Of a stretch of 64,000 nt of DNA, positions 1 through 64,000 are shown piece after piece (position 1 is the stretch's first letter; each line of letters starts with the position of its first letter). The notes beneath the pieces were generated by a model. The model was given only the letters and a program-made list of their open reading frames with translations, was not told the DNA's origin and did not search any database. Location of the stretch: the NCBI RefSeq assembly GCF_003568865.1, contig NZ_CP031115.1:1116001-1180000 (forward strand), read 5' to 3'. Both the position numbers and the translations under genes were made by a program. The DNA is from Rubrobacter indicoceani. GTDB taxonomy: Bacteria; Actinomycetota; Rubrobacteria; Rubrobacterales; Rubrobacteraceae.

Positions 1-1028
1 CGCCCGTATCGGGAGTGGGTCCCGAGGTAGTGGATCAGGTCCTTCGGGGAGACTATCGCCTCGGCTTTGTGGACGACCGCCGGGCAGACTATCCGGCTGC
101 ACGCCCGGAGCGCCTGGAGCAGGTCGTGGGCCTCTGGCTGGTTCTGGCAGTCCGTCCCCATCCGCTTCCAGAGGAAAGCCACCGCGTCGAGGCGCATCAC
201 CTCCACCCCGACGTTTGCGAGGCCCAGCAGCACGTCCGTCATCTCCGTAAAGACGCGGGGGTTTGACCAGTCGAGGTCCCACTGAAAGCTCTCGAACGTG
301 GTCCAGACCCACCGGCCGAGCTCTCTGTCGAAGGTGAAGGAGCCGGGTGAGGTTTCGGGGAAGACCTCGGGGAGCGTGGCTTCGTAGGCGTCGGGCATCT
401 CGCGGTCGGGGAAGGTGAGGTACATCTCGCAGTGCTCTTTCTCTCCGGCGCGGGCCTTTTCCGCCCAGCCGTGTTCGCGGGCGGTATGGTTCAGGACAAG
501 GTCTACACAGACGCTTATCCCGGCCTCGCGAAAGACGCTGCAGACTCTGCGCAGATCATCCATCGTACCGAGGTGCCGGTCGACCCTGCGGTAGTCCCGG
601 ACGGCGTAACCGCCGTCGTTCGCCCCATCGCGGGTTTCAAGGAGCGGCATCAGGTGCAGGTACGTTACGCCGAGTTCTTCGAGGTACGGAAGCTTTTTGG
701 GAAGGTGCTCGAGGTCCCCGGCGAAAAGGTCCACGTAGCAGACGTAGCCGATGGCCCTCTCCGACTGAAACCAGCCGGGGTCAACCATTCGCCGGAGGTC
801 GAGGAGCTTCAACTCTTCGGGGCGGGCGGCGTAGTTTTCCGCGAGCAGCCCGACGAGGCGCGCGACGGAGCTTTCGTAGTCCCTGCGAGCGCCGTAGGGC
901 GGTCGGAGGCCCTCGGTCAGGTCGGTCCAGTAGCGGTCGAGCCGTACGCCGAAGATGTCGCGGTCGCGGGCGGAGAGAGGCGCGAGGTGTCTGTGCGCGG
1001 CGAGCGAGGCCCGTTCCTTGAGGTTCAT
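1..1028 (-). CDS. Amylosucrase-type GH13 enzyme, partial (C-terminal part lies beyond the window)
   Basis: Glycoside hydrolase family 13 enzyme of the amylosucrase type: it splits sucrose and transfers the glucosyl unit to an alpha-glucan, probably in the cytoplasm. The 342 visible residues, from an ATG at 1028, run off the window at base 1. Seen in order: a helical N-terminal part (VARLVGLLAENYAARP), the barrel entry DPGWFQSERAIGY, YVDLFAGDL, NDGGYAVRDYR, DLVLNHTA, the nucleophile Asp in VMRLDAVAFLWK and the acid Glu in HKAEAIV. This order fits amylosucrase better than trehalose synthase or oligo-1,6-glucosidase, though the C-terminal half is not visible to settle it. There is no signal peptide. 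It is divergent from purU with 190 bp between the starts. Confidence 0.85.
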   Translation of the reverse strand, partial: MNLKERASLAAHRHLAPLSARDRDIFGVRLDRYWTDLTEGLRPPYGARRDYESSVARLVGLLAENYAARPEELKLLDLRRMVDPGWFQSERAIGYVCYVDLFAGDLEHLPKKLPYLEELGVTYLHLMPLLETRDGANDGGYAVRDYRRVDRHLGTMDDLRRVCSVFREAGISVCVDLVLNHTAREHGWAEKARAGEKEHCEMYLTFPDREMPDAYEATLPEVFPETSPGSFTFDRELGRWVWTTFESFQWDLDWSNPRVFTEMTDVLLGLANVGVEVMRLDAVAFLWKRMGTDCQNQPEAHDLLQALRACSRIVCPAVVHKAEAIVSPKDLIHYLGTHSRYG

Positions 1029-1218
1029 GCACGCATGCTAATACAACGCGGCGGGTCCGGCTTGCAATACCCCGCTGCACAAGGCCCTACGGAGAAGCGG
1101 GGGCTCTGGCGGATATGCGTCGGCCGGTGGGGGTGGTCTTGCAAGAGGGTGTTTCGCCCGGCCGGCGCATGTAACGGAGTGTGGCAGAATACCGTCTGTT
1201 GCGGAACCCGAAACGAGC

Positions 1219-2085
1219 GTGAAGGAACGTTACTTGAGCTACAACCTGAGGCTACTTATCTCCTGCCCGGACCGGCGAGGCATAATCGCCGCCATCTCGT
1301 CTTTTATCTCGCTGCACGACGGGAACATCCTCTCGGCGGATCAGTTCGTGAGCCGGAGCGGCAGGTTCTTTATGCGCCTCGAGGTCGAGGGCAACGGTTT
1401 CGGGCTTTCACGCGAGGAGTTCTCCGGGGCCTTCACGCCCGTCGCCCGCCGCCACGACATGGACTGGCGCGTAAGCTATACCGACGCCCCCAAAAAGATG
1501 GCCGTTCTTGTCTCGGGCTACGACCACTGCCTTATAGACCTGCTCTGGCGGTGGGAGTCGGGCGACTTCGAGGCGGAGTTCCCGCTCGTCATCTCCAACC
1601 ACGACAGGCTTAGAAGCCGCGTCGAGAGCTACGGCGTCCCGTACCACCACCTGCCCGTTTTAGAGGGGGAGAAAGAGGGACAGGAGCGAAAAGTCATTGA
1701 GCTGCTCGCCGAACACGACATAGACCTCGTGGTGCTGGCGCGGTACATGCAGATCCTCAGCCCGGACTTTGTGGCGGCGTACCCGGAGAAGATAGTGAAC
1801 ATCCACCACTCGTTTCTTCCGGCTTTTGTCGGGGCCGACCCGTACCGGCGGGCGCACGAGCGGGGGGTGAAGATGATCGGGGCCACGGCCCACTACGTCA
1901 CCGACGAGCTGGACGCCGGGCAGATAATCCACCAGGACGTGGCTCACGTTACCCACCGCCACTCCATCGAGGACCTTGTCCGGCTCGGGGGCGAGGTCGA
2001 ACGCCGGGTTCTTGCCCGCGCCGTCCGCTGGCACCTCGAGGATCGCGTGTTGGTCGACGGAGCCCGGACCGTGGTCTTTGAATAA
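1219..2085 (+). CDS. purU: Formyltetrahydrofolate deformylase PurU
   Basis: Hydrolyses 10-formyltetrahydrofolate to formate and tetrahydrofolate, feeding formate to purine synthesis and balancing one-carbon pools. The 288-residue length is normal. An N-terminal ACT domain (about residues 10-85, starting LLISCPDRRGIIAAIS) is followed by a PurN-like formyl-transfer fold (95-288). The catalytic residues are visible: N194 and H196 in VNIHHSFLPAF, and D232 in TDELDAGQII. The GTG start at 1219 matches the N-terminus of the family. It is followed 45 bp later by hisZ on the same strand, with a possible separate promoter in between. Confidence 0.93.
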   Translation: MKERYLSYNLRLLISCPDRRGIIAAISSFISLHDGNILSADQFVSRSGRFFMRLEVEGNGFGLSREEFSGAFTPVARRHDMDWRVSYTDAPKKMAVLVSGYDHCLIDLLWRWESGDFEAEFPLVISNHDRLRSRVESYGVPYHHLPVLEGEKEGQERKVIELLAEHDIDLVVLARYMQILSPDFVAAYPEKIVNIHHSFLPAFVGADPYRRAHERGVKMIGATAHYVTDELDAGQIIHQDVAHVTHRHSIEDLVRLGGEVERRVLARAVRWHLEDRVLVDGARTVVFE

Positions 2086-2130
2086 GGCAGCCGGGTAAAA
2101 ACAGGCTTATCGGTTAAGATAGCGGACTGT

Positions 2131-3450
2131 ATGGAACTCCCCGAGAAGAACCGGAAAGACAAGCGAAACGGCGCGGTCGAGCTGCCCGACGAGGTTCCCG
2201 GCGGGATGCCGAGGAAGTTCTCGACGACGCCCGGCACGCGGGACATGCTCCCGCCCGAGGCGATGCGCCTCTTTGACGTGGAGCGCCGGGCGATAGACCG
2301 CTTCCGGGCCCACGGCTTCCGCGAGGTCGTCACGCCCGCGCTCGAGTACGCCGAGGTCATGGAGGAGCCGCACCTGCGCGACGCCTCCTTCAAGCTCTTT
2401 GACCCGGACAACCAGATGCTCCTGCTCCGCCCGGAGATGACGACGCCCATCGCCCGGCTCGTGGCGCAGCGGCTCAAGGACGCCCCCGTGCCGCACAAGC
2501 TCTCGTACTGCCTGCCGGTGTACCGGCGCAGCGGGGTCGGACGCGGGCAGTCGGCGGAGTTCCACCAGGCCGGGGTGGAGGTCGTCGGCTCGGCCAGCCC
2601 GGGCGAGGACGCCGGGGCGATCTCACTTCTCATGGACGTGCTCGAGAGCTTCGGGCTCACCCCCGGCGAGGATTTCTCGGTCGTGCTTGGGCAGGCGTCG
2701 TTCTACAAAAGCTACGTCGAGGAGAACGCGGGCGAGGCCGCGGCGGAACTCCTTGAAGCGCTCGCGGCGAAAGACCTCGTGCGGGTGGATGAGATCTCCC
2801 GGAACCTTCCGCGAAACGCCGAAGGGATAAGGGAGATACCGCGCCTCGTCGGTCGCGCCGACGACGAGGGGCTGCTCGACGCCGCGTCGGGGTATGCAAC
2901 GGGCCGGGCCGCCGCCGCGTTCGGGAACCTGAAGGAGATACTCGGCTATCTGGAGGCCGTCGGGCGAACCGGGGGCGTTATCCTCGACCTCGGCCTTATC
3001 GGTCGCTACGGTTACTACACCGGGGCGGTCTACGAGGTCTACGCCCGGGGGATGGGCTTCTCCGTAGCGTCGGGCGGTCGCTACGACGGGCTGCTCTCGC
3101 GGTTCGGGGAGGAGGCCCCGGCGACGGGGTTCGCCATCTCTCTTGAGCGTCTGATCCAGATCCTCCCCGAAAAACCGCCCGCACCGCTTCTCCTGATGCT
3201 CGGTCGGGACGTTCGCGCCGCCGGGATGGCCGCTCGACTGCGGGAGAGCGGGGTCGCCGTCCTGCACGTCGCGGAGGATTTCTCCCCCGGGGAGGCGCGG
3301 CGCTACGCAAGGTCGGTCGGGGCCGACTCGGTCGTCTACCCGGACGACAACACCGAAGGCAACGACCTTAAGTTCACGCCCGTAGCCGCCGGAGACTCCG
3401 GGACGCTTACGGTGGACGAGCTGGCCGCCGAACGGGGAGGCGCCGGATGA
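2131..3450 (+). CDS. hisZ: ATP phosphoribosyltransferase regulatory subunit HisZ
   Basis: Class II aminoacyl-tRNA-synthetase-like partner of the short HisG; together they form the hetero-octameric first enzyme of histidine synthesis and HisZ mediates histidine feedback. The 439 residues include LLLRPEMTTPIARL (motif-2 region), RRSGVGRGQSAEFHQAGVE and the C-terminal core GRYGYYTGAVYE...SGGRYDGLL. A HisS identity is less likely because hisG follows immediately and is the short form. The first 25 residues are an unusual polar extension; an ATG at 2206 would give a more typical N-terminus. A TAAGAT hexamer at 2115-2120 lies 10 nt before the first ATG. The stop overlaps the hisG start (ATGA). Confidence 0.9.
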   Translation: MELPEKNRKDKRNGAVELPDEVPGGMPRKFSTTPGTRDMLPPEAMRLFDVERRAIDRFRAHGFREVVTPALEYAEVMEEPHLRDASFKLFDPDNQMLLLRPEMTTPIARLVAQRLKDAPVPHKLSYCLPVYRRSGVGRGQSAEFHQAGVEVVGSASPGEDAGAISLLMDVLESFGLTPGEDFSVVLGQASFYKSYVEENAGEAAAELLEALAAKDLVRVDEISRNLPRNAEGIREIPRLVGRADDEGLLDAASGYATGRAAAAFGNLKEILGYLEAVGRTGGVILDLGLIGRYGYYTGAVYEVYARGMGFSVASGGRYDGLLSRFGEEAPATGFAISLERLIQILPEKPPAPLLLMLGRDVRAAGMAARLRESGVAVLHVAEDFSPGEARRYARSVGADSVVYPDDNTEGNDLKFTPVAAGDSGTLTVDELAAERGGAG

Positions 3451-4097
3451 AAAACGAGAGCCTGAGGGTCGCGGTCCCGAAGGGAGCTATCTTTGAGGAC
3501 GCTCTCGTCGCTCTGGAAGCGGCGGGGCTTCCGGCGGAGGTTCTGCGCGACAACGGACGCAGGCTTATCTACCGGGTGGACCGCTTTGAGTTCATCATAA
3601 GCCGCCCGACCGACGTTCCGGTCTTTGTGGAACACGGTGCGGCGGATGTCGGGATAGTCGGCAAGGACGTGCTGGAGGAACAGGGCCCGAATGTTGTAGA
3701 GCTCGCCGACCTCGGGACGGGGGGATGCCGGATGATCCTTGCCGCGAGCCGCGCCGACGCTGACGCGGTCAAGCGGTCCATAAGCCGCGCCGAGGTCGTG
3801 CGCGTCGGGACAAAGTTCCCGTCCATCGCGCGGCGGTACTTCGAGTCGCTCGGCCGGCAGGCGGAGTTCATCAAGCTGCACGGCTCGATAGAGCTCGCCC
3901 CCCTTGTCGGGCTTGCGGACTGCATCGTCGACCTCACCGCAACCGGAACGACCCTGAAGGAGAACGATCTCGTGATCCTCGACGAAATCTCGACCTCGAC
4001 CGCCCGCCTTATTGCGAACCGTGGCTCGTACCGCCTGAAACACAGGTCCATCTCGCACATGGCCCGCGCGATGCAGAGCGGGAAAGCAGAGGTCTAG
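3447..4097 (+). CDS. hisG: ATP phosphoribosyltransferase catalytic subunit, short form
   Basis: Joins ATP and PRPP to phosphoribosyl-ATP, the first step of histidine synthesis. At 216 residues it lacks the C-terminal regulatory domain of long HisG, consistent with its dependence on the HisZ encoded just upstream. Visible features are the start LRVAVPKGAIFEDAL, the hinge region DVGIVGKDVLEE and the PRPP-binding loop DLTATGTTLKEN near residues 160-172. It starts inside the hisZ stop codon (4-bp overlap), indicating translational coupling, and is followed 1 bp later by hisD. Confidence 0.95.
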   Translation: MKNESLRVAVPKGAIFEDALVALEAAGLPAEVLRDNGRRLIYRVDRFEFIISRPTDVPVFVEHGAADVGIVGKDVLEEQGPNVVELADLGTGGCRMILAASRADADAVKRSISRAEVVRVGTKFPSIARRYFESLGRQAEFIKLHGSIELAPLVGLADCIVDLTATGTTLKENDLVILDEISTSTARLIANRGSYRLKHRSISHMARAMQSGKAEV

Positions 4098-4098
4098 G

Positions 4099-5358
4099 AT
4101 GACGAAGCGACTCGACGCCCGCGAGGTTGGAGCAGGGATAGTGCGTGAGATCCGCGCCCCCGGCGGCTTCCTCGACCCGGAAGTCCGAAACGTCGCCCGG
4201 GGGATCGTAGACGACGTTCGCGCGCGCGGCGACGCGGCGGTCCTTGAGTACACCGAACGCTTCGACGGGGTCAGCCTCGACTACCTCCGCGTCCCGAAGG
4301 AGGAGATCTTCGCGGCGCGGGCTGAGATGCCGGACGAGATAGAAGAGGCGTTCGAGCTGGCCATCGCGAACGTCAGGCGTTTTGCGGCACGGGAGATGCC
4401 GCGCGGCTTTGAGATCCGTCGCGGCGGGGAGGTCCTCGGGCAGCGCATACGCCCGATCCGGCGCGCTGGCATCTACGCCCCCGGCGGCCACGGCGCGTAT
4501 CCGTCCTCGCTCTACATGTCCGCCGTCCCGGCCATCGTCGCCGGGGTCGATGAGATCTGCATCTGCGCCTCGCCCGGTCGCGACGGCGAGGTGAACCGTT
4601 CCGTTCTGGCCGTCGCCTCGATGCTCGGCCTCGATGAGGTCTACGCCGCAGGCGGGGCGCAGGCGATAGCTGCGATGGCGCACGGCACCGAGACCATCCC
4701 GGCCGTGAACAAGATCTTCGGCCCCGGCAACGACTTTGTTACCGCTGCCAAGCTCGAGGTCTTCGGGACGGTCGGCATAGACGCCCCGCAGGGCCCGTCG
4801 GACGTGCTCGTTATCGCCGACGCTTCGGCGTTCCCCGAGCGCGTCGCCCTCGACCTCATGGCCCAGGCCGAGCACCTCTCCGGCGCCTCCGCCGTTCTTG
4901 TAACGCCTGCAGAAAAGCTGCTGGACAGCGTGGAACCGCTCCTGAGCGGGGAACCCGCCGAGCTCGTTACGCTTGTTCTCTGCCGGGACCTCACGCAGGC
5001 CGCCGAGATATCGAACGCCTACGCCCCGGAGCACGCCCACGTTATCTCCGAAGACCACGAGGCCGTCCTGAACGACCTGCGCGAGGTGGGGATGCTCGGC
5101 GTGGGGGACTTCAGCCCCATCGCCCTCTCCGACTATGCCGCCGGGCCGTCTCATGTTCTCCCGACAAGCGGAACCGCCGCCTGGGCCTCGCCCCGCAGCG
5201 TCGCCGACTTTCTTGTCCGCACGAACTACATGCAGCTCGACGGCGCAGCGCTGGACGAGCTCGCCCCGCACGTAGAGCGCCTCGCCCGCCTCGAGGGCTT
5301 CGAGAACCACGCCAGAAGCGTCGAAGTGCGCGGAAAGAAGCGCAGAAGAAGTGACTGA
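4099..5358 (+). CDS. hisD: Histidinol dehydrogenase
   Basis: Zinc-dependent oxidation of L-histidinol to L-histidine with two NAD+, the last two steps of the pathway. The 419-residue length is typical. The family signature is clear: [14 protein letters not shown], then [15 protein letters not shown], the zinc/substrate segment [13 protein letters not shown], and the conserved [10 protein letters not shown]. The gene begins 1 bp after hisG and its end overlaps the following GNAT gene by 8 bp, so it belongs to the same operon. Confidence 0.96.
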
Positions 5359-5779
5359 TATCGAGGTCCGTGAAACGACGACCGAAGCCGAAACCCGCGC
5401 CGTATACCCGGTCATGCGCCAGCTGAGGCCGCACCTCGATGAAGACGATTTCGTAGAGGCGGTCGGTCGGATGCGCGGCGAAGGATACCGGCTCGCAGCG
5501 GCCTGCAGCGGCGGCAGACCCGTCGGGGCGGCGGGTTTCCGGGTTCAGGAGTACCTGGCACACGGAAAGCACCTGTACGTGGACGACCTTGTAACGTCCG
5601 ACGACGCCCGCTCCGGCGGGGTCGGAAAGGCGATGCTCGGCTGGCTTGAAGACGAGGCGCGACGGGTCGGCTGCAAAAGCCTGCAGCTCGACTCCGGAGT
5701 CGGGCGAAAAGACGCCCACCGCTTCTACTTCCGGGAGCGTATGACCATCGCCTCATACCATTTCACTAAAGAACTCTGA
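5351..5779 (+). CDS. GNAT family N-acetyltransferase embedded in the histidine operon
   Basis: A 142-residue single-domain GNAT acetyltransferase with unknown acceptor. The acetyl-CoA loop region reads DDARSGGVGKAMLGWLEDEAR, with the family's R/Q-x-x-G-x-G/A step present as GGVGKA, followed by a beta-bulge segment KSLQLDSGV and FYFRERMTI. The GTG start at 5351 overlaps hisD by 8 bp, so the gene is co-translated with the pathway. No known histidine step needs an acetyltransferase here. It may protect against, or detoxify, a pathway amine, but that is speculation. Confidence 0.8.
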   Translation: MTDIEVRETTTEAETRAVYPVMRQLRPHLDEDDFVEAVGRMRGEGYRLAAACSGGRPVGAAGFRVQEYLAHGKHLYVDDLVTSDDARSGGVGKAMLGWLEDEARRVGCKSLQLDSGVGRKDAHRFYFRERMTIASYHFTKEL

Positions 5780-5825
5780 ACGTTACGTAGTTGCGCTTGA
5801 TCAATACATTCGGGAGGTATCTGTA

Positions 5826-6410
5826 GTGCCAAGAGCGGGGAGCGCGGAGCGCAGGACGGGCGAGACGTACGTAAAGGTCTCGGTCGAGATAGACGGAAGC
5901 GGGAGGGCCGAGGTAGAGACGGGGGTGGGGTTTCTGGATCACGTCCTGCATCTCTTTGCGCATCACTCCGGGATGGACCTCACGGTAGAGGCCGAGGGCG
6001 ATACCTGGGTGGACGACCATCACACCGTCGAGGACACGGGCCTCGTTCTCGGGCGGGCGTTCGATGAGGCGCTCGGGGACCGGTCCGGCCTCGTGCGTTT
6101 CGCCGACGCGAGCGCGCCGCTTATCGAGGCGATGTCAACGGCCGTTATAGACCTCGGCGGGCGGTCGCACCTGACGCTCGACCTCGGTGAGACGCCGGAG
6201 AAGATAGGGACCTTCGACGTGGAGCTTTTCCACGAGTTCCTCCGGGCCTTTACCCAGTACGGACACTTCACCCTGCACCTCAACTGCCACTACGGTATCA
6301 ACGCCCACCACAAGGTCGAGAGCGGCGTCAAGGCGATGGCCGTTGCGTTCCGGGAGGGCGTGGCGGTGCGGGCGGGCGGCAGCGCGTCAACAAAGGGGGT
6401 CATAGACTAG
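5826..6410 (+). CDS. hisB: Imidazoleglycerol-phosphate dehydratase
   Basis: Mn-dependent dehydration of imidazole glycerol phosphate to imidazole acetol phosphate (histidine step 6). The 194 residues are the monofunctional form, without an N-terminal histidinol-phosphatase domain. Metal motifs are complete: FLDHVLHLFAHHSGMDL, DDHHTVEDTG, and NCHYGINAHHKVES. The GTG start at 5826 follows a good ribosome-binding site (gggaggt, about 5811). Because HisB here lacks the phosphatase half, that step must be done by another protein; see the HAD gene that follows after 1 bp. Confidence 0.96.
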   Translation: MPRAGSAERRTGETYVKVSVEIDGSGRAEVETGVGFLDHVLHLFAHHSGMDLTVEAEGDTWVDDHHTVEDTGLVLGRAFDEALGDRSGLVRFADASAPLIEAMSTAVIDLGGRSHLTLDLGETPEKIGTFDVELFHEFLRAFTQYGHFTLHLNCHYGINAHHKVESGVKAMAVAFREGVAVRAGGSASTKGVID

Positions 6411-6411
6411 C

Positions 6412-7059
6412 GTGGTTAAACCTCTGGAGAACCGGAAGATAGACACCGTTGTCTTCGACATCGGGAACGTGCTCGTGGACTTCGACCCGCGCTACATGTA
6501 CCGGAAGGTCTTTGCGGACGAGGCGGAGATGGAGCGGTTTATAGAGACGGTAACGACCCCGGCGTGGCACCTGGAGCAGGACCGGGGCCGGACGATGGCC
6601 GTTGCGACCAGGTTGCTCGTCTCCGAGCACCCCGAACGCCGGGACCAGATAGAGGCCTATTACAAGCGCTGGGACGAGATGTTCAACGGCCCGATACCGG
6701 GCAGCGTGGACATACTCCACGAGTTGGAGGGCCGGGGATACACGCTCTACGCGCTGACCAACTGGTCGGCGGAGCTTTTCGGTCGGGCGCGGGAGACCTT
6801 CCCGTTTCTCGGCGTGTTCCGGGAGATCGTCGTCTCCGGCGAGCTTGGCCTTATAAAGCCCGACCTCGAAATCTACGGGGTTCTTGTAGACCGCACCGGC
6901 CTCGACCCCGGAACCTCGGCCTTTATAGACGATTCGCCCGCCAACGTCGAGACGGCAAACAGGCTCGGCTTTACCGGGATCGCCTTCACCGACCCGCCCG
7001 CCCTGCGGGACGACCTCGCGGAACTCGGGCTGCTGGACAGGACGGGGGCCGCCGGATGA
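6412..7059 (+). CDS. HAD-superfamily phosphatase of the YihX-like group, inside the his operon
   Basis: A 215-residue HAD subfamily IA hydrolase. Motif I is VFDIGNVLVDFDP, with nucleophile Asp and Gly instead of Asp at the +2 position, as in YihX-type sugar phosphatases. Motif II is LTNWS, the Lys motif is LGLIKPD, and motif IV is FIDDSPANVETA. It lies between hisB (1 bp away) and hisH (4-bp overlap), so it is in the operon. Histidinol-phosphatase, the step otherwise missing, is an attractive but unproven role. General sugar-phosphatase activity is the conservative alternative. Confidence 0.8.
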   Translation: MVKPLENRKIDTVVFDIGNVLVDFDPRYMYRKVFADEAEMERFIETVTTPAWHLEQDRGRTMAVATRLLVSEHPERRDQIEAYYKRWDEMFNGPIPGSVDILHELEGRGYTLYALTNWSAELFGRARETFPFLGVFREIVVSGELGLIKPDLEIYGVLVDRTGLDPGTSAFIDDSPANVETANRLGFTGIAFTDPPALRDDLAELGLLDRTGAAG

Positions 7060-7673
7060 AGGTCGCCGTTATAGACTACGACGCCGGGAACACGCTCTCG
7101 GTAACGAAAGCCCTGCAGAAAGTCGGGGCCGACGTTGATCTCACCTGCGACCCCGACCGCATCGCCTCGGCCGACGCGGTGGTCCTGCCGGGCGTCGGGG
7201 CGTTCGGAGACTGCATGCGTGAGATCCGGGCCCGCGGCATGGACGAGGCCGCTCGCGAAGCCTTCGAGTCCGGTAAACCGTTTCTCGGGGTCTGCGTCGG
7301 GTTGCAGATACTCTTCGACGGCTCCGAGGAAGCCCCGGACGCGCCCGGCCTCGGCCTGATGCCGGGCAGGGTAGTGCGCTTCGATGTATCAGAACAGAAG
7401 CTCAAAGTCCCGCACATGGGCTGGAACCAGCTCTCCGTCACCCGCGAACACCCCGTTCTCGGCGACCTTGACGGCGAAGCGTTCTACTTCGTGCATTCGT
7501 ACTACCCCGAGCCGGAGAACGGCGACCTTCTCGGCACCTCCGGGTACGGTGGACGGTTCTGCGCCGTCGCGGGCCGGGAGAACCTGATCGCGACGCAGTT
7601 TCACCCGGAGAAGTCAAGCCGCGCCGGGCTCGCGCTCTACAAAAACTTTCTTGAGTGGGGGCGGCGTGGCTAG
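7056..7673 (+). CDS. hisH: Imidazole glycerol phosphate synthase glutaminase subunit
   Basis: Class I glutaminase that supplies ammonia to HisF for imidazole ring closure. The 205 residues show the triad: Cys80 in FLGVCVGLQ, and His and Glu in ATQFHPEKSS near the C-terminus. The oxyanion strand is PGVGAFGDCM. The ATG at 7056 overlaps the HAD stop. Its obligate partner hisF is not found in this window, so it must be encoded elsewhere in the genome. Confidence 0.95.
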   Translation: MKVAVIDYDAGNTLSVTKALQKVGADVDLTCDPDRIASADAVVLPGVGAFGDCMREIRARGMDEAAREAFESGKPFLGVCVGLQILFDGSEEAPDAPGLGLMPGRVVRFDVSEQKLKVPHMGWNQLSVTREHPVLGDLDGEAFYFVHSYYPEPENGDLLGTSGYGGRFCAVAGRENLIATQFHPEKSSRAGLALYKNFLEWGRRG

Positions 7674-8391
7674 CCCGTTTGTTGTCTACCCGGCGATAGA
7701 CCTGCGGGGCGGGCGGTGCGTGCGGCTCAAGCAGGGCGACTTCAGGCGTCAGAAGGAGTACGACGCCGACCCGACAGGCCGCGCTCTTGAGTGGGAGCGG
7801 CGCGGGGCCGAGGTTATACACGTCGTTGATCTCGACGGGGCGAAGGAGGGGCGTCCGGTTCAGACGGACGTTGTTTCGAGCATCACGGCGGCGGTCGGCG
7901 TTCCGGTCCAGGTCGGGGGCGGCATCCGGACGCTGGATGATATCCGCGCCGTCCGGGAGGCCGGGGCGGGGCGGGTCGTGGTCGGGACGGCGGCGGTTAC
8001 GGACCGGGAGTTGCGGCTCCGGGCGGTCGAGGAACTGGGCGCCGGCCTTGTCGTTGCGGTGGATTCGCGCGACGGGATGGTCGCGACGCACGGCTGGCAG
8101 ACGGTGAGCCGGGTTCCGGTGCTGGAGCTGGCCTTCGAGCTTGTCGCCGACGGGGTCTCGTCGGTGCTCTTCACGGACGTCGGGCGGGACGGCATGGGGG
8201 GCGGGGCCGCGCTGGAACAGACCGCCGAGGTCGCTCGCATCATACCGACGGTAGCGAGCGGTGGCGTCCGCGGGGTGGAGGACATCACCTCGCTGGTCCG
8301 GGTCTCCGGCGTAACGGGCGTGATCGTCGGCACGGCCCTCTACGAGGGTCAGGTTGCGCTCGAAGAGCTGCTTGCGGCGACGCGGGGCTAG
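7666..8391 (+). CDS. hisA: Phosphoribosylformimino-5-aminoimidazole carboxamide ribotide isomerase
   Basis: Beta/alpha-barrel isomerase of histidine step 4. The catalytic base Asp is in VYPAIDLRGGRCVRL and the acid Asp is in VAVDSRDGMVATHGW. The phosphate-binding repeats QVGGGIR and SGGVRG are present. The GTG at 7666 gives the usual N-terminus; a TTG at 7651 in the same frame would add five residues. It overlaps the hisH end and closes this part of the operon. Its last 4 bases overlap the end of the convergent gene on the other strand. Confidence 0.95.
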   Translation: MASPFVVYPAIDLRGGRCVRLKQGDFRRQKEYDADPTGRALEWERRGAEVIHVVDLDGAKEGRPVQTDVVSSITAAVGVPVQVGGGIRTLDDIRAVREAGAGRVVVGTAAVTDRELRLRAVEELGAGLVVAVDSRDGMVATHGWQTVSRVPVLELAFELVADGVSSVLFTDVGRDGMGGGAALEQTAEVARIIPTVASGGVRGVEDITSLVRVSGVTGVIVGTALYEGQVALEELLAATRG

Positions 8392-8690
8392 AGTTCCAGC
8401 GAGGAGGTCTTTGATTCGCCCTCGTCGTACTTGACGGACTGCATCGCGTACCAGGCGAACTTGGAGAGCTTCTCGTCGGTGGGGCGGGCTTCGAGGCCGG
8501 CGTCTGCGATGGCGGCCCGGGCGGCGTCCACGCAGTTGTCGAGGGAGCCGGTTATCTCGTAGGCGCGGGAGGCGAGGTATCTGACGTTTACGGTGCGCTC
8601 GGCCGCGGCGACGGTGAAGGTCAGGTTGTACTCCTCGGTGCGGCTGTCGAAGTCGCCGGTGCGTCGGGCGGTGCAGGTGAGCTTGTTCAT
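8388..8690 (-). CDS. Hypothetical protein, about 100 residues
   Basis: Unrecognised small soluble protein. It starts MNKLTCTARRTGDFD, has an alternating strand pattern (YNLTFTVAAAERTVNVRYLA) and then helices (NCVDAARAAIADAGLEARP, DEKLSKFAWYAM). The ATG at 8690 is used; a GTG at 8696 in frame is possible. Codon use and third-position GC match the neighbours, and it does not overlap other genes except 4 bp with the convergent hisA end. No function can be given. Confidence 0.6.
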   Translation of the reverse strand: MNKLTCTARRTGDFDSRTEEYNLTFTVAAAERTVNVRYLASRAYEITGSLDNCVDAARAAIADAGLEARPTDEKLSKFAWYAMQSVKYDEGESKTSSLEL

Positions 8691-8743
8691 TGGCACATAC
8701 TAGCACCGGTCGGGTTCGGGTTAGACTGTCCGGCGGGAGATAG

Positions 8744-10819
8744 ATGAGCAAACCGACAAAAGCAACCGACGCCTTCAGGACCGCCCGGCAGCCCGCAAAG
8801 AGGCCGGAGAAGAAAAGGTCGCCCGTCGGGCCTCCGCGCAGGAAGCTGCGGTTCGTGCGCGGAATTTTCAACCTCGCCGTTATCCTGGTCCTGCTCGCCG
8901 CTGCGTTTGTCGGCGGTTCGTACCTCTATTTCGTCGAGAGCAACGAGCAGGGGCTTTCGGAGACAAACCCGCCTCTGCCGGAGAACTCCTACATCTACGA
9001 CCGGAACGGGGCCGAGATAGCCTACGTCAGGGCGCGGGAGAACCGCGAGACCGTCGGGGCGGACAGGCTCGGGCGCTATCTCCCGGAGGCGGTTATCGCA
9101 ATAGAGGACCGGCGGTTCGGGGAGCACGTCGGGGTGGACTTCGAGGGGCTTGGCCGGGCGGCGTGGAACGATCTCCGGGCCGGGCGGGTCGAGGAGGGCG
9201 GCTCGACCATCACCGAGCAGCTCATGAAGAACGTCTTTTTCCCGGAGGAGGAGCGCTACGAAGCCTCGTTTGCGAGGCGGTTCGCGCAGGCCAACCTCGC
9301 TTTCTCGTACGAGCGGCGGCATACGAAGGGTGAGATCCTCACGAACTACCTCAACACCGTCTACTTCGGGGAGGGGGCATACGGTGCGGAGGTTGCGGCA
9401 AGGAGCTACTTCGGAAAAAGCGCTTCGGAGCTGACGCTGGGTGAGTCGGCCGCCCTTGCCGGGTTTCTGCACGCGCCGTCAACCTACGGCGGAGGGGATG
9501 CGCAGGGCACCGAGCGGGCGACGGAGCGCAGAGACGAAGTGCTCGGGCTTATGGAAGAGCAGGGTATGATCTCCTCCGCCGAGCGGGCTCGGGCGCAGGG
9601 GGAGCCGCTCGTTTTTTCACCGGCCCCGACGCCGGACCTCTCCGGGTACGAGACGTTTGTTGATGGGGTGCGGCGCGAGGTCGAGGCGCAGATCGGGCGG
9701 GACGCCTTCGGCAGCGGAGGTCTTCGCATCCAGACCACGCTCGACGCAACGATGCAGCGAGCCGCCGAAGAGGCCGCCTCCGAGGTGCTGTACGCGCCGG
9801 ACGATCCCTCGGCGGCGGTCGTGAGCATAGAGCCTCAGAGCGGGGCCGTCCGGGCTGTGGTCGGGCAGGACGGCAGCTTCAACCTCGCGCTCGACGCCCG
9901 CCGGCAGCCGGGCAGCGCGTTCAAGCCGTTTGTTCTGGCCGAGGCGGCGGAGAGGAACATCTCCCCGGAGAGCCTGTTTCTTTCGCAGTCGGTGGAGTTC
10001 GGTCAGGGAGAGTACGTCATCAACAACAACTACCTTGTCGAGCGCGGGCCGCTCTCGCTTCTGTCGGCCCTCGCCGAGTCGGACAACACCGTCTTTGTGC
10101 GGCTCGGGATGTACCTCAGCCTTGAGAGCGTCGTGGACACCGCCCGTGCCCTCGGGATCGAGTCCCGGCTGGATGCAAACGCCGGAACGGTGATCGGGGG
10201 TTCTTCGGCGGCGGTCAGCCCCTTTGAGATGGCATCTTCCTACGCGACCTTTGCGGCCAACGGGGTGTACCGCGAACCCTACTCGGTCAAGAGCATAGAG
10301 CGGGTCGGGTTCGGGAACAGCGAGACCGTCTACGGGCGGGAGGTCGCCGGGGAGCGGGTCCTCGGGAGCAACCAGGCCGCCGCCGTAACCGCCGCCATGC
10401 GCGGGGTTGTAGAGAACGGCACGGCGAGCCGCTTTCACGACCTCGACCGGGAGCTCGGCAAGCCGTCGGCGGGGAAGACCGGGACGACCGACGACTACGT
10501 GGACGCGTGGTACGTCGGGTACACGCCCCGGCTCGCGACGGCGGTCTGGGTCGGGTACCCGGACGGGAGCCGCTCGATGGCCGGGGTTCACGGCATCGAG
10601 GAGGCCGGGGGGGAGACCCTGCCGCTCGACCTCTGGGCTCTGTACATGGCGCGGGCTACCGAGGAAGACCCGGTGATAGAGTTCTCGGAGCCCGACTTCG
10701 ACCTTATGCGTTACCTGGACGAGAGCGGCTACGAGGCCGGGGAGAACCGGGACGTCGGGCGGGGGGCCGCCGTGACGCCGCAGCGGGAAGGCAGACAAAG
10801 GACCGGAAGTGCATCCTGA
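8744..10819 (+). CDS. Class A penicillin-binding protein (GT51 transglycosylase plus transpeptidase)
   Basis: Bifunctional peptidoglycan synthase of 691 residues, anchored by one transmembrane helix (about 39-62) after a basic cytoplasmic tail. The glycosyltransferase domain has IAIEDRRFGEHVGVDF (catalytic Glu) and GGSTITEQLMKN. The transpeptidase has the acyl-serine motif PGSAFKPF, SDN in LAESDNTVFV, and GKTGTTDDYVDAW. The C-terminus is a short polar tail. A TAGACT hexamer at 8722-8727 and a gggag ribosome site precede the ATG at 8744, so this gene appears to have a short leader. Confidence 0.95.
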   Translation: MSKPTKATDAFRTARQPAKRPEKKRSPVGPPRRKLRFVRGIFNLAVILVLLAAAFVGGSYLYFVESNEQGLSETNPPLPENSYIYDRNGAEIAYVRARENRETVGADRLGRYLPEAVIAIEDRRFGEHVGVDFEGLGRAAWNDLRAGRVEEGGSTITEQLMKNVFFPEEERYEASFARRFAQANLAFSYERRHTKGEILTNYLNTVYFGEGAYGAEVAARSYFGKSASELTLGESAALAGFLHAPSTYGGGDAQGTERATERRDEVLGLMEEQGMISSAERARAQGEPLVFSPAPTPDLSGYETFVDGVRREVEAQIGRDAFGSGGLRIQTTLDATMQRAAEEAASEVLYAPDDPSAAVVSIEPQSGAVRAVVGQDGSFNLALDARRQPGSAFKPFVLAEAAERNISPESLFLSQSVEFGQGEYVINNNYLVERGPLSLLSALAESDNTVFVRLGMYLSLESVVDTARALGIESRLDANAGTVIGGSSAAVSPFEMASSYATFAANGVYREPYSVKSIERVGFGNSETVYGREVAGERVLGSNQAAAVTAAMRGVVENGTASRFHDLDRELGKPSAGKTGTTDDYVDAWYVGYTPRLATAVWVGYPDGSRSMAGVHGIEEAGGETLPLDLWALYMARATEEDPVIEFSEPDFDLMRYLDESGYEAGENRDVGRGAAVTPQREGRQRTGSAS

Positions 10820-10839
10820 AGAAAAGAAGGGGGGGAGGG

Positions 10840-11286
10840 TTGGATCTTGATTCGCTCTACGGGGGTTCGTACGTTAACTGGGCAGGCGTCGCCGAGTCCT
10901 GGGCCAAGCGCACCGTCTCCTCGCGGCTGCTCGTCTTTGCCGCCAGACGTCATCTGAGAGACGCCGGGGCCGCAGGGGAAGGGCGGGAGGTCCCGGCAGC
11001 GATGCCCGAAACGCTGCCGAAGGAAGTTCTGCGGGCTTACGGTTCGCCGCCGGAGCCGGACGCGAGCGGTTCGTGGGGCGCGTTTCTGGACGCCGCGCTC
11101 GCGGCCGAGTTCGAGCTTCTGCCGTACGGGGAGAGGCCGCCCGTCATCGCCGAGCTGCGACAAGGGCTCTCAACTGCCGAGAAGGAGGCCGGGGAGGGCA
11201 CTCGGCTCGGGCTGTGGTTCCGGGCGCGGCGGGAGGCTCTGCCGGGTCACGACCTGCCGGACGGGGCTGGATACCTGCCGGTCTGA
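10840..11286 (+). CDS. Hypothetical protein, 148 residues
   Basis: Unrecognised soluble protein read from a TTG at 10840, placed 5 nt after a strong purine run (gggggagg). It begins LDLDSLYGGSYVNWAGVAESW and is rich in Ala, Arg and Glu with several amphipathic helices, but no known motif was seen. The frame is open much further upstream inside the PBP gene; that part is a shadow. It lies 20 bp after the PBP stop and 65 bp before the malic enzyme start, on the same strand. Confidence 0.5.
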   Translation: MDLDSLYGGSYVNWAGVAESWAKRTVSSRLLVFAARRHLRDAGAAGEGREVPAAMPETLPKEVLRAYGSPPEPDASGSWGAFLDAALAAEFELLPYGERPPVIAELRQGLSTAEKEAGEGTRLGLWFRARREALPGHDLPDGAGYLPV

Positions 11287-11351
11287 CAGGGGGCGGCAAA
11301 TGAAATAAAGTTTCGCGTTGGATGTGGAGTGCAGGGAGCGAGAGGAAAAAC

Positions 11352-12797
11352 ATGGAAGCGATACCCAGCGCGAGTTACAGCACGACCCTCAGGATAGAGT
11401 TCCCGCACCGGGCGGGCGCTCTGGGGCAGATCCTCATAACCGTCGGAGAGGCGGGCGGGATGGTCGGAGCGGTGGACATCGTCCGGGCCGGGGGGGAGAC
11501 CTCCGTTCGGGACGTTACTGTAAACGCCCGCGACTCCGAACACGCCCAGAGCGTCGTCAGGGCCGTCGAGGAGTTGCCGGACGTGCGCGTCGTGAACATC
11601 TCCGACCGGACTTTCCTGATGCACCTTGGGGGGAAGATAGAAGTCAACTCCAAGATGCAGCTCCGCACCCGCGACGACCTCTCGATGGCGTACACGCCGG
11701 GGGTCGCGCGGGTCTGCCGGGCGATACACCAGAGCCCCGAACGGGCCTTCAACCTCACCATAAAGCGCAACACCGTCGCCGTTGTCTCGGACGGGACGGC
11801 GGTTCTGGGCCTCGGAGACATCGGCCCCCGGGCAGCGATGCCCGTCATGGAGGGGAAGGCGATGCTCTTCAAGGAGTTCGCCGACGTGGATGCGTTCCCG
11901 ATCTGCCTCGACACAAAGGACACGGATGAGATCGTGGAGACCGTCAAGCGCATCGCGCCGGGGTTCGGGGGGATCAACCTCGAAGACATCTCCGCTCCGC
12001 GCTGTTTCGAGATCGAGGAACGCCTGAAGCGCGAGCTCGACATCCCGGTTTTTCACGACGACCAGCACGGGACGGCGGTCGTGGTCCTGGCCGCGCTTAT
12101 AAACTCGCTGAAGATCACGGGCAAGAAGATGGGCGAGTTGAAGGCGGTCTTCAGCGGGGTCGGGGCTGCGGGCGTGGCGTGTGCAAAGATAATAATGGCC
12201 GCCGGGGTAGAGAACGTCGTCGGCTGCGACTCGCGGGGCGTCGTCTACAAGGGTCGGGAGAACCTCGATGCGGCCAAGAGCTGGTTTGCCGGGAACACGA
12301 ACCCGGAGAACATAGAGGGGTCGCTCGCCGACGCGGTCAAGGGGGCCGACCTCTTTATCGGGCTTTCGGTGCCGAATGTCCTTACGGTGGAGCATCTCGA
12401 CTCCATGAACGATGACCCGATCATCTTCGCGATGGCGAACCCGGACCCGGAGATCCGGCCCGAAGCGGCCTACGGGCACGCGAGGATCATCGCGACGGGC
12501 CGAAGCGACTACCCGAACCAGATCAACAACGTCCTGTGCTTCCCCGGCATCTTCCGGGGCGCGCTCGATATCCGGGCGCATGAGATCACGGAGGAGATGA
12601 AGCTCGCCGCCGCAAACGCCATAGCAAACGTGATCCCCGAGGACTCGGTAGCGCCGGACTACATTATCCCTTCGGTCTTTGACGAGCGCGTGGCCCCCGC
12701 CGTCGCGGACGCCGTCGCCGAGGCGGGCAAGAAAGCCGGGACGGCCCGTCGTATCTCCGACAAGCCCGAGACCGACTTCGACGCAACGAAGTTCTAG
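11352..12797 (+). CDS. NAD-dependent malic enzyme with N-terminal ACT domain
   Basis: Oxidative decarboxylation of malate to pyruvate and CO2, linking the TCA cycle to pyruvate. The protein has 481 residues. An ACT-like regulatory domain (about 10-85, starting STTLRIEFPHRAGALGQIL) precedes the catalytic part, which has AYTPGVARVCRAI, VSDGTAVLGLGDIGP, PVFHDDQHGTAVV (metal ligands), a Rossmann fold at FSGVGAAGVACAKI, and ANPDPEIRPE. The ATG at 11352 follows gagagg at 11339. The ACT domain suggests amino-acid control, but the ligand cannot be read from sequence. Confidence 0.93.
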   Translation: MEAIPSASYSTTLRIEFPHRAGALGQILITVGEAGGMVGAVDIVRAGGETSVRDVTVNARDSEHAQSVVRAVEELPDVRVVNISDRTFLMHLGGKIEVNSKMQLRTRDDLSMAYTPGVARVCRAIHQSPERAFNLTIKRNTVAVVSDGTAVLGLGDIGPRAAMPVMEGKAMLFKEFADVDAFPICLDTKDTDEIVETVKRIAPGFGGINLEDISAPRCFEIEERLKRELDIPVFHDDQHGTAVVVLAALINSLKITGKKMGELKAVFSGVGAAGVACAKIIMAAGVENVVGCDSRGVVYKGRENLDAAKSWFAGNTNPENIEGSLADAVKGADLFIGLSVPNVLTVEHLDSMNDDPIIFAMANPDPEIRPEAAYGHARIIATGRSDYPNQINNVLCFPGIFRGALDIRAHEITEEMKLAAANAIANVIPEDSVAPDYIIPSVFDERVAPAVADAVAEAGKKAGTARRISDKPETDFDATKF

Positions 12798-12824
12798 CCG
12801 GGTTTTACAGGGTCGCGCGCGGGT

Positions 12825-12830
12825 TAGAAT
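12825..12830 (+). promoter_or_regulatory. Candidate -10 element (TAGAAT), probably leaderless
   Basis: TAGAAT ends 6 nt before the ATG at 12837. A transcript begun the usual distance downstream would start at or next to the start codon, and no ribosome-binding site is present between them. Confidence 0.5.
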
Positions 12831-12836
12831 CCGCGC

Positions 12837-13124
12837 ATGACTTCTTTTAAGCAGATCCTTGTCTGCGCGACGCCCGGCTCGGACGCATCCGGCCCTCGCT
12901 GCGGCGAGAGGGGCGGGTGCGAGCTGCTCGATGCGTTCCGGGCCGAGGTCGCGTCCCGCGGCCTTCCTGCCTCCGTGGTGGATCGTCAGCCCTGTTCGCG
13001 TCGCCACCACGAAGGCCCGGTCGTTTTCGTGTTCCCCGACGACGAGTGGTACACCGGGGTCGGCCCCGAAGACGTGCCGGGCATTGTGGACCGGCACCTC
13101 GGAGGGGTCAAAGCGGGCCGCTAG
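12837..13124 (+). CDS. Thioredoxin-like [2Fe-2S] ferredoxin with a Cys-to-His ligand change
   Basis: A 95-residue protein of the thioredoxin-like [2Fe-2S] ferredoxin family. The family layout is clear: ILVC, then RCGERGGCELLDAFRAE, then QPCSRRHHEGPVVFVF and DDEWYTGVGPEDV. Family members hold the cluster with four Cys in the pattern C-x12-C-x(about 32)-C-x3-C. Here C10, C22 and C53 are kept but the fourth position (57) is His. The cluster could be 3Cys-1His ligated, or lost. The last 4 bases overlap the end of the convergent NDH-2 gene. Confidence 0.72.
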   Translation: MTSFKQILVCATPGSDASGPRCGERGGCELLDAFRAEVASRGLPASVVDRQPCSRRHHEGPVVFVFPDDEWYTGVGPEDVPGIVDRHLGGVKAGR

Positions 13125-14392
13125 AAACCGAGCCTTCCCAGACGACGCATGCCCCATTCGGAGGCGACGAGCGCACGGTTCTTGCGGCCCCGCAGGTAGT
13201 AGAGAAGGACGCTCCGGTAGAGCCGGTGCGCCTGCGGGCCGCTGAACTTCTCGCCCAGCGCGTCCGCTGCGGCGTCTTCGGGTCCGAGGCTGACGACGTA
13301 GCCCCGGTCGAAGTGTTCAAAGCCGGGCCTCCGTTTACCGGAGCCGTAGCGTCCGGTTCTGCGCCCGAGGTCGCGGGCCACGAACGGTCCCTGCTGGACG
13401 GCGACCGAGGCCGTCGGCGGTAGTATCCCGTGCCTCCGGTCCCTGAAGGAGGCCGTGTCTCCGATTACGTAGACCTCGGGCCTGTCCGGAAGGGTCAGAT
13501 ATCTGTCCACGCGAACCCTGCCGAGCTCGTCGCGCTCGCCGGGGAGCTTTAAAGCAAAGCCGCCGACCTCCAGCCCGGCGGTCCAGACTTTTGTCCTGGC
13601 CGGGGTTCTCTCGCCGTTCGCTGTCACCGACTCCTTGTCGGTCGAGCCTATCTCGCTGTTCAGCCGGACCTCGACCCCTAGGGCGGCCAGTCGCCTCATC
13701 GCCGTTCTGTGGAAGTACGGGTCAAGCCAGCTCATGAGCTCTCCGGAGGCTTCGAAAAGCACGACCTTCGGCGGGCGGTTCGGCCTGCGGGCGAGGCTCG
13801 AGCCTTTCGTCAGATCTCGAAAGAGAGCCCCCATCTCACACGCAAGCTCCACCCCGGTCGCACCGCCGCCGACAACGGCGACGCTTGTCTCTGATCCGGT
13901 TGCGAGCCCGGATGGCCCGGTAGCCGCTTCCCAGACGCCTGAGAGGTCGGACCTCAGGCCCATCGCGTCCCGGAGCGACCAGAATGGTCTTACGTCTTCG
14001 GCGATGCTCTTCGGTGGTGGGGCAGGTCCGGCCCCGGTGGCCACGACAAGGTACTCGTAGGAGATGTGCCGGGTCTCGCCGGTCGGGGTCTTGACGGTCA
14101 GCTCCCTCGCCTCCGGTGCGAGGCTCAGGGCTTCGCCCCTCAGAAAAGTCGCTCGACCCGAGCAGAGGTCGGCGTTTCGGGAGAGCATCCCGCCCGGTCC
14201 TAGCCGGCCCGTTGCGACCTCGTGCGCAAGGGGGAGGTAAGCGTACTCATCGTAGCGGTCGACAAGAAGCGTATCGCGCGGCGCGGCGAGGTTTGCTGGC
14301 AGGTAGCGGAGCAGGCTCGCCGCGCCGAACCCGGCCCCGACTACGACCAGCCGGTACTCGCTGCGGTTCTCCTCTGTATCCGGCTCCGACAC
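13121..14392 (-). CDS. Type II NADH dehydrogenase-like FAD oxidoreductase
   Basis: Single-subunit flavoprotein of the NDH-2 family, transferring electrons from NADH to quinone at the membrane face without pumping protons. The 423 residues contain an FAD-binding Rossmann motif at 16-30 (VVVGAGFGAASLLRY), an NADH-binding motif VAVVGGGATGVELACE, the ATG motif LVVATGAG, and the FAD-closing VYVIGDTAS. The GTG start at 14392 has ggaggcaggg upstream. The quinone-binding AQ-x-G is only partly conserved (AVQQGPFVARDL). A related sulfide:quinone reductase identity is less likely because no redox Cys pair is seen. Confidence 0.85.
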   Translation of the reverse strand: MSEPDTEENRSEYRLVVVGAGFGAASLLRYLPANLAAPRDTLLVDRYDEYAYLPLAHEVATGRLGPGGMLSRNADLCSGRATFLRGEALSLAPEARELTVKTPTGETRHISYEYLVVATGAGPAPPPKSIAEDVRPFWSLRDAMGLRSDLSGVWEAATGPSGLATGSETSVAVVGGGATGVELACEMGALFRDLTKGSSLARRPNRPPKVVLFEASGELMSWLDPYFHRTAMRRLAALGVEVRLNSEIGSTDKESVTANGERTPARTKVWTAGLEVGGFALKLPGERDELGRVRVDRYLTLPDRPEVYVIGDTASFRDRRHGILPPTASVAVQQGPFVARDLGRRTGRYGSGKRRPGFEHFDRGYVVSLGPEDAAADALGEKFSGPQAHRLYRSVLLYYLRGRKNRALVASEWGMRRLGRLGF

Positions 14393-14423
14393 CCTGCCTC
14401 CCCGTACGCCTGTTCCGGCGGTT

Positions 14424-14716
14424 TTCGATTTCCAGCGGGCTTTCGATTAGACCCGGCCTGTCAGGGAGTATAGAGGGGGAGGCGGGAACGCTCCGGAATA
14501 CCCCGCACAAGCCCCTGTGCCCCGGAGGCGGAAGGCGCTTTACAAAAAGGGGCGATTTCCCTAGAATTGGCTTTCCCGGGCCGTAAACCCGGCTCGGAAG
14601 GGGAATCAGGGAGTTCACCGGAGACGGGAACCAAGGGTGATAGAGGAATAGGGACGGCGCGACGAATTTCGTGGAGTGGTTCCGCGCGATTCCGCCATGC
14701 CCGGAAAGGGGAAAAC
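14424..14716 (+). other. Gene-free, probably structured leader or intergenic region
   Basis: About 290 bases without a convincing gene between NDH-2 and the next small gene. It contains GC-rich inverted segments (for example cccgggccgtaaacccgg, 14575-14592) and purine runs (acgggaacc, gggtgatag, tagggacgg, 14624-14658). Open frames here are shadows with no ribosome site. It may be a folded 5' leader. A vague likeness to the c-di-AMP riboswitch core was noticed but is too weak to call. Confidence 0.3.
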
Positions 14717-15040
14717 TTGACCGATGAAGCAGCTGTTACCGGGGGCATAGTACCGGGGCTTATCGTCCGGCACACCAGCCGCAGGCTCGGGAAGCTTGGC
14801 GTATGCGAGGCTTGCGGTCGCCTGGTGGAGGGGAAGATCTCGTTCAGCGAGTTTGTGGATCAGGTCGGGGACGGCTTTCGTGAGGTGCTGGACTTTATGA
14901 TGGAGTACGATCTTCATCCCGGTCGGCCGGAGGACGTGCTCTTTGCGGTAGAGTGCCACGCCACGTCCGCCCAGCGGCAGGTACTGCTGGCGCAGCTCGG
15001 AGAAATACACGAAAACGCCCTGCACCTGAAGGCCGGATAG
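14717..15040 (+). CDS. Hypothetical protein, 107 residues
   Basis: Unrecognised protein from a TTG at 14717, which follows a purine-rich site (ggaaagggg). It has a CEACGRLVEGK segment (CxxC, residues about 33-36), then a mostly helical acidic part (SFSEFVDQVGDGFREVLDFMMEY; VLFAVECHATSAQRQVLL). The CxxC and one further Cys-His could bind a metal, but this is not established. An in-frame upstream start at 14567 would add a low-complexity stretch and is less likely. Confidence 0.55.
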   Translation: MTDEAAVTGGIVPGLIVRHTSRRLGKLGVCEACGRLVEGKISFSEFVDQVGDGFREVLDFMMEYDLHPGRPEDVLFAVECHATSAQRQVLLAQLGEIHENALHLKAG

Positions 15041-15165
15041 GCTTGAAAAAAGCGCCTCCGCACCCCGCGGCGAACCGGGTGGCCAAAGATATAAAATAGT
15101 CAGAGAACGGTCCGGTGGAAGACCGGGGGACGCGCAGGCGGAGAAATCAGGAAAAAGGAGCGGCC

Positions 15166-15384
15166 TTGAACGAAGACACTCAGAGGCGTTTGATCACGAT
15201 GTCGTCTACGGTACTCGCCGGTTTCCTTGCGAGTCGCCTCGCGGAGCGGCTTATAAACGTACCGGAGGAACGGGGCGTCAAGGACGACATCAAAGAGGCC
15301 ATGCTGAAGGCCGGTTTCTCCCTTGTCTCGACCATCGTAGCCTCGATAGCCGTCCGGCAGCTTCTCGGCCGTCGCTGGAAGTAG
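15166..15384 (+). CDS. Small probable membrane-associated protein, 72 residues
   Basis: Unrecognised small protein from a TTG at 15166 that follows aaaaaggag. Two weakly hydrophobic helices (LITMSSTVLAGFLASRLAERL and AGFSLVSTIVASIAVRQLLG) flank a charged middle and it ends with basic GRRWK. The pattern resembles short DUF4235-like membrane proteins of actinobacteria, but the match is by eye only. It stands alone between two other plus-strand genes. Confidence 0.55.
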   Translation: MNEDTQRRLITMSSTVLAGFLASRLAERLINVPEERGVKDDIKEAMLKAGFSLVSTIVASIAVRQLLGRRWK

Positions 15385-15465
15385 CCAGACAGGGGCAGAG
15401 CTTCCGGAGTAAACAATCTACGGCCCGGACCGGGTCGCAGACCTGTTCCGCAAACTACCTTGGGT

Positions 15466-15471
15466 TATCAT
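15466..15471 (+). promoter_or_regulatory. Candidate -10 element (TATCAT), probably leaderless
   Basis: TATCAT ends 7 nt before the ATG at 15479, with no ribosome-binding site in between, so transcription should start at or near the start codon of the hydrolase gene. Confidence 0.45.
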
Positions 15472-15478
15472 TGCGGCC

Positions 15479-17401
15479 ATGAGTACTATCCTGATCATCA
15501 TCCTGCTTGCAGTTCTCGTGCTGTTGATCGCGTCCCTCGCGGTCGGTCGGTCCACCTATCAGGTGGAGAGCGCGAGGGACACCGAGTACCTCGAGCTTGA
15601 GGGGGACTGGGTCCGCTACAACGTTATCGGCGGCGGCCCGCCGGTGATCCTGGTCCACGGGTGGCTGTCGTCGAGCCGGGTCTGGGAGCAGCTGGCCCAG
15701 CGGCTTGCGCAGCGCTTCACGGTCTACACGCTCGACCTGCCGGGGTTCGGGGAGTCGGACAAGCCCGCCGACGGCTACGGGGTCAGGTACGGAAGCCGGC
15801 TGCTGTTCGCGTTCTGCGCCCACTTCGGTCTGACGCGGGTGAACATAATCGGCCACGACCTCGGCGGCGATATGGTGATGAAGCTCGCCTCCGACCATCC
15901 GGACGTGGTGGGTCGTATCGTTCTGGTCGCGACTCCGGCCAACGAGGAGCAGATAGACCTGCCGACTTCGCTGTGGGCCGCGACGCTACCGGTGGTCGGG
16001 TCGCTTTTCTACGTTCTCGGACGGTCCGTGAGGCCCATCCGGTCGTCGTGGATGAGCGCCTTCGTCTCCGAGCCGGAGGACGTTACGGAGGAGATGATCG
16101 AAGACTCCGCGAACTCCACCCCGGCGGCGATGTCAAAGACGCTCTCGGTCTCCAAGCGGGAGATCTCGGGCGGCAGGCTGGCCCGGCAGGCCCGGATGGT
16201 GAGGGTTCCGGTGCTTATCCTCACGGGCGAGGAGGATCAGATAGTGGACCCGCAGGCCGCCGGGTTGTGGTCGCGGAGCCTGGAGCAGTCCGAGGTCTGC
16301 CTGATGGACGAGTGCGGGCACATGCCCATGATCGAACGCACCGGTGAGTTCAACGCTCAGGTTCTTGCTTTTCTGACCGGCGATGCTCGCTACCTCGAAT
16401 ACGCCGAGCAGAGCCCCAGACAGGGTGCCCCCTTCCAGACCGAGGCCGAAGAGGACACCATCGAGGTTGGGACGGTCGCCCCCGAAGGGGAAGACCCGGC
16501 CTTTGAACAGGGGCTTTTCTCCCCCAGAAGCCGCACCGCGAAAGACGAAGCCGAAGAGGGACCGGGAGATCCGGAGGACCCGGCGCGGTTCGGTGGTTCT
16601 CGCAGCCGGGGGACGCGCGGCCGAAGTGCCGAACCGCCCGAAGGCCCCGGTGAGGGCGACGCCCGGAACAGCGCAGACCGGCTGCCGGACAACGGGCTTT
16701 CGGGCCGCCCGGCCGATGGGGACGTTCACGAAGATGACCGGGAGGACGCGGCGTCCCGGGGGGTGCGGGATCAGGGCGAAGCCGAGGAGGATCTCTTCTC
16801 CGGCGGGGTTGTCCGAAGGTTCGGGGAGCGGTCGTCCCGGCCTTCGGTGCGGAGGCGTCGGCAACCGTGGAACTTCGACGAGCCGCAGGACGCACCCGCC
16901 GACCGGACGGAAGACAGCCGGGAACCGGAAGGCTCGTCCGACCTCTCCGGATTCTCTTCCGCTTACTATGCAAACGAGCCCGAAACCGGCGATGCGGACG
17001 ACGACCGCGACAAGGGCTACGAAGGGGACAGGGAGGGCCTCTCCGACCAGACGACCGCCGGCGCTGCTTTCTCCGGGCCGTCGTCGCCTGAAGAAGAAGA
17101 CCGGAAGGCCCCACGCACTTCGGGGGCCAAGTCCTTTCGGGGGCCGGTGGAGCCGGAACCCGCCCCGGAGCAGCCCAAGGTCAGAAGACGCGGCGGAGGT
17201 CGGAGAGAAGGAGGCGTGCCGGAGGTGCCCGACGGTCTCTTTGAGTGGGGCAAGTCGCTCGACGATATAGACTTCGAGCCGGTGGACCGCAGCAGAAGGC
17301 GTCGCCGGGCAAGCGAGGAAGCCCCCGAATCGTCATCCGAACCCGCAAGACGCGATACCCGCAGGGACGAGGGCCGGGAGGACGATGATCTCCGGCTCTA
17401 G
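15479..17401 (+). CDS. Membrane-anchored alpha/beta hydrolase with Asp nucleophile and a long charged C-terminal tail
   Basis: A 640-residue protein in three parts. Residues 2-22 are one hydrophobic anchor. Residues 40-305 are an alpha/beta hydrolase with HGW oxyanion motif (60-62), GHDLGG with Asp127 at the nucleophile position, Asp253 in GEEDQIVD and His281 in CGHMPMIE. An Asp nucleophile is typical of epoxide hydrolases and haloalkane dehalogenases, not esterases, so an epoxide or halide substrate is more likely than an ester. The last 330 residues are low-complexity, rich in Asp, Glu, Arg, Gly, Ser and Pro, and look disordered. The base composition of the tail matches the genome, so it is not an obvious insertion. 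Confidence 0.82.
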   Translation: MSTILIIILLAVLVLLIASLAVGRSTYQVESARDTEYLELEGDWVRYNVIGGGPPVILVHGWLSSSRVWEQLAQRLAQRFTVYTLDLPGFGESDKPADGYGVRYGSRLLFAFCAHFGLTRVNIIGHDLGGDMVMKLASDHPDVVGRIVLVATPANEEQIDLPTSLWAATLPVVGSLFYVLGRSVRPIRSSWMSAFVSEPEDVTEEMIEDSANSTPAAMSKTLSVSKREISGGRLARQARMVRVPVLILTGEEDQIVDPQAAGLWSRSLEQSEVCLMDECGHMPMIERTGEFNAQVLAFLTGDARYLEYAEQSPRQGAPFQTEAEEDTIEVGTVAPEGEDPAFEQGLFSPRSRTAKDEAEEGPGDPEDPARFGGSRSRGTRGRSAEPPEGPGEGDARNSADRLPDNGLSGRPADGDVHEDDREDAASRGVRDQGEAEEDLFSGGVVRRFGERSSRPSVRRRRQPWNFDEPQDAPADRTEDSREPEGSSDLSGFSSAYYANEPETGDADDDRDKGYEGDREGLSDQTTAGAAFSGPSSPEEEDRKAPRTSGAKSFRGPVEPEPAPEQPKVRRRGGGRREGGVPEVPDGLFEWGKSLDDIDFEPVDRSRRRRRASEEAPESSSEPARRDTRRDEGREDDDLRL

Positions 17402-17439
17402 AAGACGGGGCTTTTAAGCCGTACGGTTCACCGGGTGGA

Positions 17440-18072
17440 TCAGAGGTCTTTTCGAAGGTAGATCCAGTCCCGGATGTTCAGGAACTTCGCGGTCATGAGC
17501 GACCTCTGTCGGGAGACTTCAGTGAAGCCCTCGTTTTCGTAGAGGCGCATGGCCGGAATGTTGTTGCCGCTGACGTGTAGCCCGACGCTTCTCTTATGCG
17601 TCTCCCGGGCGAGGTCGTAGGAGGCGTCCAGGAGGCTCCGGGCCAGACCCTGCTTTCGGGCCTCGGGCGCGACGACGAGCCGTTCAACGTAGGCTTCGCC
17701 CGTCAGGGCGGTGTAGCGCGGGTAGGAGAGCATGGTGGTAGCCCACATCGCCCGCAGAAACCCGAGGTTGCGGTTGAGGGTGCGCCACAGACCCCGGGCC
17801 ATCACATCGTCCTCCGAAGGCGCGACCCGCACCCCGACGCTGGCGATGATCTCCCCGGCCTCGTAACCCTCTATTACAAAGCTTGTTACGCCGCCGAAGC
17901 GGTGTTCGAGGGAGACCCATTTCTCCATGATCTTCACGGACTCGTCCATCCCGCGCCCGAAGACGGGCCGGAATTTGTCGAGGAAGCCGTCTATGACGAG
18001 CGCGGCGATGGCCCCGTCGTCCTCAGGCGTTGCCTCCCTGAGCGTGAATTTTCCGGCGTCGAGGTTGGTCAT
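17440..18072 (-). CDS. GNAT family N-acetyltransferase
   Basis: A 210-residue single-domain acetyltransferase. The acetyl-CoA loop reads VVAPEARKQGLARSLLDASYD and is followed by VGLHVSGNNIPAMRLYENEGF, the typical late GNAT motif (Asn-x-x-Ala-x-x-Leu-Tyr-x-x-x-Gly-Phe). This resembles RimI-like enzymes, but the acceptor is unknown. The gene is convergent with the hydrolase and stands alone. Confidence 0.85.
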   Translation of the reverse strand: MTNLDAGKFTLREATPEDDGAIAALVIDGFLDKFRPVFGRGMDESVKIMEKWVSLEHRFGGVTSFVIEGYEAGEIIASVGVRVAPSEDDVMARGLWRTLNRNLGFLRAMWATTMLSYPRYTALTGEAYVERLVVAPEARKQGLARSLLDASYDLARETHKRSVGLHVSGNNIPAMRLYENEGFTEVSRQRSLMTAKFLNIRDWIYLRKDL

Positions 18073-18219
18073 AAGTCAGAAAAGCCTAGCAGAAACAGGG
18101 GCCGGGGCGAGGATTTGTCTTGTAGCGGCGCGTTGCTGCGGGGCGTAGGGTTTGGTCGCACACTCGCTACGGTAAACAGAACAGAGCGTGTCGCAAGTAC
18201 GAATAGAGAGCAGGTCTGA

Positions 18220-19728
18220 TTGAGAACCGCCGCCTTCTGGAAGAGTTTGTGGTCGAGTTTCTGGTTTGTGCCGGCCGTGTTCGTGCTGACGAGCATAGGT
18301 CTGTTCGGAATCACTCACAGGCTGGATGTACTGCTCTCAGCCGACCTCTCCAATGTCCCTTTACTTTTCTCCGGCGGCCCTTCGGCGGCGAGCGACGTGC
18401 TTTCGGCGATAGCCGGCAGCTCTATTACGGTCGTCGGAACCGCTTTTTCGCTTACCATCGTTACTTTTACGCTTGCTTCGGGGCAGTACACCCCGCGAAT
18501 GTTAAAACATCTTTCCGCGGATCGCGGTCTGCGGGTGGTACTGGGTGCTTACCTGGCGACTTTCGTCTACGCTCTGCTCGCGTTGAGGACGGTTCGCTTC
18601 TCCGGGAGCAGCGGGGGAGAATTCGTGCCTCTGGTCTCTACTGCGGTGGCCTTCTTTATCGCTCTGGTGTGCGTTGCACTGCTCATCTATTTTATCTATC
18701 ACGTTATAAACCTGATCCAGCCCTCCGCTATTTTTCACCAGATCTACGCCGAAACGATGAACGCGCTGAGCCGTCTACCGGATTCGGGGACGAACGGCGG
18801 CGAGTCGGACAGTTCCAGGTTCGACCCGACAAAAAACCCTGAACTGAACCTGCTTCGCTCCGAGGCTCCCGACATCCTGAAGGCGGGGCAGAGCGGGTAC
18901 ATCCAGCATCTTGAAATCGAGGTCATATTGAAGGCGGTCTGTTCAGCGGGCAGGACGCGACTCGTGGAGCTGCCTTACGTCGTCGGCGACTTTGTACCGG
19001 AGGGGGTGGAGATCGTCCGGGTCTGGCCGGCCTGTAAAACAGGATTCAATGACGGGGCAGAGGAGAAGGTTCGCAAGGGTGTGATCTTTGGCAAAGAGCG
19101 CACGATAGAGCGGGACATCACCTTCGGACTCAGGCAGCTTGCGGACATATCCCTCAAGGGACTCTCTCCCTCGACAAACGATCCGACCACCGCGATGCAG
19201 GCCCTCGACCGAACCGAAGGAGCGTTGATCAAACTCGGGGTCAAAGACCTGCCCGGCAGAACGCAGATCCATAAAGTAAACGACGCTGAAATCACCGTCC
19301 TTATAGACAATCCGACCTTTGAGGACTTCACCGAACTTTCTTTTGATCAATCGCGTCGAGCAGCCTTTTCTACGGGGCAGGTGATCTACCTGAAGCGTTC
19401 TCTTGAGGCGATCGAACGGGCTATGGACGCAAACCACGCACCGCAGAGGCGGCTGGCTCTCTGGAGGCGGGCCTTCAGCGTAGCGTACAACGCGCCTTCT
19501 CAGTTACCGGACAGAAGGGACGCTCTAACGCTGACCTTGCAGTCGCTCCGGATCGCCCGTAAATTCCGGGACTCAGACCCGGAACTGAGCCGCTCTATCG
19601 AGAACGACCTCAAGGAGATCCTCGCTCTCTGGGGAAATTCCACCTTTGAGGACCGGGTGCGGGAGGCCGTAAGCGGTTTGCCGCACCCGCCCGCCAGCGG
19701 CCTCAGTCAACGAGCCGCTTCCTCATGA
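18220..19728 (+). CDS. DUF2254 family membrane protein
   Basis: A 502-residue integral membrane protein of unknown function. Four transmembrane helices fill the N-terminal third (FWFVPAVFVLTSIGLFGI; SSITVVGTAFSLTIVTFTLA; VLGAYLATFVYALLAL; AVAFFIALVCVALLIYFIY). The conserved DUF2254 stretch SGQYTPRMLKHL follows helix 2. A large cytoplasmic region contains DISLKGLSPSTNDPTTAMQALD, also typical of the family. The start is a TTG at 18220. The 3' end overlaps the convergent ABC permease gene by 26 bp. Confidence 0.88.
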   Translation: MRTAAFWKSLWSSFWFVPAVFVLTSIGLFGITHRLDVLLSADLSNVPLLFSGGPSAASDVLSAIAGSSITVVGTAFSLTIVTFTLASGQYTPRMLKHLSADRGLRVVLGAYLATFVYALLALRTVRFSGSSGGEFVPLVSTAVAFFIALVCVALLIYFIYHVINLIQPSAIFHQIYAETMNALSRLPDSGTNGGESDSSRFDPTKNPELNLLRSEAPDILKAGQSGYIQHLEIEVILKAVCSAGRTRLVELPYVVGDFVPEGVEIVRVWPACKTGFNDGAEEKVRKGVIFGKERTIERDITFGLRQLADISLKGLSPSTNDPTTAMQALDRTEGALIKLGVKDLPGRTQIHKVNDAEITVLIDNPTFEDFTELSFDQSRRAAFSTGQVIYLKRSLEAIERAMDANHAPQRRLALWRRAFSVAYNAPSQLPDRRDALTLTLQSLRIARKFRDSDPELSRSIENDLKEILALWGNSTFEDRVREAVSGLPHPPASGLSQRAASS

Positions 19729-20467
19729 GCTGAACCGGAACAAGAGAGAGCGCGGCGGTGAAGACGACGATCCACAGAAAGTCGAAGATGATCCCCGGCG
19801 TCGGCCCCGTTGCAAGCCCCCGGCACACGTTTACCGCGTGGTACAGCGGCGTAAACCATGCAAGCTGCGGCACGGGCGCGGGAAAATCGTCGAGCGGAAA
19901 GAAGATGCCGCTGAACAGGAACATCGGCGTTACGACGAGCGTGAAGTAGTAGGCGTAGAAGTCTATTGACTGGATAAGGCTTGTAAAGAGCATCCCCATG
20001 ACGCTGAACATCAGGCCCATAATAAAGATAAACGGCGGGAGCAGCAGCGCCCACCACGAAGTCACCAGCCCGAGCGCGGCGAGCACGACGAGAAACGCAC
20101 TGCCGTATAAGGTCGCCCGCGTACCCGACCACAGGTACTCGCCGAAGATGATGTCCTCGGCGTTTACGGGGGTCGAGATTATGGCGTCGTAGACGCGGTC
20201 TATCTTCAGCTTGACGAAGGTGTTGAACGTTGACTCGAAGGATGCGGCGAACATGGCGTTGCTCGCGAGCAGGCCGGGGGCGATGTAGTTGATGTAGTTT
20301 TGACCGTTTATCTCCTGGACAAACGCCCCGAGGCCGAGGCCGAGCGCGGCGAGGTAGAAGAACGGTTCGATAAAGTTCGGGAAAAGCGCGGCCTTCCAGA
20401 ACTTGCCGAAGATGGTCAGGTCGCGCTGCCAGACCCGGAACGCGCCGCGCGGTGAGGGAAGATACAT
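19703..20467 (-). CDS. ABC-2 type transporter permease (NodJ-like)
   Basis: A 254-residue membrane protein with about six transmembrane helices, such as FIEPFFYLAALGLGLGAFV and PFIFIMGLMFSVMGMLFTSL. The segment FSGIFFPLDDFPAPVPQLAW is characteristic of NodJ/DrrB-type exporters. It pairs with the ATPase upstream; the ATPase stop and this ATG share one base, so the two are coupled. The substrate is unknown (drug, lipid or polysaccharide precursor). Confidence 0.9.
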   Translation of the reverse strand: MYLPSPRGAFRVWQRDLTIFGKFWKAALFPNFIEPFFYLAALGLGLGAFVQEINGQNYINYIAPGLLASNAMFAASFESTFNTFVKLKIDRVYDAIISTPVNAEDIIFGEYLWSGTRATLYGSAFLVVLAALGLVTSWWALLLPPFIFIMGLMFSVMGMLFTSLIQSIDFYAYYFTLVVTPMFLFSGIFFPLDDFPAPVPQLAWFTPLYHAVNVCRGLATGPTPGIIFDFLWIVVFTAALSLVPVQLMRKRLVD

Positions 20468-21393
20468 CAGTCCACCAGCCGCCTTCCGGTCAGCCTCAGG
20501 AACACGTCCTCAAGGCCCGCAGGGCGGTAGAAGGTGTTCTCGACCGGGATGTCCGTCTCGCTGACCTTCAAGCGCAGCGAGTCGGAGTCGGCGGTGTAAG
20601 CCAGCAGAAGGTCGGCGCTCCTTTCGACGTGGTCGGCTTCGGCTTCAAGAAACGCCTGCAGCTCTGCGAGCCGGTCGGCGCGGGGACGGAGTTCCAAGAC
20701 TTCGGGGCTTGTATTTTCGAGTACGAGCTGGCGGGGTGTGCCTTCGGAGATGATCCTCCCGTCGTCCATTATGACGAGCCGGTCGCAGAGCTGCGCCGCC
20801 TCGTCCATGTAGTGCGTCGTGAGGATCAGCGTCGTGCCCTCGGATTTCAGTTGCCGGAGCTTCTCCCAGACAAGGTGGCGGGCCTGCGGGTCGAGGCCGG
20901 TCGTCGGTTCGTCGAGAACGACAAGCTCCGGGTCGTTGATAAGGGCCCGGGCTATAAGGAGCCGCCGCTTCATGCCGCCCGAGAGCGAGCTGACCCTGGC
21001 CTCGGACTTCTCCCGTAGCTGTACGAAGTCGAGCAGTTCTTCGGCCCGCCTTTTGACGACCTTGCCCTTGAGGTCGAAGTACCGCCCGTAGACGAGCAGG
21101 TTTTCACGGACCCTCAGCTCTTCGTCGAGGTTGTTCTCCTGCGGGACGACGCCGATGCGGCGTTTCACGCTCCGGATGTCCCTTGTAACGTCCAGCCCGA
21201 CAACGGAGAGGGTGCCGCTCGTCGGGCTTGCCGTGCCGTAGATCATCTTCATCGTCGTGGATTTCCCCGCGCCGTTCGGCCCGAGAAACCCGAAGCACTC
21301 CCCGCGGGCGACCTCGAACTCGATGCCCCGGACGGCCTCGAGCTTTTCGTAGCTTTTCTTCAGGTTACGGGCGGTCAGGGTCGTCACGCTCAC
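20467..21393 (-). CDS. ABC transporter ATP-binding protein (NodI/DrrA-like)
   Basis: A 308-residue ATPase that powers the ABC-2 permease downstream. Walker A is GPNGAGKST (about 36-44), the Q-loop lies in GVVPQENNLDEEL, the signature is LSGGMKRRLLIAR, and Walker B is LVVLDEPTTGLDPQ. A C-terminal DrrA-like extension (about 225-308) follows. Its GTG start overlaps the stop of the upstream uracil-DNA glycosylase by 4 bp, placing all three in one operon, probably without functional link. Confidence 0.93.
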   Translation of the reverse strand: MSVTTLTARNLKKSYEKLEAVRGIEFEVARGECFGFLGPNGAGKSTTMKMIYGTASPTSGTLSVVGLDVTRDIRSVKRRIGVVPQENNLDEELRVRENLLVYGRYFDLKGKVVKRRAEELLDFVQLREKSEARVSSLSGGMKRRLLIARALINDPELVVLDEPTTGLDPQARHLVWEKLRQLKSEGTTLILTTHYMDEAAQLCDRLVIMDDGRIISEGTPRQLVLENTSPEVLELRPRADRLAELQAFLEAEADHVERSADLLLAYTADSDSLRLKVSETDIPVENTFYRPAGLEDVFLRLTGRRLVD

Positions 21394-22046
21394 GATGTAA
21401 CCCCGTCGCCCCGGCTTGTTCTCAAACTGTCCATCAGCTCCTTAAGCGACCGGAGGGAACTGTCCAGCCGCGCTTTGTTCTCCGCCCGGTTCAACCACGT
21501 GGAAGCCCCCGATGGATGCGGCAGCGGCACGTAGCGTACCCCGTCCCGCTCGATTATCCTACCCGCCGCCTCCGAAAGCGTCTTTATCCCGAGGACTTCC
21601 TTTATGGCGAGGCCGCCGATCAGGATGACCACCTCCGGCCGGTAGACTTCGAAATCCCGATCGAGGTGCGCCCGGCAGTTGCCGATCATGGCCCGCGAAG
21701 GGACCTTGTCCCCGCCGCCTCTGGCCTTGCCCGGAAAGCACCGCGCAACGGCGGCGAAGTGCAGTTCATCTCTTGAAACGCCCGCGCGCTGCAGCCACAC
21801 ATCCAGCCTCTTGCCGGCCGGTCCGGTAAACGGCCGGCGCGTCGTCACCTCCGTGATGCCGGGGGCCTGCCCGACGAGCATCGCCATAACATCACCCGGC
21901 GGCTTCGGTCCGTCCGCGACCGGGGCGTTGTCTGAATCGGGGAAGCACAGAGAGCAGGAACGCACCGCCTCGTAAGAATTCGCCGCGGCGACTGAACCAT
22001 CGTCGCCGCCCGTCCGTATTACCCTTGAATGTGAGCGATAAGACAT
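21390..22046 (-). CDS. Uracil-DNA glycosylase family protein (Fe-S type)
   Basis: Removes uracil from DNA in base-excision repair. The 218 residues show GQAPGITE (motif A, about 59-66), the downstream PFTGPAGKRLDVWL and the late HPSG (177-180). Four Cys (31, 34 as CSLC; 103; 124) fit the [4Fe-4S] cluster of family 4 and 5 enzymes. Family 4 is the best guess from motif A. It is first in a minus-strand operon and divergent from the PASTA-sortase gene, sharing a short AT-rich promoter region with a 7-bp inverted repeat. Confidence 0.85.
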   Translation of the reverse strand: MSYRSHSRVIRTGGDDGSVAAANSYEAVRSCSLCFPDSDNAPVADGPKPPGDVMAMLVGQAPGITEVTTRRPFTGPAGKRLDVWLQRAGVSRDELHFAAVARCFPGKARGGGDKVPSRAMIGNCRAHLDRDFEVYRPEVVILIGGLAIKEVLGIKTLSEAAGRIIERDGVRYVPLPHPSGASTWLNRAENKARLDSSLRSLKELMDSLRTSRGDGVTS

Positions 22047-22048
22047 AC

Positions 22049-22069
22049 TTCTTAAAGTTTACTTAAGAA
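22049..22069. promoter_or_regulatory. Inverted repeat in the udg/sortase divergent promoter (candidate operator)
   Basis: TTCTTAA (22049-22055) and TTAAGAA (22063-22069) form a perfect 7-bp inverted repeat with a 7-nt spacer. It starts 2 nt upstream of the glycosylase ATG and its spacer holds a TAAACT-type -10 for that gene. It is AT-rich against a GC-rich background. Confidence 0.4.
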
Positions 22070-22115
22070 TTCGCCCACACAAAGACAAGAAACCACAAGA
22101 TCGCCGAGGTGCTGA

Positions 22116-22121
22116 TAGAAT
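22116..22121 (+). promoter_or_regulatory. Candidate -10 element (TAGAAT), probably leaderless
   Basis: TAGAAT ends 7 nt before the ATG at 22129 and overlaps the alternative ATG at 22120. This spacing favours 22129 as the true start of the PASTA-sortase gene. Confidence 0.5.
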
Positions 22122-22128
22122 GCGACAC

Positions 22129-23049
22129 ATGGGCAAAAGATATTCACGTTCGGGAACTTTCAGGTACAAGCGCAGGCGTCAAAGGGTAGGGTTAGCACTC
22201 TTCTCTTCGCTTGTCATCTGCGTCCTTGCGGGCCTTCTGTTCTTTGGAATAGAGCCTTACAGCGAGACGGCGCAGAGGGAGCCGGTGCAGCGCGCGGCGA
22301 CCCCGACGATAGATTCGGGGCCGGAGGCCATAAACACTCAGAGGGCCGCCGAGGCCCGCGAGGCCGCTGCAGCGCCGGAGGTTGTAGCGGTGCCGGACAT
22401 CCCGTACAACGCCACCGAAGAAGAGGCCCGGGAGATGCTTCAGGCAAACGGACTCGAGCTCGGTGACATAACGCGCGAGGCGAACGAAGAGTACGACGAA
22501 GGCGGGGTTTTCCTGCAGGATCCGCTTCCGAACGCAGAGGTCGAAGAGGGCAGTGAGGTCGGGATCACGCTGAGCGACGGGCCTCCGCCGGAGCCGGAGG
22601 GCGGAGAGGATGTCGCCGACCCTGCAACGCAGGATCTCTCCCTGACCGTCCCGAAGATGGGTCTTTACGGTGACTACGTCGCAAACGCCACCGATGAGGC
22701 GACCCTCATGAACGGTGCGGGGAAGATCACGGAGACCGGGTTTCCGTGGCAGCCGAGCGCGAACACGTACATCGCCTCGCACGTCTACGGCTACGAGGGA
22801 ACGGGGAGCTGGCAGCACTTCGCGGCGCTTCCGAGCATGACCTTCGGGGATGAGATCATCCTCTCCGACGCGGACGGGACGGAGTACGTATACGAGGTAA
22901 CGAACATCATCACGGTAATGCCGACGGATACGTGGATCACGGAACCGGTTGCGGGCAAGGATATGGTTTCCCTGCAGACCTGCGTCGGGCCGGGCTGGAG
23001 CGAGCGGCTCGTGGTGCAGGGCGAGCGGGTTGATGTGGTGGAGGCGTAG
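22129..23049 (+). CDS. Sortase with an N-terminal PASTA domain (class E-like)
   Basis: A 306-residue membrane-anchored sortase, a cysteine transpeptidase that links proteins to the cell wall or to each other. Basic tail, transmembrane helix (about 19-40), linker, one PASTA domain (about 84-150: VVAVPDIPYNATEEEAREML ... GSEVGITLSDG), a Pro/Glu hinge, and the sortase barrel (170-306) with His218, Cys285 in SLQTC, and Arg293 in SERLVVQ. PASTA domains bind muropeptides or lipid II in Ser/Thr kinases and PBPs; placed here it could tether the sortase to nascent wall. The ATG at 22129 is preferred over 22120 from promoter spacing. A second sortase lies at 37.6 kb. Confidence 0.85.
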   Translation: MGKRYSRSGTFRYKRRRQRVGLALFSSLVICVLAGLLFFGIEPYSETAQREPVQRAATPTIDSGPEAINTQRAAEAREAAAAPEVVAVPDIPYNATEEEAREMLQANGLELGDITREANEEYDEGGVFLQDPLPNAEVEEGSEVGITLSDGPPPEPEGGEDVADPATQDLSLTVPKMGLYGDYVANATDEATLMNGAGKITETGFPWQPSANTYIASHVYGYEGTGSWQHFAALPSMTFGDEIILSDADGTEYVYEVTNIITVMPTDTWITEPVAGKDMVSLQTCVGPGWSERLVVQGERVDVVEA

Positions 23050-23084
23050 CGGAGCCTCGGAAATACCACCGGACTGGTTTTCAG

Positions 23085-23110
23085 GAGCATCCTTTCGGGG
23101 ATGCTCTTTT
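23085..23110 (+). terminator. Rho-independent terminator after the PASTA-sortase
   Basis: An 8-bp GC-containing stem (GAGCATCC / GGATGCTC) with a short loop, followed directly by TTTT. It separates the sortase gene from the aldolase gene. Confidence 0.8.
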
Positions 23111-23163
23111 CGTGGTTGTTATACTGAAACACAGACAATGTGAAGGCGGATGAGGAGGAAGAC

Positions 23164-24192
23164 GTGCCACTCGTAACGATGAGACAGCTGCTCGACGAGG
23201 CGTCGAAGGGCGGCTACGGTGTCGGGGCGTTCAACGTGAACAACCTTGAGCAGGTGCAGGCCATCATGGAGGCCGCGAGCGAGACGAACTCCCCGGTTAT
23301 AATCCAGGCGTCGAGCGGCGCTCGCAAGTACGCCAACGACCGTTTCCTCTACCATCTGATGCTCGCGGCGACGGAGGTCTACCCGGATATTCCGGTCGCG
23401 CTGCACCAGGACCACGGCAACGGCCCGGCGACCTGCAAGAGCGCGATAGACCTCGGGTTCACGAGCGTGATGATGGACGGCTCGCTCGAAGAGGACGGTA
23501 AGACCCCGGCGGACTTCGAGTACAACGTCCGGGTCACCCGCGAGGTCGTCGAGATGGCGCACGAGCGCGGCGTAACGGTCGAGGGCGAGCTTGGGACCCT
23601 GGGCGGCATCGAGGACGGGCATGGCTCGGGTGAGGTGAACCTAACCGATCCGGATCAGGCCGTCGAGTTCGTCGAGCGGACGGGCGTTGACGCTCTAGCG
23701 GTCGCCATCGGGACAAGCCACGGCGCGTACAAGTTCACGAAGGAGCCGGACAGCGAGGTTCTCGCGATGAGCATCATCGAGGAGATCAACCAGAAGCTCC
23801 CGAACACGCACCTCGTGATGCACGGTTCTTCGAGCGTCCCGCGCGATCTCGTCGACATCATCAACGCGCACGGCGGAAAGATGGAGCCGTCGTGGGGCGT
23901 CCCGGTGAAGGAGATCCAGCAGGGCATCAAGCACGGCGTCCGGAAGGTCAACGTCGACACCGACCTCCGCCTCGCCGCCACCGGGGCGATCCGCAAGGCG
24001 TTTGAGGAAGACCCGAGCGCTTTCGACCCGCGCTTCTACCTCAAGCCGGCCCGCGAGGCCATGAAGAAGGTCGTACAGTCGCGCATGGAGTCCTTCGGTC
24101 AGGCCGGACACGCCGGAGACTACTCCCCGGCTACCCTGGAGGAGATGGCCGACCGTTACAGCAAGGAAGGCCACGAGCTCACCGCCCAGTAA
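23164..24192 (+). CDS. fba: Fructose-bisphosphate aldolase, class II
   Basis: Zinc-dependent cleavage of fructose 1,6-bisphosphate in glycolysis and the reverse in gluconeogenesis. The 342 residues show the catalytic Asp83 and zinc His84 in [43 protein letters not shown] and the third zinc His in VMHGSSSVP. The GTG at 23164 is chosen because gaggaggaaga ends just before it; an in-frame GTG at 23140 would include that ribosome site. It stands as a single gene between two terminator-like regions. Confidence 0.95.
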
Positions 24193-24346
24193 CCCCCGAC
24201 AAGCCCGTACGTCAGCGGTCGGTCTTTTTCAGGGGCTGGCCGTTTTCTCTGCGCCGGAGCTGGAAAGGCTTCTCTTTACAACTGAGGTGTAGGGCCGGTT
24301 CGCGGGGACGACGAACTCTCCGCAGAGAGAGCGCCCCGCAAAGGCC

Positions 24347-24946
24347 CTACCGCTTCCATTTGCCGCCGTAGCCTTTCGCGAACTTCCGGACGTATTCCTC
24401 CTGAGAGATGGCCTCGAGCATGCGCGGGCTGCGGGCTTCACGGACGATGGCGATGGCTCTCTCCGGGTCATGACCGAGGCCGATAAGGACGGAGGCGGCG
24501 ATCGTCCCCGTCCGTCCCACGCCGGCGCGGCAGTGAGCCACAACGGTCTCGCCGTTTTCCAGGGAGGCTATGATCCCGGCTATAAACCCCGCGTATTCGT
24601 CGTTCTGCTCGGGGCGGGGGGTGTTCATGTCCCGGATCGGGAAGGGCCTGAACTCGATGCCGGCGGCCTCTACCGCCGCTCCGAAGCCCTCCACGCCGCC
24701 GAGACCGTAGTGGTCGTCTGCATACTCGAAGTCCTCCATGAGCGAGACAAGCACGTCGGTGCCGGAAGACCCCCTGAGCTCCCGGAGATCCGCCACCACC
24801 TCCCGCTCCCAGACAAAGCCCTTGTAGCTTGTGGCCTTCATGCCGGGGGCGAAGGTCATGCCGAGCCTGCCCGGCAGGCCGAGCGCGTCGGCGGGTACGA
24901 AGTCGGCGTAGATTGGATGGGTCTCTGATGTTCTGATATCCGTCAT
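24347..24946 (-). CDS. Dual-specificity/tyrosine phosphatase-like protein
   Basis: A 199-residue Cys-based phosphatase of the CDKN3/DUSP-like fold. The P-loop is VVAHCRAGVGRTGT with nucleophile Cys139 and Arg145, and the general acid is Asp106 in PIRDMNTP. It has no signal peptide, so it acts in the cytoplasm. The substrate (phosphotyrosine, phosphoserine or a small phosphate ester) cannot be told from sequence. The ATG at 24946 has ggagg upstream. It is a single gene. Confidence 0.87.
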   Translation of the reverse strand: MTDIRTSETHPIYADFVPADALGLPGRLGMTFAPGMKATSYKGFVWEREVVADLRELRGSSGTDVLVSLMEDFEYADDHYGLGGVEGFGAAVEAAGIEFRPFPIRDMNTPRPEQNDEYAGFIAGIIASLENGETVVAHCRAGVGRTGTIAASVLIGLGHDPERAIAIVREARSPRMLEAISQEEYVRKFAKGYGGKWKR

Positions 24947-25058
24947 GCTTGATCCTCCCTGCGGTAACTCAAGAGACTGCGATGCTTTCGATTCGATATC
25001 TCATGCCGGACGTTCGGATTTCCGTAGAGAGTATCGCAGGTGAGACGGGTTGAGCGGT

Positions 25059-25520
25059 TCAGTAGCGCTGGATCAGGAAAACCCCGACAAGGATAAAGGC
25101 GACCCCGACGATTCGCGGCAGGGTCGCCTCGTGAGTCTGGACGCCGAGCAGGCCGAAGTGGTCGATAACGACCGACGCCGACATCTGACCCGTCAGAAAC
25201 ATCGCCACCGTCGGGGCGGCTCCGAGGCGCGGGGTGATAAGGACGGAGGCGAGAACGTAGATGCCCCCGAGAATTCCGCCCGTCCAGACCCACCAGGGCG
25301 CGCCCGAGAACTCCATCTGCGAGACCTGCGGCAGCCCGCGACCGTAGACTATCGCCGCCACCGTCAGGGCGACCGACCCGATGATAAACGAGACCGCAGC
25401 GGCGATGACCGGGCCGCCGACCACCCCGCGAAGCTGGGAGTTCACGGCAAACTGGGCCGCGATGGCCGTCCCCGCGAGCAGCGCGAGCGGCACGAGAAAC
25501 ACGAGCCCCATCATCTTCAA
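25059..25520 (-). CDS. DMT family transporter, DUF606/YdcZ type
   Basis: A 153-residue membrane protein with about five transmembrane helices. The order LVFLVPLALLAGTAIAAQFAVN, then LRGVVGGPVIAAAVSFIIG, a short loop with PWWVWTGGILGGIYV, and a final VAFILVGVFLIQRY is typical of the half-size DUF606 members of the drug/metabolite transporter superfamily. It is last in a four-gene minus-strand operon. Its substrate is unknown. Confidence 0.85.
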   Translation of the reverse strand: MKMMGLVFLVPLALLAGTAIAAQFAVNSQLRGVVGGPVIAAAVSFIIGSVALTVAAIVYGRGLPQVSQMEFSGAPWWVWTGGILGGIYVLASVLITPRLGAAPTVAMFLTGQMSASVVIDHFGLLGVQTHEATLPRIVGVAFILVGVFLIQRY

Positions 25521-25529
25521 GCCACCCTC

Positions 25530-25826
25530 CTAGTCTTTCGGCTCGTAGAAGTCTTTCGGCTCGTAGAAGTCTTTCGGCTCGTAGACGTCGTAGATCATCG
25601 GCTCCAGCCCCTCGTCCCCGACGCCCGTCCGGTACTGGATGTAGCGGGCGCGCTGCAGGTACGCAAGCGAGGTTCTGACCTTGCCTTTGAGCTCCGGCAC
25701 CGCGTCCTCTATGTCCTCGACCTTCGACGAGTCGAGGATGACATCCGCCTCGTCGTTGTTCTGCCACAGCTCCCAGAGCTTGCGCCAGAGCGCATCCGTC
25801 TCCGGCGTGAGCGGTTCGCGTTCCAT
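25530..25826 (-). CDS. Small acidic protein ending in a triple YEPKDF repeat
   Basis: A 98-residue soluble protein, not recognised. An N-terminal helical part (ETDALWRKLWELWQNNDEAD) is followed by EDIEDAVPELKGKVRTSLAY. The C-terminus consists of three copies of the hexapeptide YEPKDF-like unit, encoded by an 18-bp direct tandem repeat. It sits 5 bp after moaB and 9 bp before the transporter, so it is co-transcribed. No function can be given. Confidence 0.6.
   Translation of the reverse strand: MEREPLTPETDALWRKLWELWQNNDEADVILDSSKVEDIEDAVPELKGKVRTSLAYLQRARYIQYRTGVGDEGLEPMIYDVYEPKDFYEPKDFYEPKD
25533..25586. repeat. 18-bp tandem repeat, three copies, within a coding end
   Basis: Three head-to-tail copies of gtctttcggctcgtagaa at 25533-25550, 25551-25568 and 25569-25586 (last base c). 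They encode the C-terminal hexapeptide repeats of the 98-residue protein and could expand or contract by slippage. Confidence 0.9.
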
Positions 25827-25831
25827 TATCT

Positions 25832-26359
25832 TTAACCTTCTTTCCCGGCGTGGCGCTTGAGTTCAAAGACAACATGCGCTATCTCCGGCGCGAGCAGTTT
25901 CTCTACCGCCAGCCGGACGGCATTGCGCGAACCGGGTAGACAGGCGAGGAATTTCGTCCCGACCGCCCCCGCCGTCGCCCGACTGAGCATCGCCGCCGCC
26001 CCGACCTCTTCGTAAGACAACATCCTGAAGATCTCCCCGAAGCCGTCGAGCTGCTTGTCTATCATGCTCTCCGCGACCTCGTAGGTTGTGTCGCGCCCCG
26101 AAATCCCCGTTCCGCCGGTCGTTACAACGGCATCAACGTCGGGGTCTGCAAGAAGGGTCGTGATCCTGTCCCGGATCAGATCCGCCTCGTCCCGCACGAT
26201 AGAGCGCGACACCACCTCGTGCCCCGCCGCCGTCATCAGCTCCTCTATCGCGTCCCCGCCCGTGTCGGTATCTTCCGTCCTGGTGTCGCTTATCGTCAAT
26301 ACAGAGATACGAACCTTGTCGGGGGCGGCTTCGCGGTGCTGCTCTGTTGCTTCGCTCAT
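25832..26359 (-). CDS. moaB: MoaB/Mog-type molybdenum cofactor protein
   Basis: Member of the MoaB/MogA family that adenylylates molybdopterin. The 175 residues contain SDTRTEDTDTGGDAIEEL, the active-site loop VVTTGGTGISGRDTTYE, and CLPGSRNAVRLAVEKLL, all typical. No other molybdopterin genes are in the window, so whether Moco is made cannot be judged here. The start overlaps the upstream hydrolase stop by 4 bp (ATGA). Confidence 0.93.
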   Translation of the reverse strand: MSEATEQHREAAPDKVRISVLTISDTRTEDTDTGGDAIEELMTAAGHEVVSRSIVRDEADLIRDRITTLLADPDVDAVVTTGGTGISGRDTTYEVAESMIDKQLDGFGEIFRMLSYEEVGAAAMLSRATAGAVGTKFLACLPGSRNAVRLAVEKLLAPEIAHVVFELKRHAGKEG

Positions 26360-26997
26360 ATAAGGCTGCCTCCCTGAAGAAACGGGTTGGTATCCCGTTC
26401 GCGGGCGATGGTCGTTTGCGGGCCGTGTCCGGGACAGACAAGCGTTTCTCCGGGCAGGGTAAGGAGTTTTTCGGTGATGCTCCGTATAAGGAGCGGTCCA
26501 TCTCCGCCCGGCAGGTCGACGCGTCCGACGCTTCCGGCGAACAGCGCATCCCCGGCAACGACGAATCCCTCGTTTGCCTCGTAGAAAGCGAGGTGTCCGG
26601 GTGAATGGCCCGGTGTATACAGAGCCTGCAGCGACAGGGAGCCGACCTTTATCTCCCCGCCGTCCGGGATAAAGTCGTCCACCTCGGGGATCTTCCCGAA
26701 CTTCATGCCCATCATCACGGCCTGCTGCGGCAGACGCCCGAGCATCTCCACCGATTCTTCGTGGGCGAGAACCGGGCAGGAGTATTCCTCGACGGCGGCG
26801 ACGACCGCGCCAACGTGGTCTATGTGGGCGTGGGTGAGCAGTATCTTCTCCACTACGAGGCCGGTGTTCTCGACCATCATGGCGATGCGGGCAGCTTCGT
26901 CACCGGGGTCTATGAGGACGGCGGAGCCGGAAGATTCATCGCCTACGAGATAGCAGTTTTCCTGAAACGGCCCGACGGTCAGCATTTCGAGTATCAA
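26356..26997 (-). CDS. MBL-fold metallo-hydrolase (glyoxalase II-like)
   Basis: A 213-residue metallo-beta-lactamase-fold hydrolase. The metal motif THAHIDH (His56, His58, Asp60, His61) is followed by TPGHSPGHLAFY, AGDALF and VCPGHGPQTTI. The length and motif order match the YcbL-like, single-domain glyoxalase II group, which lacks the C-terminal helical domain of true GloB. It is the first gene of the operon that includes moaB. Activity on S-lactoyl thiols is possible, not shown. Confidence 0.9.
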   Translation of the reverse strand: MILEMLTVGPFQENCYLVGDESSGSAVLIDPGDEAARIAMMVENTGLVVEKILLTHAHIDHVGAVVAAVEEYSCPVLAHEESVEMLGRLPQQAVMMGMKFGKIPEVDDFIPDGGEIKVGSLSLQALYTPGHSPGHLAFYEANEGFVVAGDALFAGSVGRVDLPGGDGPLLIRSITEKLLTLPGETLVCPGHGPQTTIARERDTNPFLQGGSLI

Positions 26998-27082
26998 GTT
27001 TTCGCTTGCCTCCGATCAGAGGTGTCTTGGACGCCAGAGCGAATTATACGGGACGGCGTACCCCGTTTGAGGCATGCAAAAG

Positions 27083-27114
27083 GTGCGAACCCCGGTATAG
27101 AACGGGGGCCGCAC
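27083..27114 (-). terminator. Hairpin downstream of glnA
   Basis: Inverted repeats GTGCG/CGCAC enclosing CCCCG/CGGGG lie 25 bp after the glnA stop, and a short T run follows on the minus strand. A likely rho-independent terminator. Confidence 0.6.
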
Positions 27115-27138
27115 CCGGATGAGAAGGTCGGGCTTCGA

Positions 27139-28476
27139 CTAGAGGATCGGGAGGTACTTCTCGACCTCGTAGGGGGTTACCTGCACGCGGTACTCGTCCC
27201 ACTCCTGACGCTTGACGGCGAGCAGTCGGCTGTAGACGTGGTCGCCGAGTGCTTTCTGAAGAAGCTCCGAGCCTTCTGCCTCCTTGATGGCCTCGCCGAG
27301 GTCGCCCGGCAGACTCTCGATGCCGAGCTTGTCGAGTTCTTCTCGGGAGAGGTCGTAGAGGTTGCGCTCCATCGGTTCGGGGAGTTCGTAGCCCTTCTCG
27401 ATGCCTTCGAGTCCGGCGTGAAGCAGCGCGGCCTCCAGGAGGTAGATGTTCGCCGACGGGTCGGGGCAGCGAAGCTCCATGCGCGTCGCCTTCTCCTGAC
27501 CCGGATGGAAGCCCGGCACCCGCACAAGAGCGGAGCGGTTACGGCGGCTCCACGCGATGTAGACCGGGGCCTCGAAGCCCGGGACGAGCCGCTTGTAGGA
27601 GTTCGGGTACTGGGCAAAGATGATCGCAAGTTCCCGGGCGTGCTTAAGCTGTCCGGCGATAAACGCCTTGGCGGTGTCCGAGAGGAAGTACTGATCGTCC
27701 GCGTCGAAGAAGGCGTTCTTGCCGTTTGTGAAGAGGCTCTGGTGCGTGTGCATCCCCGAACCGTTCTCGCCCTGCAGGGGCTTCGGCATGAACGTTGCGT
27801 AGACGCCGTGCGTCGTGGCTATTTCCTTGACGACGGTCTTGTAGGTCATCACCTTGTCGGCCATCGTCATAGCCTCGTCGAAGCGGAGGTCTATCTCGTG
27901 CTGGCTGATGGCGACCTCGTGGTGCGAGTACTCGACCTTGATGCCGAGCGCCTGAAGCGCAAACACGGTGTCGCGCCTGAGACGGGTTGCCGCGTCGAGC
28001 GTCGTGAGGTCGAAGTAGCTCCCCCGGTCGAGCGGCTCGAGGGCGGGGGAGTCGTCCTTGAAGTAGAAGAACTCAAGCTCCGGCCCGACGTTGAAGAGGT
28101 CAAAGCCCATCTCCCGGGCGCGTTCGAGGGCGCGACGCAGCACGTAGCGGGGGTCGCCGACGTACGGGTCGCCGTCCGGGGTCTGTACGTCGCAGATCAG
28201 GCGCGCCGTCGGGGCATCTTCCGGGGACCAGGGGATGATCTGGAACGTCGAGAAGTCCGGCATCGCTATCATGTCGGATTCCTCGATGGCGTTGAAGCCC
28301 GTGATCGAAGACCCGTCGAAACCCATCCCGCCGTCGAGCGCGTCTTCCATCTCCTCCGCCGTTATAGCAAAGCTCTTGAGCGTCCCGAGCATGTCCGTGA
28401 ACTGCAGGCGGATGAACTGTACGTTCTTGTCCTTTACTTCCTTGAGGATATCTTCCCTCGTCCGCTGAGCGGCCAA
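27139..28476 (-). CDS. glnA: Glutamine synthetase, type I (GSI-alpha-like)
   Basis: ATP-dependent synthesis of glutamine from glutamate and ammonia. A TTG at 28476, directly preceded by aggaggcagga, gives 445 residues, the normal length for the Bacillus-like GSI-alpha group; the frame stays open upstream to 28617 without a ribosome site. Signatures: MGFDGSSI, VGPELEFFYF, MPKPLQGENGSGMHTHQSL, and the ATP-site loop near RNRSALVRVP. The GSI-beta insertion is absent. NLYDLSREE keeps a Tyr near the adenylylation position of other types, but regulation by adenylylation cannot be inferred from that. Confidence 0.94.
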   Translation of the reverse strand: MAAQRTREDILKEVKDKNVQFIRLQFTDMLGTLKSFAITAEEMEDALDGGMGFDGSSITGFNAIEESDMIAMPDFSTFQIIPWSPEDAPTARLICDVQTPDGDPYVGDPRYVLRRALERAREMGFDLFNVGPELEFFYFKDDSPALEPLDRGSYFDLTTLDAATRLRRDTVFALQALGIKVEYSHHEVAISQHEIDLRFDEAMTMADKVMTYKTVVKEIATTHGVYATFMPKPLQGENGSGMHTHQSLFTNGKNAFFDADDQYFLSDTAKAFIAGQLKHARELAIIFAQYPNSYKRLVPGFEAPVYIAWSRRNRSALVRVPGFHPGQEKATRMELRCPDPSANIYLLEAALLHAGLEGIEKGYELPEPMERNLYDLSREELDKLGIESLPGDLGEAIKEAEGSELLQKALGDHVYSRLLAVKRQEWDEYRVQVTPYEVEKYLPIL

Positions 28477-28887
28477 ATCCTGCCTCCTGTCTTTCTGTTC
28501 TACTTGCGATTGCCGTTCCGGTCTGACACCCTTCAACGCAGCTGACCGACCAGAGGCTATGATAGGGCGAGCGTTTTTCGTCTGATATGGCCCGGTGTAT
28601 AAGTCGGGGTCTCCCATAACGGGTGATTCTTCTACGTCTGTATAGTTTTTCGTGGTCCGGGTCGGTGTTTCGGGCTTTTCGGGGGCTTGCCCGCTGCAAT
28701 GGAGGTGCGGGTAGAATGGCTCGAAGAACTCACCGCGAGCCGCGCGTCGGGGGCCGGACCGCCCCCGGGCGGTTCGCGGTTTCAGTTTGCGAACGCGTAT
28801 ATATCGGTAAAAGTTCTTTCGGGAGCTTCGCCAGGGGGGCGGGTTTCCAGGAGCGACCTGAGACTTCGAGAGAATCGGGGATTAGAG
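28477..28887. other. Divergent intergenic region between glnA and a membrane protein gene
   Basis: About 410 bases with no convincing gene. For glnA (minus) a TATCAT-type -10 lies near 28559-28564. For the plus-strand gene a TAGAAT hexamer lies at 28711-28716, leaving a leader of roughly 165 nt with a GC-rich stem near 28738-28780 (ccgcg ... cgcgg). No riboswitch could be recognised. Confidence 0.4.
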
Positions 28888-29748
28888 ATGACGGACAACC
28901 CGCAGGAACCGCAGGAGAGACGCAGGGCCGGGAGGACCGGGCCGCTCGGGGACGATCTCGAGGAAACGCGGGTATCGAACCCGGTGGGCCGCTCGGATGA
29001 TGAAGCAACACGGCAGGTCCCGAGGGAGGGGGTCGCCACCGGTTCGGACGATACGGCAAGGGCCCGCGCTGTTCCGCCGGAGGGCTCGTCCTCCGGCGAC
29101 GAAAAAGAGACGCGGGTGATCCGGACGGACGCCGCCGCGCGAGAGAGACGGGGCGGGGTCTCGCAGGGGGCGGCCCGGCAGGAAGCCGCCTACGCGCGCG
29201 GTTATTTCGAGTCGGAGGAAGAGCGGTCGGAGCGGCTGAGGGAGATCTACGGCGGCGTGGACTGGCTTGCAAGCTTTCTCGGGTTTATCTTTGCGGCCGT
29301 CGCCGGTGGGTTTCTGTTCGGGGTGGCGAGCCTGATCCTTGTTCCGCTCGGTGTTTCGGTGCAGGTAGGGGGCGCCTTGACGGCGGCCGCGATAACGGCT
29401 CTGGTTCTTCTGGCGGTGCTGGTGTTTCTCACCTACCTCTTCGGCGGTTACGTCTCCGGGCGGCTCGCGCGTTTCGACGGCGGGCGCAACGGCGCGATGA
29501 GCGTCGTCTGGGCGCTGCTGGTCGGGTTCCTGCTCTTTGTAGCGGGGACGCTGCTTCCGGGGACCGTCGGGGAATCCGTGCGGGACTTCTATCAGGGGAG
29601 CCTGCTGCCGACGCTCAGCAGCCTGCTCGACCTCGGGGCGGCCGGTATCGGCGCGGTGGTCGGGGTCGTGATCATCGCCATCCTCGGCGGGATAGTCGGG
29701 GGGAAGATCGGCAGCCGGTATCACGAGGAGATAGACCAGACCACCTGA
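28888..29748 (+). CDS. Membrane protein with disordered N-terminus, unknown function
   Basis: A 286-residue protein. Residues 1-115 are polar and Arg/Glu/Gly-rich with repeated RVIRTD/TRVSNP-type segments, likely disordered and cytoplasmic. Residues 120-286 hold four transmembrane helices (GFIFAAVAGGFLFGVASLIL; AAAITALVLLAVLVFLTYLFG; VVWALLVGFLLFVAGTLL; AGIGAVVGVVIIAILGGIVGG). The pattern resembles actinobacterial TIGR04086/DUF-type small membrane proteins, unassigned. The ATG at 28888 is chosen because upstream residues are low-complexity and a purine site precedes it. Confidence 0.65.
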   Translation: MTDNPQEPQERRRAGRTGPLGDDLEETRVSNPVGRSDDEATRQVPREGVATGSDDTARARAVPPEGSSSGDEKETRVIRTDAAARERRGGVSQGAARQEAAYARGYFESEEERSERLREIYGGVDWLASFLGFIFAAVAGGFLFGVASLILVPLGVSVQVGGALTAAAITALVLLAVLVFLTYLFGGYVSGRLARFDGGRNGAMSVVWALLVGFLLFVAGTLLPGTVGESVRDFYQGSLLPTLSSLLDLGAAGIGAVVGVVIIAILGGIVGGKIGSRYHEEIDQTT

Positions 29749-29848
29749 GTGCTGCTCGACACGCAGGGAGATCGGCGGTAGAAACCACCGTGGACCCCGT
29801 CCGTAACAGACCTTGGAACAGAACCCCAACGCACGAAAAGAGGCGAAC

Positions 29849-30007
29849 ATGAACAAGATGGCCCTTGCGATGAAGATCCTCAAGCACCCGCAGGCGCGTA
29901 AGATAGCCGCAAGCCCGCAGGCCCGGCGGCTGATCTTCAAGGCGATGCAGAACGAGAAGGTCAGAAAGACCGTGATGAAACAGGTGACGAAGAACCTTTT
30001 CCGCTAG
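29849..30007 (+). CDS. Small basic protein, 52 residues
   Basis: Unrecognised short basic protein: MNKMALAMKILKHPQARKI then helices with many Lys and Arg, ending TKNLFR. An ATG at 29849 follows aaaagagg; an in-frame TTG at 29813 is less likely. It could bind nucleic acid or membrane, but nothing specific is visible. Confidence 0.5.
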   Translation: MNKMALAMKILKHPQARKIAASPQARRLIFKAMQNEKVRKTVMKQVTKNLFR

Positions 30008-30049
30008 CCGCAAAGGTCTGCGGACGGCCAGCGGAGGCACCGGAAAAGC

Positions 30050-31219
30050 TCAGGCGCGAACCGGAGCGGTCGTGCGCCGGGAGATATCCCTGACCACTTC
30101 GAGCAGGGAGTCTGTCTCGCGCCAGACCTCCAGTTGAAGCTCTGATTCGGTAGGAACGCTCAAAAGGTTCTCGACGGGCGTGAGGTCCCGCCCGGAGGCT
30201 TCGGCGGCGCGGGAGATCAAATCCTCAAGAGCCGCCTTTGTCGGTGAAGATTCGTGGGTATCGTGGCTGGAGAGGTTGCCGTTCAGGCCGTAGCGTTGCG
30301 CGCTCCACTTGTTCTCTTCTATCTCGCGGCTCGGACGGATGGGCTGCAGGTCGCCGGACTCGTACTCCCGGCAGAGCATGTCGCAGACGGCGGCGGTCAG
30401 GGTGATGAGCGCTTCGGAGCGTTGCACGTCGGACTGCGAGTCAAAGGCCCGGACCTCCATCGTCCCGAGGCCGGGATGCGGACGGACGTCCCACCAGATC
30501 TCAGACAGAGAGTGTATGGAAGACGAGCGGCGGGCGAAGTTCACGTACTTTTCGTAGTTCTCCCACGTACCGAGCGGCTCGGGGAGCCCGGCGCGGTGGA
30601 TGGACCGGGAGAAGACAAGGATGCGCGACGAGTGCATCTCGGTGAACTCTCCCTGCCAGAACGGGGAGTTCACCGAGAGGGCGAGCAGGTGCGGCACGTA
30701 CTCCCGGAGCCGGTCGAAGAGGTAGACGGATTTCTCCTTCCCCTTGACGGCGTAGTGGACGTGCAGGGAGAACGTATTGTTGCGCCGGATAAGCCATCCG
30801 AGCTTGCCCTTGAGCCGCTGGTAGTGGGGTTTGTCTATGATGGTCTGCTCGCGCCAGTCCCCGAGCGGCTGGGTCCCGCTTGTGCCGAGCAGACGCCCGA
30901 GGCCCTCCGCGTGTCCGAGCAGGACCTCCCGGCGGGCGCGGAGGTCCGAGGCGACGCCCGAAGGGTCCGGGTGCGGGGCGGTGTTCGCTTCGATCTCGCA
31001 GTCGATGAGTTCGCCCGAGAACTCCCGGTCGGACTCGGCTTCGAGTATGGACTGCGCGCCGCCCGCAAGCCTGCCGGAATCAGGGTCCGCAAGCCAGAGT
31101 TCCTCTTCGGCCCCGAGGGTGCCTTCCTCACCGGGCTGTTCGAAGGCATCCGCGGGGACAAGGGCTTCTTTAAGCGGCGCGTAGGAGGCGGCTGCGCTCT
31201 CGTTGTTAGAATTTTTCAT
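30050..31219 (-). CDS. Carboxylate-amine ligase / glutamate-cysteine ligase type 2 (YbdK/EgtA-like)
   Basis: ATP-grasp-like GCS2 family enzyme joining glutamate to an amine or cysteine through a gamma-peptide bond. From the ATG at 31219 it has 389 residues. Motifs: TLGAEEELWLAD at the start of the domain, ELIDCEIEANT (metal/glutamate site), RRNNTFSLHVHYAV, LLALSVNSPFWQG and RPHPGLGTMEVRAFD. These fit YbdK/GCS2 members that make gamma-glutamylcysteine, or EgtA for ergothioneine; the specific product is unclear. The gene is divergent from the peroxiredoxin gene, which would suit a thiol-redox role. Confidence 0.85.
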   Translation of the reverse strand: MKNSNNESAAASYAPLKEALVPADAFEQPGEEGTLGAEEELWLADPDSGRLAGGAQSILEAESDREFSGELIDCEIEANTAPHPDPSGVASDLRARREVLLGHAEGLGRLLGTSGTQPLGDWREQTIIDKPHYQRLKGKLGWLIRRNNTFSLHVHYAVKGKEKSVYLFDRLREYVPHLLALSVNSPFWQGEFTEMHSSRILVFSRSIHRAGLPEPLGTWENYEKYVNFARRSSSIHSLSEIWWDVRPHPGLGTMEVRAFDSQSDVQRSEALITLTAAVCDMLCREYESGDLQPIRPSREIEENKWSAQRYGLNGNLSSHDTHESSPTKAALEDLISRAAEASGRDLTPVENLLSVPTESELQLEVWRETDSLLEVVRDISRRTTAPVRA

Positions 31220-31225
31220 GAGCAG

Positions 31226-31231
31226 AGTATA
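31226..31231 (-). promoter_or_regulatory. Candidate -10 element (TATACT), probably leaderless
   Basis: On the minus strand TATACT ends 6 nt before the ATG at 31219, and no ribosome site lies between them. This supports that start for the GCS2-type gene. Confidence 0.5.
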
Positions 31232-31333
31232 TTTATCCCGCCCGGGCGCGGCAATCCGCAAAAGGGCAGAGAGCCGGGAGATGCAATAGAATGTTGCCTG
31301 CAGAGAGTTCAGAGAACCACTGGAGGTTTCAAG

Positions 31334-31798
31334 ATGACGGTCGAGATCGGTAAAAAGGCTCCAGAATTCACCCTCCCCGCGGACTCGTGGGAGCGAGAAG
31401 TCTCCCTGCAGGACGAGCTCCGGGACGGGCCACTCGTGCTTTTTTTCTACCCCGGCGACTGGTCGAGCGTCTGCACCGATCAACTCGAGGTCATAGAGGA
31501 TTACCTGCCGCAGTTCGGGGAGCGGGGCGCAAGGGTCGCGGCCATCAGCGTGGACTCGCCGTGGTCGCACGCCGCCTTCGCTCACGCCCGGGAACTGACC
31601 ATAACCCTTCTCTCGGACTTCAACCGGGAGGTTACGAAGTCCTACGGCGTTCTGCGCGACGAGGGCTTCCCGGACCGGGCGTACTTCGTGATCGGCAAGG
31701 ACGGCACCGTTCTCGCCCGCCGCGTAGAGGACTCCCCCTCGAAGTCCCCCGACCCGGAGGACGTGATAAGCGACCTCGATCGGGTCGTTCTCTCCTGA
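31334..31798 (+). CDS. Peroxiredoxin, AhpC/TSA family (1-Cys type)
   Basis: Reduces peroxides with a catalytic Cys. The 154 residues have PGDWSSVCTDQLEV with peroxidatic Cys47 after LVLFFYP, then ISVDSPWSHAAF, LLSDFN and RAYFVIGKDGTV, typical of the AhpE/BCP-like part of the family. No second Cys is present in the chain, so it works as a 1-Cys enzyme needing an external thiol. The ATG at 31334 follows tggaggt. The open frame extends far upstream only as an antisense shadow of the ligase gene. Confidence 0.93.
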   Translation: MTVEIGKKAPEFTLPADSWEREVSLQDELRDGPLVLFFYPGDWSSVCTDQLEVIEDYLPQFGERGARVAAISVDSPWSHAAFAHARELTITLLSDFNREVTKSYGVLRDEGFPDRAYFVIGKDGTVLARRVEDSPSKSPDPEDVISDLDRVVLS

Positions 31799-31823
31799 AA
31801 CCCGCCGAGGCCGCCGCTCAAGC

Positions 31824-32747
31824 TTGAACCCCGCCCGCTCCGAACCGGTCTCCGCCCGGCACGCGTCCCGTGCGGCCTACACCGCGCTCACCCTCACATA
31901 CGGTGCTCCGACGCCCGGCCTCGGCTCGCGCTACGCCGACGGCGGCTCGGACCCCTCCGGCGCGGCTTATGAGGCGAAGATGCTCGGGGCCGGGGAGTTG
32001 CGCCTCGCGCTCGACGCTTTCTCCGAAGCCCAGGAGCCGCGGCTCGGCGGCGTTTTGCGTGAGGCCGTTCTCGCCTCCGAATCTCTTTCCGGGTACGCGG
32101 ATCTCCGGGGCGCGGCGTACCTGACGCCGCTTGTCGGGGCCGACATCGGCGGTGTATCGGTCGGGGAGCTGCTGGACCGGGCCGGGATAGACGACGTGCG
32201 GGACTACGCCGGGGTCTTCGGGGGTGAGGCGGGGCCGAAGCCCGAACACCGCGCGCTTGTCGGGGCGCTCGATGTTGCGATCGCCGGGAGCCGGAGGGTT
32301 ATCCTGCGGGACGTAATGCGGTTCGCGGCCAGAAGCGACCCGACCGCCCGCGACTACGCCTCGGCGTTCGAACTCTCCAGGGAACTCACCCTGCCCGCGA
32401 TGCTCGCCGCGCTCTCACGCGGGGACTCCACCCGGGCGGCGGTCGTGCAGGCTTATCTGGAAACCCTTGCCGAAACCCCCGACGCGGACGTAGCCGCCCG
32501 GGCCGGGGGGCGGGAGGCCGAGGAGGTCTCGCGCATGGCCCGGGGTGTAGTAAAAGCGGGCGGGGTATATTCCCGGCGCGGCATGGAGGGCGTGGGCAAC
32601 CTCGATGGGATACTCCGGGAAGACACTCGGCTCTCCCCGACCGCCACCGAGCCGGTCGTGATCGCAGCCGCCTACCTTGTCTGCGTCGAACACGGACCCG
32701 GCGTGCTGGGCCGTCGTATCCGCTCGACCGCCTACCGGAGCCGGTGA
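31824..32747 (+). CDS. CitG/MdcB-like triphosphoribosyl-dephospho-CoA synthase family protein
   Basis: A 307-residue all-helical protein related to CitG, which makes the prosthetic-group precursor of citrate and malonate lyases. Matching parts are an early Pro/Gly loop (TYGAPTPGLGSRYADGG), AREL-like helices, and a late RAGGREAEEVSRMA then GGVYSRRGMEGVGNLDGILR and TATEPVVIAAAYL. No citrate or malonate lyase gene is nearby, so it may belong to the orphan archaeal-type CitG-like group. A TTG at 31824 is taken as start. It lies between peroxiredoxin and cbiX. Confidence 0.65.
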   Translation: MNPARSEPVSARHASRAAYTALTLTYGAPTPGLGSRYADGGSDPSGAAYEAKMLGAGELRLALDAFSEAQEPRLGGVLREAVLASESLSGYADLRGAAYLTPLVGADIGGVSVGELLDRAGIDDVRDYAGVFGGEAGPKPEHRALVGALDVAIAGSRRVILRDVMRFAARSDPTARDYASAFELSRELTLPAMLAALSRGDSTRAAVVQAYLETLAETPDADVAARAGGREAEEVSRMARGVVKAGGVYSRRGMEGVGNLDGILREDTRLSPTATEPVVIAAAYLVCVEHGPGVLGRRIRSTAYRSR

Positions 32748-32793
32748 TCACCCCGGTCCGAGGACGGGTGGCGTTCGGGAAACTGTGAAGCGA

Positions 32794-32822
32794 TATCCCC
32801 GGCCTCTGCGGCATCGGGGATA
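32794..32822. promoter_or_regulatory. Inverted repeat overlapping the likely cbiX promoter
   Basis: TATCCCCG (32794-32801) and CGGGGATA (32815-32822) are perfect 8-bp arms. The right arm overlaps a TAAAAT -10-like hexamer (32821-32826) upstream of cbiX. There is no T run on the plus strand, so an operator is more likely than a terminator. Confidence 0.4.
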
Positions 32823-32873
32823 AAATCAAATCGAAATATCCTGATGCTTGACGTCGGTAAGGAGGCAGGGAGC

Positions 32874-33647
32874 ATGAAGGCCCTTGTAATAGTCGGACAC
32901 GGTTCGCACTTGAACGGAGATTCCAGCCAGCCGGTTTACGACCACGCCTCGCGCATCCGGGGGATGTCGGACCTGCCGGACGGCGGCTTCGACGAGGTCG
33001 TGGAGTGCTTCTGGAAGGAAGAGCCCTCCATGCGCCACGTTATGGATACGGTGGAGTCGGAGGAGGTCTACGTCGTTCCGGCGTTTATCTCCGAGGGGTA
33101 CTTCACACAGCAGGTGATCCCGAGAGAACTCGGCCTCGACGGCGAAGTAACGCACCGGGACGAGAAGACCATCTACTACGCCGGACCGCTCGGGGCCTTC
33201 AAGGAGATGCCCGACGTGATCCTTGAGCGCATCAACGACCTCATGCACGGCAAGAAGACCCGCGAGGGCCGCACCGCGCTCGTACTTCTCGGACACGGCA
33301 CCGACCTGAACAAAAACTCAAGCGGCGTTATCTACCTGAACGCCGAGCGCATCCGCAAGCGGGAAATCTACGACGCGGTGGAGGTCGGGTTTCTGGATCA
33401 GGAGCCCGAGATAGGCTCGGTCGTGCGTTCCATCGAGGCGGAGAACGTTATAGTCATACCCGTCTTTATCGCCGAGGGTTGGCACACCCGCGAGACCATC
33501 CCCGAGGACCTCGATCTCGACGGCGAGGTAACGGTGCGTGAGGGCAGAACGATTTTCTACGGCGGTCCGGTCGGGACGCATTCCTCGATGGCTCTCCTGA
33601 TCGCCGACCGCGCCGCCGAGGCCGGACGGAAGCACGCCGTTGGCTGA
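32874..33647 (+). CDS. cbiX: CbiX-type sirohydrochlorin chelatase, tandem two-domain form
   Basis: Inserts Co2+ or Fe2+ into sirohydrochlorin for cobalamin or siroheme. Two CbiX domains are fused in 257 residues: KALVIVGHGSHLNGD near the start and ALVLLGHGTDLNKNS in the middle. The second catalytic His, expected in the G-x-H segment, is present in domain 2 (IAEGWHTRETIP) but replaced in domain 1 (ISEGYFTQQVIP), so the two active sites are not equal. The ATG at 32874 follows taaggaggcagg. Its stop overlaps the next gene by 8 bp. Confidence 0.88.
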   Translation: MKALVIVGHGSHLNGDSSQPVYDHASRIRGMSDLPDGGFDEVVECFWKEEPSMRHVMDTVESEEVYVVPAFISEGYFTQQVIPRELGLDGEVTHRDEKTIYYAGPLGAFKEMPDVILERINDLMHGKKTREGRTALVLLGHGTDLNKNSSGVIYLNAERIRKREIYDAVEVGFLDQEPEIGSVVRSIEAENVIVIPVFIAEGWHTRETIPEDLDLDGEVTVREGRTIFYGGPVGTHSSMALLIADRAAEAGRKHAVG

Positions 33648-34473
33648 GACACACCGCAAACAGAACGTCGCGACCGCCGCCCGGCTCGCCTTTGCGGCCT
33701 GGGTCGGCGGCGCGGGCCGGGCCGGGCGGGAGTTCGGGGAGGTAAAGGTCCTTGGCGGCCCGGACGGGTCGTTCACCGTGCATCACCGCGAAGAGGGCCC
33801 GGAGAGCGACCTCGAGGTCAGCACCGACCCGCGAGCGGCGCGCCTGATCGCCCGCCTGACGGATGCGGGGGATTACCGACCGCTCAAGAGCTCCCCGAAC
33901 CTGCGGCGCGGCTGGCGACTCGACCTCTCGGGCAACGCAGCGCTTCTTGAGGCGATGAACGGTCTGTACCCGGCGGCGGTCGCGCACTGGCACCTTGAGC
34001 GCGAGGGGCGGCTCGAGATCACGAGCTTTCGGGAGAACGCCGGAAGACAGAGCGGGATCTACGAGCGGATAAAGCACCTCTCGGATGAGGCGGTTCAGAA
34101 CGCGGCGCGTGCCTGCTGTGAGGACTCGGTCTGCCTCAAGCGGACGCTGTGGGACGTGGACGAGGCGACCCCGCTCGCCGCCCGCCGGGGTGCGGGGGAG
34201 ATCCCCTGTCCCGAACCGTGCAGCGTCTTCGTGGCCTTTGCTCGGAAGGTCCGTTCCTTTGAGAAGGAGGAACCTTACCGCAACGACGACCCGAACGGTC
34301 TCACCCCGTCCGAGCGCAAGGACCTCGCCGCGCTTGTCGGGTCGGTGGCGGACGGCAGGCCGGAGCTTGCCCGCGAGGCGGAGTTCGACGAGCCGCTGAA
34401 CGCGCGCCGGATGCGCTACCGGAGGCTCACCCTTATCCCGAAGCTTGAAGTCGCGGAGGTCGAAAAGGGATGA
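33640..34473 (+). CDS. DR2241-type protein with C-terminal 4Fe-4S binding domain
   Basis: A 277-residue protein matching the part of Deinococcus DR2241 that follows its CbiX domain: a helical stabilising region (about 1-145), then a Cys-rich segment with C159/C160, C165, C190 and C194 (RACCEDSVC ... IPCPEPCS), suited to one [4Fe-4S] cluster. In the Deinococcus protein these lie in one chain with CbiX; here they form a separate gene overlapping cbiX by 8 bp, starting with TTG. Probably a partner of the chelatase. The assignment rests on remembered family layout. Confidence 0.7.
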   Translation: MAETHRKQNVATAARLAFAAWVGGAGRAGREFGEVKVLGGPDGSFTVHHREEGPESDLEVSTDPRAARLIARLTDAGDYRPLKSSPNLRRGWRLDLSGNAALLEAMNGLYPAAVAHWHLEREGRLEITSFRENAGRQSGIYERIKHLSDEAVQNAARACCEDSVCLKRTLWDVDEATPLAARRGAGEIPCPEPCSVFVAFARKVRSFEKEEPYRNDDPNGLTPSERKDLAALVGSVADGRPELAREAEFDEPLNARRMRYRRLTLIPKLEVAEVEKG

Positions 34474-34730
34474 GCCGGGCGGCCAACGACGCGCACCTTA
34501 TCCAGCTGGTCCGGGGCGCGTTCGGCCGGGACGAGGCCCTCCAGGAAGGGTCTCGCCTGGACGTGAGCTCCTGCCGGATGATGGTCTCCCTGCACGGCTC
34601 TGTAAAAAGCGACGGTCGGCGTGAGCGGGCCGAACGAGTCGCCGCCTCCGTGAGCGGGGTCGAGGGGGTCATAAACAAGCTCAGGGTCAACCCGGAAACC
34701 ACTTCTTCCCCGCCTCGTACTGGAAGATAG
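34470..34730 (+). CDS. BON-domain small protein
   Basis: An 86-residue protein with one BON domain: LIQLVRGAFGRDEAL, then MMVSLHGSVKSDGRRERAERVAASVSGVEGVINKLRV, the typical beta-alpha-beta end. BON domains are thought to bind phospholipids or other surface ligands. There is no signal peptide. It overlaps the preceding gene by 4 bp (ATGA), so it is in the cbiX operon. Confidence 0.8.
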   Translation: MSRAANDAHLIQLVRGAFGRDEALQEGSRLDVSSCRMMVSLHGSVKSDGRRERAERVAASVSGVEGVINKLRVNPETTSSPPRTGR

Positions 34731-34801
34731 CCTGTTTTACCGGGTATCCGATGGGGTACGCCAGAGGGCTAGACGTGAAGCGAGACCCAGAGAGGAACGG
34801 A

Positions 34802-35350
34802 ATGCCGTCCACGAAAAAGAAGCTCAAGGGTGGGAAGATCGCGGGCAGGATCGGCTCGAAGGCCGGGGTCAAACTGACGCCCTACGCCGGGAAGGCCGCC
34901 CTCAGGCTCGGCAAGGCGGAGATGAAGTTGCTCCGGGCGGCGATGCGGAGCCGCGAGCCGCGCAGCAGCCGCTACCTGAAGTACGGCCTCTTTCTTACCG
35001 TCGGTCTTGCCCTCGGCGCGCTTATAAAAGGCGTAAAGAAACCCGTCGAGCGTAAGCTGCACGACGATGACCCGACGACCGGCTCCGGCCCGCGCCCCGG
35101 TGGCGGTGGCGGCTTCGTCTCGACCACGGTCGTGCCCGAAGAGCAGGAAACCGTAGAACAGCGCATCAGGAGCGCGCTCGGGCAGGACGAGCGTACCAGA
35201 AACATCCCCCGGCCCAACGTTACCGTCAACGACGGCGTAGCCGAACTGCGAGGCCCGGTCTCCGACAAGGCAACGAGATCCGCCGCCGAAGAGATAGCCC
35301 AAAACGTCGAGGGCGTGCAGGAGGTGAGAAATTTGCTCGTCGTGGTTTAG
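34802..35350 (+). CDS. Membrane-anchored BON-domain protein
   Basis: A 182-residue protein. A basic N-terminus (Lys/Arg/Gly-rich) precedes one short transmembrane helix (YLKYGLFLTVGLALGALI, about 60-77), a Gly/Pro linker and a C-terminal BON domain (about 120-182: QRIRSALGQDERTRN, VTVNDGVAELRGPVSDKA, VEGVQEVRNLLVVV). The ATG at 34802 follows agagagg; an in-frame ATG at 34751 is less likely. Together with the small BON gene it forms a pair after cbiX. Confidence 0.8.
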   Translation: MPSTKKKLKGGKIAGRIGSKAGVKLTPYAGKAALRLGKAEMKLLRAAMRSREPRSSRYLKYGLFLTVGLALGALIKGVKKPVERKLHDDDPTTGSGPRPGGGGGFVSTTVVPEEQETVEQRIRSALGQDERTRNIPRPNVTVNDGVAELRGPVSDKATRSAAEEIAQNVEGVQEVRNLLVVV

Positions 35351-35363
35351 GAAACCGGAGCAT

Positions 35364-35394
35364 CGCCCGTCCGTCGTAGTTCGGGCGGCGTTTT
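35364..35394 (+). terminator. Terminator between BON gene and phosphomannomutase
   Basis: Stem CGCCCG/CGGGCG with a 12-nt loop, then GCGTTTT, between two convergent genes. The T run serves the plus strand. Confidence 0.6.
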
Positions 35395-36751
35395 ACCCGG
35401 AGCGGATCATGCTGAGGGTTTCATCGCGGATGCGCTCCATCGTGGGGTGGTCGGCGGCCTCCACGTTCAGCCTCAGCAGCGGCTCGGTGTTCGACGGGCG
35501 AAGGTTGAACCACCAGTCGCCGGAGTCCACGGTGAGGCCGTCGAGGTCGTCGGTGTCGACGCCGCCGCGCTTTTCGTAGAACTGCCTGACCCTCTCCATC
35601 GCGGTTTTCTGGTCTTTTACTTCGGAGTTGATCTCACCACTCCTCACATACGGGTCGATGGGGGCGAGCAGCTTCGAGAGCGGCCCGTCCTGCCGGGCGA
35701 GCAGTTCGAGAGCGGTCAGCATGGCGATGATGCCGGAGTCCGCGAAGTAGTTGTCCCGGAAGTAGAAATGCCCGGAGTGTTCGCCCCCGAAGGCCGCGTC
35801 GTGCCTGCGCATCTCGGGCTTTATGATGGAGTGACCGACCCGCGTCCTTATGGCGTTGCCGCCGGAACGCCCGACAAGCTCGGGCAGGGCCTTCGAGCAG
35901 ATCGCGTTGTAGAGGATGGTCGCCCCCGGCTCTTTCTCAAGGATGTTCTGCGCCACGAGCGCGGCCAGGATGTCCCCGGAGACCGTTTCGCCACGCTCGT
36001 CAACGATAAAGCAGCGGTCGGCATCCCCGTCGAAGGCCACGCCGAGGTCGGCCCCCTCTGCAACGACGCGCTCCTGAAGCTCGACCATGTTCTCCGGCTC
36101 GATCGGGTTCGGCGGGTGGTTCGGGAACGAGCCGTCAAGGACGAAGTACATCTCCACGACCTCAAACGGCAACTGCGCGAAGACGGGCGGGAGCATCTTT
36201 CCGGCCATGCCGTTTCCGGCGTCAACGACTATCTTGAGCGGCCTGAGTTCTTTGCGGTCTATAAACGAGAGGCAATGCCTTGCGTAGTCCTCCGTTACGT
36301 CGCTGACCTCGACGGAGCCGTGAAACTCCGCTTTCGGCGGAAGCCTGTCGGAGAGGATCATCTCCCGCATCCGGGCCAGGTCTTCGTCGCCGGAGAGCGA
36401 CTGCGCCTCCTCGCGGCAGAGCTTGAAGCCGTTGTACTGCTTCGGGTTGTGGGAGGCCGTGATCATCGCCCCGGCGTGTTCTTCAAGGTGTCCGACGGCG
36501 AAGTACATCGCGTCTGTGGAGACCATGCCGAGGTCGAGAACGTCCGCCCCGGACTCCGTGACCCCCTCGATAAAAGCTTCGAGAAGGGGTTTGCCCGAGA
36601 GCCTCATGTCGCGTCCGACAACGACGCGGGTTCCGGCCAGCCCGAGATGCCCGACGAAGGCCTGTCCGATCTCCTTTGCCGTCTGTTCGTCGAGGCTGTC
36701 AGGGTATATCCCCCGGACGTCGTAGGCTTTGAAGATCGAATCATCGTTCAT
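35393..36751 (-). CDS. manB: Phosphomannomutase/phosphoglucomutase
   Basis: Alpha-D-phosphohexomutase interconverting sugar 1- and 6-phosphates for nucleotide-sugar synthesis. The 452 residues show the phosphoserine loop ITASHNPKQYNGFK, the metal loop VAFDGDADRCFIVDE, the sugar-specific loop GGEHSGHFYFRDNY, and the phosphate-binding end LRPSNTEPLLRLNVEA. The GEHSGH loop with FYFRDNYFAD fits phosphomannomutase/phosphoglucomutase rather than GlmM. It stands alone; the divergent CPBP gene starts 120 bp upstream. Confidence 0.93.
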   Translation of the reverse strand: MNDDSIFKAYDVRGIYPDSLDEQTAKEIGQAFVGHLGLAGTRVVVGRDMRLSGKPLLEAFIEGVTESGADVLDLGMVSTDAMYFAVGHLEEHAGAMITASHNPKQYNGFKLCREEAQSLSGDEDLARMREMILSDRLPPKAEFHGSVEVSDVTEDYARHCLSFIDRKELRPLKIVVDAGNGMAGKMLPPVFAQLPFEVVEMYFVLDGSFPNHPPNPIEPENMVELQERVVAEGADLGVAFDGDADRCFIVDERGETVSGDILAALVAQNILEKEPGATILYNAICSKALPELVGRSGGNAIRTRVGHSIIKPEMRRHDAAFGGEHSGHFYFRDNYFADSGIIAMLTALELLARQDGPLSKLLAPIDPYVRSGEINSEVKDQKTAMERVRQFYEKRGGVDTDDLDGLTVDSGDWWFNLRPSNTEPLLRLNVEAADHPTMERIRDETLSMIRSG

Positions 36752-36870
36752 CGCGGTTTTGTGCCTCCCGTTTCTCTTCTGATGCCGCTGCTTTGTGGTG
36801 CTTTTCTCTGCGCTAAGGTTCGTACCTTAGCTGTTTACCCCGCAGGGCGCATGTTACCCTCCTTGTCCAC

Positions 36871-37482
36871 GTGGAGGACTACGGAGAAACCACGGAGAAG
36901 CCGCTCCGGAACGAACCGGATCACCCGCGCCTGATCCGTTCGGCGGTGCTGCTCTACGGCTCTCTCGGGGTGATTTCTTTTGTCTGGATTGCGATGCGCG
37001 ACCTCGGGCTGCCGCTCTACGAGGGGGGGGTTCTTTCAGCTTTGCTTCTCGGGGCGTCGGGGGGTGGTGCGCTGCTGGCGTTCGGAGCCGGGCTCGGCCG
37101 GCTTGTACCCACCGTCCGCCGGCTGGCCGGGGAGATGTCGAAGGTGATCACAGCCGGGGCCAGCCCCGGCGCGCTGCTCTTTCTGGCCCTGCTCTCCGGG
37201 GTCTTCGAGGAGTTGTTTTTCCGGGCGGTCCTGCAGCGGGAGTTCGGCCTCGTGGCGGCCTCGGTGGTCTTTGGTCTGGTTCACTTCGTGCCGGAGCGGA
37301 GGTTTCTCTTCTGGACGGCTTACGCGGTGGCGGCCGGCTTCTTTCTCGGCTCCCTGTACGAGTTCACCGGAGGGGTGGCCGCCCCGATGGTGGCTCACAT
37401 GCTCAACAACGCCGTCGTGCTTCTGTACTGGAAGTACCGTCCGACGAGCGCACCGGCGGAAGTACCGGCGGATCGGCAATAG
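36871..37482 (+). CDS. CPBP family intramembrane metalloprotease
   Basis: A 203-residue membrane protein with about six helices. The catalytic motifs of CAAX/CPBP proteases are seen: the EExxxR site in GVFEELFFRAVLQREFG, the FGLVHF His, and AHMLNN near the C-terminus. Substrates in bacteria are mostly unknown. The GTG at 36871 is used; TACCCT at 36855-36860 could be its -10. Confidence 0.88.
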   Translation: MEDYGETTEKPLRNEPDHPRLIRSAVLLYGSLGVISFVWIAMRDLGLPLYEGGVLSALLLGASGGGALLAFGAGLGRLVPTVRRLAGEMSKVITAGASPGALLFLALLSGVFEELFFRAVLQREFGLVAASVVFGLVHFVPERRFLFWTAYAVAAGFFLGSLYEFTGGVAAPMVAHMLNNAVVLLYWKYRPTSAPAEVPADRQ

Positions 37483-37653
37483 GCATCCCCGAACCCGGGC
37501 AACACGCAGAAGTTATCGGATACAATGAACCGACGGTTCCGGAAACGGCCTGTTCTATGCCGGACGGAGCCGAGATCACGACTAGCGGGCCGCCGGTTCG
37601 AGCCTGGACGGTCGGGAGGATCGGGAGACATTAGTGGAGAGGTTTTTCAGACG

Positions 37654-38319
37654 ATGCCAGTCGCACGTGTAACGAATATAGTCCTCAACGTCATGAGCCT
37701 GGTCCTGGTCGTGGCGGGGCTTGGCCTAGTGGGGTCTTTCTTTTTCGGAACACCGGTCGCAGGTACGGCCTCCGCCGAGAGCACGGCCTCGACCCCGGAC
37801 GACTTCAACGTCCCCGTTATAGCGGAGCGCCAGGCCGAGAAACCGGCCGACTCCGACCCGGAGAACCTTGCAAGCGAGGCCCCGGAGAACAAGACCCTGA
37901 GCCTCTCCGTCCCGCAGATGTCGCGCCTCGAGGACGCCGTGGTGCCGTACGCCGCCGGGAGCGACGAGGAGAGCCTGAGAAACAACGCGGGCATCCACCT
38001 CGCCGGGACCGGCTTCCCCTGGGAAAAGGAGGCGAACGTGTACATAGCCGGACATCGTCTCGGTTATCCGAACACCAGCAGCTTCCTTGCGTTCTTTGAC
38101 CTGAACAAGCTTGAAAACGGAGACGAGGTAACGGTGCAGGACGCTAACGGAACGGAGTACACCTACCGGGTCTTCCGGTCCTTTACCGTGCTTCCGACGG
38201 ACGTTTCGGTGACCGAGCCGATAGAAGGGAAGAACATCCTGACCCTCCAGACCTGTACCCTGCCGGACTACACCCAGAGGCTTATAGTCCAGGCCGAGAA
38301 GGTGGAGACGATCTCGTAG
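37654..38319 (+). CDS. Class E-like sortase
   Basis: A 221-residue membrane-anchored sortase. One hydrophobic helix (about 8-32), a Ser/Glu/Pro linker, and the sortase barrel (80-221) with His134 in YIAGHRLGY, Cys201 in LTLQTC and Arg209 in TQRLIVQ. The core is closely similar to the PASTA-sortase at 22.1 kb (PTD-x4-TEP...LQTC), so the two are paralogues, but this one has no PASTA domain. The ATG at 37654 is chosen; frame stays open to 37525 with a less likely N-terminus. Its stop codon overlaps the GTG of the PBP2 gene by one base. Confidence 0.88.
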   Translation: MPVARVTNIVLNVMSLVLVVAGLGLVGSFFFGTPVAGTASAESTASTPDDFNVPVIAERQAEKPADSDPENLASEAPENKTLSLSVPQMSRLEDAVVPYAAGSDEESLRNNAGIHLAGTGFPWEKEANVYIAGHRLGYPNTSSFLAFFDLNKLENGDEVTVQDANGTEYTYRVFRSFTVLPTDVSVTEPIEGKNILTLQTCTLPDYTQRLIVQAEKVETIS

Positions 38320-40391
38320 TGCTGAGGTCTCCCGCGTCCCGGCGGCTACGCCGCGGCAACCGGCCCCAGAAGCGTCAGACAACCCCGCAGCTCACGCGGG
38401 GGAACATGCACGTCCGGGTCGTGGTGCTGGCGGTCCTGACGGCGTTTGTGTTCGTGGTGCTGGGGTCGCGGCTCTGGTACATGCAGGTGCTCTCAAGCGA
38501 TTCGTTTAACGAAGCCTCCCAGCAGACCCAGACTCGGGAGGTGAAGATACCGTCCCAGCGCGGGGTGATCTACGACCGGAACCTCGATGTCCTTGCCTCG
38601 AACGTGCCGGGCCTGAACGTAACGGTCGTACCGGATGAGATCTCCCGCGACAAGGTGCGCGAGCTCGCAGAGCTGATCGGGGCGAACGTCGAGACGGTAA
38701 CGGAGAACTACGACGAGGCCCTGACCTACGATCCGTACTCCGCGATGCTCGTGAAGGAGAACGCCGACGAGAGCGACGTAACCTACGTCAGCGAGCGGGC
38801 GGAGGAGTTCCCCGGCCTCGTGATAAACGACGACTGGGTCAGGACTTACCCGGAGGGCAGCCTCGCGTCGCACGTTGTCGGCTATACGGGGGCGGTCACC
38901 CAGGAGGAACTGGAGCAGGACGACCGCTTCCGGGGCATCTTCAACGACTCGGTGGTCGGTAAGACCGGTATCGAGTACACCTACGAGGAGGCTCTCAGGG
39001 GTCGGGCCGGGAGCAAGGAATACACCGTTGACGCGCTCGGGCGGGTGGTCACGACGCGCAACGCCGACGGCACGCGGGCGGACGGCGCTCAGGAGGTCTC
39101 GCCCGAGATGATGCCGCCGAGCGACGTAACCGACCCGGTCGCCGGGCAGAGCCTCGTGCTGACGCTTGACATCGCTCTGCAGCGGGCCGCCGAAGAGGAA
39201 CTCGACGCCGCGCTTCTGCGGGCTCAACAGGAGGGATACACCGGCGAGGGCGGGGCGGTCGTCGCGATGGACCCGCGCAACGGTGAGATCCTTGCGATGG
39301 CGAGCCGTCCGGACTTCGACCCGCAACTCTTTGTCGGCGGGATAAACGGCGAGGAGGAGATCTCGACCTTCGAGTACCTGAACTCCGAGACCTCAAATTC
39401 CCCGTTCACGAACCGGGCGATAGTCGGGGCGTACCCGGGGGCTTCGGCGTTCAAGGTGTTCACGGGGCTTGCGGGGTTCCTCTACGGGGTCGTGGACGCG
39501 AACACGACGGTAACGGACAACGGGTCGTGCTGGGCGCCGGCCTCTGCGCCGGGGGCCTGCTGGTACTCGTGGGAGCAGACCTACAACGGTGAAGGGGCGA
39601 CGCACGGCACGCAGAATTTTGCTCAGGCCGTTGCGGACTCAAACGACAAGTACTTCTATCAGGTGGCGGACTGGATCTGGCAGCGGACCGACAACGTGAA
39701 CCTTCTCCCCGATTACTACGAGCAGTTCGGTTTCGGCACGACGACCGGGATAGACCTCCCCGGTGAGAGCGAGGGGCGCGTCCCCACAAAGGAGTGGTTC
39801 GACTGGTTCCGCGAAGAGGTCGGCAGCACCGATACCCGCCCGTTTGGAATAGGTGATTGGGTGAACATGTCCATCGGACAGGGTGACGTTCTGGTCAGCC
39901 CGATACAGATGGCTCAGGCTTACGCCTCGGTCCAGAACGGCGGGACGCTTGTTACGCCGCACGTGGCAAGAGAAGTCCGAAACCAGTTCGACAACAAGGT
40001 GCAGCGGGAGATCACCCCCGAACCGGAGGGTACCGTGGACTACGAGCCGGCGGCCCTTGCCGCCCTGATGGACGGGCTTCGCGGCGTTACGCAGGCGGGG
40101 GGTACGGCCGCTCCGGCCTTCGAGGACTCCGAGCTCACCGTCCTCGGCAAGAGCGGCACGGGCGAGCGCGGCGAGGATCAGGACCCGGTGGCGTGGTTTG
40201 CGGGCTGGGCCGAAGGTCACGATGACCAGCCGCTTGTCGTGGTCGTAACCCTTGAAGGGAGCGGCAGCAGCGAGGTCACGGCGGCTCCGGCGGTGCGCGG
40301 CGTCCTTGAGGCGTATTACGGGGTCGAATCCGGCGGCTCCCAGAGCGGCGCGGCGGCCGCCGCCGCCGACCCGACGGCCTCGCTTCAGTAG
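38319..40391 (+). CDS. mrdA: Penicillin-binding protein 2 (class B transpeptidase)
   Basis: Elongation-type monofunctional transpeptidase of 690 residues. One transmembrane helix (about 33-52) follows a basic tail. The dimerisation domain has the PSQRGVIYDRN segment; the catalytic domain has PGASAFKVF (Ser nucleophile), SND in VADSNDKYFYQVADW, and GKSGTGERG. The Asp after Ser-Asn is usual for the SxD form seen in PBP2. It is coupled to the sortase upstream and ends in a Ala-rich tail. It is followed 42 bp later by lgt. Confidence 0.94.
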   Translation: MLRSPASRRLRRGNRPQKRQTTPQLTRGNMHVRVVVLAVLTAFVFVVLGSRLWYMQVLSSDSFNEASQQTQTREVKIPSQRGVIYDRNLDVLASNVPGLNVTVVPDEISRDKVRELAELIGANVETVTENYDEALTYDPYSAMLVKENADESDVTYVSERAEEFPGLVINDDWVRTYPEGSLASHVVGYTGAVTQEELEQDDRFRGIFNDSVVGKTGIEYTYEEALRGRAGSKEYTVDALGRVVTTRNADGTRADGAQEVSPEMMPPSDVTDPVAGQSLVLTLDIALQRAAEEELDAALLRAQQEGYTGEGGAVVAMDPRNGEILAMASRPDFDPQLFVGGINGEEEISTFEYLNSETSNSPFTNRAIVGAYPGASAFKVFTGLAGFLYGVVDANTTVTDNGSCWAPASAPGACWYSWEQTYNGEGATHGTQNFAQAVADSNDKYFYQVADWIWQRTDNVNLLPDYYEQFGFGTTTGIDLPGESEGRVPTKEWFDWFREEVGSTDTRPFGIGDWVNMSIGQGDVLVSPIQMAQAYASVQNGGTLVTPHVAREVRNQFDNKVQREITPEPEGTVDYEPAALAALMDGLRGVTQAGGTAAPAFEDSELTVLGKSGTGERGEDQDPVAWFAGWAEGHDDQPLVVVVTLEGSGSSEVTAAPAVRGVLEAYYGVESGGSQSGAAAAAADPTASLQ

Positions 40392-40419
40392 CCGGTCTGT
40401 TCACCGGTAGACGATAGGG

Positions 40420-40425
40420 TATAGT
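40420..40425 (+). promoter_or_regulatory. Candidate -10 element (TATAGT), probably leaderless
   Basis: TATAGT ends 8 nt before the GTG at 40434, so lgt probably has its own leaderless promoter despite following PBP2 closely. Confidence 0.5.
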
Positions 40426-40433
40426 TACGCGCC

Positions 40434-41276
40434 GTGAACGAAGTGTTTATGACAGGAGTTACCGGGGTGCTGTTTTCCATCCCGAGCCCGCCTTCCCCGA
40501 TCATATTCGAGGCCGGGCCGCTTGCCCTGCGCTACTATGGGCTCTGTATCGCCCTCGGTATCGCGGTCGGGACGTGGCTGACCTCGCGCGAACTCGAACG
40601 GCGTAACTACGACGGCACGCTCGCCCTCGACTCGCTGCTCTTTCTTGTGGTTCCGGGTTTTATCGGGGCGCGCGTCTACCACGTCGCAACAAACTACGGG
40701 GACTACGCCGCAGACCCGATACCGGAGGTCTTTGCCGTCTGGAACGGCGGCCTCGCCATCTTCGGAGCGGTCTCTGGCGGCGCGATAGGCGCGGCGTTCT
40801 TCTGCTGGTACCGGGGCATAAGCCTTCTTGATTTTGCGGACTCCGCGGCTCCGGGTCTGATCCTCGCTCAAGCCTTCGGTCGCTGGGGCAACTACTTCAA
40901 CCAGGAACTCTTCGGACGCCCGACGGACCTTCCCTGGGCCATCCGGATAGCCCCGGAGAACCGCCCGGCGCAGTTCGCCGATGCGACCACCTTCCACCCG
41001 ACCTTTCTCTACGAGTCCATCCTGAACCTCCTTGTCTGCCTTGCTCTGCTGTACCTGGCCCGCCGCTTTGTCGACTGGCTCCGTCCGGGGGACGTATTTA
41101 TCATCTACATCGCCCTCTACGGCACCGTCCGCGTCTTTATGGAGACGCTCCGCATAGACCCGGCCTTCCTTATAGGCGGAGAGTTCCGGGGGAACCTCCT
41201 CGTTGCGGCTATCCTCGCGCTCGTTGCGGCGATGACGCTCCTTATGCGACACGCAAGACCGGCCAAGAGCACCTGA
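40434..41276 (+). CDS. lgt: Prolipoprotein diacylglyceryl transferase
   Basis: Transfers diacylglycerol to the lipobox Cys of lipoproteins in the membrane. The 280 residues contain about seven helices and the signature AFGRWGNYFNQELFGRPTDLPW; GGLAIFGAVSGGAIGA also fits, though the first His of the usual HGG is Asn here (WNGGLAIF). Lgt substrates in the window include the two ZnuA-like lipoproteins. The GTG at 40434 matches the family N-terminus. Confidence 0.93.
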   Translation: MNEVFMTGVTGVLFSIPSPPSPIIFEAGPLALRYYGLCIALGIAVGTWLTSRELERRNYDGTLALDSLLFLVVPGFIGARVYHVATNYGDYAADPIPEVFAVWNGGLAIFGAVSGGAIGAAFFCWYRGISLLDFADSAAPGLILAQAFGRWGNYFNQELFGRPTDLPWAIRIAPENRPAQFADATTFHPTFLYESILNLLVCLALLYLARRFVDWLRPGDVFIIYIALYGTVRVFMETLRIDPAFLIGGEFRGNLLVAAILALVAAMTLLMRHARPAKST

Positions 41277-41330
41277 CCCCGGCTTTCGTGCAGAAGACCC
41301 GACCCTCTGATATAAACTTTCCTGCGAATA

Positions 41331-41345
41331 GAAAAAGTTTTTCAG
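41331..41345 (-). promoter_or_regulatory. Candidate Zur/Fur operator upstream of the first fur gene
   Basis: Read on the minus strand this is CTGAAAAACTTTTTC; the GAAAAA-x-TTTTTC core is a perfect palindrome 43 bp upstream of the regulator start. It matches 12 of 15 bases of the site before znuA at 41800-41814 and resembles the GAAAAT/ATTTTC core of actinobacterial Zur boxes. Confidence 0.4.
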
Positions 41346-41387
41346 GGTCGTCGACGCAGGCCGGGGAGCTGACCGAGGGGTAGATAT

Positions 41388-41774
41388 TTGAGCGTATCGC
41401 GGGTAATCGGCCAGATGCGGGGGAGAGGTTTCAAGACCACCCCCCAGCGTCTGGCTGTGCTGGAGGCCATAGCGGCGGAGCAGCACCAAAGCTTCGAGGA
41501 GATCCACGCCCGCTGCCCGGAGGTCGGGATGGTAACGGTCTACCGGACGCTGGACCTATTTGCCGAGATCGGGGCGCTCCGGCGGCTGGACCTCGGAGAC
41601 GGACCGCGCTACGAGCTGGCCGAAGCCCACCACCATCACCTTCTCTGTCAGGACTGCGGCTCGATCGCCGAGTTCGAACGATGCCCGATAGACCCCGCTG
41701 CGCTCGCTGAGATGGACTTCGAGGTAACGTCGCACAGCCTGGAGATCTACGGTCGCTGTGGGGACTGTCGCTAG
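41388..41774 (+). CDS. Fur-family regulator, Zur-like (first copy)
   Basis: A 128-residue metal-sensing repressor. An N-terminal winged helix (residues 5-80, TPQRLAVLEAIAAEQHQSF, GMVTVYRTLDLF) precedes a dimer domain with HHHHLLCQDCG and a C-terminal CGDC, forming the structural zinc site with Cys pairs. Position directly before a ZnuA/B/C operon suggests zinc sensing. The TTG at 41388 gives the usual N-terminus. A second related gene lies at 54671. Confidence 0.88.
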   Translation: MSVSRVIGQMRGRGFKTTPQRLAVLEAIAAEQHQSFEEIHARCPEVGMVTVYRTLDLFAEIGALRRLDLGDGPRYELAEAHHHHLLCQDCGSIAEFERCPIDPAALAEMDFEVTSHSLEIYGRCGDCR

Positions 41775-41799
41775 GTACGGCGAAAATTTTTGACCCGCA

Positions 41800-41814
41800 C
41801 TGAAAAGATTTTGC
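41800..41814 (+). promoter_or_regulatory. Candidate Zur/Fur operator upstream of znuA
   Basis: CTGAAAAGATTTTGC, 50 bp upstream of the znuA GTG. The TGAAAA...ATTTT core differs by one central base from the actinobacterial Zur consensus TGAAAATGATTTTCA and matches the site at 41331-41345 at 12 of 15 bases. The flanks (cgaaaattttt, 41781-41791) are a second AT-rich near-palindrome. Confidence 0.4.
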
Positions 41815-41864
41815 ATCCGCATTAAGAGCCGGATCAGAAAAGACCGAGAGGAGAGAGGTTTTTC

Positions 41865-43046
41865 GTGAGAGGTTTCAGCAGAAGAAGCGGCAACGCTCCG
41901 AGAAGGAGGCGCGGGATTTTCGCCCTGCCGACGGTTTTCGTGGCGTCGGCGGCTATCGTTGCGTCGGGTTGCGGGGCTCAGGGTGGCTCCTCCGAGGGCG
42001 GTTCCGGCCAGGATGTTTCCGGTGAGGGGTCCGGCGGTGGACAGGGTGTAAGCGTGGTCGCCTCGACAACCCAGATCGCCGACTTCGTCAGAAACGTGGG
42101 CGGGGATGCGGTAGAGGAGCATCAGATCCTCCAGCCCAACACCGATCCTCACGACTACGAGCCGCGCCCCGAAGACGTGCGGCAGACCGCCGGGGCCGAC
42201 CTTGTTTTCATGAACGGGCAGGATCTCGACCCCTGGGTCGAGGATGTCGTGAGCGAGTCGGGCAGCGAAGCGCAGACCATAGACCTCAGCCAGAGCCTCT
42301 CCAGCCCCATCGAGGGCGCCGGAGAAGAACATTCCGAAGAAGGCGAAGCCCATGAAGATGAGGCGCACTCGGACGAGGCTCATGCGGATGCAGGCGACGA
42401 ACACGCGGGCGAGGCTAGCGCTGAAGGTGAGGCCCATTCGGACGAGGCGAACGCCGGGGAGGAAGACGTTCATGAGAGCGAGTACGACCCGCACTGGTGG
42501 CACGACCCGCGCAACGCGGAGTCTGCGGTGGAGGAGATTCGGGACTCGCTTATCGAGGTCGACCCGGAGAACGAGCAGGTCTACCGGGACAACGCCGAGG
42601 CTTACCTCGGAGAGCTCGGGACGCTCGACTCGGAGATAGAGTCCTGCCTGACCGAGGTTCCCGAGGACGAACGCAAGCTCGTCACCGACCACGAGGCGTT
42701 CGGGTACTTCACGGAGCGCTACGGCATAGAGCAGGTCGGGGCGGTCATTCCGTCTCAGAGCACGCAGGGTCAGGCTTCGGCGGGGGATACGGCGGAGCTT
42801 ATCGAAACCATAGAGTCTGAAGGCGTACTGGCCGTTTTCCCGGAGGAATCCATCAACGCCAGCCTCGCCGAGACCATAGCCGACGAGACGGGCGCAACCG
42901 CCGAGTACACGCTCTACGGTGATACGCTCGGTCCCGAAGGCTCCGACGGCGATACGTACCTGAAGATGATGGCCGCCAACGCCAACTCAATGACGCAGGG
43001 CTTTACCGGCGGCGAGTCAACCTGTGAAGTCCCCGCGGGGAACTAG
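41865..43046 (+). CDS. znuA: Zinc ABC transporter substrate-binding lipoprotein with His/Asp/Glu-rich loop
   Basis: Extracellular zinc-capture lipoprotein of 393 residues. A basic signal peptide ends in VASGC (Cys36), the lipid anchor. The zinc ligands of the family are visible: His96 in TDPHDYEP, His213 in DPHWWHDP (His210 adjacent), and a third in DHEAFGYF. Residues 150-205 are an insertion rich in His, Glu, Asp (repeats of EAHSDEA), typical of ZnuA proteins that take zinc from dilute sources. The GTG at 41865 follows gagaggag. It heads the operon with an ATPase and two permeases. Confidence 0.93.
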   Translation: MRGFSRRSGNAPRRRRGIFALPTVFVASAAIVASGCGAQGGSSEGGSGQDVSGEGSGGGQGVSVVASTTQIADFVRNVGGDAVEEHQILQPNTDPHDYEPRPEDVRQTAGADLVFMNGQDLDPWVEDVVSESGSEAQTIDLSQSLSSPIEGAGEEHSEEGEAHEDEAHSDEAHADAGDEHAGEASAEGEAHSDEANAGEEDVHESEYDPHWWHDPRNAESAVEEIRDSLIEVDPENEQVYRDNAEAYLGELGTLDSEIESCLTEVPEDERKLVTDHEAFGYFTERYGIEQVGAVIPSQSTQGQASAGDTAELIETIESEGVLAVFPEESINASLAETIADETGATAEYTLYGDTLGPEGSDGDTYLKMMAANANSMTQGFTGGESTCEVPAGN

Positions 43047-43085
43047 CGGGACACGGGTTCGAAACCGGACGGGGCAGGGAGGGTT

Positions 43086-43883
43086 TTGCAGCAGGCGGCA
43101 GCGGTCGAAGCGGGTTATCTGGCGCGGGTGAGCGGCGTCTCGGCGGGCTACGGTGGGGGGGTCGTTATCCGCGACCTCGACTTCGGCGTGGAGCCGGGGA
43201 CGCGGGTTGCGGTTCTCGGTCAGAACGGTGGCGGGAAGTCCACGCTCTTCAAGGTGCTTCTCGGCGACCTCGCCCCGGTTACCGGCACGGTCGACACGCG
43301 TGTCGCGTGCGGAACCGTTCCGCAGACCGACCGCTCCCGGCTCGACTACCCCGTCTCTGCGCTCGACGTGGCGTTGATGGGGAGCCTGAGTCGTCTGTCG
43401 TGGTGGAGAAGGCCGGGTAAAAGCGAGCGTGTCCGGGCGCTGGAAGCCCTGGAAACCGTCGGGCTGGGCGACCTTGCGAAGCGATCCTTCGGAGAGCTCT
43501 CCGGCGGGCAGCGGCAGCGGGTCCTGATCGCCCGCGCCCTCGTGCAGGATGCGAGGGTGCTGCTTCTCGACGAGCCGTTCAGCGGCCTCGACGCCCCGGC
43601 CTCCGACCTGCTGACAAACCTTGTAGACCGGCTGGCGGCCGAGGGGCGGGCCGTCGTGATAGCGACCCATGACCTCCATCAGGCCCGCTCCTGGGACCGG
43701 GTGCTCTGCCTGAACGGCAGGCAGATAGCTTTCGGGAAGCCGGACGAAGTCCTGAGCCGCCGGGTGATAGAGGAAACCTACGGAGCGCAGCTCACCGTCA
43801 TAGACGACGCGGATGGAGATGGCGACAGGGACACCCCCGGCGGCATCTCCGCGCTTCTTCCACCGCATCACCACCGAGCCTGA
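43086..43883 (+). CDS. znuC: Zinc ABC transporter ATP-binding protein
   Basis: ATPase of the first zinc importer, 265 residues. Walker A is LGQNGGGKSTLF, the signature is LSGGQRQRVLIAR, Walker B is VLLLDEPFSGLD, and the switch His is in VIATHDLHQ. A TTG at 43086 starts the usual N-terminus and lies 39 bp after znuA. The 3' end comes 19 bp before the first permease. Confidence 0.92.
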   Translation: MQQAAAVEAGYLARVSGVSAGYGGGVVIRDLDFGVEPGTRVAVLGQNGGGKSTLFKVLLGDLAPVTGTVDTRVACGTVPQTDRSRLDYPVSALDVALMGSLSRLSWWRRPGKSERVRALEALETVGLGDLAKRSFGELSGGQRQRVLIARALVQDARVLLLDEPFSGLDAPASDLLTNLVDRLAAEGRAVVIATHDLHQARSWDRVLCLNGRQIAFGKPDEVLSRRVIEETYGAQLTVIDDADGDGDRDTPGGISALLPPHHHRA

Positions 43884-43902
43884 GCCGAGTCGAGACAGGT
43901 TG

Positions 43903-44757
43903 ATGGGCGAGCTTGCACAGTTTCTTTTCGAGCCGTGGTCCAGCGGGATCATGCAGCGCGCCCTTATCGAGGTGGTCCTGCTCGGCCTCGTAGGTGGGGC
44001 GCTCGGGTGCTGGATCGTCTTCTACGAGCTTTCCTACAGTGCAGAGTCGCTGGCCCACGCGCTATTTCCGGGGCTGGTGCTCGCCGCGCTTCTCGGCTTT
44101 CCGCTGATACTCGGGGCCGGAGCCGGGGTTGCCGTCGCCGCGCTGGCCATCCTTGTTTTCGGCCGCGCGCCGCATATCGGGCGTGATACATCGGTGGCGG
44201 TGGTTATCAGCGCGCTCTTCGGCCTCGGGGTGGTTCTGGCGCTCTCGCCGGATTCCCCGCCGGGGATACAGGAGCTTCTCTTCGGGGACGTTCTGGGTGT
44301 GAGACGGGCCGATCTCATCCTTGCCGCCCTTCTTGCCGCCGTCGTGCTCTGCTCGCTGGCCCTGTTTCACCGTCAGCTGCTCGCGGTCGGCTTCGACCGG
44401 GCGACGGCTCGTTCCATCGGGGCGAGGCCGCGCCTGACGGATCTTGCCCTGATCTGCCTCCTCGCCGTCGCGACCGTCGTTGCGGTGCAGGGGATGGGCA
44501 ACCTTCTCGTCGTGGCCATTCTTGTCGGGCCTGCGGCGACCGCCCGGCTTTTCTGCCGCCGCATGGGACGGATGATGCTTCTGGCGACGGCGCTCTCGGT
44601 GGCCTGCGGCCTTGCGGGCCTCTATCTCTCGTTCTACGCCGGGCTCGCCGCCGGAGCCTCTATAGCCGGGGTGGTCGTCCTGCTCTACATCGTTGCGTTC
44701 GCCGCGAGCGAGCTGGCCGGAAGCCGTCCCGGACGCGCAGCGGGGAACAGGCCGTGA
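43903..44757 (+). CDS. znuB: Metal ABC transporter permease, first of two
   Basis: A 284-residue integral membrane protein of the ABC-3 family, the channel of the zinc importer. About eight helices, with FYELSYSAESLAHALFPG (conserved H-A-x-x-P-G motif), and the late VQGMGNLLVVAILVGPAATARLF. The ATG at 43903 is used; the frame is open upstream inside the ATPase gene. A second permease gene follows with overlapping start, so the channel may be a heterodimer. Confidence 0.9.
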   Translation: MGELAQFLFEPWSSGIMQRALIEVVLLGLVGGALGCWIVFYELSYSAESLAHALFPGLVLAALLGFPLILGAGAGVAVAALAILVFGRAPHIGRDTSVAVVISALFGLGVVLALSPDSPPGIQELLFGDVLGVRRADLILAALLAAVVLCSLALFHRQLLAVGFDRATARSIGARPRLTDLALICLLAVATVVAVQGMGNLLVVAILVGPAATARLFCRRMGRMMLLATALSVACGLAGLYLSFYAGLAAGASIAGVVVLLYIVAFAASELAGSRPGRAAGNRP

Positions 44758-45593
44758 TGGAGAACCTTGTCGAGTACTTCCAGCTGCCGTTTGTGCAGCG
44801 CGGCTTTCTGGAGGTTCTTTTCCTCTCCGTCGGGGCGGGGATTCTCGGGACGTGGGTTGTACTGCGCGGCCTTGCTTTTTTTGCCCACGCGGTCGGGATG
44901 TCCACCTTTCCCGGTCTGGTGCTGGCCGATGGGCTTGGTTTCGCCGCGCCGCTCGGAGCGCTCGCCTCCGCCGGGATCTTTGCGACCTCGCTGGAGCGTC
45001 TCTCCCGTCGCAGAAAGTCCGGCTATGACAGCCTGACGGCGCTTCTTCTTGTCGGGATGCTCGCGCTCGGGGCGATCCTCGCGAGCGATGTCTTCGCTTC
45101 CGGGGCGAACGTGGACACGCTGCTCTTCGGGAGCCTGCTCGCTATCTCCGACGCCGACGTAGCCTTTGCCGGGGCGGTCAGCCTGATCGTAGTCGCGGCG
45201 AGCATCCTCTTCGGCAGAACGTGGCTCGCCACGGGCTTCGACGCCTCCGCCGTGCGCTCGCTCGGGGTCCGCTCCGCCATCCCGGACGGTATCCTGCTTG
45301 TTCTGATCGCCCTCTTCACAACGGCCACGCTTTCGGCGGTCGGATCGCTTCTGGCGACGACGCTCTTTGTCGTACCCGCCGCGACCGTGCGCCTTTTTAC
45401 CGCCCGGCTGGTCCCCTGGCAGCTGCTGACCATCTCTCTCGTGGCCGCCGAAGGCACCGCGGGTCTGCTTTTATCTCTGGCCACCAACGCCCCGCCCGGA
45501 GCGACCATCGCCATGCTGGCGGGCGGGGTCTTTGCTCTTGCGTTTGTGGTTACCGAGCTTACGACCCGCCTGAGAACCGCCCCGCAGCGGTAA
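44754..45593 (+). CDS. Metal ABC transporter permease, second of two
   Basis: A 279-residue ABC-3 permease, paralogue of the previous gene (LAFFAHAVGMSTFPGLVLADGLGF; SAVGSLLATTLFVVPAATVRLF). Two different permease genes in one zinc operon is less common than one. The GTG at 44754, or the ATG at 44757, overlaps the preceding stop codon, so translation is coupled. It ends in a short basic tail. Confidence 0.88.
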   Translation: MMENLVEYFQLPFVQRGFLEVLFLSVGAGILGTWVVLRGLAFFAHAVGMSTFPGLVLADGLGFAAPLGALASAGIFATSLERLSRRRKSGYDSLTALLLVGMLALGAILASDVFASGANVDTLLFGSLLAISDADVAFAGAVSLIVVAASILFGRTWLATGFDASAVRSLGVRSAIPDGILLVLIALFTTATLSAVGSLLATTLFVVPAATVRLFTARLVPWQLLTISLVAAEGTAGLLLSLATNAPPGATIAMLAGGVFALAFVVTELTTRLRTAPQR

Positions 45594-45599
45594 ACTGCC

Positions 45600-45618
45600 C
45601 TCTCCGCCGGGCGGAGAG
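45600..45618. terminator. Hairpin between convergent zinc-island genes
   Basis: CTCTCCGC/GCGGAGAG stem with a 3-nt loop between the second permease gene (plus) and the His-rich gene (minus). No clear T run, so a factor-independent role is uncertain. Confidence 0.45.
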
Positions 45619-45655
45619 AGCGGTTCGTTTGTCCGACTTCAGGTTCGGACCGTCC

Positions 45656-45994
45656 CTATACGACCTCCACCGGCCCGTGATCGTCGCAGTGTCCCTCATG
45701 CGGGTGGTGCAGGTGTCCTTCTACAAGGTAGTCGGTGTGGTCGCCGTGCGGGACGGCCTCGTGACCGCAGCCGGGGCCGTGCTCGTGGCCCTCGTCGTGT
45801 TCCGCATCGTGGCCGTTGTGGCCTTCGGGGTTCTCGCCGCCGACCTCGAGCGCGTGCTCCTCGACGGTGCCGTCTTCTTTCTGGTGGTGCAGGTGCCCGT
45901 CGTGGAGATAATCCACGTGGCCGTCGTGCTTTACGGCGGTATGCCCGCAACCCTCACCGTGCGTGTGCTCGTGCCCCTGATGTATGCCCGTCAT
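45656..45994 (-). CDS. His-rich metal-binding protein with two repeats
   Basis: A 112-residue soluble protein with 26 His and 3 Cys. Two similar units are seen: residues 15-37 (GCGHTAVKHDGH then VDYLHDGHLHH) and 75-97 (GCGHEAVPHGDH then TDYLVEGHLHH), so it arose by internal duplication. No signal peptide is present, so it works in the cytoplasm. Such proteins can store or buffer zinc, nickel or cobalt; here the zinc context favours zinc. It lies 33 bp after the ArsR gene and is probably co-transcribed with it. Confidence 0.75.
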   Translation of the reverse strand: MTGIHQGHEHTHGEGCGHTAVKHDGHVDYLHDGHLHHQKEDGTVEEHALEVGGENPEGHNGHDAEHDEGHEHGPGCGHEAVPHGDHTDYLVEGHLHHPHEGHCDDHGPVEVV

Positions 45995-46027
45995 AATCTT
46001 TTCCTTTCATTTGTTTTCCGGCCCTCT

Positions 46028-46366
46028 CTACTCGTCTGCGTGGGCGAGGATCGAGAGTATTACGTCGTAGACGTGCCGGTCGGCGAGCGAGTAGTAGACG
46101 TGCTTGCCTTCCCGCCGACCGCTCACAAGACCCTCGGACCGCAGGACCTTCAGCCGCTGTGAGATGGTCGACATTCCTTCACCGCTCTCCGCCGCCAACT
46201 CCGTTACACACGTCTCGCCTTCCGAGAGCCGCACCATCAACCGGAGCCGGGCCTCGTCCCCGGCCGCGTGCAGCATCCTCGCCGCCCGTCCGTAGGACTC
46301 CGCCCGAACCCCCGCGCCGCCCGACCCGTCGTTCCCATGCTCCTCGACCCGACACGTAGGCTCCAT
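46028..46366 (-). CDS. ArsR/SmtB-family metal-sensing repressor
   Basis: A 112-residue winged-helix repressor (DEARLRLMVRLSEGETCV, recognition helix GMSTISQRLKVLRSEGLV). The last helix DRHVYDVILSILAHADE has Asp, His, His and Glu at relative positions 0, 2, 13 and 16, exactly the alpha-5 zinc site of SmtB/CzrA. It should leave DNA when zinc binds, so it would derepress its target at high zinc. It sits upstream of the His-rich gene and a 10-bp palindrome lies 33 bp before it. Confidence 0.9.
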   Translation of the reverse strand: MEPTCRVEEHGNDGSGGAGVRAESYGRAARMLHAAGDEARLRLMVRLSEGETCVTELAAESGEGMSTISQRLKVLRSEGLVSGRREGKHVYYSLADRHVYDVILSILAHADE

Positions 46367-46398
46367 CTCGGTCCCTCGACCCCCGCGCTTTCAAGATA

Positions 46399-46432
46399 GT
46401 TCAACGTTTCATGAAATGATAGAACGTTGAAC
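46399..46432. promoter_or_regulatory. Palindrome upstream of the ArsR gene (candidate operator)
   Basis: GTTCAACGTT (46399-46408) and AACGTTGAAC (46423-46432) are perfect 10-bp arms separated by 14 bp that include TTTCATGAAA. The GTTCA/TGAAC elements resemble ArsR/SmtB sites. The site lies 33 bp upstream of the ArsR start, so self-regulation is likely. Confidence 0.55.
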
Positions 46433-46483
46433 TGAGGCCGTCAAGAGCGGTGCGGATTAGAAAAGTATTTTCACCCGGTGGTT

Positions 46484-47323
46484 TCAGCGGGCCTCGGCGG
46501 AGAGGGTTTTAAGGAGAAGGGTTACAAGAAAGGCCGAGGTGCAGAGAAGAACTATAGCGGCACCGGAGGGGAGATCGAGATAGTAGGAAGCGTAGAGGCC
46601 GCCGGTTGCGGCAAAGACGGAGAAGGCGACGGCGAGGGCCATCATGTGGTGGAGTTTATCTGTAAGGAGGGAGGCGGTTGCGGCGGGGGTTATAAGAAGG
46701 GCGCTTATAAGGATCACGCCGACGGCCTGGATACCGATAACGACGGTGAGGGCAAGAAGAACGAGGAGGATGTAGCGCAGTCGGTCGGGGTCGAGGCCGA
46801 TGGCGCTTGCGTGCGTCGGGTCGAAAGAGGTGAGCTCGAGTTCTTTGTGGAGGACAAAGACGGTCAGAAGGATGCCGGCGGACAGAAGGGCGATGGTGAG
46901 GAGGGAGGCGGGGGTAACGCCCAGGATGTTGCCGAAAAGGATGTGGGAGAAGTCCCGGAAGGAGTTCACGGAGCTCATCAGCACGACGCCGAGGGCGAAC
47001 ATCCCGGTGTAGGCGACGCCGATGGCGGTGTCCTCGCGCAGGGTGCGGTTTCGGGAGAGCCACCCGACGCCGAAGGCCGTGAGGATGCCGGCCGCGACCG
47101 CGCCGGCAAGGAGGTTCAGGCCGAGCAGGTACGAGGCGGCGAGGCCGGGAAGAACGGTGTGCGAGAGCGCGTCCCCGATAAAAGCCATCCCGCGCAGGAC
47201 TACGTAGACCCCGAGAACGGCGCAGGTTGCGCCGATCAGAAGCGCGGCAAGCAGCCCGGTCTGCATAAACGAGTAGCCGAGCGGCTCGGTCAGCCGGGAC
47301 AGGAGGCCGGAGGCGAAGCTCAC
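46484..47323 (-). CDS. Metal ABC transporter permease (second system)
   Basis: A 279-residue ABC-3 family permease, last gene of the seven-gene zinc operon. Eight or nine helices, with GMAFIGDALSHTVLPGLAASY (conserved H-T-x-x-P-G) and GIQAVGVILISALLITPAATASLL. Its start overlaps the ATPase stop by 4 bp. It differs from the permeases of the first system, and only one permease gene is present here. Confidence 0.9.
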   Translation of the reverse strand: MSFASGLLSRLTEPLGYSFMQTGLLAALLIGATCAVLGVYVVLRGMAFIGDALSHTVLPGLAASYLLGLNLLAGAVAAGILTAFGVGWLSRNRTLREDTAIGVAYTGMFALGVVLMSSVNSFRDFSHILFGNILGVTPASLLTIALLSAGILLTVFVLHKELELTSFDPTHASAIGLDPDRLRYILLVLLALTVVIGIQAVGVILISALLITPAATASLLTDKLHHMMALAVAFSVFAATGGLYASYYLDLPSGAAIVLLCTSAFLVTLLLKTLSAEAR

Positions 47324-48060
47324 CGGGCTCCGGCGTCGCTCGGGGAGGTCCGGCCTTTGCAGAGGCAGACGACGGCATCGTACTCGTCGTAGAGGTTGTC
47401 GAGGTCGTGGGTGGCGACGATAAGGGTCTTTCCGGCTTTCCGCAGCTCCTCGGTCACAAGCTGGATGCGGTCTCTGGTTTCGGCGTCCACGGCGGTCAGG
47501 GGCTCGTCGAGAAGGAGCAGGTCGGATTCCTGAGCAAGGGCGCGGGCGAGGAGGGCGCGCTGCTGCTGACCGCCGGAGAGCGCGCCGATGCGCCGTCCGG
47601 CGAGGTCTTCGACGCCGAGCCGGGCGAGTACGCTGGCTACGATCCCCTTATCCTTGCGGGACGGTCGTCGGAGCCATCCGAGGTGGACGAACCTGCCGCC
47701 GAGAACGAAACGCCCGACGCTCACGGGGAAGTTCAGGTCTATATCGCCGCGCTGGGGAAGGTAGGCGACCCGGTGATGACACGCCCCGACCGGGTTGCCG
47801 TAGATGGAGATTTCGCCCGAGGTCGGGAAGAGCAGGCCCGCAACGACCTTGAGCAGCGTCGATTTGCCGCTGCCGTTGTCCCCGACGAGCGCGATCTGCG
47901 ATCCGTTCGGGGCCGTGAGGTCGGCGTTTGTCAGGGCCGCGGCGCTGGAGCCGGGGTAGCGGGCCGAAACGGCGCGAACCGCCAGGGCGGGCGCGCCGGG
48001 TACGGGGTCGGCGTGGCGGGAGCGACCGTAGGGGAGCTTCGGGAGGACGACGGTGTTCAT
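47320..48060 (-). CDS. Metal ABC transporter ATP-binding protein (second system)
   Basis: A 246-residue ATPase with Walker A VGDNGSGKSTLLK, signature LSGGQQQRALLAR, Walker B LLLLDEPLTAVD and the switch His in VATHDLDNL. It lies 8 bp after the ZnuA-like gene and overlaps the permease. It powers the second zinc/manganese-type importer of the island. Confidence 0.92.
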   Translation of the reverse strand: MNTVVLPKLPYGRSRHADPVPGAPALAVRAVSARYPGSSAAALTNADLTAPNGSQIALVGDNGSGKSTLLKVVAGLLFPTSGEISIYGNPVGACHHRVAYLPQRGDIDLNFPVSVGRFVLGGRFVHLGWLRRPSRKDKGIVASVLARLGVEDLAGRRIGALSGGQQQRALLARALAQESDLLLLDEPLTAVDAETRDRIQLVTEELRKAGKTLIVATHDLDNLYDEYDAVVCLCKGRTSPSDAGAR

Positions 48061-48068
48061 CTCCGGTT

Positions 48069-49067
48069 TCAGCCGTCGAGAGCGTCGGTTATGGTGGCGA
48101 CGTTGTAGCGCATCATCCCGACGTAGGTCTCGCCCTCGGTGCCTTTTTCGCCGAGGGCGTCGGTGTAGAGGGGCGGGGCGAGCTCCACCCCGGCCTCGCA
48201 GGCCACCTGCTCCATCAGGGCCGGGTTCGAGATGTTCTCGGTGAAGATAGCGGGCACGCCGGAGAGCTCTATCTCCCCGACAAGCCCGGCGGTCTCCCCG
48301 GCGGACGGGTCTGCGGCTTCGGTGGTGAAGGAGGCGAGGCCCGCACCGACGACTTCGTAGTCGTAGGCCCGGGAGAAGTAGCCGAAGGTGTCGTGCGAGG
48401 TAACGAGCCTGCGGCTTTCGGGCGGAACGCCTTCGCTTTCCTCGGAGATCCAGGCATCGAGTTCTTCAAGCTCCGCAAGGTATTCTTCGGCGTTTCGTCT
48501 GTAGGCTGCGGCGTTGTCGGGGTCGGACTCGACGAGCGCGTCCCGCACGGCCTCGACCATCACCCCGGCGTTCGACACATCCTGCCAGACGTGAGGATCG
48601 TATTCGTCGGGCGCGTTCTCCCCGTTATCATCGGAAGGGCCTTCTTCGGGGCCGGGCGGGGCTTCCTCTTCGGATAGGACGAGGGGTTCTATATTCTCGG
48701 TAACGACGACGCGCTCTGCCCCGGCCCCGGAGGACTTGTAGAGGCTGTAGAGCCAGACCTCGAACTCAAGGCCGTTCTCAAAGACAAGGTCCGCCTCGGA
48801 GAGCGTTGCGCTGTTCTGCGGGGTCGGCTCGAAGGTGTGGGCGTCGCCGTCCGGCCCGACAAGCGTCTGCAGTTCGATGTTCTCGGCACCGACGTTCCGG
48901 ACGTAGTCGCCGAGGATGCTGTAGGTCGCAACGACGTTCAGTTTGCCGTCGAGGCCGCCCCGGTCCCCCGACCCTTCCCGACCGACCTGCTCCGCAGAGC
49001 AGCCGACCATACCGAGCGAGACGGTGACCGCTGCTGCTGCTGCTGCGAGCATCCTCTTTACATGCAT
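48069..49067 (-). CDS. Zinc/manganese ABC transporter substrate-binding lipoprotein (second system)
   Basis: A 332-residue ZnuA-like lipoprotein. The ATG at 49067 gives a clean signal peptide ending GMVGC (lipobox Cys at about 22). Metal ligands: His in GDAHTFEPTPQ, His in YDPHVWQDV, and the pair in TSHDTFGYF. Unlike the first ZnuA it has no long His-rich loop, only an acidic one (EEAPPGPEEGPSDDN), so the two may differ in affinity or metal. It follows the 62-residue CSTC gene by 43 bp. Confidence 0.9.
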   Translation of the reverse strand: MHVKRMLAAAAAAVTVSLGMVGCSAEQVGREGSGDRGGLDGKLNVVATYSILGDYVRNVGAENIELQTLVGPDGDAHTFEPTPQNSATLSEADLVFENGLEFEVWLYSLYKSSGAGAERVVVTENIEPLVLSEEEAPPGPEEGPSDDNGENAPDEYDPHVWQDVSNAGVMVEAVRDALVESDPDNAAAYRRNAEEYLAELEELDAWISEESEGVPPESRRLVTSHDTFGYFSRAYDYEVVGAGLASFTTEAADPSAGETAGLVGEIELSGVPAIFTENISNPALMEQVACEAGVELAPPLYTDALGEKGTEGETYVGMMRYNVATITDALDG

Positions 49068-49110
49068 TCTCTCTCCTGTCCGTAAGGCCGGTCTGCTGAG
49101 CGGCTCTTCT

Positions 49111-49299
49111 CTAGCGGGGGCGGCTCGCTTTGCAGGTGCTGCATCCTCTGCCACCGGACTCGTACTGCACCAGCAGCCACTCGGCGTCGGTGAGAAACGC
49201 GCCGGAGTCGTACTTCTTGAGGGCCGCTCTTACTCGGGTTTCGATCTCTCGGGCTCTGGCCTGCGGGGTAGGCTTGCTTTTCAGAAGAGTTCCTTTCAT
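49111..49299 (-). CDS. Small CSTC protein in the zinc operon, 62 residues
   Basis: A short basic protein, MKGTLLKSKPTPQARAREIE, then a helix, GAFLTDAEWLLVQYESG, and a C-terminal GRGCSTCKASRPR. The CxxC at the end is the only clear feature and could bind zinc or thiols. It overlaps the WD40 gene stop by 4 bp (ATGA) and sits between the COG0523/WD40 genes and znuA, so it is co-translated with a zinc-limitation operon. It was not recognised as any known family. Confidence 0.6.
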   Translation of the reverse strand: MKGTLLKSKPTPQARAREIETRVRAALKKYDSGAFLTDAEWLLVQYESGGRGCSTCKASRPR

Positions 49300-50375
49300 A
49301 GCTTGTAGGAGACCACCGTCCCCGTATCGAAGCCCGCCGTCAGGATCCGGTCGTTCATGGCCCAGGCGAGCTGTGAGACGGCGGCGTCTCCGTGTGCAAG
49401 GGCCGTCGGCGCGGGCTGAAGAAGCGGGTTCCAGACGGAAACCTCGCCGTCGAGCGTGCCGGAGGCGAGAAGGCTGCCTTTGCGCTGGAAGGCGAGCGCG
49501 CCGACGTTGGCCTCGCCCGCGCCCGAGAGCGAGACCGGCGTCGTCCCGGCCGGGCCTCTGCCGGAGCAGTCCCAGACGGTAACGGTCGGACCGCCGCCCG
49601 TGGCCAGCAGGCGGCTCGCCGGGTCCCAGGCAAGCTCCCTGACCTTTGTCGGGTAGCCGTGCATCTGAAGGTCTCTGCCGCTTTCGTGGATCCAGAAATG
49701 AACCGTTGAGTCCTGGTCCCCGGTGGCGATAAACCGACCGTTCGGGCTCCACCTGATAACAAGCGTAGACCCCTGCCACTCAAACCGGCGGCGCGGCGCG
49801 CCGGAGTCGACCCCGAAAAGGGAGATGCCCCCGTAGGACGCACTCGCAAGCTCGGCTTGATCCCCTGTTGCGCCCGGCCTCCACGCGACGTCCGAGACCG
49901 TGCTGCCGTGCGGCTCAGACTCCCAGAGCAGCTCCGAGTCGCCGACGCGCCACAGCCGGACAACCGGCCCGGCGGCGGTGGCGATAAACCGACCGTCCGG
50001 GGAGAACGCGACCTTCTCCACCCACGCCGCACCACCGGCGAGCGCGGCGCTCTCTTCGCCGTCCCAGACCTTCCAGACCCGAACATGACCATCCTGACCG
50101 CAGCTTGCGACCAGCCGACCGTCCCGGCTCCACGACACGGACAAAGCTCCGAAGTCATGGCCGGGGAGGGCGTGACGCGTTCGGCCGGTCTTCACCTCCA
50201 GAAGCAGCACCGGACCCTCGACCGAGGCCGCTGCGAACAGACGACCGTCCGGCGAGGGGGAGAGGTCGACGACGTGTCCCTCCGCGTCCGCCCGCCAGAG
50301 TACGTCGAGCGCTTTCGGCCTCGGGCGGCCCGCGCCGCGCCGCGCGCCGTTTTGCGTCCGCCTCATGTAAGGCAC
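49296..50375 (-). CDS. WD40 repeat protein in the zinc operon
   Basis: A 359-residue beta-propeller with about seven WD40 repeats, for example VVDLSPSPDGRLFAAASVEG, LSVSWSRDGRLVASCGQDGHVRVW, VEKVAFSPDGRFIATAAG and VIRWSPNGRFIATGDQDSTVHFW. There is no signal peptide. It overlaps the COG0523 GTPase stop by 13 bp and the small CSTC gene by 4 bp. Its role is unknown; the context suggests a scaffold or metallation partner of the GTPase, as an inference. Confidence 0.85.
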   Translation of the reverse strand: MPYMRRTQNGARRGAGRPRPKALDVLWRADAEGHVVDLSPSPDGRLFAAASVEGPVLLLEVKTGRTRHALPGHDFGALSVSWSRDGRLVASCGQDGHVRVWKVWDGEESAALAGGAAWVEKVAFSPDGRFIATAAGPVVRLWRVGDSELLWESEPHGSTVSDVAWRPGATGDQAELASASYGGISLFGVDSGAPRRRFEWQGSTLVIRWSPNGRFIATGDQDSTVHFWIHESGRDLQMHGYPTKVRELAWDPASRLLATGGGPTVTVWDCSGRGPAGTTPVSLSGAGEANVGALAFQRKGSLLASGTLDGEVSVWNPLLQPAPTALAHGDAAVSQLAWAMNDRILTAGFDTGTVVSYKL

Positions 50376-51724
50376 GCCCTGAAGCCGGAGTTGAGCTCCT
50401 CCCGGTCGAGGTTGCGTCCGATAAAGATAAGCGAGTTCCCCCGGGGCGCGTCATCCCAGGGTTTCTCGGGTTTCCCGTCGAAAAGCATATGAACGCCCTG
50501 AAAGACAAACCGGTCGTCCTCTCCGGCGATGCTCAGGACGCCTTTCATGCGGAAGATGTCCTGACCCTTCTCCTGAAGAAGCTTGCCGAGCCAGGCGTTG
50601 AAGAGCGTCGGGTCAAGGTCGCCCGAGGTCGTGATGCCGACGGAGGTGATGCTTTCGTCGTGTTCGTGATCCGGCGCGTACTCCCGCGCCGTCTCGGGGC
50701 TGAGAACCCCCGCCTCGCCCCGAAGCTCGGCCTCGAACTCCTCCGGCAGATGCTCCGCGAAAACAACGTAGTACCCGGCTTCTTCTATCCGAAGGTCGAA
50801 AAGCTCCTCCGAACCGGAGAGCTGCAGCGTGTTCAGGGTGCCGTCGGCGGTAACGCTTTCGCCTGCTCCAACGTTGCGCTCCTCACCCGAATACGCCAGA
50901 ACGGCCCGCTCGGCGGCGGCTTCCAGGGTTCTGTCCGTGAGGTCTTCCACGCGGGAGACGACGAGGCCCATCGCCGGGTCCGGGCCTTTGCGCATGACCC
51001 ACCCGTAGCTGTCCGCATCGAGGCGGTAAGTCCCCGACCACTCGAACGGGTACTCGGGCTCCATGAAGTTCGGGTCCGTCTCCATCGCCCGGTCGAGGTC
51101 GAAGCCCCCGACGCCGAGGATGCTGTCCATCGCCACCCGGGCGTCCTGCGTGCGGTGGATCTCCGCCGCCGCGTTCATTGACTTTATCCGCGCCTCGAGC
51201 CGGTTCAGGTCTTCTTCGGAGACGAGGTCTATCTTGTTCAGAAGGATGACGTCCGCAAAGGCTATCTGCTCCTTTACCTCGTCGGAGTCGTCTATGTGCT
51301 GCCAGACGTGCCGGGCGTCGACAAGCGTAACCACCGCGTCGAGGGCGAGCTTCGACCGCATCTCGTCGTCCATGAAAAACGTCTGCGCGACGGGGCCGGG
51401 GTCGGCCATGCCGGTTGTTTCGATCATTATGTAGTCGAACCTGTCCCGGCGCTTCATCAGGTTGCCGAGGATGCGGATCAGGTCGCCCCGAACGGTGCAG
51501 CAGATGCAGCCGTTGTTCATCTCGAAGACCTCTTCGTCGGCCCCGATGACGAGGTCCTGATCCACCCCGACCTCGCCGAACTCGTTTTCTATTACCGCGA
51601 TCCTCTTTCCGTGGTTCTCGGTGAGGATTCTGTTTAAAAGCGTTGTCTTGCCCGCCCCGAGAAATCCGGTCAACACCGTTACCGGAACTTTAGTTGCCGT
51701 CGCGCTTGCCTTAACTTCCGTCAT
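50363..51724 (-). CDS. COG0523/CobW-family zinc-chaperone-like GTPase (second copy)
   Basis: A 453-residue G3E GTPase. Walker A is GFLGAGKTT (20-28), the metal site CxCC is Cys73, Cys75 and Cys76 in NNGCICCTVRGDL, with ETTGMADP and LLNKIDLV (NKxD). A His/Asp stretch (DHEHDE, about residue 350) is in the C-terminal CobW domain. Such proteins deliver zinc to client enzymes under shortage. It lies 14 bp after the ZagA-like gene in the same operon. The ATG at 51724 is preceded by a ribosome site. Confidence 0.9.
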   Translation of the reverse strand: MTEVKASATATKVPVTVLTGFLGAGKTTLLNRILTENHGKRIAVIENEFGEVGVDQDLVIGADEEVFEMNNGCICCTVRGDLIRILGNLMKRRDRFDYIMIETTGMADPGPVAQTFFMDDEMRSKLALDAVVTLVDARHVWQHIDDSDEVKEQIAFADVILLNKIDLVSEEDLNRLEARIKSMNAAAEIHRTQDARVAMDSILGVGGFDLDRAMETDPNFMEPEYPFEWSGTYRLDADSYGWVMRKGPDPAMGLVVSRVEDLTDRTLEAAAERAVLAYSGEERNVGAGESVTADGTLNTLQLSGSEELFDLRIEEAGYYVVFAEHLPEEFEAELRGEAGVLSPETAREYAPDHEHDESITSVGITTSGDLDPTLFNAWLGKLLQEKGQDIFRMKGVLSIAGEDDRFVFQGVHMLFDGKPEKPWDDAPRGNSLIFIGRNLDREELNSGFRACLT

Positions 51725-51738
51725 GCGTAGCTCCTTTT

Positions 51739-52986
51739 CTAGTGGTGGTCGTGTCTGTTCTGTCCGACGCCCGGCCCCTGCAACTCGAACTGCCAGACCG
51801 GGAACGGGTCTTCCAGGTACGGCCAGACCGTCTCCCCGAAGGCAAGCTCCTCGTCGGTGAGCAGAGCGTCTTCGAGGTCGCCGACCATCGCTTCGCGGTC
51901 CATATCCCGCCCGATAAAGACCAGCTCCTGCCTGCGGTCGCCTACCTCTTCGTCCCAGACGGAGAGGATCTCCTCCACGTCTTCTCCGTGTTCCGGCCAC
52001 TCGCTTTTCGGGGCGGAGGCCCACCAGAAGCCGGACGGTTCGAAACGCAGGATTCCACCGGCCTGAGACCACAGAAACGCCACGTCCCGCCTCGAGGCAA
52101 GCCAGAAGAAACCTTTGGAGCGCAGCACACCCGTCCACTCGGCCTTTGTAAGCTCCCAGAGCCGCTCGGGATGAAACGGCCTGCGCGACCGGAAGACAAA
52201 GCTCGATATCCCGTACTCTTCCGTCTCCGGCGTATGCTCACCGCGAAGCTCCGCCAGCCAGCCCGGCGCCCCCGCAGCCTCCTCGAAATCGAACAGCCCC
52301 GTTCCGAGCACCTCATCCGTCGGCACGACCCCGAACTCCGAGCGAATGATCCTCGCTTTCGGGTTGAGACTCCGAACGGCCCTTTCAAGAACGGAAAGTT
52401 CCGAGTCGCTTATCAGGTCGCACTTGTTCAGAACGATGACGTTCGCGAACTCGACCTGCTCGACAAGCAGGTCCGTAACCGTCCGGTCGTCCTCCTCCGA
52501 GAGCGCCAGCCCGCGCGCCGAAAGGTCGTCGGCCGCCTCGTATTCCCGCAGAAACCCCAGCGAATCCACGACGGTCACGAGCGTATCGAGCGTGGCGAGG
52601 TCCGAGAGCGACCTCCCCTCTTCGTCCGGGAAGGTGAAGGTCTCGGCTACCGGGAGCGGCTCCGAGATGCCCGTCGACTCGACGAGCAGGTAGTCGAAGC
52701 GACCATCCCTCGCCAGCCGCGCCACCTCCACGAGAAGATCCTCCCGCAGCGTGCAGCAGATGCAGCCGTTCGTCATCTCCACCAGCTTCTCATCCACCCG
52801 GTTTAAAGACGACCCGCTCGCCACGAGGTCCGCGTCTATGTTCACCTCGCTCATGTCGTTGACGATCACCGCAACCCGCAGACCCTCGCGGTTCGCCAGC
52901 ATGTGGTTGAGGAGCGTTGTCTTGCCCGCACCCAGAAACCCCGACAGGACCGTTACCGGAAGCCGTCCCTCCACCACACCCGACAT
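51739..52986 (-). CDS. COG0523 GTPase, ZagA/YciC-like
   Basis: A 415-residue G3E GTPase. Walker [11 protein letters not shown], the conserved [16 protein letters not shown], the CxCC site at Cys75, Cys77, Cys78 in [23 protein letters not shown] and NKCD are all seen. The [10 protein letters not shown] sequence matches the Bacillus YciC/ZagA type, a Zur-regulated chaperone that supplies zinc to folate synthesis. The C-terminus ends in HDHH. It is the first gene of the seven-gene operon and a palindrome lies 59 bp upstream. The gene name is not given because identity is by motif. Confidence 0.9.
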
Positions 52987-53045
52987 AGCAACCCCCTTCG
53001 TTCACAACTCGTCCTCGTGAATCACTCGACCGCTTACAGATAAAA

Positions 53046-53061
53046 CGATAATGTAATATCA
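53046..53061. promoter_or_regulatory. Candidate Zur box A in the zinc operon/sufE promoter
   Basis: CGATAATGTAATATCA: an imperfect palindrome (GATA...TATC) in a rare AT-rich patch. It is 59 bp upstream of the ZagA-like start and 64 bp upstream of sufE. It matches box B before the zinc-free ribosomal genes at 14 of 16 bases. Confidence 0.6.
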
Positions 53062-53112
53062 ATAAAGTTCAAGGGGTAGAGCAGGACACGTTTTGGGAGG
53101 TAGAGACTCTGG

Positions 53113-53118
53113 TAGACT
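53113..53118 (+). promoter_or_regulatory. Candidate -10 element (TAGACT), probably leaderless
   Basis: TAGACT ends 7 nt before the ATG at 53126, with no ribosome site in between. It supports that start for sufE. Confidence 0.45.
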
Positions 53119-53125
53119 CAGGTTC

Positions 53126-53569
53126 ATGAGTACGCCGCAGAGACTAGAAGAAATAATAGAGGAGTTCAGCGGGTTACCGAAGGAGTTCAAGCTGCCGATG
53201 CTGCTTGAATACTCGAGAAAGGTTCCGCCGCTTCCGGAGTATCTGGCGAACAACCCGGATCTTCTGGAGCAGGTACACGAGTGTCAGACGCCGTTTTTTC
53301 TGGCCGAAGAGATAGACGAATCGGGGCGGGTTCAGATCCACTTCGACGCGCCGCAGGAGGCCCCGACGACGCGCAGTTTCGCCGGGGTCGTCTACGAGGG
53401 CCTGAACGGGCTTCGGGCGGAGGAGATCCTTGCCGTTCCGGACGATTTCTACACCCGCATGGGCCTGTCTGAGGTTGTATCGCCTTTAAGGCAGCGGGGG
53501 ATTTCGGCCATACTCTGGCGGCTCAAGAAGCGCGTCCGGGCCGACCTCGAAGCCCGGCAGGCGAGCTAG
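53126..53569 (+). CDS. sufE: SufE-family sulfur acceptor
   Basis: Accepts persulfide sulfur from SufS and passes it to Fe-S cluster assembly. The 147 residues show the family start RLEEIIEEFSGLPKEFKLPMLLEYS, the active Cys in VHECQTPFFL, and VVYEGLNGLRAEEIL. The ATG at 53126 gives the usual N-terminus. It is divergent from the zinc operon and shares box A, and convergent with rpsN (ends 1 bp apart). Whether it is zinc-regulated is unknown. Confidence 0.92.
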   Translation: MSTPQRLEEIIEEFSGLPKEFKLPMLLEYSRKVPPLPEYLANNPDLLEQVHECQTPFFLAEEIDESGRVQIHFDAPQEAPTTRSFAGVVYEGLNGLRAEEILAVPDDFYTRMGLSEVVSPLRQRGISAILWRLKKRVRADLEARQAS

Positions 53570-53570
53570 G

Positions 53571-53876
53571 CTACCAGCTCGCCTTTTTGAGGCCGGGGAT
53601 TTTGCCTTCGTGGGCGAGGTTTCTCAAGTTGATCCTCGAAAGGCCGAACTTCCTGTAGTAACCCCGGCTTCTGCCGTCGAGTTGATCTCGGTTTCGCAGC
53701 CGGGTGGGGGACGAGTCCCTCGGTAGCCGCGCCAGGGCGTTGGCCGCCTCCAGCCGCTCCTCCTGTGTGGAGCCGGGCGATCTCACGACGGCCCTCAACT
53801 CCGCCCGCCGTTTTGCGTAGCGGGCCACAGTTTCCCTGCGCTGCTCGTTTTTCGCTATCTTCGCCTTGCGAGCCAT
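53571..53876 (-). CDS. rpsN: Ribosomal protein S14, zinc-free form
   Basis: A 101-residue S14 of the long type without the CxxC-x-CxxC zinc knuckle ([20 protein letters not shown] ... [16 protein letters not shown]). This C-minus form is expected to replace the zinc-binding S14 when zinc is short. It is last in an L33-L28-S14 operon behind box B. Such Zur-controlled replacement sets are known from Streptomyces and mycobacteria. Confidence 0.95.
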
Positions 53877-53892
53877 GCCGTCAGCCTTTCTG

Positions 53893-54132
53893 TCAGATTA
53901 CGTCCTTGAGCCTTAGACCCTCGTCCTTCAGGAACCGTCTGAGACCCTTCTTTACGAGCGTCTTCATGACGCGGGCCGAGAGGTTCATGCGTACCCACCG
54001 CTTCTCATCCTCGACCCAGACCCGTCTGCGCTGGATGTTGACGTTGCGCACGCGCCGGGTCTTGCGCTGCGAATGCGACACCGCGTTCCCGAAATCCGGC
54101 CGCTTGCCCGTCAGGGCGCATTTTCTCGACAT
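53893..54132 (-). CDS. rpmB: Ribosomal protein L28, zinc-free form
   Basis: A 79-residue L28, [16 protein letters not shown], with only one Cys and no CxxC pair, so it belongs to the C-minus, zinc-free type (the zinc form has paired CxxC). Its gene lies 12 bp after rpmG and 16 bp before rpsN. Basic throughout, as expected for an rRNA-binding protein. Confidence 0.93.
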
Positions 54133-54144
54133 CTTCAGACCCCT

Positions 54145-54309
54145 CTACCTTGTCTCCCGGTACAGAACGTGCCGCCGAACTACGGGGTCGTATTTCCGAA
54201 GCTCTATTCGCTCCGGCGTGTTGCGCCTGCTCTTCATCGTCGTGTAGATATGCGGACTCTCCGTGCTGCGCAGTTTGACGATCACCCGCGCTCCGCCCTT
54301 CGTCGCCAT
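54145..54309 (-). CDS. rpmG: Ribosomal protein L33, zinc-free form
   Basis: A 54-residue L33, [20 protein letters not shown]... to HVLYRETR, with no Cys at all, so of the zinc-free type. The ATG at 54309 is preceded by ggaggaag. It is first in the L33-L28-S14 operon and lies 32 bp downstream of box B. Confidence 0.92.
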
Positions 54310-54341
54310 CTTCCTCCCGTCTCTGCTGTCCCGACATTTTT

Positions 54342-54357
54342 CGATAATGTTTTATCA
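54342..54357. promoter_or_regulatory. Candidate Zur box B upstream of the zinc-free ribosomal genes
   Basis: CGATAATGTTTTATCA with perfect 5-bp arms GATAA/TTATC. It is 32 bp upstream of rpmG and 53 bp upstream of yidD, and matches box A at 14 of 16 bases. Confidence 0.65.
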
Positions 54358-54398
54358 CTAATGATGAAATGTGTGGGGGGCTCCGGGGAGCGGGGCGG

Positions 54399-54404
54399 TA
54401 GAAT
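54399..54404 (+). promoter_or_regulatory. Candidate -10 element (TAGAAT), probably leaderless
   Basis: TAGAAT ends 6 nt before the ATG at 54411 (yidD). Confidence 0.5.
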
Positions 54405-54410
54405 ACCCTT

Positions 54411-54623
54411 ATGTTGAGGCATTTGATGGTAGCGACGATCGAGGGTTACCAGCGGTATATTTCGCCATTGTTTCCGCCTTCGTGCCGGTTTACGCCGTCG
54501 TGTTCGCAGTACACGCTGGAGGCTATATCTAAGCACGGGCCACTTCGGGGGGTTCTGCTCGGGGGGTGGCGGTTGCTCAGGTGCAACCCGTTCGGCAAGG
54601 GTGGGCACGATCCGGTGCCGTGA
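54411..54623 (+). CDS. yidD: Membrane protein insertion efficiency factor YidD
   Basis: A 70-residue helper for YidC-mediated membrane insertion. Typical core: IEGYQRYISPLFPPSCRFTPSCSQY, then GGWRLLRCNPFGKGGHDPVP, with the usual Cys positions. It is not in the common rnpA-yidD-yidC cluster but next to box B, divergent from the zinc-free ribosomal genes; this may mean zinc regulation, or a coincidence of position. Confidence 0.93.
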   Translation: MLRHLMVATIEGYQRYISPLFPPSCRFTPSCSQYTLEAISKHGPLRGVLLGGWRLLRCNPFGKGGHDPVP

Positions 54624-54670
54624 GAGGCTGGGGAGGGGCGTGTTAGGATTTCGGGCATGGTGAGAAGATC

Positions 54671-55057
54671 ATGGCGGTAAAGCGAAAGACGCGTCAGAGG
54701 GACGCCATATTCGGTGCGATAAGGGGCGCGGACGGGCCGCTTTCGGTGGCGGAGATCCACGAGCTGGCCGGAAGGGCGATACCGGGGCTGGGCATAGCGA
54801 CCGTGTACCGGAACGTCAGGAGCCTGCGCGATGAGGGCGCGATCACGGCGGTCGAGCTACCGGGTGAAGATCCGCGCTACGAGCCGTCCGGGCGGGGCCA
54901 TCACCATCACTTCCGGTGTACCGACTGCGAGCGGACCTTTGATCTGGAAGGTTGTCCGGTCGGGGTGGAGCGGGGTGCGACGTTGCCGGGTGGATACCGG
55001 GTGGACGGACACAGCCTCACCTTCTACGGCAGTTGTGAGGACTGCAACCGGGTCTAG
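54671..55057 (+). CDS. Fur-family regulator, Zur-like (second copy)
   Basis: A 128-residue Fur-family protein. Winged helix: RQRDAIFGAIRGADGPLSVAE, ATVYRNVRSLRDEGAI. The metal region is HHHHFRCTDCERTFDLEGCPV, and a C-terminal SCEDC completes the Cys pairs. It closely follows the pattern of the first Fur gene. Being near the zinc-free ribosomal genes it is a candidate Zur for boxes A and B. The ATG at 54671 follows gagaagatc weakly; an ATG at 54658 opens only a seven-codon frame. Confidence 0.88.
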   Translation: MAVKRKTRQRDAIFGAIRGADGPLSVAEIHELAGRAIPGLGIATVYRNVRSLRDEGAITAVELPGEDPRYEPSGRGHHHHFRCTDCERTFDLEGCPVGVERGATLPGGYRVDGHSLTFYGSCEDCNRV

Positions 55058-55752
55058 GCCTCTGCGAAAACGATCAGCCACAGAGCGATAAGGGCGACCT
55101 CTGCCAGGAGTACCGCCGCGACCGGGACAAACGACTTGCGGCGTTTCGCGCTCTGGCTGACGGCGGGGGCGATCAGCAACCCGAACAGCGCGCCGCCCGC
55201 GAGCCCGCCGAGGTGGGCCGTGTTGCTCACGTTCGGGATAGAGAACCCGATGTAGAGGTTGATCGCCAGCAGGATCAGGAGTTGCCGGATCACGGGGTTG
55301 CTCCAGGAGAACGACCTCTCGCGCAGAGCGTAGCCGAAGATCCCGCCGAGCAGGCCGAAGATCGCCCCCGAAGCGCCCACGGCCGGCGTGTCGAAGCCAC
55401 CGAAGTACAGGTACGCCACCCCGCCGGAGAGCCCGCTCAGCAGGTAGAGCGCCAGGAACCGCGCCCGGCCGAAGAGCGGCTCCACAAAAGACCCGAGAAA
55501 GAACAGCGAAACCATGTTCATCAGGATGTGTACGAGCCCCGAGTGCAGGAACATGCTCGATGCTATCCGCCACACCTCGCCTCCGGAGACCAGAGCCGGG
55601 ACGAGCGCGCCCGCAGAGAGCGCGCCGGAAGGTTGTGAGATCAGGCCGATGTTCAGCGGCGTGGCCGGAACGCTTGAGAGAGCGATGCCCACGTAGACGA
55701 CCACGCAGGCCGCTATAAGCGAGAACGTTACGGGGAGGCTCTGGGTCTGCAA
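55054..55752 (-). CDS. Rhomboid family intramembrane serine protease
   Basis: A 232-residue protein with six or seven helices. The catalytic Ser is in VGASGAIFGLLGG and the His in NTAHLGGLAGGALFG; HILMNMVSLFFLG is the conserved helix-2 motif. The gene ends 4 bp into the second Fur gene end, convergent. Substrates are unknown. Confidence 0.92.
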   Translation of the reverse strand: MQTQSLPVTFSLIAACVVVYVGIALSSVPATPLNIGLISQPSGALSAGALVPALVSGGEVWRIASSMFLHSGLVHILMNMVSLFFLGSFVEPLFGRARFLALYLLSGLSGGVAYLYFGGFDTPAVGASGAIFGLLGGIFGYALRERSFSWSNPVIRQLLILLAINLYIGFSIPNVSNTAHLGGLAGGALFGLLIAPAVSQSAKRRKSFVPVAAVLLAEVALIALWLIVFAEA

Positions 55753-55768
55753 ACCGGAGGCCTTCGGG

Positions 55769-56251
55769 CTAGAAGCCGCTGCTCTTGCGCCGGACGTTCA
55801 CCTCGCGCACCACGTCCCCGACCTGCACCTGTGAGAGATCCTTCAGCGGACCGCCGATCATGGACTCCAGTTCGTCGTCACCATCATCGTCGTCGTTCGG
55901 GTTCTGGCCGAGGCCGAAACCCTGCACCCGCACATCGTCACCGAACATCTGGCCGAAGATCCGCTGCATCTGGGCCTGCATGTCCCCGAGCCCGGCGGCC
56001 CCGAGCTGGTCCTGCTGGCTCATGCGGAGCTTCGCAACCGCGAGCCGGTCCTTGACCTCCGTTACCTCGGCGTGGGCTTTGATCTCCTCGACCGTGCCGA
56101 GTGTCTCTCCGGTGTCCGGGTCCCAGACCTCCTCGCCGCCCTCGGAGAAGACCTCGAACGTCATGCCGGGCCGGACGCTGTCGAGGCGACCCCGGTTTAT
56201 GACTATCTCGCTGTTCTGGAGAATCTTTGCAACCTTGCCCTGAATCGGCAT
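55769..56251 (-). CDS. Hypothetical protein, 160 residues, probable beta-barrel fold
   Basis: Unrecognised protein. It begins MPIQGKVAKILQNSEIVINRGRLDSVRPGMTFEVF, which reads like an SH3-type strand pair found at the end of FlgT and other proteins. The middle is helical and the C-terminus holds an acidic run (DDDDGDDELE) and a last strand set. No signal peptide is seen. It is a single gene just before the endonuclease IV gene on the other strand. Confidence 0.65.
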   Translation of the reverse strand: MPIQGKVAKILQNSEIVINRGRLDSVRPGMTFEVFSEGGEEVWDPDTGETLGTVEEIKAHAEVTEVKDRLAVAKLRMSQQDQLGAAGLGDMQAQMQRIFGQMFGDDVRVQGFGLGQNPNDDDDGDDELESMIGGPLKDLSQVQVGDVVREVNVRRKSSGF

Positions 56252-56358
56252 ATGACACCTACCCGAACTTTCGTTGTCTGAACAGAATCTTTACCTCTTG
56301 AGCGGATTATATCTTCTACCCGCCTGCGTCCCGGTAAAAGCCCCCGGCGGAAATCGGA

Positions 56359-56364
56359 TAGAAT
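56359..56364 (+). promoter_or_regulatory. Candidate -10 element (TAGAAT), probably leaderless
   Basis: TAGAAT ends 7 nt before the GTG at 56372 (endonuclease IV). Confidence 0.5.
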
Positions 56365-56371
56365 CGCCTCC

Positions 56372-57316
56372 GTGTTGAATACAGCCGGTAACCTGCCCGA
56401 AGAAAACAACGAAAAAAGCCTCCGCCGGAGTCCGGTCGGGCGTCATCTGCCGACCTCCGGCGGCCTCTCGGGAACGCTTGAAAAGGCCGAGGCCCAGGGT
56501 TGCGAGGCGTTGCAGATCTTTGTCTCGAACCCTCAGGGGTGGGCCGAGGCCGCGCCCAGACCGGACGCTTGGGAGTTTCGCTCGGGCGTGCGGAGGCTCG
56601 GGATATCCCCGGTCGTGGTTCACGCCAAGTACCTTATAAACCTTGCCGCCACCGATGTGTCCCAGTACGAGAGGTCCGTACGGACGCTCGCTTCGGAGAT
56701 GCTCGCCGCCGGTGCGCTCGGGGCCGAGATCGTCGTGGTCCACTCCGGCAGCCACGGCAACGACACCCCCGAAAACGGTGAAGAACGGCTCGTTCGCGGC
56801 CTCTCAGATGCGCGGGAAGCCGCCGAACTAGGCGTCGAAGAGGCCCGGGAGGCCTTCGGGTACGGCGACCTCGTACCGGCGGAGGCGGTCGTGGAGAACT
56901 CCTGCGGCGCGGGGACGCAGCTTCTCTCGGACCTTGATTCCCTGTCGCGGGTTCTGCGCCGGGCCGACGCCCGCTGCTGCCTCGACACCGCCCACGCCTT
57001 TGTGGCCGGACACGATATCTCGCAACCGGAGTCGGCCGGGGAATTCGCCGCGAGCGTCCGGGAGAAGCTCGAAGAGCGGGTCGCCGTCATACACTTCAAC
57101 GACGCCAGAAACGAACTCGGCAGCCACCGCGACGGCCACGCCCGGATAGGCGAGGGGCAGGTTCCGGTGGAGACCTGGACGGAGTTCCTCGGTGGAGTCC
57201 GGGGTGTTCCGGTCGTCATGGAGACCCCGTACGATACGCCCGAAGTGGATGCCGAGCAGGTCGGGCTCGCTAAAAAGCTCGCCGGCGGGTTGCGTCTGGA
57301 GCGTGGCAGGATATAA
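56372..57316 (+). CDS. nfo: Deoxyribonuclease IV (AP endonuclease)
   Basis: Zinc-dependent apurinic/apyrimidinic endonuclease of base-excision repair. The 314 residues show GRHLPTSGGL (the usual G-x-H-x-S-x-x-G-G), VVHAKYLINLA, VVHSGSHGN, VVENSCG, LDTAHAFVAGHD and IHFNDARNELGSHRDGHARIGEG, the full set of metal ligands. The first 25 residues are extra compared with most members. The GTG at 56372 fits the leaderless promoter. It is followed 10 bp later by the XRE gene. Confidence 0.9.
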   Translation: MLNTAGNLPEENNEKSLRRSPVGRHLPTSGGLSGTLEKAEAQGCEALQIFVSNPQGWAEAAPRPDAWEFRSGVRRLGISPVVVHAKYLINLAATDVSQYERSVRTLASEMLAAGALGAEIVVVHSGSHGNDTPENGEERLVRGLSDAREAAELGVEEAREAFGYGDLVPAEAVVENSCGAGTQLLSDLDSLSRVLRRADARCCLDTAHAFVAGHDISQPESAGEFAASVREKLEERVAVIHFNDARNELGSHRDGHARIGEGQVPVETWTEFLGGVRGVPVVMETPYDTPEVDAEQVGLAKKLAGGLRLERGRI

Positions 57317-57319
57317 AAT
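57314..57319 (+). promoter_or_regulatory. Candidate -10 element (TAAAAT), probably leaderless
   Basis: TAAAAT ends 7 nt before the GTG at 57327 and lies at the very end of the endonuclease gene. Confidence 0.45.
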
Positions 57320-57326
57320 CATCATC

Positions 57327-57641
57327 GTGACTACTATCGAGATATCACCCGGCAATCAGAAAAAGCCCGAGAACGCGGGTGATCTGCTCACCGCCATCGG
57401 GGATACCATCCGCACCGAGCGCACCGAGCGCGGCCTGACGCTCAAGCAGGTCTCCGAAGGGGCACACGTCTCCGTCTCCTATCTCGCCGAGATAGAGCGC
57501 GGCGAGAAAGACCCGTCTTCGCGCGTTCTGGAGAACGTCTCTGAAGGTCTCGGGATGGAGATCAGCGAGCTCCTCACCCGCATCGCGGTCTCGCTGGAAC
57601 CGGCTCAGGTTGTCTCCGTAGCCGACTCTCTGGCCGCCTAG
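57327..57641 (+). CDS. XRE-family helix-turn-helix regulator
   Basis: A 104-residue DNA-binding protein with one HTH_3/XRE domain (about 25-85): IGDTIRTERTERGLTLKQVS, EGAHVSVSYLAEIERGEKDPS, RVLENVSEGLGMEISELL. This layout is like actinobacterial ClgR-type regulators, but the C-terminal extension of ClgR is absent. Its target is unknown. Confidence 0.85.
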   Translation: MTTIEISPGNQKKPENAGDLLTAIGDTIRTERTERGLTLKQVSEGAHVSVSYLAEIERGEKDPSSRVLENVSEGLGMEISELLTRIAVSLEPAQVVSVADSLAA

Positions 57642-57656
57642 AAAAACTCCCCGCCC

Positions 57657-58709
57657 CTAACTGAAGAAGTAGCCGATCATGACCGTCGCCGCGTTGTATC
57701 CGGCGTGCGCAAGAAAGCTTGCGGTGGTGTTGATGTGTTTCCTGATCAACCCGAGGCCGACGGAGAGCACTAAGATGTATACGAGCAGGAGCGACGGCCC
57801 GTACTGGATGTGCATGGAGGCGAAGAGCAGCGAGGTCACAACGATGCCGAAGACCGGCTGCAGCGCGCCGCGAAAGAGCGTCTCCTCCCCGAGCCCGGCC
57901 CCGATGCCCACGAGCAGGGCGAGCAGAACGGCGGAGCCGAGCGTCAGGCCCGTCGGGTTGAAGAGGTTGTCGGAGATCTCCCCGACCCTCTGGTAGAGGT
58001 CCGGCTGCAGCACCCGGAAAAGCGAATCCGTCCCGAAGGACGCGCCGAGCGCAACGACTATAAACCCGAGGACTATCCCGAACTGCTTTATGTTGATGCG
58101 CTTGTAGCCGAGCCTTTCAAGCGTCTCGCGCAGGTTGCGCCGGATAAAGACCCCGACGCCCATCGCGGCGATGATCACGAACGGCAGCTGGCTGCTGAGC
58201 ACCGTAACCGGGGAGATCTCGACCCCCGAGAACAGCGAGGAGATATCCGACTCGACGGTGAAGATCAAAAAGCTCACCACGTTGTTTACCAGAACAAGGA
58301 GGCCCACCCACAGCGAGAAGGCTATTACCGGGTCCCCCCAGAACTCCCGCCGGAGGTTCTGGCCCAGGATGCGCCTGAAAAGCGGGACGCAGATTGCGAT
58401 GCCGAGCAACCCGGAGAACACGACTACGACAAGCGCGACCGAGTAGGCCGCCCGCTCGCCGCCTGTAAACGAACCGCCGCCCGAAACCTGAGCCAGAAGC
58501 CCGAGCCCGACGAAGGTACCGAGCAGAAGCACGACGAGCGAGGCCGCAAGCAAAACCACCGCCAGCGTAATCGCCGCCTGACGGCTCTTGCGCGCCACCT
58601 GAGCCAGCACCGCAAGACCACCCACGAAAAGAGCCAGCACCAGTGTCAGGAGTGATTCGATCAACCATAAGCCTTTCCGCCCGGGAAACAGTCGGGTTCT
58701 TCGTCGCAT
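57657..58709 (-). CDS. CPBP family intramembrane metalloprotease
   Basis: A 350-residue membrane protein with about eight helices. The catalytic GLGEETLFRGALQPVFG (EExxxR), the ASMHIQYG His and the late LAHAGYNAA match CAAX/CPBP proteases. It is longer than the other CPBP protein in the window because of a long N-terminal set of helices. Convergent with the XRE gene. Confidence 0.9.
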   Translation of the reverse strand: MRRRTRLFPGRKGLWLIESLLTLVLALFVGGLAVLAQVARKSRQAAITLAVVLLAASLVVLLLGTFVGLGLLAQVSGGGSFTGGERAAYSVALVVVVFSGLLGIAICVPLFRRILGQNLRREFWGDPVIAFSLWVGLLVLVNNVVSFLIFTVESDISSLFSGVEISPVTVLSSQLPFVIIAAMGVGVFIRRNLRETLERLGYKRINIKQFGIVLGFIVVALGASFGTDSLFRVLQPDLYQRVGEISDNLFNPTGLTLGSAVLLALLVGIGAGLGEETLFRGALQPVFGIVVTSLLFASMHIQYGPSLLLVYILVLSVGLGLIRKHINTTASFLAHAGYNAATVMIGYFFS

Positions 58710-58756
58710 CGGGGTTGTAGCAGACCGAGATTAGCACAACCGAAAACGACCGAAGG

Positions 58757-58802
58757 TGAAAAAGAGAACCGCGACGGTCGGAGGGGGGATGACCGTCGCG
58801 GT
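58757..58802 (-). terminator. Strong hairpin terminator of the small-gene operon
   Basis: A perfect 12-bp stem (ACCGCGACGGTC / GACCGTCGCGGT, 58768-58779 and 58791-58802) with an 11-nt loop. On the minus strand it is followed by a T-rich run (TTCTCTTTTTC). It ends the two-gene minus operon that stops at 58922. Confidence 0.7.
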
Positions 58803-58832
58803 CGATGTCTTCTCTGGACCGGAGGGGGGATG
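58780..58832 (+). repeat. Direct repeat GGAGGGGGGATG, two copies
   Basis: Identical 12-mers at 58780-58791 and 58821-58832, 41 bp apart; the first forms the hairpin loop. The purine run is unusual for the region. Confidence 0.6.
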
Positions 58833-58921
58833 GCCCATTGCAAGTATATTAGAATGCAACGATAACAACCCCGGCGGTATCCGGTTACGGTTCTATAACA
58901 GCTTCGTATCCGGCCGAGCGG

Positions 58922-59200
58922 CTAGGGGTCGCGGTTCGCGGGATTTTCCAGACCTTCGAGTATCGGGCCGAGTTCCCTGTCCCGGGAAGCTTCGAATTCT
59001 TCGAGCGTCTCGGCCTCTGCGGCAAGCTCCGATATCCTTCCGGTCAGGCCCGTGCCGCCCCGCACCGCCAGAAGCCGCCAGCCGAGCAGCCGGTAGGCTC
59101 GGACCGCAGCCGCGCTCTCCAGACCACCCTCCAGCGCGGCTTCGAGTTCGGCGTGCAGCTCGTTCGCCAGCCCGTAGGGGAGTTCTATACCCCCGCTCAA
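58922..59200 (-). CDS. Hypothetical protein, 92 residues
   Basis: Unrecognised small, mostly helical, acidic protein (GLANELHAELEAALEGGLE; AAEAETLEEFEASRD). It overlaps the upstream gene by 4 bp (ATGA) and is last in a two-gene unit ending at the hairpin. No function can be given. Confidence 0.6.
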   Translation of the reverse strand: MSGGIELPYGLANELHAELEAALEGGLESAAAVRAYRLLGWRLLAVRGGTGLTGRISELAAEAETLEEFEASRDRELGPILEGLENPANRDP

Positions 59201-59553
59201 ACCTCCGTCACGGAGTTCTTCTCCACGTAAATCCTCTCTGGCGTAACGACGATGTTCAGATCTCCCGAAGAGATAAGACCCTTCCAGTCCCTGAGAAAGA
59301 CCTCCGACGCCGTAGCATCCGAACGGATCACAAGCGCCCCGTTCTCCACCGAGAGCACCGCCGGATGCTCCGTAACCTGACCACCGCGGCGCACTGGATC
59401 CCGCCGGTAAATGGAATTGCGCGACCGGAAGCTCTGCACGCTGGAAGGAGTTGTATTTAACTCCTCGGAGATCCAGACATCACTTCTACCCTCGTCTACC
59501 CAGCGGCGGATCTTCTGCGCGTGAGGCTTGAGCGCGACCCTTCTGATTCCCAA
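59197..59553 (-). CDS. Hypothetical protein with possible HTH, 118 residues
   Basis: Unrecognised protein. The start KIRRWVDEGRSDVWISEELNT followed by TPSSVQSFRSRNSIYRR resembles a helix-turn-helix for DNA binding with a basic second helix. The rest (VLSVENGALVIRSDA; LNIVVTPERIYVEK) looks like beta strands. The pair with the next gene suggests a small regulatory unit. The match is by eye. Confidence 0.6.
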   Translation of the reverse strand: MGIRRVALKPHAQKIRRWVDEGRSDVWISEELNTTPSSVQSFRSRNSIYRRDPVRRGGQVTEHPAVLSVENGALVIRSDATASEVFLRDWKGLISSGDLNIVVTPERIYVEKNSVTEV

Positions 59554-59688
59554 CTCCTCGCTCCTTCAAACGAACGCACCGACCGGTAAGCTCCGGCTTG
59601 TATCCTAGGATGCGTTTTTGCCTTATATTCCACTTGTACCAGCTTTTCTAACTTTACGCTACACCCGAATCGCGTATCGCCGCCGGGT

Positions 59689-60123
59689 TCAGGCGACGGC
59701 CCAGAGAACTATCACGCCCCTTGCGGTCCAGGCCGCGGTCCTGACCCAGTTCGATGCGACCAGAAAGCGGTGGGCCGTTTGGTCGAAGCCCGCCCCGAGC
59801 GCGCGGTGGCGCGGGATCTGAAGCAGCACGGTGGAGACCCAGATCACCACCACGAGCGCAAACCCCGTCCACAAAAGCCAGCCGGCGACGCCCTCGGGAC
59901 GGAAAAGAAGAAGGACGACGGAAGTTCCGGCCTCCAGCAGCATCGGCGGTCCGACGACGTAGCCCGTCAGGCGGGAGTGATCACCCTCGTATGCGATAAA
60001 GCCCGGCTCGCCGACCCGCGCAAAGAGCGGGTAGTGGACGACCTGTACAAACCATATGACCCCGACCATGAACAAGGTCGAGGCCAGGTTTGCAAGAAGG
60101 ATGGCGTCCGGCAGGCCGAACAT
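59689..60123 (-). CDS. Small conserved membrane protein, 144 residues
   Basis: A membrane protein with four helices (ILLANLASTLFMVGVIWFVQV; VVGPPMLLEAGTSVVLLLF; LLWTGFALVVVIWVSTVLL; TAAWTARGVIVLWAV) and the conserved-looking HYPLFARVG and PRHRALGAGFD. This resembles a small DUF-type membrane family; function unknown. It follows the renalase-like gene by 1 bp. Confidence 0.7.
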   Translation of the reverse strand: MFGLPDAILLANLASTLFMVGVIWFVQVVHYPLFARVGEPGFIAYEGDHSRLTGYVVGPPMLLEAGTSVVLLLFRPEGVAGWLLWTGFALVVVIWVSTVLLQIPRHRALGAGFDQTAHRFLVASNWVRTAAWTARGVIVLWAVA

Positions 60124-60124
60124 C

Positions 60125-61114
60125 TTACGCGACGGTGCGACTCTTCAGCCACGCCGCCGCCGCAAAGCCCGAGAGCGCGGCCCCCTCGACCTTTGCCTCA
60201 CCGAAGCCGTCCCCGCAGAACACCAGCGGCGGTTCGTTTGACCCGACAAGAAACCGCTCCGGGTAGTTACCCGTAACCATGCTGTAGAGCCACCGGATCA
60301 CGGACGTTTCTCTTGTGCGGGAGGCGAGGTCGACGCCAAGGAAATCCCCCGCCGCCGCCGTAAGCGTCGCCACGACCCTGTCCTGATCGTCCTCGAGGTG
60401 GTCCCGGCTCCAGTCCGGCCCGGCGTGGATGGTGATGGCCGGACGCTCGGAGATGCCTTTTATCCGGTTGTCCGCGATAAAGTCAAGCACCTCGCCCTTT
60501 ACCTGAACCCCGCCCGGCTCCGGTAGCTTTACCGGCTCATAGAGAAGCAGCATCACCGAAAAGCACGGCGCGTAGGATATCTTCGCGAGCTGCTCCCGGA
60601 TATGACCCGAGACAACGCCCGCCGTCAGTTCCGCGGCCTGCGGGGCGGGCGGTGAGACGACCAGCGCGTCGGACTCGACGGAGAGCCCCGATTCACACCC
60701 GATCCTCCAGCCCGAGCCGGAGCGTGCTACCTCCAAGACGCGCTCGCCGGTGCGCACGTCGTCAAGCCCCTCAGCCAGGTATTTCGGAACGGAGGTCATG
60801 CCCTCGGCGCCCCGGTAGCGCGGGTGCCCGTCGGCGGGGCGTTCGCCGTCCGGCCCGGCGAAACCCCGGCTCCACTCGGCTGCGGCCCCGGCCTCGAGCC
60901 AGCCGCGCACCAGACCGTCGAAAAGGTCGCTCCGGGCGGTGAAGAACTGCGCGCCGTGATCGAAGTTCCCGCCCCCGACACGGCGGGTCGCCATCCTTCC
61001 GCCCACACCGCGTCCCTTGTCCACCACGATTACGCTCCAGCCCGCGTCCGTCAGCTCGCGGGCGGCGAGCAGGCCGGAGATACCGGCCCCGATCACGACG
61101 CATGAAGGGGACAC
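60125..61114 (-). CDS. Renalase-like FAD-dependent oxidoreductase
   Basis: A 329-residue flavoprotein with the N-terminal dinucleotide motif VVIGAGISGLLAARELTDAG, the flavin-covering DKGRGVGGRMATRR and DHGAQFFTAR typical of bacterial renalases and related amine oxidases, and a C-terminal FCGDGFGEAKVEGAALSGFAAA FAD motif. Bacterial renalases oxidise misformed dihydropyridine nucleotides; that role is possible. Its stop lies 2 bp before the next gene. Confidence 0.87.
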   Translation of the reverse strand: MSPSCVVIGAGISGLLAARELTDAGWSVIVVDKGRGVGGRMATRRVGGGNFDHGAQFFTARSDLFDGLVRGWLEAGAAAEWSRGFAGPDGERPADGHPRYRGAEGMTSVPKYLAEGLDDVRTGERVLEVARSGSGWRIGCESGLSVESDALVVSPPAPQAAELTAGVVSGHIREQLAKISYAPCFSVMLLLYEPVKLPEPGGVQVKGEVLDFIADNRIKGISERPAITIHAGPDWSRDHLEDDQDRVVATLTAAAGDFLGVDLASRTRETSVIRWLYSMVTGNYPERFLVGSNEPPLVFCGDGFGEAKVEGAALSGFAAAAWLKSRTVA

Positions 61115-61115
61115 G

Positions 61116-61871
61116 CTAGCCCCTCACGGCGCGACGGGGCATCGGGCGCAGCGTCGAGAGGCCGCCGTCAACGCCGATGATCTGCCCCGAAACCCACGTG
61201 TTCCCGGGGTCGAGCAGGTACTCGATGGCCGGAGCGATATCCTGCGGGTCTCCGAGTCGGCCCAGCGGGTGCAGCTCGGTGGAGGCCTGCCGGGAAGCGT
61301 CGCTCGCGGTGATCTTCTCCGTCATCCCGGTCTGCACCAGCCCCGGGGCGACGGCGTTGAACCGCAGGCCGCGTGGCAGGTACGTCGCCGCCGCCGAGAG
61401 CGTCAGCCCGATAACCGCCGCCTTTGCAGCCGCAACCGCCTCGTGGTTGGCGAGCCCGACCCTGCCCGCCACCGATGACATAAGGACCACCGAGCCGCCT
61501 TCCTTTATGTTCTTCGCCGCCGCCCGGACGGTGTTGAACGCGGTGTTGAGGTTGAGGCTCATCGTTCTGGAAAGCTCGTCCTCGCTTGTCTGGTGCGCGG
61601 GCTTCAGGATAAACGAACCGACGCAGTTGACCGCTCCGTCTATCCGCCCGAACTCGGACTGTGCTTTTTCAAAAGCAGCGTTTACCTCCTCCTGCTCTGT
61701 TGCGTCGAGCCTGAAGGGTACGCCCCCCGTCTGGCCTGCGAGGTCGTCGAGCTTGTCCTCGTCGCGTCCGCCGAGAACGAGCCTCGCGTCCTTCGCCGCC
61801 AGCCGCCGGGCAAGCTCCGAGCCTATGCCGCCCGTGGCCCCGAGCACGACGTAAACCGGGTTTTCACTCAT
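61116..61871 (-). CDS. Short-chain dehydrogenase/reductase
   Basis: A 251-residue SDR. The cofactor motif VVLGATGGIGSELARRLA, the NCVG at the beta-4 turn, and catalytic Ser in VLMSSVAGRVG are present; the catalytic Tyr position is replaced by HEAVAAAK (His-Glu for Tyr-x-x-x-Lys), so the normal Tyr is not visible although Lys remains. It could be inactive or use another residue. Overlaps the HDAC gene stop by 4 bp. Confidence 0.85.
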   Translation of the reverse strand: MSENPVYVVLGATGGIGSELARRLAAKDARLVLGGRDEDKLDDLAGQTGGVPFRLDATEQEEVNAAFEKAQSEFGRIDGAVNCVGSFILKPAHQTSEDELSRTMSLNLNTAFNTVRAAAKNIKEGGSVVLMSSVAGRVGLANHEAVAAAKAAVIGLTLSAAATYLPRGLRFNAVAPGLVQTGMTEKITASDASRQASTELHPLGRLGDPQDIAPAIEYLLDPGNTWVSGQIIGVDGGLSTLRPMPRRAVRG

Positions 61872-62833
61872 CTGGAATCCTCTTTTCTGTCAGAAGCCTG
61901 TGATTTCTGTCCTGATCCTTCATGGAGTGAGGCCGCGTATCGAACGGTCTCGAAGTGTATGTCCACCGTCTCCGAGACCTGCCGGGCGTAGCCGCCGGCC
62001 ATCGTGATGACGGTCGGTATGGCGCGCTCCTTCAGCGCGTCCAGCACCAGCCGGTCGCGCCCTGCAAGCCCCTCCCGAGTCACGGACATCCTGCCGAGGC
62101 GGTCGCCTTCGAACGGGTCGGCCCCGGCGAGGAATATCGCTACGTCGGCGTCTATGGCGGCAAGGGATTTGTCGAGCCCCCAGGCGAGCGACTCAAGGTA
62201 CTCATCGTCGCCCGTACCGTCGTCGAGCGGTATGTCGAGGTCGCTGCGCTCCTTGTTGAACGGGAAGTTCTTCGCCCCGTGGATGGAGAACGTGAACACC
62301 GAGCTGTCGCCCTCCAGAATGGCCGCCGTACCGTTCCCCTGATGGACGTCGGTGTCTATAACGACCACCCGCTCGGCGTGACCGTTTCTCTGCAGCAGCT
62401 TCGCCGCAAGGGCCGAGTCGTTGAAGACGCAGAAACCCTCGCCCCGGTGCGCAAAGGCGTGGTGGGTGCCGCCCGCAAGGTTTGCGGCCACGCCCCAGCC
62501 GGACCTCCGGGCCTCCTCTATCGCCACAAGCGCCCCCCCGAGCGTCCCGCCGCAGGTTCTGCGGCATCGCTCGACCATCTCCGGCGACCATGGAAAGCCG
62601 ATGCGCCGGGCCGCCTTGTCCGGGATGCTCCCGCTCACGAGGCTCTCGATGTAGCCTTCGGTGTGCACAAGAAGCAGTTCTTCGTCGGTCAGGGCGCGGG
62701 GTTCTCTGAGGTCTCCTCCGGCGCAGATGCCCGCCGCCTCAACACGCTCCCGGAGCATCCGGTATTTCGCCATCGGGAAGCGGTGTCCCTCCGGCAGCGG
62801 CAGGACGAAGCGGTCGCTGTAGAAGACCTTCAT
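61868..62833 (-). CDS. Histone deacetylase-family hydrolase
   Basis: A 321-residue zinc hydrolase of the HDAC/AcuC/APAH family. Motifs: GGTHHAFAHRGEGFCVFND (catalytic His pair), VIDTDVHQGNGTA (zinc Asp and His), LAGADPFEGDRLG (third zinc Asp), ITMAGGYAR. The family deacetylates proteins or polyamines. The ATG at 62833 follows ggaggaggcg. First gene of a minus operon with the SDR, the renalase-like oxidase and a membrane protein. Confidence 0.9.
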   Translation of the reverse strand: MKVFYSDRFVLPLPEGHRFPMAKYRMLRERVEAAGICAGGDLREPRALTDEELLLVHTEGYIESLVSGSIPDKAARRIGFPWSPEMVERCRRTCGGTLGGALVAIEEARRSGWGVAANLAGGTHHAFAHRGEGFCVFNDSALAAKLLQRNGHAERVVVIDTDVHQGNGTAAILEGDSSVFTFSIHGAKNFPFNKERSDLDIPLDDGTGDDEYLESLAWGLDKSLAAIDADVAIFLAGADPFEGDRLGRMSVTREGLAGRDRLVLDALKERAIPTVITMAGGYARQVSETVDIHFETVRYAASLHEGSGQKSQASDRKEDSR

Positions 62834-63013
62834 CGGTTCGCCTCCTCCGCGCGGTCTGTTTCCGCTCTGCATGTGCAATCGTTCGGGATGGACACTTCCT
62901 CTCCAGCCGCCGGGCCCGGCCATGGTCCCGGTGATACCCGCTTGCGGCCATCCGTAGCCACCCGTCAAGCATGTTCCATCGGAGGCGGATTTGCTGTGAT
63001 AGCTTTTAGCGTT

Positions 63014-63856
63014 ATGAGCGATGGAGATCAGCAACGCATGTTCCTTGAAGAACCGGGTGAGGTCTCACCGCCCAAACCGGGCCTCTACCTGGGTACCTCC
63101 GGCTGGTCCTACGCCGACTGGGAGGGGACGGTCTACACCCCGAAGCTACCCGCCGGGGCACGGCTCTCGGAGTACGTCGGACGCGGGGGTTTCGCTGCGG
63201 TGGAGATAGATTCGACCTTCTACGGAACCCCGAGACCCCGGACGGTCAGCAAGTGGCGCGAGGTCGCACCGGGGGGCTTCCGCTTCGCAGCGAAGTTCCC
63301 GCAGGAGATCACCCACGAAAAACAGCTCGTCGGGTGCCGGGCCGCCGCCGACTACTTTGTCGCCACCATGTCCGAACTCGGCGACAAACTCGGCCCGCTC
63401 CTTATCCAGCTCCCACCCTACTTCGACGCCGCGAACCGCGAAAACCTCGAAGCCTTTCTCGACGAACTCCCCGAAGGCCCGCGCTACGCCGTTGAAGTAC
63501 GTCACAAGAGCTGGACAGAGCCGGACGCCCTCGGCAGCCTGACCGACCTCCTCACCGAGCGCAACGTCGCCCTCACCCTCGTCGACTACCCCTCGATGCC
63601 CCGGCTGGAAGTCGCGACCGCAGACTTCCTCTACATCCGCTGGCTCGGAGACCGCCGCGAGTTCCCGGACAACCACACCGCCCCGAAACGCGACCGCTCC
63701 GACGACCTGAGGTGGTGGTCGAACCTGACGCGTAACTTCCTTGAAGAACGCAACGGGCGCGGCGAGGTCTTTGCTTTTGCCAACAACCACTACCAGAACC
63801 ACAGCCCGTCTACGGTTCAACAGTTTCTGGAGCTTTATCGCGGGGTGGAGGGTTGA
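63014..63856 (+). CDS. DUF72 family protein
   Basis: A 280-residue protein of the DUF72 (YecE) family, a TIM-barrel-like fold of unknown function. Typical motifs: LYLGTSGWSYADWEG, VEIDSTFYGTPRPRTVSKW, FAAKFPQEITHEK, GPLLIQLPPYF and YIRWLG, VFAFANNHYQNHSP. An ATG at 63014 is used; a -10-like TAGCTT lies 8 nt before it. Its stop overlaps the next gene start (TTGA). Confidence 0.9.
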   Translation: MSDGDQQRMFLEEPGEVSPPKPGLYLGTSGWSYADWEGTVYTPKLPAGARLSEYVGRGGFAAVEIDSTFYGTPRPRTVSKWREVAPGGFRFAAKFPQEITHEKQLVGCRAAADYFVATMSELGDKLGPLLIQLPPYFDAANRENLEAFLDELPEGPRYAVEVRHKSWTEPDALGSLTDLLTERNVALTLVDYPSMPRLEVATADFLYIRWLGDRREFPDNHTAPKRDRSDDLRWWSNLTRNFLEERNGRGEVFAFANNHYQNHSPSTVQQFLELYRGVEG

Positions 63857-64000
63857 GCACGCCCGTTATCTTCAGCACGGGGTCTCTCTACACCTTTGGT
63901 TTGGACCGGATCTTCACCTGGGCTTCAGCTTCGGGGTTCGACGGGGTGGAGGTGATGATGGACAACCGCTGGGACACGCACCAGGAGGATTACCTCGCGG
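63853..64000 (+). CDS. Sugar phosphate isomerase/epimerase-like protein, partial
   Basis: The first 49 residues, from a TTG at 63853, of a protein cut off by the window end. MSTPVIFSTGSLYTFGLDRIF and SGFDGVEVMMDNRWDT resemble the beta-1/beta-2 strands of AP endonuclease-2/sugar-phosphate isomerase TIM barrels (G-F-D-G-V-E-V). It overlaps the DUF72 stop by 4 bp, so the two genes are coupled. Confidence 0.65.
   Translation, partial: MSTPVIFSTGSLYTFGLDRIFTWASASGFDGVEVMMDNRWDTHQEDYLA

Follow-up and report, generated by a model that had tools for sequence, protein, structure and literature searches.

A candidate zinc-excess cassette of Rubrobacter indicoceani: an SmtB-type repressor gene followed by a gene for a histidine-rich two-repeat protein

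Layout of the locus

What is the role of a small histidine-rich protein whose gene lies behind that of an ArsR-family repressor, among genes for zinc uptake? The question is raised by a window of 64,000 nucleotides (the whole stretch of DNA analysed) in the 3.08 Mb genome of Rubrobacter indicoceani. The two genes are probably an autoregulated cassette of the SmtB type, in which surplus zinc would free the repressor and a metal buffer would be made.

On the (-) strand of the window lie, in this order, the genes for ZigA (634.5 bits against the NCBIfam cut-off of 600), a second CobW-type protein, a WD40-repeat-like protein (49296-50375), the binding protein ZnuA2 (48069..49154; Pfam ZnuA, 265 bits), a ZnuC2-like ATPase (47320..48060; named from its position and from matches in relatives) and the ZnuB2 permease (46484..47323; Pfam ABC-3, 263.9 bits), the last gene of this zinc uptake set. 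After about 117 bp follow arsR (46028..46366), encoding an ArsR/SmtB-family repressor of 112 amino acids (identified by open reading frame and family models), and the gene of the histidine-rich two-repeat protein (45656..45994), also of 112 amino acids, which is likely to be a metal buffer with a predicted beta fold; these two genes have the same direction and no gene was called between them. The names of the WD40 and second CobW genes are presumed from sequence. Convergent with the histidine-rich gene, and reaching up to 45593 on the (+) strand, are the genes for a Fur-family regulator (41388..41774; Pfam FUR, 88.3 bits), ZnuA1 (41865-43046), ZnuC1 and two ZnuB1 permeases. The regulator ahead of znuA1 is probably Zur; none of its matches in NCBIfam reaches the cut-off, and none singles out Zur. 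The neighbours of the cassette are mostly uptake genes, which counts against a response to surplus zinc. No Rfam match was found within 40000-54000 and no terminator was detected within 45550-46560.

ZnuA1 carries a long stretch rich in histidine, glutamate and aspartate. A WD40-repeat-like gene recurs (window; loci L128, L129 and L130; loci L009, L082 and L103), flanked either by CobW and ZnuA2 or by CobW and the histidine-rich gene, in the latter case with Zur following.

Recurrence of the two-gene cassette

Relatives of the histidine-rich protein were collected as 110 loci, consisting of 30 of the 45 places found in a phylum scan and the best 80 of 247 relatives, a sample skewed towards relatives of the window protein; 103 loci remained after seven near-duplicates (L031, L032, L033, L062, L075, L098 and L110) were set aside by hand. 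An arsR gene is located directly upstream on the same strand in 36 of the 103, and by record title these paired loci represent no fewer than eight phyla, many of the records being metagenome bins. The remaining 67 loci have no ArsR directly upstream, which counts against an SmtB-type switch. So does the patchy distribution within the class, where the histidine-rich gene was found in five of 39 genomes. ArsR homologues with at least 60% identity occur in six of the same 39 genomes, and five of them adjoin the histidine-rich gene. The contig of the sixth (G206) breaks off 100 bp past the ArsR match, and its last bases open a reading frame (MTENIHTGHEHVH) that is the beginning of the histidine-rich protein; therefore arsR is followed by the histidine-rich gene or its truncated start in all six, as a fixed pairing would predict. 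The ArsR-His pair is a recurring, conserved two-gene cassette.

A search of the phylum gave a match to the histidine-rich protein in 37 of 296 genomes, and relatives were found in 7 of 72,556 plasmid records, where four are annotated as "hypothetical protein" and the rest are unnamed. The tree of the histidine-rich proteins labelled by type of regulator has 53 of 93 forks open, and its ArsR label requires 23 changes against 28.8 in shuffles; being poorly resolved, this tree gives no history of the pairing. At locus L044 the ArsR-His pair is near folE2, and at locus L089 the histidine-rich gene is directly behind a CDF efflux gene.

The ArsR-family sensor

The product of arsR belongs to the ArsR/SmtB family, its winged-helix ArsR domain scoring above the curated cut-offs (Pfam HTH_5, 40.7 bits against 22; NCBIfam HTH_metalloreg, 82.3 against 55); residues 29-111 align to SmtB (1r1t) with an E value of 8.5e-13. 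The initial annotation of the window had described an ArsR helix with Asp, His, His and Glu at the SmtB spacing of 0/2/13/16, and this description is confirmed: D96, H98, H109 and E112, as read from the sequence, form the motif DxHx10Hx2E in the last helix, which places the protein among the alpha-5 SmtB-type sensors. Overlooked at that time were C5, H10, C53 and E56, whose positions correspond roughly to those of the alpha3N ligands in SmtB.

Among the ArsR proteins encoded directly upstream of the histidine-rich gene, as collected with a search model that started from the window's ArsR, was extended on these loci and could favour alpha-5 forms, DxHx10Hx2E is kept in 36 of 36, a C-x2-D/E in helix 3 in 24 and an N-terminal C...H in 19. 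The same model also picked up five ArsR proteins of the host genome without the alpha-5 set; these belong to seven examined there (of 12 other matches), the other two having D-H-H-H. A 37th paired ArsR, that of G206, was found later and likewise has D-H-H-H. In a tree of 50 ArsR proteins, the paired ones need four label changes against a shuffle mean of 12.3; 31 of the 36 fall in one group together with two unpaired proteins from the same loci (support 92), and five in another.

Promoter and operator

Upstream of arsR is a sigma-70-type promoter (TTGACG-17-TATCAT; 46416..46444 on the (-) strand), the one site found where 0.1 would be expected in shuffles. A TTGAC -35 box is present in five of the six aligned genomes of the window's family, that of G206 being weaker. 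Directly after the -10 box lies the palindromic core TTCA-N8-TGAA (46400..46415 on the (-) strand), which has this position in all six genomes. The core was also found upstream of 14 of the 36 ArsR-His cassettes (shuffle mean 0.10, maximum 2 in 200 rounds), and upstream of three of the 56 histidine-rich genes that adjoin no ArsR or Fur gene (shuffle mean 0.14, maximum 2), and at none of the 11 with a Fur-family gene adjoining. The exact core is absent from the other 22 paired loci, which counts against the proposed ArsR switch; some of these have a site resembling ACAnTT-N12-AAnTGT, which is 12-2-12-like, and in the others none was found.

The flanks of the core are symmetric (AWCAn and nTGWT) and were outside the search seed. 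They are consistent with the 12-2-12 repeats described for operators of the SmtB family (PMC8790569). In the window the outer flanks match this pattern in part only, and a predicted operator in the 12-2-12 register would span approximately 46395-46420.

The initial annotation had instead pointed to a 10-bp palindrome 33 bp upstream of arsR. A significant inverted repeat does exist (AGTTCAACGTT / AACGTTGAACT; 46398..46433 on the (-) strand, with arms at 46423-46433 and 46398-46408): its perfect arms of 11 bp, separated by a gap of 14 and ending 31 bp before the arsR ATG, were reached by none of 1000 dinucleotide-shuffled versions of the 117-bp intergenic sequence. However, its left arm is missing in five aligned relatives and is private to the window (one of six genomes), so TTCA-N8-TGAA replaces the palindrome as the likely ArsR operator.

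A scan of the host genome with WTTTCATGAAAYGWTGAA, allowing up to three mismatches, gave four matches against two for the reversed-pattern control. Two of the four are the operator read on either strand, and the others are a site with two mismatches, whose surroundings were inspected, and a site with three. On this basis the scan offered no convincing second target of a wider ArsR regulon.

The genes, the alpha-5 site, the promoter and the operator core are seen in the sequence, together with their conservation. The initial annotation's alpha-5 sensor in front of the histidine-rich protein is supported at the level of sequence, with its own promoter and a putative operator, in a pairing that is conserved in many lineages.

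The histidine-rich protein

The histidine-rich gene is present as a single copy in the host genome, and its product contains 26 histidines (23%) and three cysteines in 112 amino acids. That it follows ArsR and is internally duplicated had been noticed earlier, and the duplication is well supported: the two repeats align with a score of 128, the best of 500 shuffles reaching 76. Fourteen histidines and three cysteines are invariant across 58 of these proteins. The window protein has no match in Pfam or NCBIfam, four other members of its family have none in Pfam at E values up to 1, and a PDB sequence search with it gave none at E values up to 1. Literature searches by word in open-access papers, which covered mostly titles and the openings of abstracts, found none naming the protein or the ArsR-His pair.

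AlphaFold2 models were built for the window protein from 58 sequences (mean pLDDT 86.9, pTM 0.79) and for a relative from 26 other sequences (mean pLDDT 88.0, pTM 0.80). The two alignments share no rows, and both models have the same strand order in both repeats, which suggests a beta-repeat fold; since models of repeat proteins can be over-confident and contain no metal, the fold stays a prediction. Foldseek searches of the PDB with both models gave no match at E 0.001 or better (best 2.9 and 4.5), and a second structural comparison gave no Z score of 2 or more among 43 chains.

The protein is not a bacterial metallothionein in the usual sense of a cysteine-rich chain that matches a family model. 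At the actinobacterial loci L025 and L029, where the gene follows that of an alpha-5 ArsR, the histidine-rich repeat ends in a cysteine-rich, metallothionein-like tail, the final 60 residues containing 10 and 19 cysteines respectively. These tails favour a role in holding metal; neither protein has a match in Pfam. The histidine-rich protein probably soaks up surplus zinc as a metallothionein does.

Proposed regulation and its alternatives

At ordinary zinc concentrations, an ArsR dimer bound to TTCA-N8-TGAA, immediately behind the -10 box, would hold down transcription of arsR and the histidine-rich gene. On a rise in cytosolic zinc, and perhaps also in cadmium, metal would fill the site formed by D96, H98, H109 and E112 between the alpha-5 helices, and the metal-filled repressor would leave the operator. 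The folded two-repeat His/Cys protein would then be made and would keep the surplus metal, working like a metallothionein. At the same time Zur would close down both sets of Znu uptake genes, and metal would be exported by way of separate ArsR-CDF pairs. Boxes that resemble the published Zur site of S. coelicolor (TGAAAATGATTTTCA; PMC2823685) precede zur (AGAAAAAGTTTTTCA; 41330..41344) and znuA1 (TGAAAAGATTTTGCA; 41801..41815), both on the (+) strand, each at a shuffle p of about 0.02. The identity of the metal, the sign of control, the release and the buffering are those expected from knowledge of the family: SmtB-type sensors release at zinc excess and Zur represses uptake at plentiful zinc (PMC7174638, PMC6103462), so the two regulators would form opposing arms, as the initial annotation proposed.

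The histidine-rich protein might instead serve the scarcity programme, storing zinc or chaperoning it to CobW/ZigA clients, with ArsR only limiting or timing its synthesis. This is unlikely, and it is kept as a rival by the 11 loci (of the 67 without ArsR) in which a Fur-family gene is within 350 bp of the histidine-rich gene. Four of the 11 have a 7-1-7 box just upstream at a shuffle p of 0.01 or less, but three of these boxes are nearly one sequence, the template was picked after inspection, and the other seven loci have no box at p 0.01. The boxes upstream of the histidine-rich gene at L009, L082, L103 and L108, where Zur adjoins and ArsR is absent, are TGCGACTCATTCGCA, TGCGACCCATTCGCA and TGAGAGTCGTTCTCA. 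Several genomes also have the histidine-rich gene next to znu, CobW and WD40 genes, and folE2, the gene near the pair at L044, is one of Zur regulons (PMC6103462). Against a scarcity role, the upstream ArsR proteins have the alpha-5 set of zinc-excess sensors and arsR has its own promoter. Furthermore, Zur can also activate at high zinc, as described for a metallothionein of Synechococcus (PMC9337993). At the Fur-adjacent loci the protein may therefore belong to the scarcity programme or be activated by Zur.

Dual control, with Zur also acting at the arsR promoter, is very unlikely. It would use a Zur-box-like sequence upstream of the -35 box (TGAAAATACTTTTCT; 46459..46473 on the (-) strand), which has a shuffle p of about 0.02. 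Zur and SmtB oppose each other on smtB-zur in M. smegmatis (PMC7174638), but no such box was seen by eye upstream of arsR in four relatives. A different stretch, TTGA...TGATATT..ATTATCGTTT, precedes ZigA (approximately 53020-53080 on the (-) strand) in the window and at the same-genus locus L126; it does not resemble the zur and znuA1 boxes. It is rather improbable that the cassette senses and binds another metal such as cadmium, nickel or cobalt. Nickel and cobalt sensors of the family, such as NmtR, likewise use alpha-5 sites, and histidine-rich proteins bind nickel well. AzuR has been tied to cadmium stress, but D-H-H-E is the set of AzuR and of the zinc sensor SmtB (PMC8790569), and the neighbours in the window are genes of zinc uptake and ZigA.

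A zinc-released SmtB-type cassette is thus still the preferred reading of the window. On a wider view, put forward tentatively as possible though doubtful, the histidine-rich protein would found a widespread family of zinc buffers with a folded beta-repeat structure, equivalent to metallothionein but based on histidine. Different lineages would have wired it to opposite sensors: some to an alpha-5 ArsR released by zinc, others to Zur, which would repress it as a starvation reserve or activate it at high zinc.

Comparison with known systems

The initial annotation had regarded a buffer without an efflux pump as unusual. This view does not hold, because repressor-buffer pairs have been published, namely SmtB-SmtA (PMC8790569) and BxmR-BmtA (PMC8790569, PMC6103462), and four CDF genes are present in the host genome, two of them next to ArsR genes with the D-H-H-H set. 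AzuR-NmtA is a further published parallel (PMC8790569). As in these three systems, an alpha-5 repressor with DxHx10Hx2E would govern a small metal-holding protein from an operator over the promoter, here as judged from sequence (PMC8790569). The resemblance to AzuR-NmtA extends to location, azuR being inside a znu operon and the window's arsR beside a znu set (PMC8790569). In contrast to those metallothioneins, the protein described here is not cysteine-rich but a histidine-rich two-repeat protein with three cysteines and a predicted beta fold; and whereas smtA and smtB are divergent and nmtA is far from azuR (PMC8790569), arsR and the histidine-rich gene are co-directional neighbours.

The cassette shares with the CzrA-CzrB type an alpha-5 ArsR of the zinc-excess kind, but it is not a module of CDF pump and adjacent ArsR gene: none of the four CDF matches is in it, and the host's two ArsR-CDF pairs have D-H-H-H rather than D-H-H-E. 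Mycobacterial smtB-zur likewise links sensors of excess and scarcity, and locus L063 has ArsR, the histidine-rich gene and Zur in a row, whereas in the window zur is apart from the cassette, in front of znuA1 on the opposite strand. As with Synechococcus Zur-BmtA, a zinc buffer would be raised at high zinc beside control of uptake; there Zur activates, whereas here the ArsR repressor is the likely switch (PMC9337993). What is new is the buffer protein; the design itself is of the SmtB-SmtA kind.

Significance

Sensor, operator and product are encoded within 0.8 kb. To our knowledge, bacterial zinc buffers beyond the metallothioneins of cyanobacteria and pseudomonads are poorly known, and such a buffer would be supplied by this small His/Cys repeat protein with its predicted fold, which accompanies an alpha-5 zinc sensor at loci from at least eight phyla. 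The loci that have the same protein beside Zur provide a route to ask how a buffer moves between the zinc-excess and zinc-scarcity programmes.
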